DNA of 64,000 bases from Shewanella aestuarii (lineage in GTDB: Bacteria > Pseudomonadota > Gammaproteobacteria > Enterobacterales > Shewanellaceae): positions 2,104,501-2,168,500 of the forward strand of contig NZ_CP050313.1 in the NCBI RefSeq assembly GCF_011765625.1. Reading direction: 5' to 3'. A model generated the notes under the pieces. That model was not told where the DNA came from. It saw only the letters and a list, made by a program, of their open reading frames with translations, and made no database searches. A program made the translations under genes and the position numbers. Below, piece by piece: positions 1 to 64,000 of the stretch (its first letter is position 1; every line of letters begins with the position of its first letter).

Positions 1-1198
<1,198 letters not shown>

Positions 1199-1573
1199 TT
1201 AAACGCGAGAAAATATTAGTTGTTGCCCCAGATACACCATGAAAATACACAGTATGACGTTCAACAACACATTAAGAATACTTTTAAACCAAAGACCTTG
1301 CTGCATGAGCAGCAGAGTATCATTGGAAAAAGTTGAAAACGTTGTTAATGCCCCTAACAAACCAACACCTATCATCGATTTTAGTTCAGGACTTAAATGG
1401 CTAAGCTGACCAAGAGCATAAACCATTCCCATTAGAAACGATCCCAGTACATTGACCATCAGTGTACCAAAAGGAAAACTGCTTCCAAATACTTGGATCA
1501 TAAATAATGAAATAAGATAGCGTAAAACTGCACCAATCGAGCCACCCAGGGCAACAAAAAGGATATTAGTCAT
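1199..1573 (-). CDS. crcB: Fluoride ion exporter CrcB/Fluc
   Basis: Small inner-membrane fluoride channel that works as a dual-topology dimer and relieves fluoride toxicity. The 124-residue protein has four hydrophobic helices, the early [10 protein letters not shown] motif and the family signature [16 protein letters not shown] in the middle. The longest frame would start at 1588, five codons earlier. The ATG at 1573 ([11 protein letters not shown]) overlaps the rarA stop as ATGACTAA and gives the usual CrcB length, so it is preferred. It is translationally coupled to rarA. No crcB/fluoride riboswitch was recognised upstream, as expected for a gene inside an operon. Confidence 0.93.
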
Positions 1574-2897
1574 ATCGTTTATGCTCACTTTGTTGATCTA
1601 ATTGGTGCAAGTTAGCCAATTTATCTTTGATTCGTTTTTCAAAACCACGAGCTGTGGGTTGATAAAATTGACTATGCTGTAATGACTCTGGAAAATAGTT
1701 TTCGCCTGCAGCAAAAGCTCCTGGTTCATCATGGGCATACCGATATTCTTGACCAAAACCTATGTCTTTCATCAGTTGAGTTGGTGCATTACGTAAATGA
1801 TGAGGCACTGGCTCATGGCCTGTTTGACGAGCAAGGTCTCGCGCCTGTTTAAACGCAGTGTAAACCGCATTACTTTTAGGCGCGCTAGCGAGATACAAAA
1901 CCGCTTGAGCAATCGCACGTTCGCCTTCAGCTGGGCCAATACGATGGAAACAGTCCCAAGCATTTAATGCAACCGTCATTGCCATTGGATCTGCGTTACC
2001 AATATCCTCAGAAGCAATCGCCAGTAAACGGCGTGCGACATATAGCGGGTCGCCACCGCCTTCTAATATGCGGCAATACCAATAAAGTGCAGCATCGGGT
2101 GCAGAGCCACGTACAGACTTATGCACTGCTGAAATTAAATCGTAAAATTGATCGCCATTTTTGTCATAACCTGCAACTTGGTGGCCCGCAACTTGAGTCA
2201 GCATATCTAAACTAAACTCACCGCCATCCGCTACTAAATCGCTCATTAATTCAATTAAATTAAGTGCCTTACGGGCATCGCCCTCGCAAATATTAGCTAA
2301 GGATTGTGCGACTAAGTCTGGTAATACATACTGCTTCTCACCAAAGCCACGTTCTTTATCTTGTAATGCTTGCTGAGCAATCTGAATTATTTCATCATCG
2401 GTTAAGCGGTTAATTAAATAGACTCTGGCACGGGAAAGTAGCGCATTATTTATTTCAAATGAGGGATTTTCAGTGGTTGCGCCAATAAAGATCACTGTGC
2501 CATCTTCTATAAAAGGCAAAAACGCATCTTGCTGACTTTTATTAAATCGATGAACTTCATCAACAAATAACAAGGTACGTTGGCCACGACTTTGAGCAAT
2601 AGCTTTCGCTTGTTCAATCGCTGCACGAATATCTTTAACACCAGAGGTTACAGCTGAAATCCGCTCAACATGTGCGTTGGCATAATGCGCAACAAGCTCC
2701 GCTAAGGTTGTTTTTCCGGTACCTGGCGGCCCCCAAAGCAACATAGAATGAGCACGGTTAGCTTCTAATGCTTGACGTAAAGGTTTCCCTTCACCCAACA
2801 GATGCTTTTGACCTATGTATTCACTAATGACACGTGGTCGCATTCTAGCCGCTAACGGCCTGAAATCAGGGGCGAAGTTAAAATCTAAATTTGCCAC
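1566..2897 (-). CDS. rarA: Replication-associated recombination ATPase RarA (MgsA)
   Basis: AAA+ ATPase of the clamp-loader family that acts at stalled replication forks and interacts with SSB. The 443-residue protein carries Walker A GPPGTGKT at residues 56-63, Walker [11 protein letters not shown] near 110, sensor 1 [10 protein letters not shown] and the conserved C-terminal RarA region ([20 protein letters not shown]). The start is GTG at 2897; the N-terminus ([19 protein letters not shown]) aligns with the known start of E. coli RarA, although the Shine-Dalgarno is weak. It lies 6 bp downstream of the lolA stop and overlaps crcB, in the lolA-rarA-serS arrangement conserved in enterics and Shewanella. 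Confidence 0.97.
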
Positions 2898-2903
2898 AGT
2901 AAC

Positions 2904-3545
2904 TTATTGGACCTGCTTTAAACGTTGATCGTCAATATCAACATTTTCAGGAATAGCAAAACTAAAAATAGCTTGTTCGCTTTCGTTGACTACGCGCTGC
3001 TCAGACAAACTAAATTGGCTTAAATTGCCTTGTTCATCAGTTAAATTGAAAGATGATAACTGATTTTGCTTAAAACACACGTTCACTGACACCACATTGC
3101 CAGTGACAGTTTTAGGCTGAATATCAAAACAGTCCTCTTTAGCCTGAACAGAGGTAACCGAATACTGTGACCAGGTCTGCTCATCACGGTGAACCAATAA
3201 AGCTATTGGTGAGGCATCTACCGCTTGCGACACATCCATTACCGTGACTTCTTCTGCAAATGGATTGTAGATCCACAAGTTTAAACCATCAGCAACGATT
3301 AACGATTCATCTGGCTGAGTTAGATGCCAATAGAACTTATTCGGATATGATAAGGCAAAGATACCCTCACCTGATTGAATTTGCTTATTGTTTACATCGG
3401 TAACCTGCTGGACAAATTTTGCATGCAGGCTATCAATGTTACTCAGTTTATCTCTAAGTGCGCTGGCATCATCAGCAAATACAGCTCCACTGCAAATCAA
3501 TGTAGATGCCATAATTGAAATTTTCATAGCTTGCTTAAATAGCAT
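2904..3545 (-). CDS. lolA: Outer-membrane lipoprotein carrier LolA
   Basis: Periplasmic chaperone that takes lipoproteins from LolCDE and delivers them to LolB at the outer membrane. The 213-residue precursor has a Sec signal peptide (ICSGAVFA, cleaved about residue 24) and then the LolA opening DDASALRDKLSNIDSLHAKFVQ. The QSGEGIFALSYPNKFYWHLTQPDESLIVADG region is typical of the beta-sheet half-barrel. An AGGA about 7 bases before the ATG at 3545 supports this start over the internal ATG at 3527. Its likely clients in this window are the two lipoprotein glycosidases, and a LolC/E permease lies at the far edge. Confidence 0.96.
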   Translation of the reverse strand: MLFKQAMKISIMASTLICSGAVFADDASALRDKLSNIDSLHAKFVQQVTDVNNKQIQSGEGIFALSYPNKFYWHLTQPDESLIVADGLNLWIYNPFAEEVTVMDVSQAVDASPIALLVHRDEQTWSQYSVTSVQAKEDCFDIQPKTVTGNVVSVNVCFKQNQLSSFNLTDEQGNLSQFSLSEQRVVNESEQAIFSFAIPENVDIDDQRLKQVQ

Positions 3546-3556
3546 ACTTTTTCCTA

Positions 3557-6244
3557 TTAATGCTTTGGTGGCGGTGGCGCTAATACTTCACGATTACCAT
3601 TATGACCTTGGGAACTCACAATACCTTGTGACTCCATCATTTCGATAATACGTGCTGCGCGGTTATAACCAATCTTAAATTTACGTTGAACGCTTGAAAT
3701 TGAACCGCGACGGGTTTCGGTAACAAATGCCACAGCTTCATCATACAATGCATCTAATTCTTCTTCATTATCTGAGGTTTCTCCCGGCAATAACACTTGC
3801 TCACCATCAGAAACACCATTTAAAATTTCATCAATATATTGCGGTTTACCACGTTCACACCAATCAGCAACCACCTTGTGTACTTCATGATCATCAATAA
3901 ATGCACCATGAATTCGGCTTGGAACACTGGTTCCTGGTGGCAAATACAACATATCTCCCATACCCAATAAGGTTTCAGCACCTTGTTGATCTAAAATGGT
4001 ACGAGAATCAATACGCGATGAGACTTGGAATGCAATTCGTGTTGGAATATTCGCCTTAATTAAGCCAGTGATCACATCTACCGATGGGCGTTGTGTGGCT
4101 AAAATTAAGTGGATCCCAGCCGCACGGGCTTTTTGCGCAATACGGGCAATAAGTTCTTCAACCTTTTTGCCAACAATCATAATCATGTCGGCAAATTCAT
4201 CAACGACAACAACAATTGCGGGTAATTTTTCTAACGGCGGCGCTTCATCTAGCATGCTTTCAGATTGCTTCCACAAGGGATCGGGTATGTATTCGCCCAT
4301 AGCAGCGGCTTCTTTAATTTTGATGTTATAACCTTTAAGGTTACGCACACCTAATGCGGACATGAGTTTATAACGACGCTCCATTTCTCCGACACACCAT
4401 CGTAAAGCATTCGAGGCCTCTTTCATGTCGGTGACCACTTCACAGAGTAAATGTGGTATCCCTTCATACACAGATAACTCAAGCATTTTAGGGTCAATCA
4501 TGATAAAGCGAACATCGTCAGGACCAGATTTATACAACAAACTGGTGATCATCACGTTCACGCCAACAGACTTACCAGAACCCGTTGTACCTGCAACCAA
4601 AAGATGTGGCATTTTTGCAAGGTCAACTACCACTGGCTCACCTGAAATATCTTGGCCTAATACCATCGACAAGGTTGACTTACTGTCTCTAAATTCTTGA
4701 CTGTCTAACACATCGCGCATAAATACTGTTTCACGGAATTTGTTCGGTAACTCTAAGCCGACATAAGCTTTACCAGGGATAACTTCAACCACACGTACGT
4801 TTTCAGACAACAATGAGCGCGCCAAATCTTTTGATAGATTTGTGATTTTTGATGCTTTTACGCCCGGTGCCAATTCTAGTTCAAAGCGGGTAATTACCGG
4901 CCCAGGAAACACGCCCACCACGTTAGCTATAATATTAAAGTCTGCTAATTTTGCTTCAACCAATCTAGCAACTTGTTCCAACTCTTCTTCGCTAATTGGA
5001 TTTTTCTTTCTATCTGGCACATCAAGTAAGCTAATGCTTGGTAGTGGCGCCATTGGTTTTCTGGCCTCTTGAGGTGTCTGGCCATCAATAAGCACGATAC
5101 CATCTACAATTTTGGCTTCTTTTTTAGGCGCTTGGCGTGCTACCAGTGCCCCAGTAGAATGTGTGGTATCAAATTCAGGTGCCTGTTCGTCAATATTACG
5201 AGTAACTTGATCTAATGAGGCAAGCTCTTCAACATCATCAATAGCGGAAAAACTTGGGGTTTTATCTTCCTCTTCAGCATTCCAAGGAACAAAAGAAGGT
5301 TCAATATCATTAATATCTTGATGAGTCATTAAGGGTTGTAATGTGTCATCGTCATCAAAATCAGACTGAATCTCAACGGATTCCTGTTTCGCTTTTCGAC
5401 TAAAAAAGCTACGCTTTTTATCCGCTTTTGAGATAGGCACTTCAAAAGATTTAGTTTTAGTTTCAGGTTGTTGTTCGTTAATGATGGGTGATGCACCAGT
5501 ATCAGAATCAGCTCTTGTTGGTTTTATATCGGCTACCGTTTCTACATTGTCTTCTTCAAAACCCTTTTCTCTGCGAGCTTTAAAGTTATCAACCACAGAC
5601 ATAAAGCCTCGTGTATCTTCTGTTTCACGCTCACGTGTCAGGCTTTGAGGAATAGACCATATTTTAAGTGCTAACCAAATACAACCATGACCAAGTAATT
5701 CAATAATGGTTAACCAGCTTATCCCCGTAGCAAGCGTAAAACCTGCACCAATAAAACACAGCAATAATAGTGTGGTACCTAACACATTAAAATATGGCAG
5801 CATGGCTTGACTGATCACATCCCCTGCAACGCCACCAGCAGAAAATACATAAATGTCATCAACATTCATGCTCACTAGTGAGGCAAGCGCAAGTACCATT
5901 AACATAAAACCGATAATGCGTAATCCCACAGAGAAATAGTCAATCTCCAATAATCGATGAGCTCGATTAAAGAAAAACCAACCTGTTGTCGCAATAATGA
6001 TAGGAATTAGATAGGCAATAAAACCAAAGAAATAAAATAATACATCCGCAGTCCAAGCACCAACAGCACCAGTCCAGTTGTGTATTTCACCTTGAAAATG
6101 TGACTGACTCCAACCCGGATCATTTGGATTGAAGCTAGACAGAGCAAGTAAAATGTAGGTTGCAATCATGCAACAAAAAATTAAACCACCTTCAAGAAGT
6201 CGCTGAAGACCACTTAGGGTTTTTACACTATTTCCTTGAGTCAA
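3557..6244 (-). CDS. ftsK: Cell division DNA translocase FtsK
   Basis: Septum-anchored dsDNA motor that clears the dif region and activates XerCD. The 895-residue protein has four or five N-terminal membrane helices (to about residue 200), an acidic low-complexity linker (about 200-400), the RecA-like motor with Walker [11 protein letters not shown] near residue 550 and Walker [13 protein letters not shown]-terminal winged-helix gamma domain (last 65 residues, [22 protein letters not shown]) reads KOPS. The start is TTG at 6244; no in-frame ATG precedes it, and a GGA lies 9-10 bases upstream. The linker is shorter than in E. coli FtsK (1,329 residues). The lolA ATG follows its stop by 11 bp, so they probably form one operon. 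Confidence 0.96.
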
Positions 6245-6400
6245 ACGAATTATCCATACCTGAAATTAGAAGAATTTAACATAACAGAATTTGTTAGTAT
6301 TTTCAGTGATTATGCACTTTCGAGACGATAAGCTCAATGGAATGTGAAGAGGATTTCACCGCTTACTGGGTGATAAAGTTTTCAAGCTGATTTTATGAAC

Positions 6401-6428
6401 AAAAATAGCAAGTTTCCTTGCTATTTTT
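6401..6428. terminator. Bidirectional terminator between ftsK and lrp
   Basis: A perfect 12-bp inverted repeat (AAAAATAGCAAG, loop TTTC, CTTGCTATTTTT) with A/T tracts at both arms. On the minus strand it lies after the lrp stop and before ftsK, so it mainly terminates lrp and isolates the ftsK operon, whose promoter should lie in 6245-6400. Confidence 0.8.
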
Positions 6429-6455
6429 CTTAGGGGTTAACAATTTACAGCCCTT

Positions 6456-6959
6456 TTACGACTCAGAAATAAGGTTAAGTGCGACTTTATTAGTTTGCTT
6501 AACTTCTTCCATCACCACGTATGTACGGGTATCAGAAACTGAGGGTAATTTTAACAAGGTTTCACCCAGTAAACGACGATATGCAGACATATCCGACACG
6601 CGGGTTTTTAACAAATAGTCAAAATCACCAGATACTAAATGACATTCTTGAATATCATCAAGTAGCTGAACAGCACGATTGAAGCGATCGAAAATATCTG
6701 GAGTATCACGATTTAAGGTGATTTCAACAAACACTAACAGTGATGCACCAAGGTAATGTGGGTTGACCAATGCAGCATAACCATTGATAAAACCTTGTTT
6801 CTCGAGTCGTTTAACTCTCTCTAAACAAGGTGTAGGGCTAAGACCAACACGCTTTGACAATTCAACATTAGAGATACGACCATCCGATTGGAGTTCGTTC
6901 AAAATGTTACGGTCAATACGGTCTAAATCTTTAACTGAATAGTTCTTATTATTTGCCAT
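6456..6959 (-). CDS. lrp: Leucine-responsive regulatory protein Lrp
   Basis: Global feast/famine transcription regulator. The 167-residue protein has an N-terminal helix-turn-helix (SNVELSKRVGLSPTPCLERV, about residues 29-48) and a C-terminal RAM/AsnC effector domain with the GxF/Y-D motif (VSGDFDYLLKTRV). Length and sequence fit true Lrp rather than AsnC. It is transcribed divergently from alanine dehydrogenase across a 182-bp region, and alanine and leucine are classical Lrp effectors, so direct control of ald is likely. The reading frame starts with ATG at 6959. Confidence 0.95.
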   Translation of the reverse strand: MANNKNYSVKDLDRIDRNILNELQSDGRISNVELSKRVGLSPTPCLERVKRLEKQGFINGYAALVNPHYLGASLLVFVEITLNRDTPDIFDRFNRAVQLLDDIQECHLVSGDFDYLLKTRVSDMSAYRRLLGETLLKLPSVSDTRTYVVMEEVKQTNKVALNLISES

Positions 6960-7141
6960 ATTTATAACTCTAATTTACCACTTTAACAACATTTTTATCT
7001 TTTTATTATCAAACTTCAGCAGCATAAACTACCTAGCCGGTACTATACTAGACACCTCTGAAATAAGCACGTTCAGGGATAAGAATTTATAAGAAAAATA
7101 CTCGTTACTCCTACGAGTTCAATCCAAATCGAGGCTCAAAA
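6960..7141. promoter_or_regulatory. Divergent lrp/ald control region
   Basis: A 182-bp A/T-rich intergenic region between divergent lrp and ald. A TATACT hexamer near 7044 could be the ald -10 box; no good -35 is present at 16-18 bp, which would fit activation by Lrp. Discrete Lrp sites cannot be assigned by eye because the motif is degenerate. Confidence 0.4.
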
Positions 7142-8257
7142 ATGATTATTGGTGTTCCAACAGAAATCAAAAACCACGAATATCGTGTTGGTATGGTTCC
7201 TTCAAGCGTTCGCGAATTGACAAGTAAAGGTCATGAAGTCTTTGTTCAGTCTGATGCTGGTGTTGGTATTGGCTTTACTGATCAAGATTATATCGAAGCA
7301 GGTGCTTCAATTTTGGCTACTGCAGCTGAAATCTTCGCTAAAGCTGACATGATTGTAAAAGTAAAAGAGCCGCAAGCTGTTGAGCGTGCAATGTTACGTG
7401 AAGACCAAATCTTATTTACTTATTTGCATTTGGCACCAGATTTACCGCAAACAGAAGATTTAATTAACAGCGGTGCAGTATGTATCGCTTATGAAACTGT
7501 GACAGATGACCGTGGTGGCTTACCATTACTTGCTCCTATGTCTGAAGTCGCAGGACGAATGTCAATTCAAGCTGGCGCTCGTGCTCTTGAAAAGTCATTA
7601 GGTGGCCGTGGCATGTTATTAGGTGGCGTACCAGGTGTTGAGCCTGCCAAAGTTGTTATTATTGGCGGCGGCATGGTGGGAACAAATGCTGCGCAAATGG
7701 CTGTAGGTATGGGTGCTGACGTGGTCGTACTTGACCGCAGCATTGATGCTTTACGACGCTTAAATGTCCAGTTTGGCTCTGCCGTTAAAGCTATATATTC
7801 AACTGCCGATGCGATTGAGCGCCATGTTTTAGAAGCCGATCTTGTTATTGGTGGTGTACTTGTGCCAGGTGCAGCTGCACCAAAACTTGTTACCAAAGAG
7901 ATGATCAAGCGCATGAAACCTGGCAGTGCCATTGTTGACGTAGCTATTGACCAAGGCGGCTGTGTTGAAACCTCGCACGCCACCACTCACCAAGATCCAA
8001 CTTACATAGTAGATGACGTCGTTCACTATTGTGTGGCAAACATGCCAGGAGCTGTGGCACGAACTTCAACGTTTGCATTGAACAATGCTACCTTACCTTA
8101 CATCATTAAATTGGCGAACTTGGGTTACAAACAAGCATTGTTACATGACAAACATTTACTTAATGGTTTAAATGTTATCCATGGGAAGTTGGTTTGTAAG
8201 GAAGTCGCAGAAGCATTAAATCTGCCTTTCACTGATCCTAAAGCTCTATTGGCGTAG
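7142..8257 (+). CDS. ald: Alanine dehydrogenase
   Basis: NAD-dependent oxidative deamination of L-alanine to pyruvate and ammonia in the cytoplasm, also usable for alanine synthesis. The 371-residue protein matches the family length. Visible are the N-terminal EYRVGMVPSSV (substrate-binding Arg15), VKVKEPQ (catalytic-region Lys), TYLHLAPD (catalytic His96), the Rossmann motif VIIGGGMVGTNAA near residues 172-184 and VDVAIDQGGCVETS with the catalytic Asp. A GAGG about 7 bases before ATG 7142 supports the start. It is monocistronic, with its own terminator, and lies opposite lrp, its probable regulator. Confidence 0.97.
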   Translation: MIIGVPTEIKNHEYRVGMVPSSVRELTSKGHEVFVQSDAGVGIGFTDQDYIEAGASILATAAEIFAKADMIVKVKEPQAVERAMLREDQILFTYLHLAPDLPQTEDLINSGAVCIAYETVTDDRGGLPLLAPMSEVAGRMSIQAGARALEKSLGGRGMLLGGVPGVEPAKVVIIGGGMVGTNAAQMAVGMGADVVVLDRSIDALRRLNVQFGSAVKAIYSTADAIERHVLEADLVIGGVLVPGAAAPKLVTKEMIKRMKPGSAIVDVAIDQGGCVETSHATTHQDPTYIVDDVVHYCVANMPGAVARTSTFALNNATLPYIIKLANLGYKQALLHDKHLLNGLNVIHGKLVCKEVAEALNLPFTDPKALLA

Positions 8258-8280
8258 ACTTTAGCCTATTGTAATAAAAA

Positions 8281-8309
8281 AATACCGCTAAATTAGCGGT
8301 ATTTTTTTT
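8281..8309 (+). terminator. Rho-independent terminator of ald
   Basis: A 10-bp stem (AATACCGCTA / TAGCGGTATT) with a 3-base loop followed by a run of eight T, 23 bp after the ald stop. Confidence 0.92.
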
Positions 8310-8425
8310 GATAAAAAGGCTCATCTTAAACAGAATAAAGTGTGGTTATTATATTGAAACTCAAAATAAACAACTGTTTTAAATCATACAAATGATTGAA
8401 AGACATAATCGTGCAATCTAACTGG

Positions 8426-10672
8426 TTAACTATCGGATAATAAAGAGATAAATTCGTTCTTAGGCATAGGACGATAAAAATAATAGCCTTGCACAAAAGG
8501 GATGTTCTGTTGATTGATAAAGGCTAATTGTGCTTCGGTTTCTACCCCTTCAGCAATCACATTCAGATCGAGCGCTTTACTGATACTGACAATTGCTTCT
8601 ATCAAGGCTTTATGGCGTTTATCGGTTTCTAATTGCTGTATAAATGATTTATCTATTTTAACTTGATCAACAGGAAAATTAACTAAATAGGACAATGATG
8701 AATATCCGGTACCAAAATCATCAATTGAAATACGTATACCTCGCTTTCTCAGCATAGATAACAACTCATTGACTTCATTTTTTTGCTTCATCAATAGTGA
8801 TTCTGTGATCTCTAAAGTAATTAACTTATATGGAAAAACATCAATATCGAGCTCTTGTAAGATGTCATCGAAAAATTGGATAAAGTTGTGTTGAAGCTCA
8901 GAAGACCAAAACTCTAACGTTGAAACGTTAATTGAAATTGGCATAGTGATGTTTTTTTGCTGTAACTCTATAGCTGTGATCACAGCTTGCTTTCTCACCC
9001 ATGCGCCAATCTCAACAATCAAGCCAGATTGTTCAGCAATAGGAATAAATTCATCAGGAGGAATAAACTCATCATTATATCGCCAACGCAGTAAAGCTTC
9101 TGCTTTAACAATTTTACCTGATTTGGGCTCTACAATGGGTTGATAATAAAGTTGTAATTCCCCCTGGTGAATCGCTTTCTTTAAATGAAAGTGAATCTTA
9201 GCGGTACGTTCAGCTTCTATTTGAATTTCTTGATTGAAAAATTGATAACAATTGCGCCCTCTTGCTTTGGCATTATACATGGCTTGGCTGGCACAATTTA
9301 GCAGTTGTTCGGCACTTATGGCATCGCTACCATAACGCGCAAAACCGATACTCATTGTCAGTGAAATATGCTGACCATTAATGAGTATTTCACGGCCAAT
9401 TTCTTTACTGACAAGGTTTGCAAGGGACACTAAATCTTCAGAATTTTGATTACCGGAAAAGACAATCGCAAATTCATCGGCGGCGACTCGTGCAGGTAAG
9501 CTGTTTTCAGGCAACACCTTAATTAAGCGGCTCGCCACGTTACGCAAAACAAGATCACCATTGTCATGCCCTAAGGTATCATTGATTTGTTTAAAATAAT
9601 CTAAATCTAACAGCATGATACTGAATTTAGCTGATTGGTAATCTTGGTTTGTTCCCTGCTTAATTAGCTCTTCTAATTTTTTGAATAGGTATTTACGATT
9701 AGCCAAGCCTGTTAACTGATCATAATTGTTTTGAAAATCTATTAATTTTTCAGCTGTTTTACGCGCTGTAATATCAGTAAACATCCATGCATAACAATTT
9801 TGTCGTGTCAATGAATCACGGATCACAGTGACAATTAATTTGATGTCAATGATATCATCTGCCGCTTTTAACCCTTTAAGTTGCCCTTGCCAAGCATGCC
9901 CTCTCTCTATACTAAGCATTAAATCGTTAACAAGTTCAGGATCTGAGCAGCTCAAATACTGGACAATATCAAAAAATTTTGAATCCGCAATGTAACTTGG
10001 AGTAGATTCTAAAAAGGTAGGATTTACCGATAACACATCATGCTTGTCATTGGTGATCACTAAGGCAATGGGCAAATTTTCAAATATTTTACTATTTAAA
10101 CGTTGCAGATGAAGGCCACGACTGCGTTCGATCGCTAAACTTGCCAGTCTTGCTGCTTCTTGAATTAAATTGAGATCTTGATCTGTAGGGGCTTTTATTG
10201 TGTCGTAATACATAGCAAATGTACCTAACACTTTTCCAACACTATCAAAAATAGGTTCAGACCAACAAGCTTTAAGACCCGCCTTTAATGGAAGTTGCTT
10301 ATAAGCCTCCCAATATGGATGATTCTCAATATCTTCAACAATCACTCGTTGACATAAAAAAGCAGCGGTTCCACAAGAACCCACATTAGGGCCAATTCCA
10401 ACACCATTTATTGCTTCATTGTATTCAGAAGGCAAATTAGGTGCGGCTCCTGACAACAATCGTTTACCATCATCACTTAACAGTAAAACAGACGCTTTTG
10501 TCCCCACTTTTTGTGCTTCAATCAGTAGAACCAATGCATGTAGAATTTCGCCTAAAGGTAGGCCTTCAAGTACCATGTTTAAAATAGCACTATAACGCTC
10601 AATACTAGAACGATAATCACTCGTACTAACTTGAGTAAGGTAATCTTTCATATCTGGCTGACCCGAGTCCAT
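8426..10672 (-). CDS. GAF-PAS-GGDEF-EAL cyclic-di-GMP phosphodiesterase with degenerate cyclase site
   Basis: Soluble 748-residue c-di-GMP enzyme. Domains in order: GAF (about 45-185), PAS (about 190-310, followed by TDITARKTAEKL), GGDEF (about 315-480) and EAL (about 490-740). The GGDEF active loop reads AADEF at residues 397-401, and no RxxD inhibitory site precedes it, so cyclase activity is unlikely. The EAL domain keeps all expected catalytic residues: AEALLRW near 524, ISINVS, TLEITES, IDDFGTGYSS, KIDKSF, AEGVETEAQ and VQGYYF. Hydrolysis of c-di-GMP is the expected output, with the GGDEF domain possibly acting as a GTP sensor. The ATG at 10672 is preceded by GGAG at 5 bp. It is monocistronic. 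The GAF ligand is unknown. Confidence 0.92.
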   Translation of the reverse strand: MDSGQPDMKDYLTQVSTSDYRSSIERYSAILNMVLEGLPLGEILHALVLLIEAQKVGTKASVLLLSDDGKRLLSGAAPNLPSEYNEAINGVGIGPNVGSCGTAAFLCQRVIVEDIENHPYWEAYKQLPLKAGLKACWSEPIFDSVGKVLGTFAMYYDTIKAPTDQDLNLIQEAARLASLAIERSRGLHLQRLNSKIFENLPIALVITNDKHDVLSVNPTFLESTPSYIADSKFFDIVQYLSCSDPELVNDLMLSIERGHAWQGQLKGLKAADDIIDIKLIVTVIRDSLTRQNCYAWMFTDITARKTAEKLIDFQNNYDQLTGLANRKYLFKKLEELIKQGTNQDYQSAKFSIMLLDLDYFKQINDTLGHDNGDLVLRNVASRLIKVLPENSLPARVAADEFAIVFSGNQNSEDLVSLANLVSKEIGREILINGQHISLTMSIGFARYGSDAISAEQLLNCASQAMYNAKARGRNCYQFFNQEIQIEAERTAKIHFHLKKAIHQGELQLYYQPIVEPKSGKIVKAEALLRWRYNDEFIPPDEFIPIAEQSGLIVEIGAWVRKQAVITAIELQQKNITMPISINVSTLEFWSSELQHNFIQFFDDILQELDIDVFPYKLITLEITESLLMKQKNEVNELLSMLRKRGIRISIDDFGTGYSSLSYLVNFPVDQVKIDKSFIQQLETDKRHKALIEAIVSISKALDLNVIAEGVETEAQLAFINQQNIPFVQGYYFYRPMPKNEFISLLSDS

Positions 10673-11026
10673 AAAACTCCAAAAACAGAGACTAAATGCC
10701 GAAAACTGCTAAATGATTAGTATTAGATTATGCATAAAGACAAACATTATCAAACTTTAATAGTGAATAAATTTATCTTGATGATTAAATAAACAGCCAG
10801 TTAAGTTTTCACAGATATTTAATTTAATTTTGATGTAAAAAAATGAGCGGTATATAACAAAAAAATGAGTGTAAATGGTTAACTTTTTAAGAAAAATCAC
10901 CTTATAAATAAAATGGTAAAATCAAATTTATCTAGCAAAAAATAGTTTATGTTGAAACACTAACAGATAATAAAAAACCCATAATTAACTACTTAATTAT
11001 GGGTATAGATTCAATGTGATGTTTAG
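10673..11026. other. Intergenic region, AT-rich
   Basis: 354 bp, very A/T-rich. It contains the promoter region of the GGDEF-EAL gene (not resolved), two near-identical A7-TGAG tracts at about 10847 and 10860, and, at its low-coordinate-gene end, the terminator of the RNA methyltransferase. No small gene was seen. Confidence 0.5.
10971..11004 (-). terminator. Terminator of the RNA methyltransferase gene
   Basis: A perfect 12-bp stem (ACCCATAATTAA / TTAATTATGGGT) with loop CTAC. On the minus strand the stem is followed by TTTTTT, placing it just after the stop at 11027. Confidence 0.88.
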
Positions 11027-12241
11027 CTATTCAGAAACACGTTTCATTCTGGCTAAATAGAAACCATCAAATCCACGTTCTGATACCAATATTGTTTCGT
11101 CATCAATAAACTCAAATTGTGGATGTTCTGCTAAAAAACGATCCACTTGATGACGATTTTCATCTGGCATAATTGAACATGTCGCGTAAATAAGCATGCC
11201 GCCTACTTTTACCATACGACTGTAACTATCAATAATTTGCTTTTGCAAATCGATAAGCACAGGTAGACGCTCTGCGGTATCACGCCACTTAGAGTCTGGG
11301 TTGCGTTTTAATACACCAAGTCCAGAACAAGGTACATCCAGTAAAACTCTATCTGCGGTCAATTTTAAGCGCTTAATGGTTTTTGAACTTGCAATAATAC
11401 GGGTTTCGACATTATGCGCACCTGCGCGTTTTGCACGAGTTTTAAGGTTATCGAGTTTCCACTGCTCAATATCCATGGCCAATAAACGACCTTTACCTTG
11501 CATTTGAGCTGCAATGTGTAATGTCTTGCCTCCTGCGCCAGCACAGGCATCTACAACGCGCATACCGGGTTTGGCATCAACGGCTGCAGCAACAAGTTGC
11601 GAGCCAGCATCTTGTTGCTCAAATAAGCCATTTTTAAAAGATTCGGTACGAAATAATGCTGAATCTGAAATAACTTCAATTGCACTATCAACATCGTCAA
11701 CCTCTTTAGCTTGCACGCCTTCTTTACTTAGCTTAGTTAATAAACTTTGTCGATCGCACTTTAAAGTATTGACTCGAAGATAACGTTTAGGTGCTTGCAT
11801 TAATGCTTGACGCTCAGCAGGCCATTTCTTTTGTAACTGTGCTTGGCCTAATTCATCTAACCATTGTGGGCAACCATCCCACAATACTTGGTTTAATTTA
11901 GCTTGCTCAATTTTTTCGGCTAATAACTTGGCGTCCACTTGCAATGAATACTGCATTTTGGGTAACTCAAGACCGTGAAACAAATGCCAGCCGTTTAACA
12001 GCTTTGAGCCTAAACGTTCAAACTCTGTGGGCTCTATATCAACGATAAAACAATATAGGTTTAGGCGGCGCAAAATATCACCAGTAACAACGGTAATCCG
12101 AGCTTGCTCAGTGGGGTCTAATTTTACACCAGAGAAGTTATGTGAGTAGGCGCGGTCTAACGGTTTACCTTGGGTTAATACCATGGTTAATACGTTCAAC
12201 ACCAATTCAGAAGAACTGCCAGATAAAGGATAAGTCAGCAT
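11027..12241 (-). CDS. NOP2/Sun-family RNA (cytosine-C5) methyltransferase
   Basis: SAM-dependent m5C RNA methyltransferase of the RsmB/NOP2/Sun family, 404 residues. The N-terminal third resembles an RNA-binding NusB/PUA-like domain. The catalytic domain shows motif I DACAGAGGKTLHIA, motif IV LLDVPCSGLGVLKRNPDSKWR and motif VI ATCSIMPDENRHQVDRF, so both catalytic cysteines (PC and TCS) are present. It is not RsmB (which sits next to fmt) or RsmF (found at 44965 in this window). The target RNA is not known from sequence. The ATG at 12241 is the only good start. It is monocistronic, bounded by terminators at both sides. Confidence 0.88.
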   Translation of the reverse strand: MLTYPLSGSSSELVLNVLTMVLTQGKPLDRAYSHNFSGVKLDPTEQARITVVTGDILRRLNLYCFIVDIEPTEFERLGSKLLNGWHLFHGLELPKMQYSLQVDAKLLAEKIEQAKLNQVLWDGCPQWLDELGQAQLQKKWPAERQALMQAPKRYLRVNTLKCDRQSLLTKLSKEGVQAKEVDDVDSAIEVISDSALFRTESFKNGLFEQQDAGSQLVAAAVDAKPGMRVVDACAGAGGKTLHIAAQMQGKGRLLAMDIEQWKLDNLKTRAKRAGAHNVETRIIASSKTIKRLKLTADRVLLDVPCSGLGVLKRNPDSKWRDTAERLPVLIDLQKQIIDSYSRMVKVGGMLIYATCSIMPDENRHQVDRFLAEHPQFEFIDDETILVSERGFDGFYLARMKRVSE

Positions 12242-12307
12242 AACACTCTCAATAATACAAAAAAGAAAACAGCCGCGATCATAGGTATTTAGCCAGCTGA
12301 TAGCAAT

Positions 12308-12333
12308 AAAAAAGCGACCTATTAGGCCGCTTT
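12308..12333 (-). terminator. Terminator of the FucP-type permease gene
   Basis: A 10-bp stem with one mismatch (AAAGCGACCT / AGGCCGCTTT), loop ATT; on the minus strand it is followed by T6, 22 bp after the permease stop. Confidence 0.8.
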
Positions 12334-12354
12334 CGCTTTAATGATGTTCTGCTT

Positions 12355-13623
12355 TTACATTTTTGAACCTTTCGCGCCGTAAAATAGAATAAAAGCGTAA
12401 CAGACAACCGCAAGTATAAATGAAGGTTGTAATCCCATTGAGTCAGCCAAAACCCCTTGTAACAGGGGTAATATTGCGCCACCAACAATGGCCAAGCATA
12501 AAATGCCTGAGCCTTGAGAAGTGTGTGGACCTAAATCCCGTAACGCTAAACTAAAGATTGTTGGGAACATAATTGAATTGAATAATCCAACTGCCAAAAT
12601 TGACCACATAGCGATAGCCCCTGCGGTATTCATGGCTACCATGACTAACACAGCGGCCATAAAGGCATTAAATGCCAATACCGTTCCTGCGGAAACTTTT
12701 TGCATAATGGCAGAACCAATAAAGCGCCCTACCATTGCACCGCCCCAATAATAAGTAATGTACTTTGCCGCATCAGCTTCTTGTAGGCCGACAATATGCT
12801 CTTCACCTAAAAAGTTAACCAAAAAGCTACCAATTGATACTTCAGCACCGACATAGACAAAAATACCAACCGCACCAAGAACAAGATGTACTGATTGTGT
12901 TGCGCTAGTTTTACCTTTGTGGCTCACTTTGCCGTTTACATCGGCAGGTTCGCTGTGCTCTACAATTTTTGGTAATGATAGTTTTGAAAATATTAATGCC
13001 AGTAAAGCTAACATGCCAGCTAACAATAGGTATGGCATTTTAACCACAGCAGCTTCTGCTTGCGCGTGGGTTAACTCAGCGGTAGCACCAGAAGCGACCG
13101 ATAAAATTAACACCGCACCAAAAAATGGCGCTACCGTTGTACCCAATGCATTAAAAGCTTGGGTAAGATTCAAGCGACTTGAAGCGGTTTCAGCACTGCC
13201 TAATGCATTAACATATGGGTTAGCGGCAACTTGCAAAATGGTAATGCCTGATGCCAGTACAAATAAGGCCCCAAGGAACAATCCATAAACAGCATAATCA
13301 GCAGCAGGATAAAATAGCAAACATCCTAAACTGGCAATCGACAAACCTGTCACAATGCCTTTTTGATAACCAAGCTTTTTAACTAATGATCCAGCAGGTA
13401 GAGACACCAAAAAATATGCACCGAAGAAGCAAAATTGAATCAACATAGCTTCGGTATAACTTAATGAAAAAACTGATTTTAAATGAGGTATTAAAATGTC
13501 ATTTAAACAGGTAATAAATCCCCACATAAAAAACAAAGAAGTCAGCGACACCAGAGCAAAACGATAACTGCCACTATTAACAGGGGCAGCACTGGTGCTG
13601 CTAGTTGAAATTGTAGACGCCAT
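12355..13623 (-). CDS. FucP-family sugar:H+ symporter (probable glucose permease)
   Basis: Major facilitator permease, 422 residues with about 12 membrane helices. The sequence [22 protein letters not shown] near residue 35 and the later [16 protein letters not shown] are typical of the fucose/glucose-galactose (FucP/GluP) family. It lies 104 bp downstream of the cytoplasmic alpha-glucosidase on the same strand and next to the starch operon, so the likely substrate is glucose released in the periplasm by the GH97 and GH15 enzymes; this is inference from context. The N-terminus ([16 protein letters not shown]) is an unusually Ser/Thr-rich soluble tail. No ATACGTAT operator is seen in the 104-bp gap, so it probably shares the alpha-glucosidase promoter. 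Confidence 0.88.
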
Positions 13624-13727
13624 AAAAAATCACTTATCAATTATTGTTATTTTGTATGAAACACACATACACTATTTTCGAGCGTTTTAAGCTAGAACAA
13701 ACCGTTAACTTTAATCAACCAATTTAA

Positions 13728-15350
13728 TTAGTCGATCAAAGCATAAAAACTAGCATAAGCCGGAAGCTTGATTGCATCATCTTCAATTCGCCCAGCCACT
13801 AAACCATGGTTTTCTAACACGGATGAAATAGCCAAGTTAGACCAATTAAATTCAACATTGGCATTCGAAAGGTTAAACAACACCAGCATGCTTTTATCAG
13901 CTTTAGTGCGTTTAAACGCCAGAATAGCGGGATCGGCATCCAAAAATTCAATATCTCCATCAATTAATAATGGTTGGGTTTTTCGCCATGCTAAAAAGTT
14001 GCGGTAACTATTTAACGTCGAATGTTGATCATCTTGCTGAATATCAACCGCTTTGTCTGCATGTTCACCCGATATAGGTAACCAAGGTTTCACTTGACTA
14101 AAACCTGCTTGCAATTGGGATTTAACCCATGGCATTGGTGTACGGCAACCATCACGACCTTTAAACATTGGCCAAAATGCAATGCCAAAAGGATCTTGCA
14201 GTTCATCATAACTAATGGTGGCTTCGGTTAGGCCAAGCTCTTCACCTTGATAACTGCAAATACTGCCACGTAATGAAAACAACATCGCATTGAGCATTTT
14301 CACCATCGCAGGATCCGTTTCACCTTTGCCCCAACGCGTCGCAACCCGCTGAACATCGTGATTTCCAATAGCCCAACATGGCCAGCCATCACCAATGCTT
14401 GCTTCTAATTCTTCAACCGTTTGACGAATATAAGCTGCACTAAAATCATCAGTTAATAACTCAAAGCTATAGGCCATATGTAATCGGTCATCACCTTGAG
14501 TGTATTCAGCCATGGTGGCTAATGAGTCTTCAGATGATACCTCTCCTAAAGTAACCGCCCCAGGGTATTGATTAATCAGTGCCCGTAACTCTTCAATGAA
14601 CCCGACGGTTTGTGGCCGAGTGTTATTGTAATAATGGTATTGATAAGCATAAGGGTTGTCTTCACTAAACCCTCTACCTTGTCGTTGATCTTTGGGTTTT
14701 GCTGGGTTGTCACGTAATTGCTCGTCGTGATAACAGAACGTAATCGCATCTAACCGGAATCCATCTACGCCCTTTTTCAGCCAAAATTCAACATTGCTTA
14801 GTACGGCTTGGCGTAACTCATCACAATGAAAATTAAGATCGGGCTGGCTTTTCAGAAAATTATGTAAATAGTATTGTTGACGACGCGGTTCCCACTCCCA
14901 AGCGCAACCACCAAATATAGCTAACCAATTATTTGGTGCACTGCCATCCTCTTTAGGATCAGCCCAAACATACCAGTCTGCTTTGGGGTTGTTTCGGCTT
15001 TGACGACTTTCTTCAAACCAAGCGTGTTGATCTGACGTGTGACTTAACACTTGGTCGATGATGATCTTGATATTTAATTCATGGGCTTTAGCAATCAACT
15101 CATCAAAATCTGCCATGGTGCCAAACATTGGGTCAATTTCTAAATAATCACTAATGTCGTAACCAAAGTCTTTCATGGGTGATTTGAAAAAAGGAGATAT
15201 CCAAATCGCATCAACATTTAAGCTAGCAATATAATCAAGCTTTGTAATTATGCCTTGAAGATCTCCGACACCGTCGTCATTCGAATCCATCAAACTTCGC
15301 GGATACACTTGGTAAATAATACCACCCCGCCACCAGTTAACCTGACCCAT
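13728..15350 (-). CDS. Cytoplasmic GH13 alpha-glucosidase (oligo-1,6-glucosidase-like)
   Basis: Hydrolyses terminal alpha-glucosidic bonds of maltose and short maltodextrins after import. The 540-residue protein has no signal peptide and begins WWRGGIIYQVYPRSLMDSNDDGVGDL, as in GH13 subfamilies of alpha-glucosidases. The catalytic triad is visible: nucleophile in GFRLDAITF (about residue 200), acid/base in TLGEVSSED (about 270), and the transition-state stabiliser in IGNHDVQRVATRWG (about 330). A strong AAGGGGA lies 6 bp before the ATG at 15350. It heads a two-gene unit with the FucP-type permease and reads from the promoter with the TGCATACGTATGCA palindrome at 15484. It resembles the GH13_23 type of Halomonas and Alteromonadales; the subfamily is inference. 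Confidence 0.93.
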   Translation of the reverse strand: MGQVNWWRGGIIYQVYPRSLMDSNDDGVGDLQGIITKLDYIASLNVDAIWISPFFKSPMKDFGYDISDYLEIDPMFGTMADFDELIAKAHELNIKIIIDQVLSHTSDQHAWFEESRQSRNNPKADWYVWADPKEDGSAPNNWLAIFGGCAWEWEPRRQQYYLHNFLKSQPDLNFHCDELRQAVLSNVEFWLKKGVDGFRLDAITFCYHDEQLRDNPAKPKDQRQGRGFSEDNPYAYQYHYYNNTRPQTVGFIEELRALINQYPGAVTLGEVSSEDSLATMAEYTQGDDRLHMAYSFELLTDDFSAAYIRQTVEELEASIGDGWPCWAIGNHDVQRVATRWGKGETDPAMVKMLNAMLFSLRGSICSYQGEELGLTEATISYDELQDPFGIAFWPMFKGRDGCRTPMPWVKSQLQAGFSQVKPWLPISGEHADKAVDIQQDDQHSTLNSYRNFLAWRKTQPLLIDGDIEFLDADPAILAFKRTKADKSMLVLFNLSNANVEFNWSNLAISSVLENHGLVAGRIEDDAIKLPAYASFYALID

Positions 15351-15447
15351 TGCTTCCCCTTAAATAGTCGCTAACACCAAACTCTTTAAATGCTAACAAC
15401 ATGTTACAGCGTCATTAACACGCCATCGTTATATTCTTGTTACAGCG

Positions 15448-15497
15448 AGGATACGTGAATAAGGAAATCAGGTTCAATACGCCTGCATACGTATGCA
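15448..15497 (-). promoter_or_regulatory. Alpha-glucosidase promoter with LacI-type operator
   Basis: Read on the minus strand: perfect 14-bp palindrome TGCATACGTATGCA (15484-15497), a 6-bp gap, -35 TTGAAC (15472-15477), an 18-bp spacer and -10 TATCCT (15448-15453). The operator centre is 37.5 bp from the -10. The expected start lies near 15441, giving a leader of about 90 nt. The architecture matches three other promoters in the locus within 1 bp. Confidence 0.72.
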
Positions 15498-15632
15498 ACA
15501 AAATAGAACCAAACACAAACCAGCGTTTAATGGATTTATTTACATATTTACAAAGACTTAAGCGCAATAAAAAAGCCATTAAAACCGTTAAAGAAATGTT
15601 AAATGACATCTAAATTATACTGCCTTAGCTTT

Positions 15633-15681
15633 TGAATACGTATGCATAATATTGTCGGCCAAACAACCCTAGGAGTAGTAT
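15633..15681 (+). promoter_or_regulatory. TonB-receptor promoter with LacI-type operator
   Basis: Operator TGAATACGTATGCA (15633-15646), 5-bp gap, -35 TTGTCG (15652-15657), 18-bp spacer, -10 TAGTAT (15676-15681). The operator centre lies 36.5 bp from the -10. Transcription probably starts near 15688, leaving a leader of about 150 nt. Confidence 0.75.
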
Positions 15682-15713
15682 CATCACCGTTGTGCAACAA
15701 TTTGGTCATAACT

Positions 15714-15743
15714 CCAACGTTTATGCAGTCAATTAAACGTTGG
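15714..15743 (+). promoter_or_regulatory. Perfect hairpin in TonB-receptor leader
   Basis: CCAACGTTTA and TAAACGTTGG form an uninterrupted 10-bp stem around a 10-base loop, about 25 nt into the predicted mRNA. No T-run follows, so it is not a terminator. It may stabilise the 5' end or be a regulatory dyad. Confidence 0.55.
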
Positions 15744-15839
15744 TACAAACACAATAAAGACTGTAACCAAAATCAAAAGGACACTAACAACCAGACCTGG
15801 ACATCAAGTTGTTAAGTATTCGCTAAAGGGGAAAGATGA

Positions 15840-18596
15840 ATGTTGCTATTTAAACCAAGCCTACTAACACTCGCACTTGTTGCTGCTGGCGCAAGCATGA
15901 GCGCTTATGCTGCTGATGAAGTCGACACAGCCAATACTGCAGATGAAAACATTGAAGTGATTAAAGTCACCGGTATACGCCGCAGCTTACAAGAAGCACA
16001 AGCGGTTAAAATGACTAACTCTTCTGTTGTTGAAGCTGTTTCAGCTGAAGATATCGGTAAATTACCAGACGTCAGTATTGCTGAATCACTTGCACGCCTT
16101 CCTGGGGTTGCTGCTCAGCGACTAGATGGTCGTGCAAACGTTGTTTCAATTCGCGGTTTAAGTCCTGATTTCACTATCGCGACCTTGAACGGTCGCGAAC
16201 AAGCGTCAATTAACGACAATCGTGGCGTAGAATTCGACCAATATCCTTCAGAGCTATTAAACTCGGTTGTGGTATATAAAACTCCTGATGCTGCATTAAT
16301 GGCTCAAGCTATTGGCGGCACGGTTGACATGCAAACAATCAGCCCACTTAAACATGGCGAACAAACCTTCGCGATCAACGCTCGTGGTGAGTGGAACGAC
16401 TTAGGTTCTTTAAACGCGGGCTCCGACGATAAAGGCTATCGCGCAAGTGTGTCTTATATAGACCAATTTGCTGACGATACTATCGGTATCGCATTAGGTT
16501 ACTCACGCATGCAGTCACCTAACCAAGAAGAACGCTGGCAAGCATGGGGTTACCCAAACTTAGATTATAACGATGCAAATCCACTCGTACTTGGCGGTGC
16601 TAAACCTTACGTTCGTTCATCAGAATTAGAACGTGATGGTGTTATGGTGGTGTTAGAATTCCAACCAAACGATCAATTCCGATCTGTTGTTGATGTGTTT
16701 TACACTAGTTTTTTTGACCAACAAAGACTAACAGGGATTGAAATACCTGGCCAATGGGGTGCCGGTTGGGCAAATTCTGGTATAACAGCCATTGAAACCG
16801 AAAACGGTTTAGTCACTAAAGGCACTATCAATGATGCTATGGTGCTTGTTCGTAATGATATGAATACCCGTGATGCAGATTCTATTTCTGCAGGCTGGAA
16901 TAATGAATATATCTTCAATGAAAACTGGTCGATTGAAGCAGATGTGGCGATTTCTAAAGTAGAACGTACTGATATTGGTATTGAAACTTATGCGGGTACA
17001 GGTCGCGGTAACGGTAATGGTCAAGTAGAAAACTTAGGCTTTACTTATGATGGCAAAGGCGGTTACATCTTCGAGCCATCACTAAACTATGCTGATCCAG
17101 AATTAATTCGTTTAGGTGGCGCATTTAGTTGGGGACCAGACGCTGAACGCGCGAACTTCCAAGATGGTTTTATCAACAAACCTGAAATTGAAGATGAGTT
17201 ACAATCGTTCCGCTTATCTTCAACTTATTCATTTGATGAAGGTGCGATTAGCAAAATCCAATTTGGTATAAATTATACTAATCGTGAAAAAACTAAAGTA
17301 GATAACGGTTATTATTTAACTCTGAAAGGTTACGATGCAGTAACTAACCCAGATTATATGCTCACGTTACCTAGTCAATATTCAACTGGCTCAACCTCAC
17401 TTGCGTTCTTCGGTATGGGTGATGTGTTATCTTATGATGCACTTCGCTTCTATAAAGATGGCAACTATAACGAATTAAATGCTAAAGAAGTCCAACCAGA
17501 GCGTATCACTAACTCTTGGCAAGTCGAAGAGCAAGTGACCACCTTCTTTGTAAAAGCCGACTTAGACACAGAAGTCGGGGATATTCCTTTAACTGGTAAC
17601 TTTGGAGTTCAAGTAGTTGATACTGATCAAAGTTCAAAGGGTACTGCAGTTTCTAAACTAGATGATGGCACAATTGAGCTTACCCCACGTACAGCGGGTG
17701 ACTCGTATGTGGAATGGTTACCTAGCATCAACTTAGGCTTTGAAGTTGCTGAAAACCAAATGGTTCGTGTTGCAGCTGCACGTACATTAAGCCGTGGCCG
17801 TATGGATCAGATGAATTCAAACATCAACTATACATACAACCCTAATCCTTCTGGTGCAGATCCAAAATGGACTGGCGGTGGTGGTAACCCACAACTACGT
17901 CCTTGGTTAGCGCGTCAGTACGATATCAGCTATGAAAACTACTTTAGCGATATGGGTTACTTCTCTGTTGCCGCTTACTATAAAGATTTAGAAAACTATA
18001 CCTTTAACCAAGATCAGTTTGTTGATTTCTGTACCATTTTACCAAGTGACCCGAACTGTGGTGATGGCCTAGGACGTGTTTCTAGCCCGCAAAATGGTAA
18101 CGGTGGTTATGTACAAGGTATTGAGGCATCGTTATCTATCGACTTTGGTTACTTTACTGAAGTGTTAGATGGCTTTGGTACTATTCTAAACGGTGCTTAT
18201 AACGACTCTGAAGTGAAAGAAACTGACGATAGTGAACCAACTACGCTACCAGGTCTTTCAGAGAAAACCTTTAACGCAACTGTTTACTATGAAAACTCAG
18301 GTTTCCAAGCGCGTATCAGTTCTCGCTACCGTAGTGACTTCTTAGGTGAAGTAACTGCAATCAGCTTAACTCGTGTTAACGTTGATGTTAAAGCAGAAAC
18401 CGTTGTTGATGCACAAATCGGTTATGACTTTAGCGAAAGTGGTATTGACGCACTATATGGTCTATCAGTGGTATTCCAAGTGAACAACTTAACTAACGAA
18501 CCATTTACCACATATCTTGGTGATGATGAGCGTCTAGTTCGTGACTACCAAAACTATGGTCGCAACTTCATGTTTGGTGCGAACTACAAGTTCTAA
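15840..18596 (+). CDS. TonB-dependent outer-membrane receptor for maltodextrins
   Basis: Energised outer-membrane transporter, 918 residues. A signal peptide (ALVAAGASMSAYA, cleaved about residue 24) precedes a TonB-box-like stretch (IEVIKVTGIRRSL), the plug domain (about 55-170, including SIAESLARLPGVAAQR and VVSIRGLSPDFTIATLNGR) and a beta-barrel ending in NYKF, the aromatic C-terminus needed for barrel assembly. It belongs to the Caulobacter/Xanthomonas-type TonB-receptor subfamily (TIGR01782-like), which includes maltose receptors. Substrate assignment rests on the neighbouring amylases and glucosidases and the shared operator. The ATG at 15840 lies 8 bp after AGGGGA; an overlapping ATG at 15836 opens only five codons. 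A terminator follows, so the downstream genes are expressed by read-through or from a separate promoter. Confidence 0.92.
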   Translation: MLLFKPSLLTLALVAAGASMSAYAADEVDTANTADENIEVIKVTGIRRSLQEAQAVKMTNSSVVEAVSAEDIGKLPDVSIAESLARLPGVAAQRLDGRANVVSIRGLSPDFTIATLNGREQASINDNRGVEFDQYPSELLNSVVVYKTPDAALMAQAIGGTVDMQTISPLKHGEQTFAINARGEWNDLGSLNAGSDDKGYRASVSYIDQFADDTIGIALGYSRMQSPNQEERWQAWGYPNLDYNDANPLVLGGAKPYVRSSELERDGVMVVLEFQPNDQFRSVVDVFYTSFFDQQRLTGIEIPGQWGAGWANSGITAIETENGLVTKGTINDAMVLVRNDMNTRDADSISAGWNNEYIFNENWSIEADVAISKVERTDIGIETYAGTGRGNGNGQVENLGFTYDGKGGYIFEPSLNYADPELIRLGGAFSWGPDAERANFQDGFINKPEIEDELQSFRLSSTYSFDEGAISKIQFGINYTNREKTKVDNGYYLTLKGYDAVTNPDYMLTLPSQYSTGSTSLAFFGMGDVLSYDALRFYKDGNYNELNAKEVQPERITNSWQVEEQVTTFFVKADLDTEVGDIPLTGNFGVQVVDTDQSSKGTAVSKLDDGTIELTPRTAGDSYVEWLPSINLGFEVAENQMVRVAAARTLSRGRMDQMNSNINYTYNPNPSGADPKWTGGGGNPQLRPWLARQYDISYENYFSDMGYFSVAAYYKDLENYTFNQDQFVDFCTILPSDPNCGDGLGRVSSPQNGNGGYVQGIEASLSIDFGYFTEVLDGFGTILNGAYNDSEVKETDDSEPTTLPGLSEKTFNATVYYENSGFQARISSRYRSDFLGEVTAISLTRVNVDVKAETVVDAQIGYDFSESGIDALYGLSVVFQVNNLTNEPFTTYLGDDERLVRDYQNYGRNFMFGANYKF

Positions 18597-18611
18597 CTTG
18601 AATATGACAAT

Positions 18612-18644
18612 AAAGCCTCTGTAACCTGTTACAGGGGCTTTTTT
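18612..18644 (+). terminator. Terminator between TonB receptor and halogenase
   Basis: GC-containing stem (AAAGCCTCTGTAA / TTACAGGGGCTTT with one G-T pair) followed by T6, 16 bp after the receptor stop and 36 bp before the halogenase. It would let the receptor be made in excess over the downstream enzymes. Confidence 0.85.
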
Positions 18645-18679
18645 ACTTTAAAAAACAATAAAATTGTAAGGCGATTACT

Positions 18680-20185
18680 ATGAATAATAACAAAATAAAA
18701 GACATTGTAATTGTAGGCGGCGGGACCTCAGGTTGGATGACCGCGGCAATGCTTTCAAAACTATATCCTTCTCAGCTTGACATTACTTTGGTTGAATCTG
18801 ACACCATCGGCACCATTGGTGTAGGAGAAGCCACTATCCCGCCACTGCAAATTTTTAATAATGTATTAGGAATTAACGAACAAGATTTTATTCACCAAAC
18901 TCAAGCGACGATAAAACTTGGGATCCAATTTGAAAATTGGGGCAAATTAGGTGATAAATACATGCATGCCTTTGGCGAGTTTGGTAAAGATATTGGCTAT
19001 ACTGCCTTTCATCATTACTGGTTAGCCGATAACCCTGATCCTAAATCGTTATGGGATTACTCATTTAACTACCAAGCGGCTATTCAAGGTAAGTTTTCCC
19101 CCACGCCTCGTATTCACAATAATCAACTTGCAGGGCTTACCCATGCCTATCATTTCGATGCAGGGCTTTATGCCAAACTGCTGCGCGAATACAGCATTGA
19201 AAAAGGCGTTAACCGCATTGAAGGTAAAGTGAGTCAAGTGAATCAAGATGAGCATGAATTCATCACCTCCCTCACCCTAGAAAACGGTAACACTGTTGCG
19301 GGCGATTTGTTTATTGACTGTTCAGGCTTACATGGAGTGTTACTCGATAAAGTATATAAGGTAGGGTTTGACAGTTATCAGCATTGGCTACCTTGTGATA
19401 GCGCATGGGCGGTTCCTTGTGAAAAAGTCGAGCCAATTATCCCCTATACCCGCTCAATTGCCCATAAAAATGGTTGGCAATGGCGCATTCCACTTCAGCA
19501 CCGAACTGGTAATGGGCTAGTGTTTGCAAGCAGTAAAATGTCAGATGCGGATGCAAAACAACTGCTTCTTGATAACCTTGATGCTCCAGCCATTGGCGAG
19601 CCACGATTAATTCGTTTTACGCCGGGTCGTCGTCAACAGCAATGGGTGAAAAATTGTGTTGCAATTGGCTTATCTTCAGGATTTTTAGAGCCTTTAGAGT
19701 CCACCAGCATTCATTTAGTGCAAACAGCCATTATCCGCTTAACCAAATTAATGCCCCATGCTCAAATCAATCCGTCGCTGATTGATGAGTATAACCGTCA
19801 AGCCAAACTAGAGTTTGAGCAAATTCGTGACTTTATTATTTTGCATTATCACTTAAATCATCGCGCAGATAGTTGTGAAACAGATAATAGCGACGATATT
19901 TGGCAAGCTTGCCGCGAAATGGACATTCCTGAATCGCTACAGCAAAAAATTGCCCTATTCAAAGACACAGGCAATTTATTTAGGCAGCAAGAAAATCTCT
20001 TTACCAATGAGGCGTGGCTACAAGTCATGGTCGGGCAAGGCATCATTCCTGAAGATTATAACCCCCTTGCAAATGTGATAACTAACGCACAAAGGCTTGA
20101 GTTTTTGGCCAATCTAAAAGCGATCTATGCGCAAAACTTATCTCAGATCACAAGCCATCAACAGTTTTTATCTACTTGTGGCTAG
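18680..20185 (+). CDS. Flavin-dependent halogenase family protein (tryptophan-halogenase-like)
   Basis: 501-residue FAD protein of the PrnA/RebH family, which uses FADH2, O2 and halide to form HOCl or HOBr and halogenate an aromatic. The family hallmarks are present: the dinucleotide motif VGGGTSGW (12-19), GVGEATIP (48-54), the catalytic lysine at position 79 (ATIKLGIQF, same number as in PrnA), WQWRIP (266-271, the WxWxIP halogenase motif) and the Glu-Ser pair at 340-341 (PLESTSI), equivalent to PrnA Glu346-Ser347. There is no signal peptide, so it is cytoplasmic. It lies 22 bp before a periplasmic GH13 gene, in one operon. Relatives next to TonB receptors (BrvH of Brevundimonas, Xanthomonas enzymes) brominate free indole in vitro, but natural substrates are unknown. 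Its role in starch use cannot be stated. Confidence 0.9.
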   Translation: MNNNKIKDIVIVGGGTSGWMTAAMLSKLYPSQLDITLVESDTIGTIGVGEATIPPLQIFNNVLGINEQDFIHQTQATIKLGIQFENWGKLGDKYMHAFGEFGKDIGYTAFHHYWLADNPDPKSLWDYSFNYQAAIQGKFSPTPRIHNNQLAGLTHAYHFDAGLYAKLLREYSIEKGVNRIEGKVSQVNQDEHEFITSLTLENGNTVAGDLFIDCSGLHGVLLDKVYKVGFDSYQHWLPCDSAWAVPCEKVEPIIPYTRSIAHKNGWQWRIPLQHRTGNGLVFASSKMSDADAKQLLLDNLDAPAIGEPRLIRFTPGRRQQQWVKNCVAIGLSSGFLEPLESTSIHLVQTAIIRLTKLMPHAQINPSLIDEYNRQAKLEFEQIRDFIILHYHLNHRADSCETDNSDDIWQACREMDIPESLQQKIALFKDTGNLFRQQENLFTNEAWLQVMVGQGIIPEDYNPLANVITNAQRLEFLANLKAIYAQNLSQITSHQQFLSTCG

Positions 20186-20207
20186 CCATAAGATATTAGG
20201 AGTCTAT

Positions 20208-22097
20208 ATGAAATCTTTTCTTAAACTTAGCCTACTCTGTGCAAGCATCAGTTTTAGTTTTGTAGCAACTCATGCAAACGCCCTTGACAATTCGATTCAA
20301 GACTTTGCTGTTGAACCGCAATTTTGGTGGGCAGAAATGCACAACAGTCAGTTGCAACTGCTTATTTATGGTAAAGATATTGCCAAACACCAAATTAAGC
20401 TTAAACAAGGCAAGAAGGTAAAACTTGTCAAGGTTGATACCACGGACAGCCACAATCATGTGTTTGTAACCCTTGATTTAAAAGGCGCATCACCTCAAAC
20501 CGTATCCTTTGATATTATCGATAATAATAAAGTCATTGGTCAGTTTGATTATCAATTACTCAAACGCGCAGCCAATTCAGCTAAGCGTGTGGGTTTTAAC
20601 AATCAGGATGTCATTTATCTTATAACGCCCGACAGGTTTGTGAATGGCGATATATCTAACGATAATCACCCAGATATGCTTGAAAAGATCAATCCTGACT
20701 TACCAGATTATGGCGGTCGCTTTGGCGGTGATATCGCAGGTATTAAACAAGCACTGCCTTATTTAAAAGATTTAGGTGTCACCCAGCTTTGGATTAACCC
20801 TCTGCTTGAAAATAATCACGAAAAGTACTCCTACCATGGGTATTCCACTACCGATTATTATCAAATTGACCCTCGTTTTGGCACCAATGAAGACTATAAA
20901 GCCCTCGTTAAAGCGGCAAATGATCATGGCATCGGCGTGATTAAAGATGTGGTGGTTAACCATATTGGTTCAAATCACCCATGGATGTCTAATTTTCCAA
21001 GTAGCACTTGGATTAACGGCCAAGGTAAACCTGATCAAGAACAAGTTTATACCAGTCATCATCGCACCACAGTGCAAGACCTCTACGCCACCAAGATTGA
21101 TAGATCTGAATTTGAAGAGGGCTGGTTTGTGCCAACCATGCCCGATCTTAATCAGCGCGATCCTCACCTTGCCACCTATTTAATTCAAAACAGTATTTGG
21201 TGGGTTGAATATGCAGGTCTATCAGGTATTCGTGAAGATACCTATTCCTATGCTGACAAAGCCTTTTTAGCCAAGTGGGGCAAAGCCATTATGGATGAAT
21301 ACCCAAGCTTTAATATTGTGGGTGAAGAATGGAGCGAAAACCCCATCACTATTAGCTATTGGCAACAAGGTAAAGTGAACCACGATGGCTATCAATCATT
21401 TACTCCGAGCATGATGGACTTCCCGATTGCTGAAATGTTGCATAAAAGTCTCACTCACACCGATCCCAATAAAGGGCTAATGGATTTATATGAGATGCTC
21501 GCTAACGATGTGGTGTATGCCGACCCAACAAAACTTGTGCTATTTGAAGGCAATCATGACACTAACCGTATTTATAGCCTATTGAATGAGGATTTTGGGC
21601 TTTATCAAATGGCAATAGCGTATGTGCTTACCAGTAATCGTATTCCGCAGATTTTTTACGGCACAGAAGTGTTAATGACAAGTCCTAAAGAAGGCCGCCA
21701 TGATGGAGTGGTGCGTAGTCCCTTCCCGGGCGGGTTTGCAGGTGACACGGTTAATGCCTTGACCGGTCAAGGGTTAAACAGTGCCCAAAAAGCGGCGCAG
21801 CATTTTATTAAAACCTTACTGAATTATCGCAAGCATTCTAAAGCAATTAGCCAAGGCTCCCTTGCCCACTATGTACCTAAAGATGGTGTATATGTTCAAT
21901 TTAGACAATTTAAAGATGAAAACCTAATGGTCATTTATCACTTAGGCGAGCACACCACAAAACTTGATTTGAACCGCTTTAACGAGCACATAAAAGGTGC
22001 CAAACAAGGCCGCAGTATTATCTCTCAGCATACGTATTCATTAGACAAACTACTCACTTTATCGCCTAAAAGTGTCACTATGCTGTCGATAAAATAA
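20208..22097 (+). CDS. Periplasmic GH13 cyclomaltodextrinase / neopullulanase-type amylase
   Basis: 629-residue exported GH13 enzyme, probably cleaving cyclodextrins or linear maltodextrins in the periplasm, like SusA. The signal peptide (LLCASISFSFVATHANA, about residues 9-26) is followed by an N-terminal beta-sandwich (VEPQFWWAEMHNSQLQLLIYG, cyclomaltodextrinase N-domain type). The catalytic barrel shows region I VIKDVVVNH, region II GIREDTYSY (nucleophile Asp), region III VGEEWSENP (acid/base Glu) and region IV EGNHDTNR, and a C-terminal beta-domain follows. The open frame extends upstream to 20127 into the halogenase, but ATG 20208 has AGGAG at 6 bp and begins a proper signal peptide. The next gene starts 16 bp after the stop. 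An ATACGTAT match lies inside its end (22027-22040). Confidence 0.9.
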   Translation: MKSFLKLSLLCASISFSFVATHANALDNSIQDFAVEPQFWWAEMHNSQLQLLIYGKDIAKHQIKLKQGKKVKLVKVDTTDSHNHVFVTLDLKGASPQTVSFDIIDNNKVIGQFDYQLLKRAANSAKRVGFNNQDVIYLITPDRFVNGDISNDNHPDMLEKINPDLPDYGGRFGGDIAGIKQALPYLKDLGVTQLWINPLLENNHEKYSYHGYSTTDYYQIDPRFGTNEDYKALVKAANDHGIGVIKDVVVNHIGSNHPWMSNFPSSTWINGQGKPDQEQVYTSHHRTTVQDLYATKIDRSEFEEGWFVPTMPDLNQRDPHLATYLIQNSIWWVEYAGLSGIREDTYSYADKAFLAKWGKAIMDEYPSFNIVGEEWSENPITISYWQQGKVNHDGYQSFTPSMMDFPIAEMLHKSLTHTDPNKGLMDLYEMLANDVVYADPTKLVLFEGNHDTNRIYSLLNEDFGLYQMAIAYVLTSNRIPQIFYGTEVLMTSPKEGRHDGVVRSPFPGGFAGDTVNALTGQGLNSAQKAAQHFIKTLLNYRKHSKAISQGSLAHYVPKDGVYVQFRQFKDENLMVIYHLGEHTTKLDLNRFNEHIKGAKQGRSIISQHTYSLDKLLTLSPKSVTMLSIK

Positions 22098-22113
22098 ATA
22101 AGAAGAAGTCATC

Positions 22114-24048
22114 ATGAAAAGTATTATGTCCTTATCTAAGTTAAGCCCCATAGGCTTAGTCATGTTAATTGGATGCTCACCCTCTTATGACACCAGTCAG
22201 GCGCAACAGGTAGAAGCATCAAACAAGCAAACCTTGGCACAGGCTGAATCATCTTTACCTCATAAAGCGGTGGTATACCAAGTGTTCACTCGTCTTTACG
22301 GTAATACTAATACCACCAATAAGCCTTGGGGCACGATAGATGAAAACGGCGTGGGTAAATTCAGCGATTTTACCGATATCGCCCTTAAAGATATTAAATC
22401 GTTAGGCGTGACCCATGTGTGGTATACAGGTGTACCCCATCATGCAGTGATTAATGATTACACTCAGATTGGGATCAGTAATGATGATCCTGATGTGGTT
22501 AAAGGTCGTGCAGGCTCGCCCTATGCGGTAAAGGATTATTACAATGTCAATCCCGATCTGGCCGATAACCCCGCCAACCGTTTAGCCGAGTTTGAATCGC
22601 TTATCGCTCGTACTCATCAAAATGGTATGAAAGTCCTCATAGATATTGTCCCTAATCATGTGGCCCGTAATTACCAATCACTCTCTGCCCCTGAGGGCGT
22701 AGAAGATTTTGGCTTTAGTGATGACAACACCGTAGAATACGCCAAAAATAATGACTTTTATTATGTAATTGGCCAAGATTTTAGCGTACCTGATGCCATT
22801 AATGGTTACCAAGCTTTAGGCGGTGAAGCACATCCGCTTAGCGATGGTCAATTTAAAGAGTCACCTGCTAAATGGACCGGTAATGGCTCTCGCCTTGCCA
22901 AACCTGATGCCAATGACTGGTATGAAACGGTAAAAATCAATTATGGCGTTAAACCAGATGGTAGCTATGACTTCCCTCGCCTGCCCGCTGGTTTTGAGCA
23001 TAAGTCAGCCGCCGAACATTACCAATTTTGGCAACAACAAGACGCTAAAGATATTCCAAACTCATGGCGTAAGTTTGAACACATTGCGCAATATTGGTTG
23101 GCTAAAGGTGTTGATGGTTTTCGATATGACATGGCCGAAATGGTCCCGGTTGAGTTTTGGAGTTATTTAAATAGCCATATAAAACATGCTAAAACTGACG
23201 CCTTTTTATTAGCTGAGGTGTATAACCCTAACTTATACCGCGCTTATATTCAGCAAGGTAAAATGGATTATCTGTATGATAAAGTTGATTTATACGACAC
23301 CTTAAAAGCAATCATTCACGATAAAAAATCGACGGCTCAAATTGCTGTGGACCAAGCAAAAGTCGCCGATATTGAAGCGCATATGCTGCATTTTTTAGAA
23401 AATCATGATGAGCAGCGGATAAACTCCCCAGATTTTGCAGGCACACCGGAAGCAGCCTTACCTGCGATGGTAGTTTCAACCCTTATTAGCCGTTCACCAA
23501 CACTAGTGTATTTTGGTCAAGATGTGGGTGAACCAGCTCGAGAAAACGGCGGTTTTGGCCAAGCCACACGAACGAGTATTTTTGATTATGTAGGGGTGCC
23601 AGCCCATCAACGCTGGATGAATAACGGCAAGTTTGATGGCGGCCAGTCTACAGAACAAGAAAAGGCGCTGCGTGATTATTATCAACGATTGTTAAACTTG
23701 AGCCATAGCGCACCTGCGCTAAAAGGCGAGTATCAAGAATTAGACACCTATCAACGTAAGCAAAATGTGGTTGGTTATGATAATAAAGTATTTGCTTTCA
23801 GCCGTTTTAGTGAACAACAAAAAATGCTGGTGATCAGCAATTTTGACCAACACAACGGTAAGCAATTTAGTTTAACCTTGCCGCAATCATTATTAAAGGC
23901 TTGGCAATTTAATCATACTGAAACTCAATATATGCATGATGTATTGAGCCAGATACAAGTTGTCTATCCTATTGAAACTCAAGCTGATGGCACAGCTAAG
24001 CTTGAAATTACCCTAGCGCCACTACAATCAATGGTAATGGTTCTTTAA
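22114..24048 (+). CDS. Lipoprotein alpha-amylase (GH13)
   Basis: 644-residue GH13 amylase that cuts internal alpha-1,4 bonds in starch or maltodextrin. The N-terminus (LGLVMLIGC-type lipobox, MLIGC, Cys near residue 21, Ser at +2) predicts an outer-membrane lipoprotein sorted by the Lol system. The catalytic barrel contains region I VLIDIVPNH, region II GFRYDMAEM (nucleophile), region III FLLAEVYNP (acid/base) and region IV FLENHDEQR. A C-terminal beta domain follows (about 550-640). It is the last gene of the halogenase-GH13-GH13 operon, followed by a strong terminator. AAGAAG precedes the ATG at 22114. Surface or periplasmic-face orientation cannot be told from sequence. Confidence 0.9.
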   Translation: MKSIMSLSKLSPIGLVMLIGCSPSYDTSQAQQVEASNKQTLAQAESSLPHKAVVYQVFTRLYGNTNTTNKPWGTIDENGVGKFSDFTDIALKDIKSLGVTHVWYTGVPHHAVINDYTQIGISNDDPDVVKGRAGSPYAVKDYYNVNPDLADNPANRLAEFESLIARTHQNGMKVLIDIVPNHVARNYQSLSAPEGVEDFGFSDDNTVEYAKNNDFYYVIGQDFSVPDAINGYQALGGEAHPLSDGQFKESPAKWTGNGSRLAKPDANDWYETVKINYGVKPDGSYDFPRLPAGFEHKSAAEHYQFWQQQDAKDIPNSWRKFEHIAQYWLAKGVDGFRYDMAEMVPVEFWSYLNSHIKHAKTDAFLLAEVYNPNLYRAYIQQGKMDYLYDKVDLYDTLKAIIHDKKSTAQIAVDQAKVADIEAHMLHFLENHDEQRINSPDFAGTPEAALPAMVVSTLISRSPTLVYFGQDVGEPARENGGFGQATRTSIFDYVGVPAHQRWMNNGKFDGGQSTEQEKALRDYYQRLLNLSHSAPALKGEYQELDTYQRKQNVVGYDNKVFAFSRFSEQQKMLVISNFDQHNGKQFSLTLPQSLLKAWQFNHTETQYMHDVLSQIQVVYPIETQADGTAKLEITLAPLQSMVMVL

Positions 24049-24081
24049 TTTGACGACCAAGCTAGCATGAATCCACTTAGT

Positions 24082-24109
24082 TAACCTGAGCTGTGGATAA
24101 AAGATTAGC
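24082..24109 (+). repeat. Solo copy of MITE-like element end
   Basis: 28 bases match the left end of the element at 43129-43326 with three differences (TAACCTGA-R-CTG-Y-GGATAA-R-AGATTAGC). No matching right end was found nearby, so this is a remnant or solo terminal repeat. Confidence 0.55.
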
Positions 24110-24112
24110 CCT

Positions 24113-24147
24113 AATGCCCTGATCATCTATCAGGGCATTGTTGTTTT
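24113..24147 (+). terminator. Terminator of the halogenase-amylase operon
   Basis: A perfect 11-bp stem (AATGCCCTGAT / ATCAGGGCATT) with a 5-base loop, followed by the T-rich GTTGTTTT, 64 bp after the amylase stop. Confidence 0.85.
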
Positions 24148-24205
24148 AAAGCCAGATATGACCAATCGTGATAAATAGCCAATAACAAGGTGAATTTGTA
24201 TTGAC

Positions 24206-24254
24206 TGAATACGTATGTATTTCTTTGCGGTTGAGTCTTAAAGCGGCATATATT
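24206..24254 (+). promoter_or_regulatory. GH97 promoter with LacI-type operator
   Basis: Operator TGAATACGTATGTA (24206-24219), 5-bp gap, -35 TTGCGG (24225-24230), 18-bp spacer, -10 TATATT (24249-24254). The operator centre lies 36.5 bp from the -10. The leader is short, about 30 nt. Confidence 0.75.
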
Positions 24255-24291
24255 CCTTAACAACAAAAACAATAATCAACAAGGATGCCTC

Positions 24292-26370
24292 ATGATCCAA
24301 CATCACACTAAGATTGCCTTTAACCCCTGTAAACTGGCCATTTCATGCGCAGTTGCGTTATCTTATGCGGCGTTGATGCCTAATGCCCATGCAAAAACAG
24401 TCACTGTGAGTTCACCAGACAAACAAATAAACATTCAACTTTCAGATGATAATGGTCGTCCTGAATATCAAGTCAGTTTTAAAGGTGAAACCGTCGTTAA
24501 CCCAAGTCGTTTAGGGATAGTATTCAAGCAAGTAGGAGAATTAGGTGAAGGACTCACCATTAGCCAATTCACTCAACACACTGACGACAATACTTGGCAA
24601 CAACCTTGGGGAGAACGAGAATTTATTCGCGATCATCATAACGCCATCATCGCGACACTCACCAATGGCAAGATTAATATTGATGTTGAATTTAAAGCCT
24701 TTAATGATGGGATTGGTTTTCGTTATTTGGTTCCCAAACAAACTGGGCTAGCACAATATAGCACGCTAGATATTACCCAAGAGCTCACTGAATTTAGCCT
24801 ACCGGATCCCCATCACACCACTGCTTGGTGGATCCCAGGTCGAGGCTGGAATCGCTACGAATACTTATATAACACCACCTCATTGGCTAAAGTTGATCGC
24901 GCTCATACACCGTTTACCGCCAAGCTGACCACAGGAACCCATTTAAGCATCCACGAAGCAGCATTAACGGATTATGCGGCCATGGTGCTCGATCAACGTC
25001 GAGATGGTACCTTCAGAGCCGATTTAACTCCTTGGTCTGATGGCATACTGGTAAAAACGCAACCCGGCTTTACTACCCCATGGCGCACCATTCAAATTGG
25101 CTCAACAGCCACCGATTTACTTAATTCAGATTTAATTTTAAACCTCAACGAGCCCAATAAACTTGGCGACGTATCTTGGGTTAAACCCGGTAAATACATA
25201 GGTATTTGGTGGGCAATGCATGTTAACGAAAAAACATGGGGCTCAGGTGACAAACATGGCGCAACCACATCAGAAACTATTCGCTATATGGATTTTGCCG
25301 CAAAATACGGTTTTGATGGCGTATTGGTTGAGGGTTGGAATGAAGGCTGGGATGGCAGCTGGTTCCATAATGGTGATGTATTTAGCTTTACCAAAACCTA
25401 TCCTGACTTCGATATTAACGCCATCAGTGAATATGGTAAAAAGCACAATGTACGTTTAATTGGTCATCACGAAACCTCAGGCTCGGTCACCAATTATCGT
25501 CAGCAAATGAGCAAAGCATATGATTTGTATCAACAACATGGCGTAACTCAAATTAAAACAGGCTACGTCGCCGATGGTGGAGATATTAAACGGATAGATG
25601 ATCAAGGGATCACCCGCCATGAATGGCATGATGGCCAATTTATGGTAAATGAATACTTGCACAGTGTCACCGAGGCCGCTCAACGCGGGATAAGCATTAA
25701 TACCCACGAACCGGTTAAAGATACTGGCCTGCGTCGTACTTATCCTAATTGGATTGCCCGCGAAGGTGCGCGCGGTCAAGAGTACAATGCTTGGGGAACA
25801 CCGCCCAATAATCCTGAACATACCGCCATTTTGCCATATACCCGAATGTTATCAGGGCCAATGGACTTTACTCCCGGGGTTTTTAATCTTGCACCACAAG
25901 GCTTAGATGCCGTAAATAGGGTGCAAACCACGCTGATGAAGCAACTAGCCCTCTATGTTGTTTTATACAGCCCTATTCAAATGGCTGCAGATTTACCGCG
26001 CAATTATGTTGAGCGCCTCGATGCCTTCCAATTTATTTTAGATGTCCCCACAGATTGGAGCGATTCAAAAGCCATTGCCGGAGAAGTGGGTGATTTTGTG
26101 GTGTTTGCTCGCAAACAACGCCACAGTGAAGACTGGTTTTTAGGTGGGTTAACCGACGAAAATGCTCGCAGTATCGATATCAAGTTAGATTTTTTAGAAC
26201 CTAATATTCAATACATAGCTCAAATATATCGTGATGGTGATGAAGCCGACTGGTTAACTAACCCATATGATTATGTTATTGAGCAGAAAAACGTAACCGC
26301 AAACGACAAAGTTATGTTAAAAATGGCACCAAGTGGCGGAGTCGCAATTCGGCTTAAAGCGACTAAATAA
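24292..26370 (+). CDS. susB: Periplasmic GH97 alpha-glucosidase (SusB-like)
   Basis: Exo-acting alpha-glucosidase that releases glucose from maltooligosaccharides in the periplasm. The 692-residue precursor has a signal peptide ending AHA (about residue 34), an N-terminal beta-super-sandwich (GH97_N, about 40-300), a TIM barrel (TWGSGDKHGATTSETIRYMDFAAKYGFDGVLVEGWN onwards) and a C-terminal beta domain. The signature INTHEPVKDTGLRRTYPNW (about 468-487) carries a catalytic Glu. The strand KTGYV, rather than KxDF, suggests the inverting SusB type; that is inference from family knowledge. It has its own promoter with the shared operator, and the permease gene follows after 366 bp. Identification is strong. 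Confidence 0.93.
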   Translation: MIQHHTKIAFNPCKLAISCAVALSYAALMPNAHAKTVTVSSPDKQINIQLSDDNGRPEYQVSFKGETVVNPSRLGIVFKQVGELGEGLTISQFTQHTDDNTWQQPWGEREFIRDHHNAIIATLTNGKINIDVEFKAFNDGIGFRYLVPKQTGLAQYSTLDITQELTEFSLPDPHHTTAWWIPGRGWNRYEYLYNTTSLAKVDRAHTPFTAKLTTGTHLSIHEAALTDYAAMVLDQRRDGTFRADLTPWSDGILVKTQPGFTTPWRTIQIGSTATDLLNSDLILNLNEPNKLGDVSWVKPGKYIGIWWAMHVNEKTWGSGDKHGATTSETIRYMDFAAKYGFDGVLVEGWNEGWDGSWFHNGDVFSFTKTYPDFDINAISEYGKKHNVRLIGHHETSGSVTNYRQQMSKAYDLYQQHGVTQIKTGYVADGGDIKRIDDQGITRHEWHDGQFMVNEYLHSVTEAAQRGISINTHEPVKDTGLRRTYPNWIAREGARGQEYNAWGTPPNNPEHTAILPYTRMLSGPMDFTPGVFNLAPQGLDAVNRVQTTLMKQLALYVVLYSPIQMAADLPRNYVERLDAFQFILDVPTDWSDSKAIAGEVGDFVVFARKQRHSEDWFLGGLTDENARSIDIKLDFLEPNIQYIAQIYRDGDEADWLTNPYDYVIEQKNVTANDKVMLKMAPSGGVAIRLKATK

Positions 26371-26441
26371 CAATAACTTATACATTAACGATAACGCTAA
26401 ACATGTAACCAAAATGTACCAACAAAGTTGCCTAAAAACGA

Positions 26442-26490
26442 TGAATACGTATGTATTTAGTTGTGTCAATCCAGACCACAAGGCTACTAT
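26442..26490 (+). promoter_or_regulatory. Permease promoter with LacI-type operator
   Basis: Operator TGAATACGTATGTA (26442-26455, identical to the GH97 site), 5-bp gap, -35 TTGTGT (26461-26466), 18-bp spacer, -10 TACTAT (26485-26490). The operator centre lies 36.5 bp from the -10. Confidence 0.75.
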
Positions 26491-26621
26491 AAAACCTGCT
26501 AATTTCACTCTCTGCTTGTGGAGATGAAAGGGCTAGGTCGTTTCTGATACCTATCCAGCCATGGGGAAGTATCAGCTTTAGAGTACCTCGATTAACTTTG
26601 TTTGGCACTTTGCGAGATAAA

Positions 26622-26678
26622 GGTATTAGGTCATTGGCGAATACCCGTCTTAGGGAGATGTGTATTCGCCATTTTTTT
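26622..26678 (+). promoter_or_regulatory. Candidate transcription attenuator in permease leader
   Basis: An intrinsic terminator (TGGCGAATAC 26635-26644 / GTATTCGCCA 26662-26671, 17-base loop, T7) lies 58 bp before the permease ATG. An upstream segment GGTATT (26622-26627) can instead pair with AATACC (26640-26645), which would break the 5' arm of the terminator. Terminator and anti-terminator are therefore mutually exclusive. It does not match any riboswitch class I recognise. Confidence 0.6.
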
Positions 26679-26736
26679 ATCTATCGATTTAGCAATAAAA
26701 GTAAGTCATCAACTTACTCACTATATAGGAAGATCC

Positions 26737-28299
26737 ATGTCGGCTGATAACAATAATCAACAAGACCGTATACAGCAAAACCAGCACATCCAACCGCAAT
26801 TAAGCTTTTGGCAAATATTCAATATGTGCTTTGGTTTTTTAGGCATTCAATTTGGCTTTGCGTTGCAAAATGCCAATGTCAGTCGTATTTTTCAAACCTT
26901 GGGTGCAGAAATAGATGAAATCCCCATTCTTTGGATTGCCGCCCCACTGACAGGGCTAATCGTACAACCAATTATTGGTTATTTAAGTGATAATACTTGG
27001 AACTGGTTAGGACGACGCCGCCCCTATTTTCTTGTTGGTGCAGTATTCACAACCCTCTCTCTATTTATCATGCCGCACTCACCTACTCTGTGGATTGCCG
27101 CAGGTATGTTATGGATTATGGATGCATCGATTAACATTGCTATGGAGCCATTTCGTGCCTTTGTCGGCGACAACCTACCACAAAAACAGCGCACCACTGG
27201 CTATGCAATGCAAAGCTTCTTTATTGGTATTGGTGCGGTCATCGCATCTGCACTGCCCTACGTTTTAACTAACTATTTTGACGTGGCTAATACCGCGCCA
27301 GCAGGTGAAATTGCAGATTCTGTGCGCTATGCCTTCTATTTTGGTGGCGCGGTGTTATTTCTTGCCGTCGGTTGGACCATTGTCAGCTCGAAAGAATACT
27401 CGCCAGAGGAGCTGGCTAAATACCATCAACACGAGAGTCAGCAACAAACAATACCTTCTACGCATCAACGTAGCAGCACTCAATACCGTTTAGGCGCGAT
27501 GATTTGGATGACGATTGGTGCAGTATTTACTACGGCTATTATCACTCAAGAATTAGATAAGCAGCTGTATATATTAAGTTTAGGTATATTTTGTTTTGGC
27601 CCTTTACAGCTGCTGTGTTCATTCAAGCTTAAGCATAACCAAACTAGAGATCGCAGTGAGCTAGGTATGCTATTTAATGTGGTAGATGATTTGTTCCACA
27701 TGCCTAAAGCAATGCGTCAGTTAGCGGTAGTACAATTTTTTGCATGGTTTGCATTATTTGCCATGTGGATATACACCACAGCTGCAGTAACCTCGCACCA
27801 TTACGGCACTACCGATGTGGTATCACAAGCCTATAACGACGGTGCAGATTGGGTCGGAATGTTATTTGCGTCTTACAACGGATTTGCCGCTGTTGCAGCC
27901 ATTATTATCCCCTTTTTAGCAAAAGCAGTGGGAATAAAACTGACTCATACCATCAATATGTTTATTGGTGGCATTGGGTTAATTAGTTTCTACTTTATCA
28001 CTGACCCTTCACTATTGTGGCTGCCGATGATTGGGGTGGGCTTTGCTTGGGCATCCATTTTATCTGTGCCATATGCCATGTTATCGGGTGTGATCCCACC
28101 AACTAAAATGGGCGTGTATATGGGTATTTTCAACTTCTTTATTGTGATCCCGCAACTGCTGGCCGCAAGCATTTTGGGGTTATTACTCAAGTTATTTTTT
28201 GATGGTCAACCAATTTATGCCGTTGTGCTAGGCGGGGTATTTATGATCATCTCAGGTATTGCCGTGCTATTTGTTGAACAAAATAATAAAACACAATAA
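26737..28299 (+). CDS. SLC45/GPH-like sugar:H+ symporter (probable maltose/maltodextrin permease)
   Basis: 520-residue major facilitator protein with 12 predicted helices. The stretches GFALQNANVSRIFQTLGAEI, IGYLSDNTWNWLGRRRPYFLVG and MLSGVIPPTKMGVYMGIFNFFIVIPQ are typical of the sucrose/maltose symporters related to SLC45. In Alteromonadales such genes sit in maltodextrin loci, so maltose or maltotriose is the likely substrate. The product would feed the cytoplasmic alpha-glucosidase. The frame is open from 26602, but ATG 26737 has TATAGGAAG at the right distance and starts a soluble tail before the first helix. It is followed after 32 bp by the GH15 gene, probably one transcript. Control by both operator and attenuator is suggested. 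Confidence 0.88.
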   Translation: MSADNNNQQDRIQQNQHIQPQLSFWQIFNMCFGFLGIQFGFALQNANVSRIFQTLGAEIDEIPILWIAAPLTGLIVQPIIGYLSDNTWNWLGRRRPYFLVGAVFTTLSLFIMPHSPTLWIAAGMLWIMDASINIAMEPFRAFVGDNLPQKQRTTGYAMQSFFIGIGAVIASALPYVLTNYFDVANTAPAGEIADSVRYAFYFGGAVLFLAVGWTIVSSKEYSPEELAKYHQHESQQQTIPSTHQRSSTQYRLGAMIWMTIGAVFTTAIITQELDKQLYILSLGIFCFGPLQLLCSFKLKHNQTRDRSELGMLFNVVDDLFHMPKAMRQLAVVQFFAWFALFAMWIYTTAAVTSHHYGTTDVVSQAYNDGADWVGMLFASYNGFAAVAAIIIPFLAKAVGIKLTHTINMFIGGIGLISFYFITDPSLLWLPMIGVGFAWASILSVPYAMLSGVIPPTKMGVYMGIFNFFIVIPQLLAASILGLLLKLFFDGQPIYAVVLGGVFMIISGIAVLFVEQNNKTQ

Positions 28300-28331
28300 T
28301 TCAGTAAGATAACAATGAAATGGGGATATTA

Positions 28332-30791
28332 ATGTTAACCACAAACTCAAGATTCACTCAAACCTTGCTTGCTAGCACGGTTACATTGAGCTTATTCGGT
28401 TTATCAGCCTGTTCTGATGCGCCGCAGTCACAAGTCACAACTGCTACGGTATCAAATCCTGTTGTTAATACTACCGTTGCGCCTGGGGCACCCGGTAATG
28501 ATCCCGTATGGGCTTTTGCTGGTAAAACAGGTATCGGTACATCTTATGAACCCTATGTAGCAGGTCAGTATCAAGACAGTGCTAGCAACCCAGTGAGTAA
28601 AGTGTGGTTTTCGGTTGCACAAGGCATTTTGACTGAAACCATGTACGGTATGATCCACAATGCTCAGTTAAAAGAACTGCAATTTGTTATCGCAGGTCAA
28701 GGGTTTGTTGACACCGAAAAAGAAGACACCATCAGTACTATTGAGTACCTGCATCAAGATGAGCAAGGCCGCCCTCTTTCACTTGCTTATAAAATTATCA
28801 ATAAAGATAAAGACGGTAAATATCAAATTGAAAAGCATATTTTTACCGATCCTAATCGTGATAGCTTGATGATGAAGGTGGTATTTACCGCATTTGAACA
28901 AGGTATAACCCCTTACTTATATGCCAACCCACATATTGATAATAGCGGTGCAAACGATGTTGCCAGTGTGGAAGGTAATACGTTAATTGCACATACTACC
29001 GCCGCTGATTCATCTGTAATGAGCATTAAGTCAGATGTTGATTTTGTGAAAGCGAGCGCCGGATTTGTAGGTCAGTCTGATGGGTTAATTGATCTTGTTG
29101 ATAATGGCCAGTTAGATAACCTTTATCAAACCACAGGCACTGACATCGTTGGTAATGTAGCCTTAACAGCTCAATACCCAACGCTGGATAACAATAGCTA
29201 CACAGTCAATTTTGCTATTGGTTTTGCGAGTAATAAAAAAGACAGTTTAGCCAACGCTGATAACACATTAAAAGATGGTTACGATGCGGTACTCAGTGCC
29301 TATTTAGGCGATGAAAAACATCTAGGTTGGAAAGATTACCTCGCCTCACTAGCTCCATTAAAAGAGATGGCTAATAACACCACTGATGATGGCAAACTTC
29401 TCTATACCAGCGCCTTAGTATTAAAGGCCCAAGAAGATAAAACCCATGCAGGAGCTTTAATTGCTTCCCTTTCCAATCCTTGGGGAGATACGGTATCGGC
29501 TAAAGTAGGTAGTACGGGTTATAAAGCCGTTTGGCCTCGCGATTTCTATCAATGCGCCATGGCATTTTTAGCCATGGGCGATACGCAAACGCCAAAAGTG
29601 GCGTTTGAATATCTTAAAAAAGTGCAAGTCACAGAAAACACCCCTGGCTATGAAGGCACACCTGGCTGGTTTTTACAAAAAACTCACGTAGATGGTGAAA
29701 TTGAGTGGGTGGGTGTACAGCTTGATCAAACCGCAATGCCAATCATGCTTGGTTGGAAACTATGGCAAGCTGGCGTATTAACTGACGCTGAAGCAACAAA
29801 GTGGTATCAAGAAATGCTCAAGCCCGCAGCCGATTTTTTAATAAGCGGCGGTAAAGTTAAACTTGATTGGAATGATACCAGCATCACACCACCAAGCACT
29901 CAGCAAGAACGCTGGGAAGAACAAGCCGGCTACTCCCCCTCTACTACAGCTGCGGTTATTGCTGGTTTAGTAGCAGCTAATGAACTGGCAATATTAGCCA
30001 AGGATGACAACGCTGCAACCTACTTACTTGCAGCGAAAAAATTAACCGCAGAACTTGAACAATCAATGGTAGCCACCACAGGTGATTTTGCTAAAAATGC
30101 CCAAGGTGAAATTGCGCCATACTATGTACGCATCAGCCCAAATGGCAATCCTAATAGTGCTGATAAGTTACTAGACAACAATGGCAAATCTGGCCTAGAC
30201 CAGCGCCAAATTTTAGATGGCGGCTTTTTAGAGCTCGTCCGTTATGGCGTAAAAGATGCCCAAGACCCAGTGATAAAAAACAGCTTAATGTTGATTGATA
30301 ATACCGATCTTGAGCACAATCTTCGGGTTAAATATGAGTTTACCGCTAAAGATGGCACAACTGTACCTGGCTATCGTCGATATGGTAACGATGGATATGG
30401 TGAAGATATTGTGACTGGTTTTAGCTATGCAGAGCAAGGTAACACAGAAGATCAACGTGGACGCGTATGGCCTTTCTTTACTGGTGAACGCGGTCATTAT
30501 GAATTGGCATTAGCCAAGTCCACTAGTACATTAACAGCAGCCAATAAACAGCAATTGATCAATACCTATGTTAAAGGTATGGAGACTTTTGCCAACGAAG
30601 GCTTAATGTTACCCGAGCAGTCTTGGGACGGTGTCGGTCACCCTACCCGTTACAATTACAAAATGGGTCAAGGCACTAATGCCGCCACCCCATTAGCCTG
30701 GACTCACGCAGAATACGTCAAGCTAGTGCGCTCAATGACAGATGAAAATGTATGGGATCATTACCCTATCGTGACAGATAAGTTGAAGTAA
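28332..30791 (+). CDS. Lipoprotein GH15 glucoamylase
   Basis: Exo-acting glucoamylase or glucodextranase-type enzyme releasing beta-glucose from maltodextrin ends. The 819-residue protein starts with a signal peptide and lipobox LSAC (Cys near residue 28, Ser at +2), predicting outer-membrane anchoring. An N-terminal beta-sandwich (about 50-320) precedes the (alpha/alpha)6 barrel. Barrel motifs are KAVWPRDFYQCAMAFLA, the general-acid region RWEEQAGYSPST (about 528) and the general-base region PEQSWDGVGHPTRYN (about 760). An ATG at 28320 is in frame, but ATG 28332 has GGGGA at 6 bp. The strong terminator at 30848 closes the permease-glucoamylase unit. Confidence 0.92.
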   Translation: MLTTNSRFTQTLLASTVTLSLFGLSACSDAPQSQVTTATVSNPVVNTTVAPGAPGNDPVWAFAGKTGIGTSYEPYVAGQYQDSASNPVSKVWFSVAQGILTETMYGMIHNAQLKELQFVIAGQGFVDTEKEDTISTIEYLHQDEQGRPLSLAYKIINKDKDGKYQIEKHIFTDPNRDSLMMKVVFTAFEQGITPYLYANPHIDNSGANDVASVEGNTLIAHTTAADSSVMSIKSDVDFVKASAGFVGQSDGLIDLVDNGQLDNLYQTTGTDIVGNVALTAQYPTLDNNSYTVNFAIGFASNKKDSLANADNTLKDGYDAVLSAYLGDEKHLGWKDYLASLAPLKEMANNTTDDGKLLYTSALVLKAQEDKTHAGALIASLSNPWGDTVSAKVGSTGYKAVWPRDFYQCAMAFLAMGDTQTPKVAFEYLKKVQVTENTPGYEGTPGWFLQKTHVDGEIEWVGVQLDQTAMPIMLGWKLWQAGVLTDAEATKWYQEMLKPAADFLISGGKVKLDWNDTSITPPSTQQERWEEQAGYSPSTTAAVIAGLVAANELAILAKDDNAATYLLAAKKLTAELEQSMVATTGDFAKNAQGEIAPYYVRISPNGNPNSADKLLDNNGKSGLDQRQILDGGFLELVRYGVKDAQDPVIKNSLMLIDNTDLEHNLRVKYEFTAKDGTTVPGYRRYGNDGYGEDIVTGFSYAEQGNTEDQRGRVWPFFTGERGHYELALAKSTSTLTAANKQQLINTYVKGMETFANEGLMLPEQSWDGVGHPTRYNYKMGQGTNAATPLAWTHAEYVKLVRSMTDENVWDHYPIVTDKLK

Positions 30792-30847
30792 CGTTTCTAC
30801 GAGTCAATTAATTTAAATTGCCTCCAACAAGGTAACTGTTACCCATG

Positions 30848-30882
30848 AAAAAACGCATCTAATTAATTTAGATGCGTTTTTT
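30848..30882. terminator. Terminator after glucoamylase
   Basis: A perfect 15-bp stem (AAAAAACGCATCTAA / TTAGATGCGTTTTTT), 5-base loop, with T-run; symmetrical and so potentially bidirectional. Confidence 0.92.
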
Positions 30883-30951
30883 GTTGATTATTAGAACTAA
30901 ATTTATATAAACTGCTTTGTTACTTTTAAATTAAAATTAGGAAATAAATCA

Positions 30952-31341
30952 ATGGAATGGTATGTAAAAGTTTTAAAAAATTATTTTGTATTCAGCGGTC
31001 GAGCACGTCGTAAAGAATACTGGATGTTTGGCCTAATCAATTTAGTGATCACTGTTGTGTTAAACCTTGTTGATTTAGGTATTGGCACATTAGATGCCAC
31101 CACAGGTTATGGTTTATTCAGTGGTATTTATACCCTCGCGGTTTTCATTCCTAGCATTGCCGTTTCAGTACGCCGTTTACACGATACTAATCATTCAGGT
31201 TGGTGGTTATTTTTGGCATTAATTCCACTGATAGGTGTATTATTTTTACTGGTTGTATTCTGTTTCGACAGTAAAGAAGATAATGAGTATGGCCCCAACC
31301 CAAAAGCCATTAATGAACCTGATACCCATTTTGCCAGTTAA
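30952..31341 (+). CDS. DUF805 small membrane protein
   Basis: 129-residue inner-membrane protein of the DUF805 (YhaH) family. Family landmarks are visible: WYVKVLKNYFVFSGRARRKEYWMF at the N-terminus, several hydrophobic helices, SVRRLHDTNHSGWWLFL in the middle and a soluble tail with DSKEDNEYGPNPK. The function is unknown; some homologues are transporters or stress-associated. AGGAAA precedes the ATG. It is monocistronic, separated from the sugar locus by a terminator, and shares a bidirectional terminator with the convergent DUF808 gene. Confidence 0.88.
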   Translation: MEWYVKVLKNYFVFSGRARRKEYWMFGLINLVITVVLNLVDLGIGTLDATTGYGLFSGIYTLAVFIPSIAVSVRRLHDTNHSGWWLFLALIPLIGVLFLLVVFCFDSKEDNEYGPNPKAINEPDTHFAS

Positions 31342-31364
31342 TATTTTATATTTAGTTTCAGCAA

Positions 31365-31394
31365 AAAAAGCATATTGATTCCAATATGCTTTTT
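31365..31394. terminator. Bidirectional terminator between DUF805 and DUF808 genes
   Basis: A perfect 13-bp inverted repeat (AAAAAGCATATTG / CAATATGCTTTTT), loop ATTC, between convergent genes. Confidence 0.9.
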
Positions 31395-31403
31395 AATTTT
31401 ATA

Positions 31404-32360
31404 TCAGTTTACATGATTAGTTTTAAATTTTTCAACTTGGCTCATCACCACCACCGCGCATCCACCTGCAACGACACCAAACAGCGCATTTAATAAGCTG
31501 GGCGTTAATAAGCCCAACAGACCACCCACAACCGCAATTTGTTCAGTCCATAAGGCCGCTGATTCAATCCAAACCGCAATAGCGTGAATGCCATGGGTTA
31601 AAATACCCCCACCAACCATAAACATGGCAATGGTGCCAACAAGGGTTAAACCTTTCATCAGATATGGTGCGCTCGTGACAAGCTTTAAGCCAATACTACG
31701 CCCAATGCGAGTCATCATTCCTTCACCTTGGCGTTGATGCAGGTATAAGCCAACATCATCAATTTTTACAATAGCAGCCACTAAACCATAAACCCCGACG
31801 GTCATGACTACGGCGATAACTGACAAGGTTAAAAATTGATTCATCAACGCCGACCCCGCTACAACACCTAAGCTTATGGCAATAATTTCAGCCGACAATA
31901 CAAAGTCAGTACGAATAGCCCCTTTGACTTTTTGTTTTTCATAAGTGTGTAAATCATCAATATCATGCTGAAGCTTTTGCTCAACTTCACTGTCATCAAG
32001 ATGTGGATCTTGTTTTGCTTTTGGGTGTTGATAAGAGTGATAAACCTTCTCAAAGCCTTCGTAGCATAAAAATAATCCGCCAAACATTAGTAACGGCGTG
32101 ATAGCCCAAGGGATAAAGGCACTAATGAGCATGGCCAGTGGTACCAATATCAATTTATTTTTAAACGATCCTAGCGCAACCGCCCAAACAACAGGCAACT
32201 CTCGTTCTGAAGCGACTCCCGAAACTTGCTGGGCATTTAAGGCTAAATCATCTCCTAATACGCCCGCCGTTTTTCTTGCAGCCACTTTACTCATCGCCGC
32301 CACATCATCCAAAATGGTGGCGATATCATCTAACAATGTTAATAAACTTGCCCCTGCCAT
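31404..32360 (-). CDS. DUF808 (YedI-like) inner-membrane protein
   Basis: 318-residue polytopic membrane protein of the DUF808/YedI family. It opens with the family signature ASLLTLLDDIATILDDVAAMSKVAARKTAGVLGDDLALNAQQV. Several membrane segments follow (about 75-115, 165-215, 235-265 and 275-305) around a charged cytoplasmic loop (HPKAKQDPHLDDSEVEQKL). The function is unknown. AAGGA precedes the ATG at 32360, and the outer-membrane protein gene lies 20 bp upstream on the same strand, so the two may be co-transcribed. Confidence 0.88.
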   Translation of the reverse strand: MAGASLLTLLDDIATILDDVAAMSKVAARKTAGVLGDDLALNAQQVSGVASERELPVVWAVALGSFKNKLILVPLAMLISAFIPWAITPLLMFGGLFLCYEGFEKVYHSYQHPKAKQDPHLDDSEVEQKLQHDIDDLHTYEKQKVKGAIRTDFVLSAEIIAISLGVVAGSALMNQFLTLSVIAVVMTVGVYGLVAAIVKIDDVGLYLHQRQGEGMMTRIGRSIGLKLVTSAPYLMKGLTLVGTIAMFMVGGGILTHGIHAIAVWIESAALWTEQIAVVGGLLGLLTPSLLNALFGVVAGGCAVVVMSQVEKFKTNHVN

Positions 32361-32380
32361 ATGACGTCCTTCTTATGGTA

Positions 32381-33319
32381 CTAAAACGCGTATAACCAAA
32401 ATACACCCGCAGTGGTAAAATCATTTCCCACTCGCGTAATCACCCCCAAGCTGGTATTCACTTTAATACTATGTTGGCGGTTAAATGCATATGAATAAGT
32501 TAAACCTATGCGTGAGTTGTTTTCATCATCATTTGATGCCACACCATTCTTTTCTGTTTCTGCACCAAAAAAATAATTCGCACTTAATGACATCCATTGC
32601 TTTGGTGTAAAGGAATAAACTAAATGCCCTTGAATACTGTACTGTGGCTGTTTTTTTAATAGCACATCTTGATAAAAATCATCATTGTCTTCATAAAACC
32701 TGATAGTGGCATTTAGGCCGTAATACCAGTTACCTTTACGATATGACATACCAATGCCCGGTCTAAAAACCCATTGATTAGTACCAATGTTGAGTAATTT
32801 ATCATCATCATAAGTACCCAACGGAATATGGGCTTGCAAGCTTAACCCCATCACCAACCCTTCTTGATAGCCAGCAAACTCTGATAAAGTTAACGCTGGC
32901 GCGCCATAAAAGTTCCAAGTGAATTTAGCCACAGGGTCGCCATAGCCACAAACAGTACCGGATACGTAATCCCCCTGAAAGGTTGCGGATCCATCTGCAC
33001 ATGCATAAGCGGCTGATAAATCGACTTTGGCTGAACTCCCCAGAAAATCAAAGGTTGTGGCATATGCTAAAACGGCGCTATCAATAGCAAGTTTGGCATC
33101 CTGTAGAGGAACTGACGGGGCTGGGGATAAATCGCCTTCAGAATGGACGTATCCCGCTACTAAAAAATGCATTCCGATAGGAATATTAGTGTAACTTCTT
33201 GGTTCAAGATCTTGTGCATTTGATGCAAAGGCTATCAAACCCGTCGATAACACAATGTTGTTTAACAACCTTATAGGCAGTATCGAGATGATTGGGCCAT
33301 GGGTGAGTGCAGGTCTCAT
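32381..33319 (-). CDS. Outer-membrane beta-barrel protein (Phenol_MetA_deg family)
   Basis: 312-residue predicted outer-membrane protein of the family named after the meta-pathway of phenol degradation (PF13557-like), often annotated simply as transporter. The N-terminus is a signal-like stretch ending FASNA (about residue 35), then alternating hydrophobic beta-strands with aromatic ends, finishing in WLYAF. The SYTNIPIGMHFLVAGYVHSEGD opening is characteristic. Substrate is unknown; nothing ties it to phenol. AGGA precedes ATG 33319. It sits between the LacI regulator and DUF808 on the same strand; no shared operator was seen upstream. Confidence 0.75.
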   Translation of the reverse strand: MRPALTHGPIISILPIRLLNNIVLSTGLIAFASNAQDLEPRSYTNIPIGMHFLVAGYVHSEGDLSPAPSVPLQDAKLAIDSAVLAYATTFDFLGSSAKVDLSAAYACADGSATFQGDYVSGTVCGYGDPVAKFTWNFYGAPALTLSEFAGYQEGLVMGLSLQAHIPLGTYDDDKLLNIGTNQWVFRPGIGMSYRKGNWYYGLNATIRFYEDNDDFYQDVLLKKQPQYSIQGHLVYSFTPKQWMSLSANYFFGAETEKNGVASNDDENNSRIGLTYSYAFNRQHSIKVNTSLGVITRVGNDFTTAGVFWLYAF

Positions 33320-33444
33320 TACTCAATCCTAGAGTCACTATGCAATTTAATGCTGAAAAATGATGAATAATGGACTCCAAGCAAAAGCGAGCCCGTCTGA
33401 TAATTAATTTTGCCAATATACAACCCGGTAAAGGTAGTGATATT

Positions 33445-34479
33445 TTAGTTTTCCTCAATATTACCGCATGATTGACGCACAATAAGATTAGTTGGTATCA
33501 ACATCCCAGATACCTCTTGACCACGTATTAGCTTTAATAAGCTGTCAACAATGATTTCACCCGCTAACTGGGTATTTTGCTTGATGGTGGTCAAACTGGG
33601 GTTAGCAAAAGTCGCGACAGGAATATCATCATACCCTACAATAGCGACATCTTCAGGTACATTAATCCCGTGTTTTTTAAGAGCACGCATGGCACCAATG
33701 GCGATTAGATCACTGGCAGCAAATATGGCATCAAACGCGATGCCTTTATCAAGCAATTGCTCAGCGGCATCAAAACCTGAACTTTCGGTACTGATAGCCT
33801 CAAGCTGCAAGCGTTTATCCACTTTTAAACCATTGTTTTTTAGCACTTCACAGTGGCCTAAATAACGGTCTCTAAACTCAGGGCTGCGACTGGATGCATC
33901 GCCCAAAAAGGCAATGCTTTTTCTACCCTGTTTCACTAAGTGTTCAGTTGCAATCAAGCCACCTTGATGATTATCACAACCGATAGAAAGTACTGATTTA
34001 TTGTTATGTTCAGCTCCCCAAATAACAAAGTGAGTATTTTGTTCTAACAATTTTTCCAGTTTATGGGCGTAGTCCATGTAATCGCCATACCCGAGTAAAA
34101 TAATGCCATCAGCCTTATTACTGTCTTCATAATCTGCGTGCCAATCACTCGATAACTGCTGAAATGAGACTAATAAGTCATAACCTTGCTGGGCAGTAGC
34201 CCGCGTAATAGACCCGAGCATAGATAAGAAGAAGGGATTAATGAGTGAGTCATCATTTGTTGGATCTTCACAAATTAATAATGCCAAAGTATGACTGTTT
34301 TGGGTGCGTAAATTACTGGCGTTTTTATCAACTTTATAATTCATTTCTTTGGCAATCGCTTGAATACGCTGCCGGGTTTCTAAATTAACTAAAGGACTGT
34401 TCCTTAACGCACGGGATACCGTTGATTGCGATACCCCGGCACGATAAGCAATATCTATTGATGTTGCTTTAGATGCCAT
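33445..34479 (-). CDS. malR: LacI-family transcription regulator, probable MalR
   Basis: 344-residue LacI/GalR regulator. The N-terminal helix-turn-helix (SIDIAYRAGVSQSTVSRALR, about residues 7-26) is followed by the hinge and a periplasmic-binding-protein-like effector domain (LALLICEDPTNDDSLINPFF onward, with VGYDDIPVATFANPSLTTI near the C-terminus). It is the only sugar-type regulator in the window and lies 3 kb from the maltodextrin locus, whose four promoters share an ATACGTAT palindrome with a central CG, as expected for LacI proteins. Assignment as the binder is inference. No copy of the palindrome is visible upstream of this gene, so autoregulation is not indicated. Confidence 0.85.
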   Translation of the reverse strand: MASKATSIDIAYRAGVSQSTVSRALRNSPLVNLETRQRIQAIAKEMNYKVDKNASNLRTQNSHTLALLICEDPTNDDSLINPFFLSMLGSITRATAQQGYDLLVSFQQLSSDWHADYEDSNKADGIILLGYGDYMDYAHKLEKLLEQNTHFVIWGAEHNNKSVLSIGCDNHQGGLIATEHLVKQGRKSIAFLGDASSRSPEFRDRYLGHCEVLKNNGLKVDKRLQLEAISTESSGFDAAEQLLDKGIAFDAIFAASDLIAIGAMRALKKHGINVPEDVAIVGYDDIPVATFANPSLTTIKQNTQLAGEIIVDSLLKLIRGQEVSGMLIPTNLIVRQSCGNIEEN

Positions 34480-34517
34480 TTGTTCTTCGCCTTAATGATT
34501 ACTTTTATAATTAAATT

Positions 34518-35228
34518 TTATAATCCAAGTTCGTTCAATAAATCATCCGCATCATCAGCTACAATCCCCTTTACGCTGGGATCGGCTAATAATTTACTTT
34601 TTTCAACTGCGACTTTATTGGCCGTTTTTTGATGAGTTTCAATGAGTGAATCCGGATCAAACTCTTCGTCCATTTCAAAATCATATGAACGGATAAACTC
34701 TGTTTTATCCATTGCAAATTCAAGATAGAAAATATGGTTATTCTCTGTTTTGAACGATACGCGACGTGCAACAGCGTCATCAAGATTAGTATCAACTGAA
34801 ATCGTTAATTCTTTATTAATTGTCAACATTTTAGGCTGACTTTGACTAATTGATGTTTGTAGTTCTTTTGAGATTTTACCAATAAAATCCCCTAAAATTT
34901 GGTTCATCAATTCGCCCATCACATTGGCTACATCATCAGATGTATGAGAAAAAGCTAATTCGCTTTCGGGCATGCCCATATTGACCATATAACGTCGATA
35001 AATCTCAATGGCTGCATCGGCAGAAAAATTAATCACAACTAAACCTGAAAACCCTCCGTCAAAAATTGAAAAACAGCCAAGATCAGGCTTTAAGCGGGTT
35101 TTAGAAATAGATTGCACCATACCAGCATGAGTTACATGGCTCGCACTCGTACTTGAAAGGACATGAGAAACTGAATGACAAAGCTTGAGTAAAATATCGT
35201 CGTTGTTAACCGTTTGTGACGAGTTCAT
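34518..35228 (-). CDS. DUF3334 family protein (CheX-like)
   Basis: 236-residue soluble protein of the DUF3334 family found in Shewanella and Vibrio. The segment SHTSDDVANVMGELMNQILGDFIGK (about 100-125) resembles the helix of CheC/CheX/FliM-type phosphatases that carries the E..N residues, so it could act on a phospho-response regulator; that is inference. The longest frame starts with TTG at 35288, but ATG 35228 (MNSSQTVNNDDILLK) has an upstream AGG and gives the more compact protein. It is divergent from a chemoreceptor gene, which fits a signalling link. Confidence 0.75.
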   Translation of the reverse strand: MNSSQTVNNDDILLKLCHSVSHVLSSTSASHVTHAGMVQSISKTRLKPDLGCFSIFDGGFSGLVVINFSADAAIEIYRRYMVNMGMPESELAFSHTSDDVANVMGELMNQILGDFIGKISKELQTSISQSQPKMLTINKELTISVDTNLDDAVARRVSFKTENNHIFYLEFAMDKTEFIRSYDFEMDEEFDPDSLIETHQKTANKVAVEKSKLLADPSVKGIVADDADDLLNELGL

Positions 35229-35502
35229 AGCAATATACCTATATTTAAACTTATGGTTAATCTTGCGGGTAAATGAAGAAAAAATCAAAACAAAAACAAA
35301 TCATTAGCACATATAATAACCGACACCAAACACAAATGCGTTAACCTACTGTTTTACAGATAGTTTAGTTAAAATCAAATATTAATAACACTTTTGACTA
35401 ACAACTCTTGTTTACGTCACAGTTTACTAACAAGACACTCCTCAAGTTAGGATAAATATTTATAATCGATTGCTATATATCTCATGTGAAAAGGCTGCTG
35501 GA

Positions 35503-37071
35503 ATGATTGCAATGTTACGCCAACTAACCATCTTAAAACGCTTGTTTATTATGCTAATTTTAGCGGCAATAGGCACCGTTTGTTTTGGCAGTTTCTCAGT
35601 GAAGGAACAATATAATAATTTAGTAACCGATAAATATGCCCAGCTTGCTGTGGGAATCGAGCAATTGGTCACCACACTGGATTTTCTGCAACAACACGCT
35701 TCAGATGAAACACTAAACGATTTGGTAGAACATATTAATCAACAAACCTCTCATCCGATTTATATATTGCACAATAACAAACGTTTAGTCACCACAATGG
35801 CCAATCCAGTTTGGTTAGGAAGTAGCGCAGTCAATAATTTGCTTGAACAAAGCCATACTAAGGAAGCAATTGCAGAATTACGTTTTTCAAAAGGCAATCA
35901 GCAAACGGATTTATTTATGCTGGCAAAATTTGATAGCTCCCTGCAAAAATATTTTGTTACCCAAGCTCCAACCGATGAAATCCATAGCGCCCTTAAAAGT
36001 ACCATGATTGATTACCTGATTATCATGTTATTAATTTCTGTGCCCATTTTCCTGTTTTTTTTACTATTGAATCACTCTATCACCCAGCCAATCAATGTTG
36101 CCATTAATGCCATGAAAGATATTGCTGCTGGAGAAGGCGATTTACGACAACGACTTGATGAAAAAGGCAAAGATGAAGTGTCACAACTCGCCATAGCATT
36201 CAATATGTTTGTCGAAAAAATTGCGAATGTGGTCGCACAGTTACATCCAATTAGTGATCAATTAACGACTCATTCAGAGCATTTATTAACCAACGTCAAT
36301 ACCGCTCAACAAAGCAGTCAAAACGTCAATCAAGAAACACAAAGTGTGGCAACAGCAATGCATGAAATGTTAACCACAACTCAAGACATGGCGGGCAATA
36401 CCAGCCAAGCTGCACAAAGTGCTGCAGAAGTAAAAACTCAAGCAGAACAAGGTTTGAAATTGATGCAAACGACAGTTGACCAAGGTGAGGCACTTGGCCA
36501 AGAGTTAAAACGAAATGTGGAAGTTAGCCAAGTACTATCAAAATCGTCCAGTGAAATTACGTCTATATTAGATGTCATTAAGAGCATTGCCGAACAAACA
36601 AATTTACTAGCCTTAAATGCGGCAATTGAAGCTGCTCGTGCAGGAAGCCATGGCCGAGGCTTCGCGGTAGTTGCAGATGAAGTCCGAGCACTTGCCAATC
36701 GCACTCAAGATTCGACTAATGAAATAAACCAAATCGTTAGTAAAATTAATGAGGGGATAAATTCACTACTTCGCAGCAATAATCAAACTCAACAACAGTC
36801 AGATGAGTTACAACTTAAAGCCAGCCAATCAAGTGATGCAATGCAAAATATTTTACTGCTTATAGCAAACATAAGCGATGTTACAGCACAATTAGCCAGT
36901 GCCACTGAACAGCAAGCGATGGTAACAGAAGAAATTAATCTAAATATTAATGCGATTTCTGATTTAACCCACAAAGAAGTCGCAGCAAATGAATCCAATA
37001 AACAACAAGCTCAAATGCTTGGCCAAATCAGCGCCAGTATCGATAACACACTAAAACAATTTAAAATTTAA
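35503..37071 (+). CDS. Methyl-accepting chemotaxis protein
   Basis: 522-residue membrane chemoreceptor. TM1 ([18 protein letters not shown], about 10-28) is followed by a periplasmic single-Cache-like domain (about 30-175), TM2 ([21 protein letters not shown], about 178-198), HAMP (about 200-255) and the cytoplasmic signalling domain. The hairpin tip is the canonical [35 protein letters not shown]. No NWETF-type CheR pentapeptide is seen at the C-terminus (LKQFKI). ATG 35503 is chosen; ATG 35512 is an alternative, and the TTG at 35470 is unlikely. Ligand unknown. Confidence 0.92.
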
Positions 37072-37095
37072 TCATTTCTTACCTTAAGTCAGCTA

Positions 37096-37148
37096 ATACC
37101 ATTGTAATTAATCATTTGAAACATGATGATTAATTATATGGTATTTTT
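37096..37148 (+). terminator. Long-stem terminator of the chemoreceptor gene
   Basis: A near-perfect stem of about 19 bp (ATACCAT..TAATTAATCAT / ATGATTAATTA..ATGGTAT, with a small internal mismatch) is followed by T5. It separates the receptor from ptsH. Confidence 0.75.
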
Positions 37149-37222
37149 ATGTCGCTATGATGATTCAATGCATTAAGGTATATTAGGCACGTTAAATTTA
37201 TATCATGACGAACACAATCAAT

Positions 37223-37480
37223 ATGTATCAAAAAACAGTCACCATTACCGCCCCACATGGTATTCACACTCGCCCTGCGGCATTGCTGGTCAAAGAAGCG
37301 AAAAGCTTTGACTGTGATGTAATTGTTGAATGTAATGGCAAGCAAGCAAGCGCAAAAAGTTTATTCAAATTACAAACTCTTGGACTGTATCAAGGGGTGG
37401 AAGTCACGGTACTTGCACAGGGTGAACAGGCTCAACAAGCGGTTGAAAAAGTATCGGAATTACTTATCACTTTAAGTTAA
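37223..37480 (+). CDS. ptsH: Phosphocarrier protein HPr
   Basis: General PTS phosphocarrier, 85 residues from ATG 37223 ([13 protein letters not shown]), the same length and register as E. coli HPr. The active-site histidine lies in GIHTRPAA (His15) and the Ser46 region reads [13 protein letters not shown]. It accepts phosphate from enzyme I and passes it to EIIA proteins. An in-frame ATG at 37205 would add six residues; neither start has a strong Shine-Dalgarno, so the choice rests on family length. ptsI follows after 9 bp. Confidence 0.93.
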
Positions 37481-37489
37481 GAGGTTTTT

Positions 37490-39226
37490 ATGCAGGTAAA
37501 CGGTATTGTGGTTTCTTCGGGTATTGCATTTGGGCAAGCGCTCAATGTCAGTACACAACCACAACCGCTAGATCTTCGATTATTACCACTAAGTGAAATC
37601 GAGTCCGAAAAATACCATTTACGCCAATCCATTGCCTTATTAATTCAGCATTTACAAAAAAGCCAACAACGTGTTTGCCCAACCTGCGAAAACTTCCAAT
37701 TAATTGATGCTGATATTTTACTGCTTGAAGATGAAGAGCTTGTTGATGAAATCAGCCAACACATCAGTCAATATCGCGTTAGTGCGCCAGTAGCAGTTAA
37801 TCGTACCTTTAATGAACAAGCCCAAGCACTGGCACAAATGGACGACCCCTATCTTGCCAATCGTAGCCAAGATATTCGGTTTTTAGCCAAGCGATTAATC
37901 GCAATTTTACAAGGCTCTAGTCAGCACGATTTATCTAACCTAACTCAAGCGACTATATTACTCGCCGATGATTTAACCCCAGCAGACTTTGCCATGTTAC
38001 CCCTTGATTACATTAGTGGCATAGTGCTTGAGTCCGGTGGTTTAACCAGCCATACCGCCATTTTGGCCCGTGCGGCTGGCATTCCAGCATTGTTAAATTG
38101 CCCTTGGATAAATCAAGTTGGCACCATTGCCGATAACACACCATTAGTGCTGGATGCATTCGAAGGCGTATTGTATGTCAAACCTGATCCCGAGCAAGTC
38201 GAGCAGTTATCGCAAAAACAACAGCAACAAATTGCGCATCAACAAGCCTTAATGGCTTTTAAAGATCTCCCCTGCCAAACCATTGATGGTCGAGCAATAA
38301 TTCTGAGGGCTAATGTTGGCAATTTAAATGAAATTAGTCATTTGATGGAAGTCGGCGCTCAAGGCATAGGACTGTTTCGTACCGAATTTTTACTGATGAA
38401 TGCCAAAGCAATGCCAGATGAAGACCAACAATACAAACTTTATTGTGATGCAATACATACCTTAAACGGCCAACCACTCACTATACGTACATTTGATGTG
38501 GGGGCAGATAAAGAGATCCCTTGCTTAAAACAAAACAACGAAGACAACCCAGCCCTTGGTGTAAGAGGTATTCGTTATAGTTTACTTCATCAAAATATGT
38601 TTATTACTCAAGTAAAAGCCATTTTACGTGCAGCTAATACTGGCTCGGTGCGATTAATGTTTCCAATGATCAGCAAACTTGAAGAATTACAACAAGCCTT
38701 TGCATTAATTGAGCAAGCCAAAACTCAATTGATTGAACAACAGCAAAAATTTGCTGAAGTGGAATATGGCATTGTGGTTGAAACACCTGCAGCAGCATTG
38801 ACACTCGATGCCATGTTGCCCTACTTACATTTTGTTAGTATAGGTAGCAACGATTTAACCCAGTACACCTTGGCAGCAGATCGCAGCAACACACAACTCG
38901 CTCACAGTTATCCGACACTGTCGCCAGCGGTGTTAAAATTAGTTGCCATGATAATTGCTCAATGCAAACAAGCCGGTGTTAAGGTGTGTTTATGTGGTGA
39001 AATAGGCGGAGATGAAACCGTGTTGCCTTTGCTAATGGGCATGGGATTAGATGAGCTCAGCATTAATCCTAACCATCTATTAGCCGTAAAGTCACAAGTC
39101 GTTAAAGGTCAATATTCCCAATTTGTTGAACATGCGGCTCATATTAACCAATTAAATACGATTTCGGCCATTGACGAAGCAATAAAACAGTTTAGCTTAG
39201 TAAATAATGTGAAGCTAACACACTAA
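37490..39226 (+). CDS. ptsI: PTS enzyme I
   Basis: Phosphoenolpyruvate-protein phosphotransferase, 578 residues, the first step of the PTS. The phospho-histidine lies in GGLTSHTAILARAAGIPAL (about residue 189). The PEP-binding C-terminal barrel carries GIGLFRTEFLLM, LTIRTFDVGADKEIPCL, SIGSNDLTQYTLAADR and the catalytic cysteine region CLCGEIGGDE (about 502). GAGG precedes the ATG at 37490. It sits in the ptsH-ptsI-crr order. Confidence 0.97.
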   Translation: MQVNGIVVSSGIAFGQALNVSTQPQPLDLRLLPLSEIESEKYHLRQSIALLIQHLQKSQQRVCPTCENFQLIDADILLLEDEELVDEISQHISQYRVSAPVAVNRTFNEQAQALAQMDDPYLANRSQDIRFLAKRLIAILQGSSQHDLSNLTQATILLADDLTPADFAMLPLDYISGIVLESGGLTSHTAILARAAGIPALLNCPWINQVGTIADNTPLVLDAFEGVLYVKPDPEQVEQLSQKQQQQIAHQQALMAFKDLPCQTIDGRAIILRANVGNLNEISHLMEVGAQGIGLFRTEFLLMNAKAMPDEDQQYKLYCDAIHTLNGQPLTIRTFDVGADKEIPCLKQNNEDNPALGVRGIRYSLLHQNMFITQVKAILRAANTGSVRLMFPMISKLEELQQAFALIEQAKTQLIEQQQKFAEVEYGIVVETPAAALTLDAMLPYLHFVSIGSNDLTQYTLAADRSNTQLAHSYPTLSPAVLKLVAMIIAQCKQAGVKVCLCGEIGGDETVLPLLMGMGLDELSINPNHLLAVKSQVVKGQYSQFVEHAAHINQLNTISAIDEAIKQFSLVNNVKLTH

Positions 39227-39227
39227 A

Positions 39228-39247
39228 AATAAATACTAGTATTTATT
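39228..39247. repeat. Perfect 20-bp palindrome between ptsI and crr
   Basis: AATAAATACTAGTATTTATT, immediately after the ptsI stop and 57 bp before crr. It has no GC-rich stem or clear T-run, so it is a weak terminator or an mRNA processing/regulatory dyad. Confidence 0.5.
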
Positions 39248-39303
39248 AATCACCTAAATCACGTTTACAATGAAAGCATAATAATGAAAAGAGGCTGGTT
39301 CTA

Positions 39304-39819
39304 ATGGGATTTTTAAGCCGTATACGGCGTCTGATGTCTGGTCAACAAGAGTTAACAGGTGGTATCGCGATACTCGCTCCAGTGTCAGGCGAAATAATAG
39401 CAATAGAAAAAGTTCCAGATGTTGTTTTTTCCGAAAAAATCGTTGGCGATGGCATAGCAATTAACCCAACAGGTCAATTTATTTTAGCGCCTATTGACGG
39501 TACTATTGGAAAAATTTTTGAAACTAATCATGCATTTAGCATTGAGTCGGCTCAAGGTTTAGAGTTATTCGTCCACTTTGGTGTTGGCACCGTTGAATTG
39601 CGTGGTAATGGTTTTACTCGCCTAGCAGAAGAAGGCCAACAGGTTAAAGCAGGTGATAAAATTTTGTCTTTCGATCTTGAGTTTTTAACAGGCCAAGTTG
39701 AAAGCTTATTAACACCCGTAGTGCTAGCCAATATGGAAGATATAAAAAGACTCGATAAGATCAATGAAGGGCATGTTGTTGCGGGTAAAGACGTTATTTT
39801 CACAGTGCAACTGTCTTGA
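39304..39819 (+). CDS. crr: PTS EIIA-Glc (Crr)
   Basis: 171-residue EIIA-Glc, phospho-carrier and global regulator (adenylate cyclase, inducer exclusion). The sequence [18 protein letters not shown] contains the active His90 region, and the fold-defining [20 protein letters not shown] lies near the N-terminus. GAGG lies 10 bp upstream of the ATG. No EIIBC sugar permease is present in the window. In its regulatory role it could connect the PTS to the non-PTS maltodextrin permeases upstream; that is inference. Confidence 0.97.
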
Positions 39820-39832
39820 ATGGCATGCTTAT

Positions 39833-39856
39833 GCAGATAGCCTTTTGGTTATCTGC
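39833..39856 (+). other. Stem-loop after crr
   Basis: GCAGATAGCC / GGTTATCTGC (10 bp, one G-T pair), loop TTTT, 13 bp after the crr stop. No T-run follows, so it may protect the 3' end rather than terminate. Confidence 0.5.
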
Positions 39857-39973
39857 AACGCTAACTCGTATCAGCGATTGAAATATCCTCAAACACATTC
39901 CTTTAGCTTGTTCCACGCGTACCTCGATGACACAATAGTTAAAAATTCTAAATAAAAATCAATATTGGGAGTA

Positions 39974-41448
<1,475 letters not shown>

Positions 41449-41462
41449 CCTTGTTGGATAAT

Positions 41463-42143
41463 ATGTCCCCTGTTGAGCATCCACATCTTTATGGTTTGGA
41501 TGCCAGCTTTTTACAACCTTTTGAGGCGTTTTTTCTTGAACAAAACACTCTAAACGCATTTAAACAAATGCAAGCTGCAGCGGCTCAAGAAGGTATCGCT
41601 ATCAACATTTGCTCAGCCCATCGTAATTTTGATAAACAGCTCACCATCTGGAATGCCAAAGCCTGTGGAAAACGCACCTTGCTCGATATCAATAATCAGC
41701 CACTCGATTTTACAAGTTTATCCAAAGATCAGCTAATGCAAGCCATTTTGCTCTGGTCTGCATTACCTGGTAGCTCACGCCATCATTGGGGAACAGACAT
41801 TGATGTTTTTGACTTAAACACCATTAGCCGTGACAAACTCCGCTTAACGACCGATGAATATCAATCAGGCGGTCCATGTCACAGGCTTTTCCTTTGGTTG
41901 CGCGAATATGCACAACAATTTGGCTTCTACTTTCCGTACCAGCAACACTTAAGTGGCGTTAGCCCTGAGCCTTGGCATATCAGCTATTACCCTGTATCAA
42001 ATGACTTTTTAGCTCAATACGATAGCCAACAATTAGTGAAAGTGATTGAGTTTGCTGATATTGAACTAAAACCGCAAATCCTTAACAAGCTTGAATATTT
42101 GGTTGAACATTATGTTCGATTTGTGGCACCTGCACCAGATTAA
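41463..42143 (+). CDS. VanY-type D-alanyl-D-alanine carboxypeptidase (M15)
   Basis: 226-residue LAS-family peptidase. The zinc site is visible as SRHHWGTDIDVFD (SxHxxGxDxD) and PEPWHI, with the helper SAHRNFDKQ (S.HR) upstream, so it is likely active on D-Ala-D-Ala ends of peptidoglycan. No signal peptide is apparent, which is odd for a cell-wall enzyme; it could be cytoplasmic recycling-type or mis-started. TTG starts at 41442 (overlapping dapE, with GGAAAAG upstream) and 41451 are alternatives. Linked to yffB-dapE by overlap or near overlap. Confidence 0.82.
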   Translation: MSPVEHPHLYGLDASFLQPFEAFFLEQNTLNAFKQMQAAAAQEGIAINICSAHRNFDKQLTIWNAKACGKRTLLDINNQPLDFTSLSKDQLMQAILLWSALPGSSRHHWGTDIDVFDLNTISRDKLRLTTDEYQSGGPCHRLFLWLREYAQQFGFYFPYQQHLSGVSPEPWHISYYPVSNDFLAQYDSQQLVKVIEFADIELKPQILNKLEYLVEHYVRFVAPAPD

Positions 42144-42293
42144 AGCCAAATAACCAACATTGATCCAAACGATTTAATCTTACCCTTCAAATACAGTTAA
42201 AGTAGAAACCAATGCCGATTAGCTATAGTCCTGTCATGATTTCGTCCTGTATAATCTCGGCTAATTTTTTAAGTGATTAATATTGAGTTTTTT

Positions 42294-43115
42294 ATGTTTT
42301 CAGCCTCTCAGCATGGTTTAATCGATGATCAGCCATTGCATTTTATTGATGTCGGCCAAGGGCCAACTGTGGTTTTTCTTCATGGTTTATTTTTAAATAG
42401 CCAGGTGTGGCAACATCAACTCAGCCAGCTTTCGAGCCACTATCGCTGTATTGCAATCGATTTGTGGGGCCACGGGCAGTCAAGTGCAATCCCTGAAAAC
42501 ACCTACAGTTTATTAGATGTAGCGAGTCAGATTGAAGCCCTATTACTGCAACTTAATATTGAGGAATATCATTTAGTTGGCCATGATTGCGGCGCTGCAA
42601 TTGCGGCGGAAATGATTCTAAACAGGCCAACCCAAATCAAATCATTAGTCATGCTCAATAGTTTTATTGGATTTGAGCCACAGATTAACTGCCTCAAATA
42701 CCAACAATGGTTAGAAGATATTCACACACAGCAGGCAATTCAACCACAGTTAGCAGACACGATTGCGTCGCTAATGCTGGCAAAAAATCTTACACAAGAA
42801 ACAGACTTTGCCGATCAAATTAGCAGTCGTTTACAAAACTACAATGCAGACCAAGCGATAGCTTTGGCAAAATTTGCCAAAATGGCGATTTACAAGCGCG
42901 ATACATTAGACCTGTGTGAACAATTGACTCTGCCTACATTAGTCATGGTAGGGGTCGAAAATAAGTTACGCACTGTACTTGAAAGCTATCTGATGAGTGA
43001 AGATATTGATGGCAGTGAATTGATCCATATTCAGCAGGCGGGTCATATCGCGATGCTAGAGCAAGCTGAACAGGTCACTCAAGTAATAAGCGAGTTCCTA
43101 AACAAACACGCTTAG
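42294..43115 (+). CDS. Alpha/beta-hydrolase with aspartate nucleophile motif
   Basis: 273-residue alpha/beta-hydrolase fold protein. The oxyanion-region HGLF, the strand-helix AIDLWGHGQSS and the nucleophile elbow VGHDCGAA are present, and a catalytic His in AGHIAMLEQ near the C-terminus. The elbow GHDCG has Asp instead of the usual Ser, as in haloalkane dehalogenases and epoxide hydrolases. Substrate unknown. ATG 42294 (TTGAG 7 bp upstream) is preferred to GTG 42273. The MITE-like element begins 13 bp after its stop. Confidence 0.85.
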   Translation: MFSASQHGLIDDQPLHFIDVGQGPTVVFLHGLFLNSQVWQHQLSQLSSHYRCIAIDLWGHGQSSAIPENTYSLLDVASQIEALLLQLNIEEYHLVGHDCGAAIAAEMILNRPTQIKSLVMLNSFIGFEPQINCLKYQQWLEDIHTQQAIQPQLADTIASLMLAKNLTQETDFADQISSRLQNYNADQAIALAKFAKMAIYKRDTLDLCEQLTLPTLVMVGVENKLRTVLESYLMSEDIDGSELIHIQQAGHIAMLEQAEQVTQVISEFLNKHA

Positions 43116-43128
43116 TACTTACTCTGAC

Positions 43129-43326
43129 TAACCTGAACTGCGGATAAGAGATTAGCTAACACAATAATTTATTGAAATTTACTTTAGAATAGATTTCTAG
43201 AGAGATATTTTTGCTTAGAACAAGGCAAATTTGTGCGTCAATAGATGGCCTATTGCAAACAAATTTAACGCAGTTATCAGTAAAAATAGCCTCTAGAAAG
43301 CAAGCTGTTATCCGCTGATCAGGTTA
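43129..43326. mobile_element. MITE-like element with terminal inverted repeats
   Basis: About 198 bp, no coding capacity. The ends are 22-bp inverted repeats identical at 19 positions (TAACCTGA-N-C-N-GCGGATAA-N-AG). Further inward the arms remain partly complementary (TTTCTAGAG..TATTTTT and its counterpart around 43282-43300; CAAATTTG around 43226 and 43260), so the whole element can fold into one long imperfect hairpin. The right end abuts the stop codon of the SpmAB gene. A solo end occurs at 24082-24109. Confidence 0.68.
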
Positions 43327-43327
43327 A

Positions 43328-44554
43328 CTAGCCATAAAACCAATAACATACGCCTATCGCGGCGATAATGCCGCCAATGTCAGCCGCAAGCCCACAACCT
43401 AAAGCATGACGACCATTTCGGATCCCTACCGAGCCAAAATACACAGCTAATACATAAAATGTGGTTTCTGTACTGCCTTGAAATATCGCCGCCAATCGCC
43501 CTGCAAATGAATCAACACCATGATAATCCATAGTTTCAAGCATCATGGCCCTTGCACCAGAACCGCTAAAGGGCTTCATGATTGCTGTAGGCATCGCATC
43601 AATAAATCGGGTATCAAACCCTATCATTGACACCAAACTCGCTAAAAGCTGCAGTAAGTAATCAAGTGCACCAGATGTTCTAAGCAAGCCAATAGCGATT
43701 AACATGGCGAGTAAGTATGGAATAAGCTGCACGGCTTGATTAAAGCCACCCTTTGCACCTTCAATAAACTCATCATAAATGGCAACTTTTCTTATACCTG
43801 CCACCATCACAAAACTCAGCACAAGAAATAATAAAATGCCATTGCCTAAGACACTAGAAACTTGACCTATGGCCGCTGCACTTAAGGTCATTAAATAAAA
43901 AATGGAACCACATAATAGTGATAATAAAATGGCAGCATAGCCTAAAATAACAGTATTCAATAACGAGATACGCTGCACCATTGCCACCACTAACAAACCC
44001 ACTAAAGTTGACGCGCAGGTCGCTAATAGAATTGGCAAAAATATATCTGCAGGTGCAGCCGCACCTTGTTGAGCTCGATATAAAAAAACCGTCACAGGTA
44101 CTAAGGTAACAGAAGAAGTATTCAGGACTAAAAATAAGATTTGCGCATTAGTTGCCACACTTTTATCGGGGTTTAAACTTTGCAAATCTTGCATGGCCTT
44201 TAAACCTAATGGCGTTGCAGCATTATCTAACCCCAGCATATTCGCTGTGAGATTCATACTGATACTGCCATAGGCCGGATGCCCTCTTGGCACGTCAGGC
44301 ATTAACTTACTTAATAAAGGTTCAAATAACTTGGCAAATAAGCCAACCACTCCAGCTTTTTCACCAACCTGCATTAACCCCATCCACAAAGCCAACACGC
44401 CAATCAAACCTAAGGAAATTTCAGCCCCGAGCTTAGCACTGGCAAACAGCCCATTCACAGAATCAGCCAACACCTGTGTGTTACCACCAAACAATTGCAA
44501 GATAATGGCAAAAGATGCACAAATAAAAAATCCAAACCAAACTCGATTTAACAC
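43328..44554 (-). CDS. SpmA-SpmB fusion, nucleoside-recognition domain membrane protein
   Basis: 408-residue polytopic membrane protein. The N-terminal half matches SpmA (LGLIGVLALWMGLMQVGEKAG, NLTANMLGLDNAATPLGLKAM) and the C-terminal half SpmB (IYDEFIEGAKGGFNQAVQLIPYLLAM, FQGSTETTFYVLAVYFGSVGIR). In Bacillus these are separate spore-maturation proteins; in gammaproteobacteria the fused form has no known role, possibly transport. The start is GTG at 44554 with AAGGAG 5 bp upstream; an overlapping ATG at 44556 opens only two codons. Its stop is contributed by the junction with the MITE-like element. Confidence 0.88.
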   Translation of the reverse strand: MLNRVWFGFFICASFAIILQLFGGNTQVLADSVNGLFASAKLGAEISLGLIGVLALWMGLMQVGEKAGVVGLFAKLFEPLLSKLMPDVPRGHPAYGSISMNLTANMLGLDNAATPLGLKAMQDLQSLNPDKSVATNAQILFLVLNTSSVTLVPVTVFLYRAQQGAAAPADIFLPILLATCASTLVGLLVVAMVQRISLLNTVILGYAAILLSLLCGSIFYLMTLSAAAIGQVSSVLGNGILLFLVLSFVMVAGIRKVAIYDEFIEGAKGGFNQAVQLIPYLLAMLIAIGLLRTSGALDYLLQLLASLVSMIGFDTRFIDAMPTAIMKPFSGSGARAMMLETMDYHGVDSFAGRLAAIFQGSTETTFYVLAVYFGSVGIRNGRHALGCGLAADIGGIIAAIGVCYWFYG

Positions 44555-44964
44555 ATGTGCTCCTTGGTATTTTGGGCCTAAAACGTTATAGCCTTTTATT
44601 TGTCTTGTATCACTCGTAAAGAAGGCGAACTATGAGTCCAACTCTCACAACTAAACGTGGTTAACTACATAAAAACTAATCATTCATTCCATTGATCACA
44701 ATCAATAATGAAACAGAGGTTGCCTAGGAGAAATGCATGCTAGCTAGGCAGATTTTTTGATAAGTAGTTATTCTACAATCAAAAAAATTAACGCTATTAT
44801 CCGTTATTTTCACAAGCTTGAACGATCAGTTATTTATTATGATGAGGATAAGCTCATCAAAACCAAGACAATCGCTATTTTGTCATGCTTTCTATGCCTT
44901 CTAATGTGCGGTCCATGTTATGATCTTTACTAATTATGCCACGAGACTCAAAATAATCTGCATT
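44555..44964. other. Intergenic region with orphan terminator and hairpins
   Basis: 410 bp between divergent SpmAB and rsmF. It contains a plus-strand terminator (44720-44758) with no plus-strand gene before it, an overlapping dyad around the same T-run (44753-44787), and a TGATGAG/CTCATCA 7-bp hairpin at 44840-44859. A small RNA in 44600-44758 is possible, but no convincing promoter was found. Confidence 0.5.
44720..44758 (+). terminator. Orphan plus-strand terminator
   Basis: TTGCCTAG / CTAGGCAG stem (8 bp, last pair G-T), 16-base loop, T6 from 44753. No annotated plus-strand gene ends here. Confidence 0.55.
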
Positions 44965-46428
44965 ATGGTTCAACTAAATCCAAACTTTATCAAACACATC
45001 GCTGCTGAATTACCCGACCACCTGTCGCTTGATGAATTTATTGCTATTTGTGATAAACCGCTGCGTAAATCAATTAGGGTAAACACCCTTAAAATCACTA
45101 GCGATGAATTTATCACTTTAATGCAGCCTAAAGGCTGGCAATTTGAACCAATTCCTTGGTGTAAAGATGGTTTTTGGATAACCTTTGATTCTGATGAGCC
45201 TCAAAATGAACAGCAACTTGGTAATCTCATCGAGCACATACAAGGGCTGTTTTATATCCAAGAAGCCAGTTCCATGCTACCGCCAACAGCATTATTTTCT
45301 CAAGATACAACAGCTAACATTATTTTAGATGTCGCCTCTGCCCCAGGTTCTAAAACCACTCAAATTGCCGCCTTGATGCAAAATAATGGCTTATTAATAG
45401 CCAATGAATATTCCGCGAGTCGGGTAAAGGTTTTGCATGCCAATGTGCTACGAATGGGGGCTAGTCAAACTGCCCTAACCCATTTTGATGGACGCGTATT
45501 TGGTGAATACCTTTATGAAACCTTTGATGCCATTTTATTAGATGCCCCTTGTGGCGGCGAAGGCACAGTGAGAAAAGATCCCAACGCATTAAAAACCTGG
45601 GATATAAACGATGTTACCGCAATCGCACAAACGCAAAAAGACTTAATTGAGTCGGCATTTCTAGCCTTAAAACCTGGCGGGATCTTAATTTACTCCACTT
45701 GTACATTAAGCCAAATTGAAAATCAGCAAATTTGTCATCACATACAACAAACTTACCCAGAAGCTGTAGAGTTTGTGTCATTAAATAACTTATTCCCAAA
45801 TGCTGACAAAGCCTGTACAGAAGAAGGTTTTTTACACGTTTGGCCACAAATATATGATAGTGAGGGTTTCTTTGTTGCCAAAATCCGTAAAACGGCTTCA
45901 GTTGAACGGATTAAAAAGCAACCTAAGTTGCAAAAGAATTTCCCTTTTACACCCGTTGCGACTAAACAATTCATTGCATTAACCGATTACCTAGCGACAC
46001 GTTTTGATATTCAATTACAGCAAGGGGATCAAATCATGCAACGTGATGATGAGTTTTGGCTATTTCCTGCAGAGTTCATCCCGCTTATTGGTAAAATGCG
46101 CTTCCAGCGAATTGGCTTAAAACTCGCTGATGCACTCAAAAAAGGGTTTAAAGTTAAACATGAAGCCATTATTGCGTTAGTGAAAAACACTAAACAACAC
46201 ACTAATGCCATTGAATTAGATGCAACACAAGCCCAACACTTTTTAATGGGTAGAGATATTGAAACCACGAGTTTCTCTGCTCAACAACAAGCATGGTTAG
46301 CAACACATCCTCAGGGAGAAATGATTGTCAGTTATCATCAACGCCCACTTGGTGTGGTAAAGCATTTAGGTCATAGATTGAAAAATAATTTACCAAGAGA
46401 TTTGGTCAGAGATAAAGTATCTCTTTAA
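44965..46428 (+). CDS. rsmF: 16S rRNA m5C1407 methyltransferase RsmF
   Basis: SAM-dependent methyltransferase of C1407 in 16S rRNA, 487 residues. The N-terminus LNPNFIKHIAAELPDHLSLDEF and CDKPLRKSIRVNTLKI matches RsmF/YebU. The catalytic core carries DVASAPGSKTTQIAALM, DAILLDAPCGGEGTVRKDP and YSTCTLSQIENQQICHHI, so both cysteines are present. A C-terminal PUA-like domain (about 350-487) follows. The frame is open upstream to an ATG at 44920, but ATG 44965 fits the family start. The convergent porin gene shares the terminator that follows. Confidence 0.95.
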   Translation: MVQLNPNFIKHIAAELPDHLSLDEFIAICDKPLRKSIRVNTLKITSDEFITLMQPKGWQFEPIPWCKDGFWITFDSDEPQNEQQLGNLIEHIQGLFYIQEASSMLPPTALFSQDTTANIILDVASAPGSKTTQIAALMQNNGLLIANEYSASRVKVLHANVLRMGASQTALTHFDGRVFGEYLYETFDAILLDAPCGGEGTVRKDPNALKTWDINDVTAIAQTQKDLIESAFLALKPGGILIYSTCTLSQIENQQICHHIQQTYPEAVEFVSLNNLFPNADKACTEEGFLHVWPQIYDSEGFFVAKIRKTASVERIKKQPKLQKNFPFTPVATKQFIALTDYLATRFDIQLQQGDQIMQRDDEFWLFPAEFIPLIGKMRFQRIGLKLADALKKGFKVKHEAIIALVKNTKQHTNAIELDATQAQHFLMGRDIETTSFSAQQQAWLATHPQGEMIVSYHQRPLGVVKHLGHRLKNNLPRDLVRDKVSL

Positions 46429-46448
46429 TAAACATCACCAAATTGATA

Positions 46449-46486
46449 AAAAACTAACTGGCAAACATCCTCACCAGTTAGTTTTT
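46449..46486. terminator. Bidirectional terminator between rsmF and porin
   Basis: A perfect 13-bp stem (AAAAACTAACTGG / CCAGTTAGTTTTT) with a 12-base loop between convergent genes. Confidence 0.88.
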
Positions 46487-46507
46487 AATTGCATCACAAT
46501 CTAGCCA

Positions 46508-47671
46508 TTAAAATGGATAGTACATGCCAACAGACACGTAATCATCTTGACTGTCACTACCATCAGCATTGGTGCCGTTATCTATCACACCTTCAATAAA
46601 AGCAAAAAATCCAAGAGACTTAATATTATAATTTAGGGTCAATGTGAACATATCTAACTCATACTGGCTGGCCTTGGTTAAACCTGCAATATTATAACTG
46701 TCTGGCGATATATGGCTCCAGCCAATCATAGGTTTCCAATTTCCAATATTTTTACTCAGCATCACTTCAAAACCTGTACCTTCAAATATTTGATTCGTAT
46801 TGTCTTGGTACATGCCTTCAGAATGAGCCGCAACAGCAGCAAAATACCAATCATCCATTGTTGATGTTATGGTACCTGCAACTGCATTTGGATTTTTAAC
46901 CGCAATGCCTTTGCCTTCAGCTTCATCATTCACATACGCTAAACCAAAGGTCAGTTTGTCTTTGTCAAAAGCATAAATTACGCTGGCAGCTTGACCACCA
47001 GAGGTTTTAAGGCTGACTTCATTACCGTTTTCATCTTCTATTGGATCGCCATTTTCATCTCTTAGTACTGTGGTATCGTCAATGAATTGCCCCTGAAGGT
47101 TAACAGTAAAATTATGCTCATCACTTCCAAATGCTTTTTTCCAATAAATACCATTATCAACTCGGCCAGTTCCCGTTAAACCCCCATCACCGTATACATA
47201 GGTCGATGAGGCTATCGCAGAATACACATTAAACATATCCGTTGATGAGGTAACTGAAGCATAAGCCCCCACTCTTTTACCAATTGAAAACTCGCCCCAA
47301 GTGTCATGTTCAGCGGAAAAAAATCCACGGCGAAGCTTTAAAAAATCCGTCGTTCCATTATTTAATGAAATCGAGTTATTACCAATGTTGTAGCTGTCGA
47401 TACTATTTCGAGCAACAGCATTGATATTCCACTCAATAAAGCCTCTAAAAGTTAATGCAGAGTTCACTTCACTGCTAAAATCAAAGTGTGCACGGGTGCC
47501 ATTATCAAATACCGTGGTGGCATTCTCACCACTGTTATTTTCTTGATTAATAACACCTAGTTGCAGGTTGCCACCAATATCCAAATTCAATAAATCTGAC
47601 TTATATACCTCGACCGCTTGAGCTGGAAAAATTGTCAAAAAAAGACAAGCTCCAATCATTTTTTTAATCAT
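46508..47671 (-). CDS. Gram-negative porin
   Basis: 387-residue outer-membrane porin. A signal peptide ending PAQA (about residue 19) is followed by VEVYKSDLLNLDIGGNLQLGV, a typical OmpC/Porin_4 first strand, then alternating beta-strands such as RRGFFSAEHDTWGEFSIGKRVGAYASV and the aromatic C-terminus MYYPF for assembly. General diffusion of small hydrophilic solutes is the family role; specificity is unknown. It is monocistronic, with a long upstream region. Confidence 0.9.
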   Translation of the reverse strand: MIKKMIGACLFLTIFPAQAVEVYKSDLLNLDIGGNLQLGVINQENNSGENATTVFDNGTRAHFDFSSEVNSALTFRGFIEWNINAVARNSIDSYNIGNNSISLNNGTTDFLKLRRGFFSAEHDTWGEFSIGKRVGAYASVTSSTDMFNVYSAIASSTYVYGDGGLTGTGRVDNGIYWKKAFGSDEHNFTVNLQGQFIDDTTVLRDENGDPIEDENGNEVSLKTSGGQAASVIYAFDKDKLTFGLAYVNDEAEGKGIAVKNPNAVAGTITSTMDDWYFAAVAAHSEGMYQDNTNQIFEGTGFEVMLSKNIGNWKPMIGWSHISPDSYNIAGLTKASQYELDMFTLTLNYNIKSLGFFAFIEGVIDNGTNADGSDSQDDYVSVGMYYPF

Positions 47672-48137
47672 TTACTGTTCACTCCCTTAACATCCATAAT
47701 GCCATTAGCATTATTTTACATAAACCTAACATCAAGTTCTGCTTTAATTATCCGTTGATAAAAAAATAGGACGATATATTTATCGGCTGATTACATTTTG
47801 CAGAAGAATTAACACAGTTAACTAATCTCTAATGCGCTGTGCAAGTTAAAATGATGCTTTGAAATAAGCAGAAAAATGAAGGTTTTAAATTTTGAATGAA
47901 TGATATGTGGCAAGAAGATAATTTAAACCAATTTAAAACAATAGCTTGAGGAAAATAATTTGGAAATAAAAAATATTTACTCATAAATTCGCTAAAGCTG
48001 AAAACACTGCCTATAATTTGTTCAGAGATGTTCTCAACTCTAGCGCACGGCTCTTTAATGAGCCATTTCCCTAGGCCCAAAACAACCGGATCGTTTTGGG
48101 TCTTTTTTTGTCTGTAATTTATGAAAACGCTTTGGTG
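47672..48137. other. Intergenic region holding porin promoter and small RNA candidate
   Basis: 466 bp between the porin and tatD (both minus). The porin-proximal part is A/T-rich control DNA; no specific site was recognised. The tatD-proximal part holds the small RNA candidate at 48024-48109 on the plus strand. Confidence 0.6.
48024..48109 (+). ncRNA. Candidate small regulatory RNA
   Basis: A perfect TATAAT (48012-48017) with a weak -35 TTCGCT at 18 bp predicts a start near 48024. The about 86-nt transcript would contain a hairpin GGCTC/GAGCC (48049-48064), an unpaired ACATT..CCC-like linker, and a strong intrinsic terminator (stem 48073-48083 / 48093-48103, CCCAAAAC/GTTTTGGG core, 7 T to 48109). 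No plus-strand gene precedes this terminator, and no open frame fits. It matches no RNA family I recognise. Lying beside a porin gene, it might act on porin mRNAs; that is speculation. Confidence 0.6.
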
Positions 48138-48926
48138 TTATCGGCCAATGATTTTGGCGGCATCTTTGAACAGATTAAAAAAGTTTTCACTGGTATAGTC
48201 AGCTAAATCTTGATAATTCTCCCCACGCAGTTCAGCAACAAACTCTGCAACATCACGAACATAAGCGGGCTGGTTTTCTTTACCTCTATGCGGCACTGGC
48301 GCTAAATAAGGTGAATCAGTCTCAACTAATAATCTATCTTTGGGTACTTTACGAATGACACTTCTGAGTTCTCCGGCATTTTTAAACGTAACAATACCTG
48401 AAACTGAAATATAAAATCCTAAATCGATAGCCGCTTTAGCCATCTCCCAAGTTTCTGTAAAACAATGCAGAACACCTGATACTTTATCAGCACCGCCATT
48501 TTTAAGCATAGCGATAGTATCTTCTCGTGCATCTCGGGTATGGACTATTAACGGTTTATTAACGTCAACGGCTAAAGCAATCTGTTGCTCAAAGCATTGT
48601 TGCTGCAATATTTTAGTTTCATCTGCATAAAAATAATCTAGCCCGGTTTCTCCGATTGCGACGACTTTAGGATCACAGGCAAAACGTCGAATTTGTTCAA
48701 CATCTAAACCATCTTTTACATCTAATGGATGAACACCTGAAGATAGAAAAACATTGTCAAACTGAGCAACTTTATCACGCATTTGTTCAAAGCCTTGCTG
48801 TCTAACATTAACACATAGCAAATAGTCAACGCCCTGTGCTTTGGCGTTGTCCATAATAGATTGCAGGCTGGTTTGATCGGGTGCCGCTTTCAAACGGTCC
48901 AAGTGACAATGTGAATCAATTAACAT
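48138..48926 (-). CDS. tatD: TatD-family metal-dependent DNase
   Basis: 262-residue TIM-barrel hydrolase (TatD/YcfH type) with 3'-5' exonuclease activity. Metal ligands are seen in LIDSHCHLDRL (residues 2-12), IGETGLDYFY (about 91), PLIVHTRDAREDT, VLHCFTETWEMA and LVETDSPYLAPVPHRGKENQPAYV. Situated at the end of the holB-pilZ-tatD run (as ycfH follows holB in E. coli), so closer to YcfH than to the twin-arginine-operon TatD. ATG 48926 is the start. Confidence 0.93.
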   Translation of the reverse strand: MLIDSHCHLDRLKAAPDQTSLQSIMDNAKAQGVDYLLCVNVRQQGFEQMRDKVAQFDNVFLSSGVHPLDVKDGLDVEQIRRFACDPKVVAIGETGLDYFYADETKILQQQCFEQQIALAVDVNKPLIVHTRDAREDTIAMLKNGGADKVSGVLHCFTETWEMAKAAIDLGFYISVSGIVTFKNAGELRSVIRKVPKDRLLVETDSPYLAPVPHRGKENQPAYVRDVAEFVAELRGENYQDLADYTSENFFNLFKDAAKIIGR

Positions 48927-48971
48927 AACTAAAATGCTGTACTAAACAAATGGGATGCTGAGGATACTCAC

Positions 48972-49298
48972 CTACATGGTGCAGGTCAAATCAGCTGATG
49001 ATAATTGTTGTGATAATAATTTTTCAATATGGTGTTTATGGCTATCAACATCGGTTTTTATTTTTATGCCAATGCCAGCAGGCCTACCACCAGATGCACC
49101 AATAGGATTAATCCATACAACAGTGCCTTTAAACTCGTTCACTTGACTGCTGCTTGGTAGCCTGTAGGCGATGGTTAACTCTTGACCAAGAAAATGGCTT
49201 TCTGTGGTCGCGACAAATAAGCCAGCTGGTTTAATAAACGGCATGTAGGCTCGATAAAGCTGATGCAGGGTATCGTAATTTACAACCAAATCAACCAT
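48972..49298 (-). CDS. PilZ-domain protein (type IV pilus PilZ type)
   Basis: 108-residue PilZ protein. The domain is seen as FVATTESHFLGQELTIAYRLP and VVWINPIGASGGRPAGIGIKI. The RxxxR motif needed to bind c-di-GMP is absent, as in PilZ proper, which works with PilB/FimX in pilus assembly rather than binding the nucleotide. The longest frame starts at a TTG (49334); ATG 49298 (MVDLVVNYDTLHQ) with AAGA upstream is preferred. The holB-pilZ-tatD order is conserved in gammaproteobacteria. Confidence 0.9.
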   Translation of the reverse strand: MVDLVVNYDTLHQLYRAYMPFIKPAGLFVATTESHFLGQELTIAYRLPSSSQVNEFKGTVVWINPIGASGGRPAGIGIKIKTDVDSHKHHIEKLLSQQLSSADLTCTM

Positions 49299-49378
49299 AG
49301 TTTTATCTTCATTCTCTAATCTAAAAATTAACAATTTGCTTAAAACAGCCTAATAGCAAAAACTACGTTAAGTAGGCC

Positions 49379-50338
49379 CTATGATAGGGCCAGTAAATGC
49401 CTGAATTGCAGTAGATATTGCTGACATAATGCTTGTGTGTTCACATTCGCCATTGTAGCTAATTTATGGCTCATTTGCATGACACTTCCCGCTAACTCAA
49501 TGACCTTTGCTTGGTTTAATGGATCTAGCTTAGTACTTTTTAACACATATTGTCTTAAGTACAAATATAAAACCTTAAGAGCATCAATAATTTGTTGTTC
49601 CGACAACTTCAATAAGCTATTTTGTAAATGGCCATTTTTTAAACTTGCCGCCCAATCTTGACGATAATCTAGCAATTGCTGATAGTGCTTTGAGGATAAG
49701 CTATCAGCCAGTTTTAACGGCCCACCGACCACACCTAAACACCAAGTCACATCATGGCGCTTTCCTTGAGCGTCTGGCCGTGGCAATAAGTGTTGTTCAT
49801 CTAGCCACTTAACGATATCGCTTTTTTGGGGGGCGATAAAAGCAATTTTTTGGCAGCGACTGGTAATTGTCGGCAGTAAACTAGCTGGAGTATCGGTTTG
49901 CAAAATCAGCAGGGTATTATCTCCCGGCTCTTCCAAGGTCTTTAATAATGCATTCGCCGCTGCAGTATTCATCCTTTCACTGTTTTCAATGACAGCGATT
50001 CTAGCGCCACCTTGCTGAGCGGTATGCAGTAACGATTGACAGAGTTCGCGGATTTGATCGACTTTAATTTGCGCGCCATCTTTGCGTACCCAATGGACGT
50101 CAGGGTGATTACCGGATTTATAAAGCAAACAAGACTTACACTGCTGACAAGCCCCAAATGGGGTTTTGTTTAAACAAAGCGCCATTTGCGCCATCTCATT
50201 TGCCAAATAATAGCCACCTAAGGCCTCATCCACCGGCAATAATTGCGCATGACTATGACGATTTTGATAGCACAACTGAGCAAAACGCTCAAACGGCATT
50301 TGTAACCATGGCAGTTGTGTTAAAGCATAGTCAGTCAT
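49379..50338 (-). CDS. holB: DNA polymerase III delta' subunit
   Basis: 319-residue clamp-loader subunit. The zinc module is visible as CQQCKSCLLYKSGNHPD, followed by the family motifs IKVDQIRELCQSLLHTAQQGGARIAVIENSERMNTAAANALLKTLEEPG. The SRC motif (TITSRCQKI) supplies the arginine finger. The P-loop is degenerate, as is normal for delta'. Preceded by tmk at 24 bp on the same strand, the usual arrangement. Confidence 0.96.
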   Translation of the reverse strand: MTDYALTQLPWLQMPFERFAQLCYQNRHSHAQLLPVDEALGGYYLANEMAQMALCLNKTPFGACQQCKSCLLYKSGNHPDVHWVRKDGAQIKVDQIRELCQSLLHTAQQGGARIAVIENSERMNTAAANALLKTLEEPGDNTLLILQTDTPASLLPTITSRCQKIAFIAPQKSDIVKWLDEQHLLPRPDAQGKRHDVTWCLGVVGGPLKLADSLSSKHYQQLLDYRQDWAASLKNGHLQNSLLKLSEQQIIDALKVLYLYLRQYVLKSTKLDPLNQAKVIELAGSVMQMSHKLATMANVNTQALCQQYLLQFRHLLALS

Positions 50339-50362
50339 AATAAAAAGCCTATATAAATCAAT

Positions 50363-51007
50363 TTAATTAATACGCTCAACCGCCCAGACATTTGTTAATT
50401 GCTTAACAATATCTTGATGAACTTTTTCAATATTTTGGCTAGCATCTATCACAATAATACTGTCATCTTGAGCGGCAAATTCTAAAAATGTAGCACGCGC
50501 ACGTTCAAAAAAAGCAATATGTTGCTGCTCGATACGATCTAAAGCGCCTCTGGCTGAAGCGCGTTGTAAACCCAGTGTGGGATCAATATCTAAATATAAG
50601 GTGAGATCCGGTTTAAAGCCTTTTAAAGTTGCATCGCTGATAGCCTTTACCAACGGCATAAGCCCCCTACCTCCACCTTGATAAGCTAAGGAGGAGAGAT
50701 TGTGTCGATCACCTAGTACCCATTGACCTGCGCTCATTGCCGGTTTAATAACGTTGGTAATTAACTGTGCTCTGGCGGCATAAAACAGCAAACATTCTGC
50801 CTCATCACATAAAGGATCGCTTTCGTCTGCGATTTTAACTAAGTCGCGCATTTTTTCAGCCAATGGCGTGCCACCGGGTTCACGAGTACAGACAGGATCT
50901 TGGCCTGTGTGTTGGCTAATGATATTTTTAACCAAATTAATAGCACTTGATTTACCTGCGCCTTCAAGTCCTTCAATAACAATAAACTTTCCTAATTGCT
51001 GGGTCAT
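50363..51007 (-). CDS. tmk: Thymidylate kinase
   Basis: 214-residue dTMP kinase (dTMP + ATP to dTDP). P-loop [10 protein letters not shown] (12-21), the DR/X motif [16 protein letters not shown] with the dTMP-binding arginine, [18 protein letters not shown] and a lid-like segment ([14 protein letters not shown]) are all present. The ATG at 51007 overlaps the mltG stop (ATGA), so they are translationally coupled. Confidence 0.97.
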
Positions 51008-52014
51008 TTTCTTTTTCTCTGATATTCATTCACGGCGCGATTATGCTCTTGCAAAGTGGTAGAGAATACATGGCTACCATCATTGCGAGAAACAAAATAA
51101 ATGTAATCCACCTTGGCAGGATTCGCTGCAGCGTATAGCGATGCTTTGCTTGGTGCGGCAATCGGAGTTGGTGGTAAACCGTTGATCTGGTATGTATTAA
51201 AAGCGGTTTTTTCGCGTATATCTTTGCGGGTAATATTACCCTTGTAACGATCACCCATACCATAAATAATAGTTGGGTCAGTTTGTAATCGCATGCCTTT
51301 CTTTAAGCGATTGTTAAATACGGCACTCACCCAATCTCGCTCATCTGCTTTTGCGGTTTCTTTTTCAATGATCGAGGCAATAATTAACAATTCATAAGGT
51401 GTTGTCAGTTTTAAATCAGGATCACGTTGTTGCCATGCTTGTGCTAAATGAGTTTGCATCATGCTGTAACTTCGCTGAAGTAAAGATGCTAAGTTTTCAC
51501 CGGCGTGATAATGATAGGTTTCAGGAAAAAACTTCCCTTCAGGTAATCCGGAGTTATCCCCATTAGCTTCAAGCACTTTAATAAACACATCCTCATCAAA
51601 TGTCATGTGTGGTAAATTTTGCAACACAGGTAACCATTCTTTTATGGTTTTACCTTCAATTAAAGTGACTGAAAAAACTATTTCTTGACCTAAACGGACT
51701 CGATTCAAAAAGTCCGCCAAGGTATCACCCGGAAGCACTTGATATAAACCGGTTTTAATTTGCCCAAGTTGAGGCTCGAGCTTTACCAAAAAGCGAGTTT
51801 TCCAACTATCGGTCAGCATTTGCTGATCTTCTAATTGCTGGGTGAGTTTAAGGACAGATGTACCTGGTGCAACATTCAATGTCGTTGCTTGGGTGATTGA
51901 TAAAGGCTGTTTTTTATAATCGATAAAGTCTTTAGCAAACCAATATCCACCAAGACAAATGATTGTAAATACTGGAATAAGACTGGCAAAAATTCTCGTT
52001 TTTATTGTATTCAT
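51004..52014 (-). CDS. mltG: Endolytic transglycosylase MltG (YceG)
   Basis: 336-residue inner-membrane murein terminase. One N-terminal TM helix (about 8-25) precedes a LysM-like domain and the catalytic YceG domain. Catalytic signature: [46 protein letters not shown], with Glu of [28 protein letters not shown] and [17 protein letters not shown] close the domain. It sits between pabC and tmk, as in E. coli. Confidence 0.96.
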
Positions 52015-52027
52015 AAAATTCTATAAA

Positions 52028-52876
52028 TTATTGTAAATGTGTTTTTAATATATCAGCCACTTGCTTGGTGTGCTGCCACGGCTTAAGTGCTTTAGTATCA
52101 ACTTGAACCACATCAATTAAACCTAATAAGCTATTGCTCATCATTAATGAATCGGCTTGATAAATATCATCTTCAGTGAGTGTTGTTGCATTTACAGCAA
52201 AACCAATAGCCAGTATGGTATCAATCACCACCTCTCGCATTACACCACTAACACCGGCTTGATTAATCGCAGGAGTATATATCTGCTTGTCTTTGACCAA
52301 AAAAACATTGGCCATTGATGCTTCAACTAAAACGCCTTGGGTGTCATAGACCAGCCAATCATCAAAGCCATCTTTGATGGGTTGTGATTTTATCAGCACC
52401 TGCTCTAATCGATTTAAATGTTTCATCCCTGCAAGAAGCGGTTGCCGACCGAGATTAATTGCTGACGTAGCAAGCTTAATTCCATGCTGCTGCCAAGAAA
52501 GGTAATGCGCTGGAATAGCATGAACTGAAGTCACTTCAGTGACTTGTAATTCAGTTTGATTGGCCGGCGCTTGATAACCGCGCCCTCCGACTCCTCTGCT
52601 AAGTAACAACTTAATGCATGCATTTGGGTGATTGCTGGCTAGGTGTAATAAATGATCAATTAATTTTGCGGAGGCAGACCACATAATACCTAACCGAGCA
52701 CAGGTTTGTTCAAGCCGTGAGAGGTGTAAATCCAGAAACAATATCCGCTGTTGAGCTGATTGTTGCATTATCGGCAAACTACGCATAGTTGCAAAGGCAC
52801 CATCACCATATGCTAAGCCACGATCGGCTGCATTTACCGTATTTTGAGGTTGTTGATTTACCCAAATTGTGGTCAT
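52028..52876 (-). CDS. pabC: Aminodeoxychorismate lyase
   Basis: 282-residue PLP enzyme making p-aminobenzoate and pyruvate from 4-amino-4-deoxychorismate, for folate. Fold type IV features: DRGLAYGDGAFATMR (18-32), the PLP-lysine in GMKHLNRLEQVL (about residue 148) and VLVEASMANVFLVKD. It heads the pabC-mltG-tmk-holB-pilZ-tatD run. Confidence 0.94.
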   Translation of the reverse strand: MTTIWVNQQPQNTVNAADRGLAYGDGAFATMRSLPIMQQSAQQRILFLDLHLSRLEQTCARLGIMWSASAKLIDHLLHLASNHPNACIKLLLSRGVGGRGYQAPANQTELQVTEVTSVHAIPAHYLSWQQHGIKLATSAINLGRQPLLAGMKHLNRLEQVLIKSQPIKDGFDDWLVYDTQGVLVEASMANVFLVKDKQIYTPAINQAGVSGVMREVVIDTILAIGFAVNATTLTEDDIYQADSLMMSNSLLGLIDVVQVDTKALKPWQHTKQVADILKTHLQ

Positions 52877-53019
52877 TATTCATCCTGATTTATGCATCAA
52901 GCAATCACTTGCTTCGCTCGTTAACAAGTTAGCATTATCAAAACTTTCAATTCGTGCACTTAAAAGCTAACGCATATCTATTGCCAAGCAAATTAACCAA
53001 AAAACCTGTTTATATAGAT

Positions 53020-53050
53020 AACAAAGGCTCAATTCATTTGAGCCTTTGTT
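53020..53050 (-). terminator. Stem-loop after udk
   Basis: A perfect 13-bp stem (AACAAAGGCTCAA / TTGAGCCTTTGTT), 5-base loop, about 40 bp past the udk stop. The downstream T-run is weak, so termination efficiency is uncertain. Confidence 0.6.
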
Positions 53051-53089
53051 ATGTTAGACCGATAACCGCTTACCTACTGTGAAACGACT

Positions 53090-53728
53090 TTACTTAGCAA
53101 GTAAACCTTGAATACGAGATTTTAAAATATCGATTGCAATTCGGTTTTTACCGCCACGGGGAACAATAATATCTGCATACTGTTTTGAGGGCTCAATGAA
53201 CTGTAAAAACATCGGGCGAACAGTTTTTTTATATTGAGAAATCACCGTTTCCATGGTGCGGCCGCGTTCTGCAACATCACGAGTTAAGCGACGTAAAAAA
53301 CAGATGTCTAATGGAGTATCCATAAAAATACTCGCATCCATTAAATCACGTAATTTAGGATCGGTTAGCAGCAAAATGCCTTCAAGAATGATTACTTTTT
53401 TTGGCTGCATTGTCGTCACATCGGCAATTCGAGTATGCTCGGTATAACTGTAACAAGGAATATCAACGGCTTCACCTTGTTTAAGCTTAACTAAGTGACT
53501 AGCAAGTAACTGATGATCAAGTGCTTTTGGGTGATCATAATTGGTTTTCACTCGTTCTTCCATGGTTAAATGGCTTTGATCACGGTAGTACGAATCTTCG
53601 TTGATCACCCCTATCTGATTAGTTCCTAAATCACGACAAAGCTCATGATAAATGGTATTGGCAATTAAACTTTTACCTGAGGCAGATGCCCCTGCAATAC
53701 CAATAATGACACATTGTGGAGAATTCAT
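53090..53728 (-). CDS. udk: Uridine kinase
   Basis: 212-residue kinase of uridine and cytidine (pyrimidine salvage). P-loop [15 protein letters not shown] (9-23), [25 protein letters not shown] and [23 protein letters not shown] are typical of Udk. ATG 53728 is the start. It lies 8 bp downstream of mrp on the same strand. Confidence 0.97.
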
Positions 53729-53736
53729 GCTAAACC

Positions 53737-54867
53737 TTACTCGTCGTCTGAAATGCTAATGGAAACTGTAGATTGTACTTGTTGAAGCGCCAGCTGAGCA
53801 CCCAGTTTACGGGCTATTTCACGGTAAATTGCTGACACTTCTGAATCGGGTTCTTTGGCAACACAAGGTGCACCGTCATCCATCGATTCTCGAATATTAA
53901 TGTTTAGCGGTAACGCACCTAATAATGGCACATTGTAACGCTCGGCAATTTTAGAACCACCATGAGTTCCAAATGGATGTTCTTTATGACCACATTCAGG
54001 GCATAAATGGAAACTCATGTTTTCAACAATCCCCAACACAGGGATTTGTACTTTATTAAACATGGTGATGCCTTTTTGCGCATCAGCTAAGGCTATATCT
54101 TGCGGTGTGGTGACAATCACCGCGCCACTGACAGGAAATTTTTGCGACAGTGTTAATTGAATATCACCGGTCCCGGGTGGCATATCAATGATTAAATAAT
54201 CAAGCTCAGGCCATTGGGTTTCATTGAGTAATTGAACCAAGGCACCAGCTGCCATAGGGCCACGCCAAACCGCCGCTTCGCCTTCTGCTAGCATAAAACC
54301 AATTGATTGCGCCGAAATGCCATGAGCAGAAGCAGCCGTCATCATTTTTCCATCAGGCGATTGCGGTCTGAAATGAGGGATACCAAGCATCATAGGTATT
54401 GAAGGACCATAAATATCAGCATCTAAAATGCCAACTTCAGCACCTTCGGCTTTCAACGCTAAAGCAAGGTTAACTGCCGTTGTTGACTTACCCACGCCGC
54501 CTTTGCCAGAGGCCACCGCAATGACTTGCTTAACATTGTTGATAGGGGCAACGGAGGTAATGGCAGAATAAACACGTGGTTGAAAATCGATTTCGCACTC
54601 GACTTCATCAATGGCATCTAACACCGCTAATTGATTGGTAATAGCCATAACGGTGTCACGATACTGGGTCATACAAGGATAGGGATAAACCAATCCCAAC
54701 TGTAATCGTTTACCTTCAATATCAAGCTTAACCACACAGCCCGCAGACACTAAACCTTGTTTTAAATACGGATCGACATAAGCATCCAGAATAGCGAGCA
54801 CTGGGGATAATAATTGTGCATCGAGTTGGTAATCAGTATAGGAAATAGACAAAAGCAAGGCTCCCAT
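53737..54867 (-). CDS. apbC: Iron-sulfur cluster carrier ATPase ApbC/Mrp
   Basis: 376-residue Mrp/NBP35-type P-loop ATPase that carries and transfers [4Fe-4S] clusters. An N-terminal FSCA/DUF59 domain (about 1-95) is followed by the deviant Walker [15 protein letters not shown] (about 115-128), [16 protein letters not shown] and the cluster-ligand [12 protein letters not shown]. The longest frame starts at TTG 54873; ATG 54867 is preferred, but its SD is poor. A TTG at 54852 with GGGAG 9 bp upstream (SISYTDYQ) is a real alternative. It is divergent from metG across about 140 bp, a conserved mrp/metG arrangement. Confidence 0.94.
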
Positions 54868-55009
54868 TGGCAAATTTGTGCAAGTGTATCAGAACTTGAT
54901 AAATAATTAGTTATTAATAAGCACTTTTAGTTCATGTTTTAATGAAAAAACTGCTTTTATCGGTTAGTATCAGGGCAATATTTTTAGTGTAAATCGATGT
55001 TGAGAAAAA

Positions 55010-57076
55010 ATGACACATTCACAGCGTAAAATTCTGGTAACCAGTGCTCTTCCTTATGCCAATGGCCCGATTCACTTAGGCCATATGCTTGAATACATTC
55101 AGACAGACATTTGGTCGCGTTTCCAAAAAATGCGTGGTCACCAATGTCATTATATCTGTGCTGACGATGCCCATGGCACCCCAATTATGCTTAAAGCACA
55201 GCAATTGGGTATCGAGCCAGAACAAATGATAGCTCAAGTTCAACAAGAACATGAGCAAGACTTTGCTGATTTCAACATCCAGTTTGACAATTTTCATAGT
55301 ACCCATAGCCCTGAAAACCGTGAACTAGCAAGTGATATTTATATCAAGTTGCGTGACAATGGTTACATCAAATCAAAGACGATTTCACAGTTATTTGACC
55401 CTGAAAAGTCGATGTTTTTACCCGATCGTTTCGTAAAAGGGACTTGCCCGAAATGTAAATCAGAAGATCAATACGGCGATAACTGTGACAGCTGCGGTGC
55501 AACATACAGCCCGACGGATTTAATCAATCCTAAATCAGCAGTCTCAGGGGCAACGCCTGTAATGAAAGACTCAGAGCACTTCTTCTTCGACTTACCTGCA
55601 TTTGAGGGTATGTTGCAAGAGTGGATTAATTCGGGTTCATTACAACAAGAAATGGCCAATAAACTGGGCGAGTGGTTTGAGCAAGGACTACAGCAGTGGG
55701 ATATCTCTCGTGATGCACCCTACTTTGGTTTTGAAATTCCAGATGCACCAGGTAAATATTTTTACGTTTGGTTAGATGCCCCTATCGGCTATATGGGGTC
55801 ATTTAAAAACTTTTGCGATAAAAACCCTGGTATTAATTTTGATGACTTTTGGGCAAAAGATTCAACCGCAGAAGTTTACCACTTCATTGGTAAGGACATT
55901 GTTTACTTCCACAGCTTATTTTGGCCAGCCATGCTATATGGCGCAAATTATCGCCAACCAACCAGTGTCTATGCACATGGCTATGTGACAGTTAACGGTG
56001 CCAAAATGTCTAAGTCAAAAGGGACCTTTATCAAAGCACGTACCTATTTAGACAATCTAGATCCAGAATATTTACGATACTACTACGCAGCTAAATTAAG
56101 TAGCCGTATTGATGATTTAGACCTTAATCTAGAAGATTTTGCTCAACGTGTTAACTCTGACTTAGTCGGCAAATTAGTCAACTTAGCCTCACGTACAGCA
56201 GGTTTCATCAGTAAGCGCTTTGATGGCAAATTAGCCCAAGTTAGCGACAATAGCCTTGCTGAAAGCTTTATTGCTAAACAAGAGCAAATTGCTGAGTATT
56301 ATGAAAGCCGTGAATATGGCAAAGCCATGCGTGAAATTATGGCCATGGCGGATATTGCCAATGGGTATGTTGCTGATCAAGCTCCGTGGCAGCTAGTGAA
56401 GCACGAAGACAAGCAACAGCAAGCCCACGAAGTATGTTCAAATGCATTAAATATGTTCCGCATTTTAGTCACTTACTTAAAGCCTGTCTTACCTCGCTTA
56501 AGCCAAGATGTAGAAGCCTTCCTGCAAATGGAGCTAACATGGAACAGCTTAGCCACAGATATGACTGGCCATGAAATTCTACCTTTCAAAGCGTTAATGC
56601 AGCGTGTTGACTTAGACAAAGTGGCTAGCATGGTAGATGCATCTAAAGAAAACCTCCAAGTGACTCAAGCAGCTAAAGCTGATAACAAAGCGCCAGTTCT
56701 AGATGCCAAAGCGGTAAGTGGTAATCCTCTAGAAGATGACCCAATAAGTGAAACCATTGAATTTGATGATTTTGCTAAGTTAGATTTACGTATTGCACGC
56801 ATAGCTAAAGCTGAACATGTTCCTGAAGCCAATAAACTACTAAAACTACAATTAGATTTAGGTGGTGAAACCAAACAAGTGTTTGCAGGAATCAAATCGG
56901 CATATGCACCTGAAGATTTAGAAGGCAAACTAACGGTCATGGTCGCCAACCTTGCACCGCGTAAGATGCGTTTTGGCATGTCGGAAGGTATGGTACTTGC
57001 GGCTGGCCCTGGCGGTAAAGACTTGTGGATTTTAGAACCACATGAAGGTGCACAACCCGGTATGCGAGTGAAATAA
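55010..57076 (+). CDS. metG: Methionyl-tRNA synthetase
   Basis: 688-residue class I synthetase. HIGH-like motif [10 protein letters not shown] (20-29), the zinc knuckle [18 protein letters not shown] (about 145-162) and KMSKSKGTF (about 333) are present. The C-terminal tRNA-binding OB domain is fused ([20 protein letters not shown], last 100 residues), as in full-length bacterial dimeric MetG. ATG 55010 is the start. Divergent from apbC. Confidence 0.98.
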
Positions 57077-57097
57077 AACCTCACTCTGATTCAACAC

Positions 57098-57132
57098 AAA
57101 AAAGCTGCAATTGATTCAATTGCAGCTTTTTT
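57098..57132. terminator. Bidirectional terminator after metG
   Basis: A perfect 16-bp stem (AAAAAAGCTGCAATTG / CAATTGCAGCTTTTTT) with a 3-base loop between convergent metG and the ycaR-lpxK-msbA unit. Confidence 0.93.
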
Positions 57133-57161
57133 ATTAGCTTTAACTCTGTATTAAACGGCCT

Positions 57162-57341
57162 TTATTCATTAGGCACTAATGGCATGGCACGGTTTTCAAG
57201 TAATACCGGAATACCCTCATCAATCGGGTAAGCCAGTTTATCAAACTTACAAATCAATGTTTGCGCTTCTTTATCAAACTCCAGTTTACCTTGGCATACT
57301 GGACAAGCGACGATATCAAGTAACTTTTTATCAAAAGCCAT
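57162..57341 (-). CDS. ycaR: Trm112-family protein YcaR
   Basis: 59-residue Trm112p-like protein, too short for a routine length cutoff. Translation begins [20 protein letters not shown] and contains [20 protein letters not shown], the usual family pattern. A CPVC pair is present, with a further Cys near 31. It lies immediately after the lpxK stop (no gap), in the msbA-lpxK-ycaR order. Function unproven in bacteria. Confidence 0.93.
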
Positions 57342-58361
57342 TTAGATTTCCTTTTTAAGTTGGATCAATTGAGTCACTTGACTCATAAACTGTTTATCGA
57401 ATTGTTCGCTAAGCTTCGCATTTACTGGCAAATACCACCAGTTGTGTGCAGCAAAATCGCGACATTTAACCGCATCTTTTTCTGTCATCAATAATGGATA
57501 ATTGGCAGAAAGTTGCTGTAATTGGGTTTGATCATAAGCTTGATGATCTTCAAAGGCGATGGTATGGGCAAGTTGATAACCTTGCTCAACCAAGCTATCA
57601 AAAAATCGTTGTGGATTACCAATACCTGCCATAGCAACAATAGGCTGTGTTTTCATCACTTCAAGATCAGCATGTTGGCCTTTAGGTATTAACACGGGTT
57701 GTAATGGTGCAGGCTCAAGTAACATTAATTGCTCTTTACTTTCTGAGTTGTTAATCACTGGACCACCATTATTGATAATCCAATCAATATTATTTAACCG
57801 CCACAAGCCTTCACGTAAGGGCCCTGCTGGTATTAAACATTGATTTCCATAACGTCGAGCGCCATCAACCAAGGCAATTTCAATATCTCGACCCAAAGCA
57901 TAATGCTGTAAACCGTCATCACTAATGATGATATCTACATCATAATCAGCCAAAAGCGTTTGCGCAGCAAGTACCCGCTTGGAACCCACAACCATAGGAA
58001 CTTGAGTACGGCTAACAATCATTAACGGCTCATCACCAACATCACTAGCTTTGCTGTGTTGAGTAACCGCAGTAACACCGTCAATTTTAGCCCCATAGCC
58101 ACGGCTTATAACGCCAGGTTTTAAACCATTAGCTCGAAGTAGATTGATTAAATAAATCACCGTTGGCGTTTTACCACTACCTCCTGCGGTAATGTTACCC
58201 ACAACAATAACAGGCACAGGCAGTCGATAAATCGACTTGAAACCACATTGAAATAACCAACGCCTAATGGAGCTGATTAACCAAAACAATGCCGACAAGG
58301 GCAGTAAGGCCCATTTAGCCCAATGCCCTTGATACCAAATTTTATTTATCCAAGTTTGCAT
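57342..58361 (-). CDS. lpxK: Tetraacyldisaccharide 4'-kinase
   Basis: 339-residue inner-membrane kinase of lipid A synthesis that phosphorylates the 4' position of tetraacyldisaccharide-1-phosphate. A hydrophobic N-terminal segment (LLPLSALFWLISSIRRWLF) precedes the P-loop VGNITAGGSGKTPTVIYL (about 55-72). ISRGYGAK, ISDDGLQHYALGRDIEIALVD and the LMTEKDAVKC motif are present. Its start overlaps msbA by one base. Confidence 0.96.
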   Translation of the reverse strand: MQTWINKIWYQGHWAKWALLPLSALFWLISSIRRWLFQCGFKSIYRLPVPVIVVGNITAGGSGKTPTVIYLINLLRANGLKPGVISRGYGAKIDGVTAVTQHSKASDVGDEPLMIVSRTQVPMVVGSKRVLAAQTLLADYDVDIIISDDGLQHYALGRDIEIALVDGARRYGNQCLIPAGPLREGLWRLNNIDWIINNGGPVINNSESKEQLMLLEPAPLQPVLIPKGQHADLEVMKTQPIVAMAGIGNPQRFFDSLVEQGYQLAHTIAFEDHQAYDQTQLQQLSANYPLLMTEKDAVKCRDFAAHNWWYLPVNAKLSEQFDKQFMSQVTQLIQLKKEI

Positions 58362-60160
58362 TAATGACCAAATTGCATTTGATATAGGTTAGCGTAAACA
58401 CCCTGCTGCATAATTAAGTCTTTGTGTACCCCGCGTTCAATAATTGAACCTTGATCGATCACTAAAATTTCATCGGCAGATTCAATCGTTGATAAACGGT
58501 GGGCAATCACAATTGAAGTACGATTATGGCGAAGATTATCTAAGCCCTTTTGGATTGCCTTTTCAGACTCAGTATCCAATGCTGAAGTCGCTTCATCTAA
58601 AATCAATACTGGGGCATCACGTAGCATGGCACGAGCGATGGCAATACGCTGACGCTGACCACCTGAAAGTAATACGCCGTTTTCACCCACTTGCGTATCT
58701 AAACCTTCTGGTAAAGCATCAATAAACTCCATTGCATAGGCCAACTCAGCGGCTTTAATAATTTGCTCTCGGGTGACATCACCTGGATAAGCGTAAGCAA
58801 TGTTATTGGCAATAGTGTCGTTAAACAGTGTCACTTGTTGTGATACTAACGCCACTTGATCGCGCAAGTTTTTCAGCTGATAGTCATAAATACTGGTGTC
58901 ATCGAGTAAAATATCGCCTTCAGATAAACCACCATAAAAGCGCGTAATTAAACTGGCAATAGTAGATTTACCTGATCCAGAGCGGCCAACCAGCGCAACC
59001 GTTTTCCCTGGCTTCACTTCAAATTCGATATTATCTAATGCTTTTCTATCTTGTTCAGGATAGCTAAAGGTAACGTTTTTAAATTGTAAGTGGCCTTGAG
59101 CACGTTCAACCGTATGAGTTCCATTATCTGATTCGGGTGCCGTATCTAACAGCTCAAACACTGTGGTACAGGCTGCTATACCTCGCTGAAATTCAGCATT
59201 AACACGGGTTAAGTTTTTAATAGGCTGTAACATAGCTAACATTGCACCCAAAATTGCCGCAAATGTACCAGCGGTCAATTCTGATTTCATGCTATCCCAA
59301 CTGGCTGCATACAACACAAAAGCCAACGCAAAAGAACCAATCACCATAATAAGCGGCTGACTAACTGATTGCGCCACAGCAAGCTTCATATTTTGATATC
59401 GGTTAGCGTTATTAACTTTATAAAAACGTTCTATCTCAGTTTGTTGACCGCCAAAAGATAATACATTTTTATGGCCTTTGATCATTTGTTCTGTCGCAGC
59501 AGTTACCCCGCCCATTGCTGACTGAATTTGCTTAGATACCTTACGAAAACGCTTACTGACAACACTGATCACCACACCCATTACTGGCCCGATAACCAAA
59601 ATACACAAAGACAATTTCCAGGAATAAAAAAACATAATCGCCAACATGCCTATGATGGTAATTGAGTCTCTTACAATTGAAATTAACGCACTTCCTGATG
59701 CACGAGCAATTTGTTCAGTATCAAAGGTCACGCGTGAGATTAAATTACCACTGTTTTCACGGTCGATATAACTAACCGGTAAGCGAAGATAATGTTCGAA
59801 CACTTGCTGACGCATGTCCATAATCAACTTAGCGCTCATATATGATATGCAATAGGTAGAAACAAAGTTTGCTAAGCCCCTTAGAATGAACATCCCCATG
59901 ACAACTAGAGGCGCTAACATCAACACCTTGTTATCGGAGTTAAAACCGCCGTGAGTTGGAACATCTACTCCAGCAACCGTTGTTGCATTAGAACCAAAAC
60001 CTTCATCAATGAATGGTTTAATAAAGGCAATAAAACCAGCATCAACAGCGCCATAAGTTAACAGGCCTAATACGGCCATGATAAACATACCTTTCATGGG
60101 GACAACATAAGTCATTAAGCGTTTAAAAACGGTCCACATTTCATTTTTGGGTGATGACAT
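58361..60160 (-). CDS. msbA: Lipid A flippase ABC transporter MsbA
   Basis: 599-residue half-transporter that flips core-lipid A across the inner membrane. Six TM helices (about 20-310) precede the ATPase domain with Walker A GRSGSGKSTIAS (about 393), signature LLSGGQRQRIAIARAMLRDAP (about 498) and Walker B VLILDEATSALD. IVIAHRLSTIESADEILV closes the domain. ATG 60160 is the start. Confidence 0.97.
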   Translation of the reverse strand: MSSPKNEMWTVFKRLMTYVVPMKGMFIMAVLGLLTYGAVDAGFIAFIKPFIDEGFGSNATTVAGVDVPTHGGFNSDNKVLMLAPLVVMGMFILRGLANFVSTYCISYMSAKLIMDMRQQVFEHYLRLPVSYIDRENSGNLISRVTFDTEQIARASGSALISIVRDSITIIGMLAIMFFYSWKLSLCILVIGPVMGVVISVVSKRFRKVSKQIQSAMGGVTAATEQMIKGHKNVLSFGGQQTEIERFYKVNNANRYQNMKLAVAQSVSQPLIMVIGSFALAFVLYAASWDSMKSELTAGTFAAILGAMLAMLQPIKNLTRVNAEFQRGIAACTTVFELLDTAPESDNGTHTVERAQGHLQFKNVTFSYPEQDRKALDNIEFEVKPGKTVALVGRSGSGKSTIASLITRFYGGLSEGDILLDDTSIYDYQLKNLRDQVALVSQQVTLFNDTIANNIAYAYPGDVTREQIIKAAELAYAMEFIDALPEGLDTQVGENGVLLSGGQRQRIAIARAMLRDAPVLILDEATSALDTESEKAIQKGLDNLRHNRTSIVIAHRLSTIESADEILVIDQGSIIERGVHKDLIMQQGVYANLYQMQFGH

Positions 60161-60196
60161 TAATCTAATTCTTCTCTAACTAACATGACGGGCATT

Positions 60197-62749
60197 CTAC
60201 TCTGCTTTAACAATCAGACCAAATCTAAACAAACGGTTATACCAAAAAGGAGCTAAATCTTGCCGATAGGTGTTTATTTGATAACCAGAGTGACTAACTT
60301 TAATGCTTAACTGACCTGTTTCGCCTGAGGTGTAAGCGTCAATACCTCTAGCTAGATAACGCCCTTTTACATCCGCCTTAGGAAAACCATATTGATTATT
60401 GTCACCCGCATTAAAAATCACCACCTTTGGCGATACAGCTTCAATAAACGCATCCGATGATGATGTTCGGCTACCGTGATGGGGAGCGAACAAAATATCT
60501 GCGCTGACATCTTGTTGATTTTCTAACATATTTAGCTCACGTAGTTTCTCAATATCCCCAGTCAACAATAAAGAAGTTGACTCGATAGACAATTTTACTA
60601 CGCATGAAAGATTATTATCCCTGACAGAAACTAAATGGTTAGCCAGAAAATTGAGCTTAACCCTGCCCCAGTTAATCTCTTTCGCGGTACATAAACTGTG
60701 CTTAGTCAGCGGCTTCAAATGGACGCCATCTTCAATAGAATCTGCAATCAAATGTGTTTTCGGGTATGTATTAAGCAGCAAATTTAAGCCCCCACTGTGA
60801 TCATTATCTTGATGGCTAATAATTAAGTAATCAATCGCATCAATCCCCTTGGCACGTAAAAAAGGCAATATTGCTCGCTCTGCATAACTAAAGTCACCAA
60901 AGGCTGCCCCAGTATCATAGATAATGGCATGATCACCTTGCTGAATTACAATAGCGGTTCCCTGAGCGACATCTAAAACATGAACTGATGTAGAAGCTTG
61001 CCAAGCAAGATCATCAGCCACTACAAACTTGCCAAATAGTAACTGTATTATTGGCAGGTTTAATAACAAACTCACAAATAGGATGAACAGTGTGCGCGTA
61101 AAAGTCCCAGCTTCCTTGCCATACACAAGTTGTTTATCGATTTGAATTAAGCCAAACATGGTTAAGCGCCCACGCCAGCTAATCATGCCTAAAATACCAC
61201 AACCAACCAAACTGAATATGCCTGCAATAATCCAAGCTTCACTTAAATAAATAATGCTATGAGAGAAGTTTTCAGACATTGACAATAGATAACTAAACGG
61301 CTGTAGCAAGGCATCAGCAATTTTCAGCACAAGCCATTCATGTTGACCATGAAAGGCCACCAATAAAAGCAACCACAGGATAAAACAAATCATTGCCGCA
61401 GGAATTACCAGCAGACTAAACCAAGGGACCACCAGTAAATTAATCCAAATACTATGAACAGATATAGTGCCAAATAATATGGCTTGTAATAATCCAAGCC
61501 CTAAAGCAAGACGCCATTGAATAGCCCAAAGTTGTTTTATAGCGCTTGATATGCGCAGCCATAAACCCTTTTTTGGCCTAGTCGATGTTTGCCGTTCTTG
61601 CTCCACTTTTGCAACATCCGCTTTTTCGCTATTCAGGTCTTGTTTATCTACATAGCGTAAAATAATCGCTAAGGCACAAAAAGATAGCCAAAAACCGCCA
61701 CTTAAGATGGCTAATGGGTCAAATAACAATACACCAGCCAGCGCATACATTAAGCGTTGCCATTGGCTATGATACTGTTTTAAAAAACTAAATATGACTA
61801 ACATTGCCAGCATTAATAGCGCACGTTGAGTTGCCACTGCAAAACCGGCTAGATAGGCATATCCCACCGTCACCCATAGCGCAATCAATAAAGCACTTTG
61901 AATACTAAACAAACTGTATTTAAATGTATTTCCGCGAAAATAACCTCTTGCTATCAAGCTGTTATAGATTTTAGAGCCAAACAGCAACTTCAATATGCCT
62001 AGAATAAAACCATAAAACAGCGCAAACACCACAGATAAGTGTAATCCTGAAATAGCAATTAAATGCCCTGTGCCGGTTTGCCTTAACTGTTGCCATCGTT
62101 GATCGTTTATTTGCCCTTTTTCGCCAAACAATAACGCCAACAGTAAGTCACCATTGGCTAATTTCGGGCTTATAAGCTTAAATTGAGTAAGCAATTGTTG
62201 TCGAAAGCTCAGCTTATGGCCTATCAACTCACCTGCCTTAATCTTGCCTTTCGCCACTATATGTCGATTAATATAATAGCGTTGCTGATTAAAACCGCCT
62301 TGGTTGGCAATATTCGTTATGGGTTTAAGTTTTACATCGAGTTGCCAAATCTGACCGACTCTTACCTCAGGCGGCGTTTGCCAAGTTAAACGATAATACT
62401 TATCAGCCCAAGGAAGTCGCCATAATTGCGAAACATTAAAGCTGGTTAATTTTGGTTCAATTAAGCGCACATCTGCACTTATCCAGTCGCGGTGCTCACT
62501 AACAAGTGATACTATTTGCGCAGAAATTGTCGTCTTATTATTTGAAATCATCTTGGGTTGAAAATCTAAAGAATAGAAATAGATACTTAACCACCAAACC
62601 GCAAACAGCACGCCACTAACACTCGGAGCTTTACGCACAAAGATAACGACAAAAAATAATAAGTAAGGTAAGCACCATTGCGCAGGTAAAACAGGCCAAA
62701 GCAATGCACTTAGGCAACTAATACAGAAGCCAAAGATAAAACGATCCAT
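60197..62749 (-). CDS. comEC: ComEC/Rec2 DNA uptake channel
   Basis: 850-residue inner-membrane competence protein that passes single-stranded DNA during transformation. The N-terminal DUF4131/OB-like part (about 30-170) is followed by the competence domain (GTGHLIAISGLHLSVVFALFYG, about 225-245) with many helices, and a C-terminal metallo-beta-lactamase domain (VHVLDVAQGTAIVIQQGDHAIIYDTGAAFGD, about 590-620; SHQDNDHSGG; FAPHHGSRTSSS). All metal ligands appear present, so the nuclease-like domain may be active. It is upstream of msbA with a 36-bp gap. Confidence 0.95.
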   Translation of the reverse strand: MDRFIFGFCISCLSALLWPVLPAQWCLPYLLFFVVIFVRKAPSVSGVLFAVWWLSIYFYSLDFQPKMISNNKTTISAQIVSLVSEHRDWISADVRLIEPKLTSFNVSQLWRLPWADKYYRLTWQTPPEVRVGQIWQLDVKLKPITNIANQGGFNQQRYYINRHIVAKGKIKAGELIGHKLSFRQQLLTQFKLISPKLANGDLLLALLFGEKGQINDQRWQQLRQTGTGHLIAISGLHLSVVFALFYGFILGILKLLFGSKIYNSLIARGYFRGNTFKYSLFSIQSALLIALWVTVGYAYLAGFAVATQRALLMLAMLVIFSFLKQYHSQWQRLMYALAGVLLFDPLAILSGGFWLSFCALAIILRYVDKQDLNSEKADVAKVEQERQTSTRPKKGLWLRISSAIKQLWAIQWRLALGLGLLQAILFGTISVHSIWINLLVVPWFSLLVIPAAMICFILWLLLLVAFHGQHEWLVLKIADALLQPFSYLLSMSENFSHSIIYLSEAWIIAGIFSLVGCGILGMISWRGRLTMFGLIQIDKQLVYGKEAGTFTRTLFILFVSLLLNLPIIQLLFGKFVVADDLAWQASTSVHVLDVAQGTAIVIQQGDHAIIYDTGAAFGDFSYAERAILPFLRAKGIDAIDYLIISHQDNDHSGGLNLLLNTYPKTHLIADSIEDGVHLKPLTKHSLCTAKEINWGRVKLNFLANHLVSVRDNNLSCVVKLSIESTSLLLTGDIEKLRELNMLENQQDVSADILFAPHHGSRTSSSDAFIEAVSPKVVIFNAGDNNQYGFPKADVKGRYLARGIDAYTSGETGQLSIKVSHSGYQINTYRQDLAPFWYNRLFRFGLIVKAE

Positions 62750-62780
62750 AGCGTATTAGTAAAGACAGAAACCAACCAAG

Positions 62781-63284
62781 ATGCCAAAAAAATTCATAGA
62801 AAGATTTATGCCTGATCCTAAAGCCTTGCAAAAACATAAGTATTTGCAAGTCTTTGGCAAACTATTAGATAAGCCCAATCTATGGGCATTAAATAGAAAA
62901 TCAGCTCCTGGCTCTTTTGCTGTGGGGTTATTTGTGGCTTGGATGCCAATGCCATTTCAGATGGTTGCGGCGGCAGGTTTGGCCATACTGTTTAATGTCA
63001 ATATTCCAGTGGCTGTGGCACTGGTGTGGATAACTAACCCTCTCACCATGCCTGTTATGTTTTATGCCGCCTATTTATTTGGGGCGTGGATGTTAGGTCA
63101 TCCAACGGAAAATTTTCATTTTGAAGCCAGTTGGCAATGGATTGAATCATCTTTATCGACTATAGGCCCACCCTTTTTATTAGGCTGTTTTGCGTTAGGA
63201 TTAATATCCGCACTCGTTGGTTTTTTAGTGATCAAAAGCTTGTGGCGCTATTCAATTTTATTCAAGTGGAAAAAACGTGGTTAA
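62781..63284 (+). CDS. DUF2062 membrane protein
   Basis: 167-residue inner-membrane protein of the DUF2062 family. Landmarks are LNRKSAPGSFAVGLFVAWMPMPFQMVAAAGLAILFNVNIPVAVALVWITNPLTMPVMFYAAYLFG, two or three helices, and another near the C-terminus. Function unknown. It is divergent from comEC; its TAA shares bases with the stop of the opposing small gene. Confidence 0.9.
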   Translation: MPKKFIERFMPDPKALQKHKYLQVFGKLLDKPNLWALNRKSAPGSFAVGLFVAWMPMPFQMVAAAGLAILFNVNIPVAVALVWITNPLTMPVMFYAAYLFGAWMLGHPTENFHFEASWQWIESSLSTIGPPFLLGCFALGLISALVGFLVIKSLWRYSILFKWKKRG

Positions 63285-63532
63285 TGCCTTTCGTTGCTCC
63301 CGATGTAACGATAGTAAAGCCACATAAATAAATGTACCGCTAATAACCCACTAAAAGCACAGCAAAAAAATAATAATGCGATAGACTTAACATCAGTCGC
63401 ATTATCCACAAACAGGTGAAACCATAATGGCCAACCTACAACACTCAATAATGCGAGTTGGGCCATGCAGCGATAGCAGCGACCTAGTTTTTGACGAAAT
63501 ATTGATTCTTCGCATTGAGTACAACGCATCAT
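63281..63532 (-). CDS. DUF3624-like small membrane protein
   Basis: 83-residue protein with a CxxC-like zinc-ribbon start (RCTQCEESIFRQKLGRCYRCMAQL) and two hydrophobic helices (LALLSVVGWPLWFHLFV and SIALLFFCCAFSGLLAVHLFMWLYY). The pattern fits the DUF3624 family of Vibrio and Shewanella. Function unknown. The frame extends to a TTG at 63568; ATG 63532 (or 63529) with GAGAAAGTGA upstream is preferred. Its 3' end overlaps that of the convergent DUF2062 gene by 4 bp. Confidence 0.75.
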   Translation of the reverse strand: MMRCTQCEESIFRQKLGRCYRCMAQLALLSVVGWPLWFHLFVDNATDVKSIALLFFCCAFSGLLAVHLFMWLYYRYIGSNERH

Positions 63533-63588
63533 TGATTTCACTTTCTCATTTGGCAAATCAGGAGACAAATTACCTAGAGTTTTATTAG

Positions 63589-64000
63589 CTATCGACCGGC
63601 TAATGCTGCAGCTGGGGCTATTTTAGTGGCTTTCCATGCAGGATATAAGGTCGCGATCAGGCTCATCACTAATCCCAAGCTCACCACAAATATCACATCA
63701 TTTTGTTGCAATTGTGATGGCAAAAAGTCAATAAAATAAATATCTGAATCTAAAAAGTGAACCCCAAATATAGATTCCACACCCTTGGCAATTGCGCTTA
63801 AATTAACGGCAACAACAACCCCAATGATGCCGCCTAAACTACATCCTAATAGACCATTTAAGCCGCCCTGCATCACAAAAATGGCCATCACGGCACTTCG
63901 CTTTAAACCCATGGTCATTAAGATTGCGATTTCAGAGGCTTTATCTCTCACAGCCATCACTAAGGTTGACACAATATTAAAACAGGCCACGGCGATCACC
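63589..64000 (-). CDS. Lipoprotein-releasing permease LolC/LolE, C-terminal part
   Basis: The last 137 residues of a FtsX/MacB-type permease of the LolCDE complex; the start is outside the window. Three TM helices are visible. The segment CFNIVSTLVMAVRDKASEIAILMTMGLKRSAVMAIFVMQG is the conserved cytoplasmic coupling region, and the end ATKIAPAAALAGR is typical. Whether it is LolC or LolE cannot be decided from this part. Confidence 0.9.
   Translation of the reverse strand, partial: VIAVACFNIVSTLVMAVRDKASEIAILMTMGLKRSAVMAIFVMQGGLNGLLGCSLGGIIGVVVAVNLSAIAKGVESIFGVHFLDSDIYFIDFLPSQLQQNDVIFVVSLGLVMSLIATLYPAWKATKIAPAAALAGR

Follow-up and report, generated by a model that had tools for sequence, protein, structure and literature searches.

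The starch locus of Shewanella aestuarii raises the question of whether its LacI-family regulator, MalR, turns its target promoters off or on. A sequence-only reading of a 64,000-nucleotide stretch of this genome (contig NZ_CP050313.1, hereafter the window) had placed near-identical 14-bp palindromes at 15484, 15633, 24206 and 26442, just upstream of four -35 hexamers, and had proposed that the product of the LacI-family gene at 33445-34479 binds them and activates. All four palindromes are present at these positions, and the genes concerned are the following.

12355..13623, minus strand: glcP, glucose/galactose MFS transporter (TIGR01272)
13728..15350, minus strand: malZ, GH13 alpha-amylase family, glucosidase type (name from PMC2996990)
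15840..18596, plus strand: omp, TonB-dependent receptor (TIGR01782)
24292..26370, plus strand: susB, GH97 type (name from PMC2996990; the retaining alpha-galactosidase model NF053844 scores below cut-off, 297 bits of 800)
26737..28299, plus strand: malT, GPH-type sugar symporter (name from PMC2996990)
28320..30791, plus strand: cga, GH15 glucodextranase/glucoamylase
33445..34479, minus strand: malR, LacI-family regulator and likely binder (PF00356, PF13377; co-occurrence)

The palindrome ATACGTAT has six copies in the window, where 0.82 would be expected; none of 100 shuffles reached six. Four copies are the sites already proposed; the other two, at 8730 and 22030, lie within coding DNA, and neither flank of that at 22030 shows TANNNT at 29 bp. 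The arrangement proposed earlier, with TTG 5 bp from the palindrome (6 bp at malZ) and an 18-bp spacer, holds at all four promoters, each of which has a TANNNT -10: TGCATACGTATGCA-6-TTGAAC-18-TATCCT at malZ (minus strand), TGAATACGTATGCA-5-TTGTCG-18-TAGTAT at omp, TGAATACGTATGTA-5-TTGCGG-18-TATATT at susB and TGAATACGTATGTA-5-TTGTGT-18-TACTAT at malT. The background probabilities in the window, with the sites themselves counted in, are 0.026 for TTG at 5 bp, 0.020 for TANNNT at 29 bp and 0.00046 for both.

15448..15453, minus strand: -10 TATCCT of malZ-glcP, 30 bp from the operator
15472..15477, minus strand: -35 TTGAAC of malZ-glcP, 6 bp from the operator
15484..15497, no strand: predicted MalR operator of malZ-glcP, a perfect 14-bp palindrome (present in 75/75 malZ upstream regions)
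15498..15632, no strand: 135-bp spacer between back-to-back operators, kept in length and not in sequence
15633..15646, no strand: predicted MalR operator of omp (present in 46/46)
15652..15657, plus strand: -35 TTGTCG of omp
15676..15681, plus strand: -10 TAGTAT of omp
24206..24219, no strand: predicted MalR operator of susB (29/30 orthologs)
24225..24230, plus strand: -35 TTGCGG of susB
24249..24254, plus strand: -10 TATATT of susB
26442..26455, no strand: predicted MalR operator of malT (34/38 orthologs in the scanned stretch; 62/62 RNA-bearing loci, see below)
26461..26466, plus strand: -35 TTGTGT of malT (TTG at 5 bp in 62/62 RNA-bearing loci)
26485..26490, plus strand: -10 TACTAT of malT (TANNNT at 29 bp in 59/62 RNA-bearing loci)

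A fifth exact palindrome of the S. aestuarii genome lies outside the window before another TonB receptor gene, omp2, and is followed by 5-TTGTTA-18-TAGTAT; this site is out-of-sample, the spacing rule having been derived without it. A one-mismatch palindrome before an amylase-like gene does not obey the rule. A consensus promoter scan of the window missed all four promoters, their -35 boxes being weak, and gave fewer promoter-like sites than shuffled sequence (33 vs 53.1), and it was therefore set aside; nor did it list the malT terminator described below.

The motif scan across Shewanella shows the spacing to be kept in related genomes. Orthologs below 60% identity (below 55% for malZ) were dropped, which left 46 of 76 omp matches, and duplicate promoter sequences were dropped as well. 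TTG stands at 5 bp in 46/46 omp, 28/28 susB and 34/34 malT promoters and at 6 bp in 69/74 malZ promoters, while TANNNT stands at 29 bp in 46/46, 28/28 and 31/34 and, for malZ, at 30 bp in 69/74, with both malZ hexamers in place in 68/74. The omp2 site was found in all 30 loci, with TTG at 5 bp in 30/30 and TANNNT at 29 bp in 29/30, and a further 35 malT loci, reached through the leader RNA and outside the first ortholog set, gave 35/35 and 33/35. The -35 next to the operator is conserved mainly as TTG, and after the operator both hexamers rank among the most conserved bases in every promoter type. As TTG and -10 are displaced together by one base at malZ, we take TTG to be part of the promoter and not of the operator. 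At malZ, the five genomes whose MalR has diverged furthest (L169, L174, L177, L179 and L181) break the rule. From the 80 loci listed in a genome-contig scan, most of them Bacteroidetes, 14 non-Shewanella loci were used. Outside the genus the rule is kept less strictly: TANNNT lies 28-30 bp from one side of 12 of the 26 exact sites, where about 3 would be expected, and the sites of Rheinheimera and Alishewanella lack it. A NagR-like motif gave 5 sites and 10 sides, none with TTG at 5-6 bp plus TANNNT at 29-30 bp, a weak control since its genes were judged by N-termini and ORF lengths alone and its NagR promoters are putative.

MalR scores above cut-off with both LacI-family models (PF00356, 53.4 bits; PF13377, 107 bits). 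The operator followed by TTG occurs in 79 of 79 malR-bearing genomes as against 2 of 50 genomes without malR, and the reversed pattern occurs in none of the 129. A MalR regulon with sites before omp, malZ-glcP, susB and malT-cga was predicted in 2010 (Rodionov 2010, PMC2996990), with the same LacI-type regulator and the same four target promoters as found here; the site-to-promoter spacing, the operator spacing and the leader RNA given here are absent from the available text of that paper. Together with the co-occurrence, the published regulon supports the gene at 33445-34479 as the source of the binder, and MalR likely binds the palindromes of all five promoters.

The distance to the promoter then speaks to the sign of regulation. 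The sequence-only reading had argued that a repressor site normally overlaps the core promoter, which stands as a tendency and not as a strict rule. A fixed distance, as expected of an activator bound just upstream of the -35, was found across the targets in Shewanella and is looser outside the genus. MalR was already named a likely activator in 2017 from its positive cofitness with malT (in S. loihica 0.94, at rank 1, and similar patterns in two more species; Sagawa 2017, PMC5443562), an inference identical to ours that the available text presents without promoter geometry. Thus the activator reading, supported by the mutant fitness data and by a distance to the -10 that stays constant in five types of promoter, is already in print, and the geometry adds independent evidence. 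Of the five promoters of this genome that share one phase to within one base, four lie in the starch locus; we propose, with a probability of roughly 80%, that MalR likely binds there and likely activates by touching RNA polymerase. Bound just upstream of the -35, MalR would contact the polymerase and switch transcription on; with a start about 7 bp downstream of the -10, the centre of the operator would lie at -48.5 (-49.5 at malZ). Expression would fall without MalR, in line with what the published fitness data imply.

Cra/FruR activates from just upstream of the -35. This E. coli protein is likewise a LacI-family activator, of gluconeogenic genes (PMC4052901), but it is a global regulator of both signs, whereas MalR would serve a small local regulon in one phase. 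MdxR of Enterococcus faecium is also of the LacI family and is needed for maltodextrin gene expression, yet unlike Shewanella MalR it is a Firmicute protein acting on mdxABCD-pulA, and as the main text of that report contains none of the terms 'activator', 'promoter' and 'binding site', it offers no site geometry to compare (PMC3737153).

The malT promoter carries a further element. The coding sequence of malT begins at ATG 26737 rather than at TTG 26602 of the mechanical ORF list; the leader of this promoter is therefore about 240 nt long, and it contains two features.

26496..26678, plus strand: structured leader RNA (model R1), 5' boundary placed manually directly downstream of the -10, 3' end at the T run
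26635..26678, plus strand: intrinsic terminator, a long hairpin with the nearly invariant GUCUNAGGGAG at its top, then seven T

The leader RNA folds with a z of -4.2, its covariance model scores 170.3 bits, and 136 cells of the alignment have both-side changes vs 28.6 when shuffled, with none in the 4 pairs of helix 1. This alignment left out A2, L163, L170, the duplicate L184 and the short-leader loci L153, L160, L164 and L175, which were aligned apart. Of 129 genomes, 62 carry the RNA, each in a single copy and always in the order operator, promoter, RNA, malT; 12 of the 79 malR genomes gave no hit. In the 27 best-matching loci examined, identity is 0.775 in the RNA vs 0.546 in the spacer downstream of it. 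When 98 other genera of the order were sampled, R1 matched none of them, and Rfam had no match near gathering score in positions 13500-36000 of the window; three matches up to E 5, far below gathering scores and including a permuted tmRNA match (E 0.31) at 26252-26357 inside susB, were taken as chance.

We propose that the malT promoter would first make a structured RNA of about 180 nt ending in the terminator, that malT expression would then depend on read-through, and that the terminated RNA would likely accumulate as a starch-induced small RNA. Compared by description, it likely parallels Vsr217 of Vibrio, also an RNA derived from the 5' UTR of a gene for a maltose transporter (malK) and driven by a maltose activator; Vsr217, however, has another regulator (the MalT protein), another gene and, in the available account, no Rho-independent terminator, whereas the Shewanella leader has a strong one (PMC8265627). 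The leader RNA, missed by the earlier reading, is new as far as the literature was searched, although it may be among the 166 predicted Shewanella leader RNAs in the supplement of PMC2659441; the main texts of PMC2659441 and PMC5471319 never mention maltose, sugar or symporter.

Alternatively, the leader may be a cis switch, a riboswitch or an attenuator, rather than a small RNA. Between the covarying stems, the nucleotides of the internal loop and of the terminator loop hardly vary, which would suit such a switch, as would the position of all 62 copies before malT, yet no antiterminator is conserved: with the 3' arm removed, mean pairing probability of the terminator 5' arm exceeds 0.7 in only 14 of 62 sequences and its partners scatter in the rows displayed. 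We therefore dropped classical attenuation of malT, and place a cis switch somewhat below even odds. A leader peptide is a weak reading too: in 48 of 62 leaders an ORF of at least 10 codons, with ATG, GTG and TTG all counted as starts, begins at the same alignment column, the examples displayed having 10-23 codons, but the window breaks the frame, with 7 codons in another frame.

The divergent malZ and omp promoters bear on a second alternative, in which MalR represses without sugar, for example through a loop between the divergent operators, and activates when sugar-bound. The distance between the back-to-back operators is 148-151 bp in 70 of 75 genomes, and the DNA between them is only about 40% identical (ungapped identity 0.40 in 49 genomes with spacing 149). 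This fixed spacing, also missed by the earlier reading and new so far as the literature was searched, suggests looping or phasing: two bound MalR dimers may interact over a DNA loop or may have to keep one helical phase across 149 bp. Both the fixed length and an operator-like ACGTAT across the malZ -10 are as the two-way alternative would have it. Against it, a close pair of operators occurs only at malZ/omp, susB, malT and omp2 having one exact site each in the S. aestuarii genome. The helix through which LacI forms tetramers lies at its C-terminus, and this helix is missing from MalR in the alignment to LacI, which stops at LacI 328/360, MalR ending 7 residues later at residue 344. We consider a two-way switch conceivable but rather doubtful.

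Sugar LacI proteins are mostly repressors, and a MalR of this kind could act from its upstream site by blocking an upstream activator or alpha subunit contact, in keeping with ArcA-like repeats just upstream at malT and omp2. MalR is annotated as a repressor in RegPrecise, as reported in PMC5443562, but the positive cofitness with malT in S. loihica and similar patterns in two species, the single phase across five promoter types and the lack of an operator within 450 bp upstream of malR in the 12 loci examined make plain repression very unlikely. It is also very unlikely that the working promoter is something other than TTG and TANNNT and that transcription starts elsewhere (for malT, beside the gene), since both hexamers are so conserved and shift jointly at malZ and the window leaves just 58 nt from terminator to ATG, little room for another promoter. 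The hand-set 5' boundary of R1 is, even so, no evidence for the start site, and MalR is said to bind >300 bp upstream of the malT start (PMC5443562), a distance at odds with our malT promoter except if the 5' end in question is an additional start or results from processing.

Activation by MalR from one upstream phase is thus the reading we retain. A broader picture, which we hold tentatively and think less probable than its negation, is that one LacI activator with a single architecture drives the starch regulon together with terminated 5'-leader small RNAs of a new class, evolved independently of and in a manner like Vsr217, and a phase-locked operator loop of 14 turns. The length-locked divergent operators form a natural series for looping by a LacI protein that has no tetramer helix, and the leader RNA makes testable whether the leaders of sugar transporters repeatedly become a source of small RNAs by which central metabolism is retuned. 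Sequence alone often leads to LacI-family proteins being classed as repressors, as happened to MalR in RegPrecise; a genus-wide fixed phase between operator and promoter is a test of sign that needs nothing but sequence, and it could re-classify untested LacI regulators.

The starch locus, with genes assigned by family searches, comprises leftward a GH13 enzyme and a glucose/galactose MFS transporter, and rightward a TonB receptor, a weak flavin-dependent halogenase-like match, two GH13-related enzymes, the susB enzyme, a GPH symporter and a GH15 enzyme. It is the Mal locus of Shewanella described by Rodionov 2010, who names MalR as its LacI-type regulator and predicts sites 5' of the same four units (PMC2996990). 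The halogenase-like gene (18680-20185; 41 bits, far under the model cut-off) was matched in 50 of the 77 compared sequences, some of them ending at contig ends.

The sequence-only reading placed four palindromic operators at a fixed distance upstream of the locus promoters and proposed an activating LacI-type regulator as their binder. The operators are where it put them, each 5' of a plausible sigma-70 promoter reading into a starch-use unit, with 5 bp between operator end and TTG (6 bp at malZ) and an 18-bp spacer in the window sequence:

15484-15497, promoter on the minus strand: malZ(-glcP) operator, -10 TATCCT
15633-15646, promoter on the plus strand: omp operator, -10 TAGTAT
24206-24219, promoter on the plus strand: susB operator, -10 TATATT
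26442-26455, promoter on the plus strand: malT(-cga) operator, -10 TACTAT

The core ATACGTAT occurs six times in the window against 0.82 expected, the two surplus copies lying within coding DNA. This genome has four asymmetric operators (15633-15646, 24206-24219, 26442-26455 and that of locus L187), which share one orientation, with the TGAAT half distal and an ATGCA or ATGTA half on the promoter side. The malZ -10 (15448-15457) sits inside a conserved CACGTAT(C/G)CT repeating part of the operator, which over the malZ core promoter could possibly offer MalR a second, weak contact.

A motif scan of related Shewanella genomes showed that the operator-to-promoter distance is fixed in most of the genus. 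susA is present in 77/129 genus genomes, and geometry was compared in the window and 76 fetched regions, each distinct promoter sequence being counted once. At omp (46/46), susB (28/28) and malT (34/34), TTG follows the operator by 5 bp, and TANNNT begins 29 bp from the operator in 46/46, 28/28 and 31/34, respectively; at malZ, TTG stands at 6 bp in 69/74 and TANNNT at 30 bp in 69/74 (jointly 68/74). As the malZ TTG and -10 are shifted by one base together, TTG is part of the promoter rather than of the operator. The operator is missing from one of 30 susB orthologs and four of 38 malT orthologs; among the latter, the sites of L169 and L174 are too close to the extrapolated start for the scan used, that of L166 is further upstream with unchanged spacing, and in L177 no operator was found. 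Exceptional at malZ are L144, whose -10 is closer by one base, and L169, L174, L177, L179 and L181; these last five have the most diverged MalR proteins among 79 (54-64% identity).

The rule extends beyond the discovery set. A further exact operator in this genome, 5' of a second TonB receptor (omp2), reads 5-TTGTTA-18-TAGTAT. This receptor was matched in 53 genomes, and the 30 loci fetched carry the operator (30/30), TTG at 5 bp (30/30) and TANNNT at 29 bp (29/30), a TTG-TANNNT combination with a background frequency of 0.00046 in the window. The composite operator-N5-TTG was found in 81/129 genomes, namely 79/79 bearing malR (match at E<=1e-80) and 2/50 lacking it, and the reversed pattern in 0/129. 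The two malR-less genomes hold an identical operator and TTG sequence (G013:C8:152768-152789 and G014:C93:9929-9950). A one-mismatch operator-like site 5' of an amylase-like gene lacks a -10 at 29 bp. Across 14 loci of other genera, TANNNT stands 28-30 bp to one side of 12 of the 26 exact sites, where the window background would predict about 3; a second TANNNT cluster lies at 25 bp, and the Rheinheimera and Alishewanella sites fall outside the spacing rule. Most of Shewanella thus keeps strictly to the rule, which is loose elsewhere.

Upstream of the malT operator (26405-26429), and also of omp2 (loci L299-L328), GTT direct repeats form an 11-bp lattice; relative to the operator start, their positions are -37, -26 and -15 for malT, and -15 and -4 for omp2. 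These repeats are similar to the ArcA consensus GTTAATTAAATGTTA (PMC6761289). TGTTA-N6-TGTTA is matched at 9 or 10 of 10 positions in 24/29 omp2 loci (0.9% of shuffles) and in only 5/62 malT loci (0.4% of shuffles); at least 8 of 10 are matched in 35/62 malT loci (2.9% of shuffles).

The spacing of the divergent omp and malZ operators is 148-151 bp in 70/75 genomes, exactly 149 in 49, whereas the distance from operator to gene differs between genomes by tens of bases. In these 49 genomes the 135 bp between the operators show a mean ungapped identity of 40%, with 697 of 1176 pairs under 40%. That length is kept while sequence drifts points to a helical phasing or looping constraint, of about 14.2 turns at 10.5 bp. 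As MalR is without the LacI tetramer helix, a loop would need other contacts. The deviant spacings (L177 86, L174 289, L169 292, L181 304 and L179 311) belong to the same five genomes that break the malZ spacing rule. Within the otherwise diverged spacer a central island, ACAANNANTTAA, is conserved and includes ACAAAGACTTAAG at 15550-15562; we take the island to be close to the core of the IHF consensus.

Since malT starts at ATG 26737, the promoter at 26461-26490 is followed by roughly 240 nt of leader. The predicted fold of this leader is unusually stable (z -4.2), and a long terminator hairpin with a run of seven T closes it 58 nt 5' of the ATG. A covariance model, R1, built from 26 leaders found exactly one copy in 62/129 genus genomes, in every case with an upstream operator, TTG at 5 bp and malT following (62/62); TANNNT is at 29 in 59/62 and one base nearer in the remaining three. 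The 35 loci outside the earlier malT set gave TTG at 5 in 35/35 and TANNNT at 29 in 33/35. As the 5' end of R1 was cut by hand just past the -10, it is uninformative on the transcription start. Searching 16 regions from the 17 malR genomes without a match added five weaker ones (67/79), two only at E 0.002 and 0.006. Six leaders were viewed among the 12 remaining: L163 and L170 have the site and lack a convincing RNA, and L169, L174, L179 and L181 are short. Under stricter filters, 295 sampled genomes of the order yielded 16 matches, all in Shewanella and none in the 98 other genera.

Pairs changed on both sides number 136 cells against 28.6 shuffled, in an alignment biased in favour of the model by having been fitted to it; by helix, such pairs in the same alignment are 0/4, 2/3, 4/5 and, in the terminator, 10/13. 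Mean pairwise identity in 27 of the best-matching loci is 0.775 for the RNA, 0.546 for the spacer after it and 0.638 for the 100 bp before the operator. Rfam gave no family near gathering score on window 13500-36000, and no conserved antiterminator was evident in the leader. We propose that the terminator would release a small RNA, malT being expressed by read-through; such an arrangement would also accommodate a 5' end mapped near malT. Among known RNAs the closest parallel is Vibrio Vsr217, which derives from the malK 5' UTR in a MalT-dependent manner. It helps malK in cis and, in trans, represses fbp; unlike the Shewanella RNA, it lacks a Rho-independent terminator (PMC8265627). A small hairpin, AGTAAGT...ACTTACT (26700-26718), perhaps a 5'-end stabiliser, lies between terminator and ribosome site, and several relatives have one of different sequence at the same place.

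As to the sign of regulation, Sagawa 2017 reports that malR fitness tracks malT in S. loihica (0.94, rank 1), similarly in two more species, places the site >300 bp from the malT start, and concludes that MalR is likely an activator, against its RegPrecise listing as a repressor (PMC5443562). The constant site-promoter phase and minimal -35 are what a polymerase-contacting activator would need, and the activating regulator of the sequence-only reading is supported by two independent lines, published fitness and promoter geometry. Both the regulon and the idea of an activator are already in print; as far as our literature searches show, what is new is the strict promoter architecture, the RNA of the malT leader and the locked spacing of the divergent operators.
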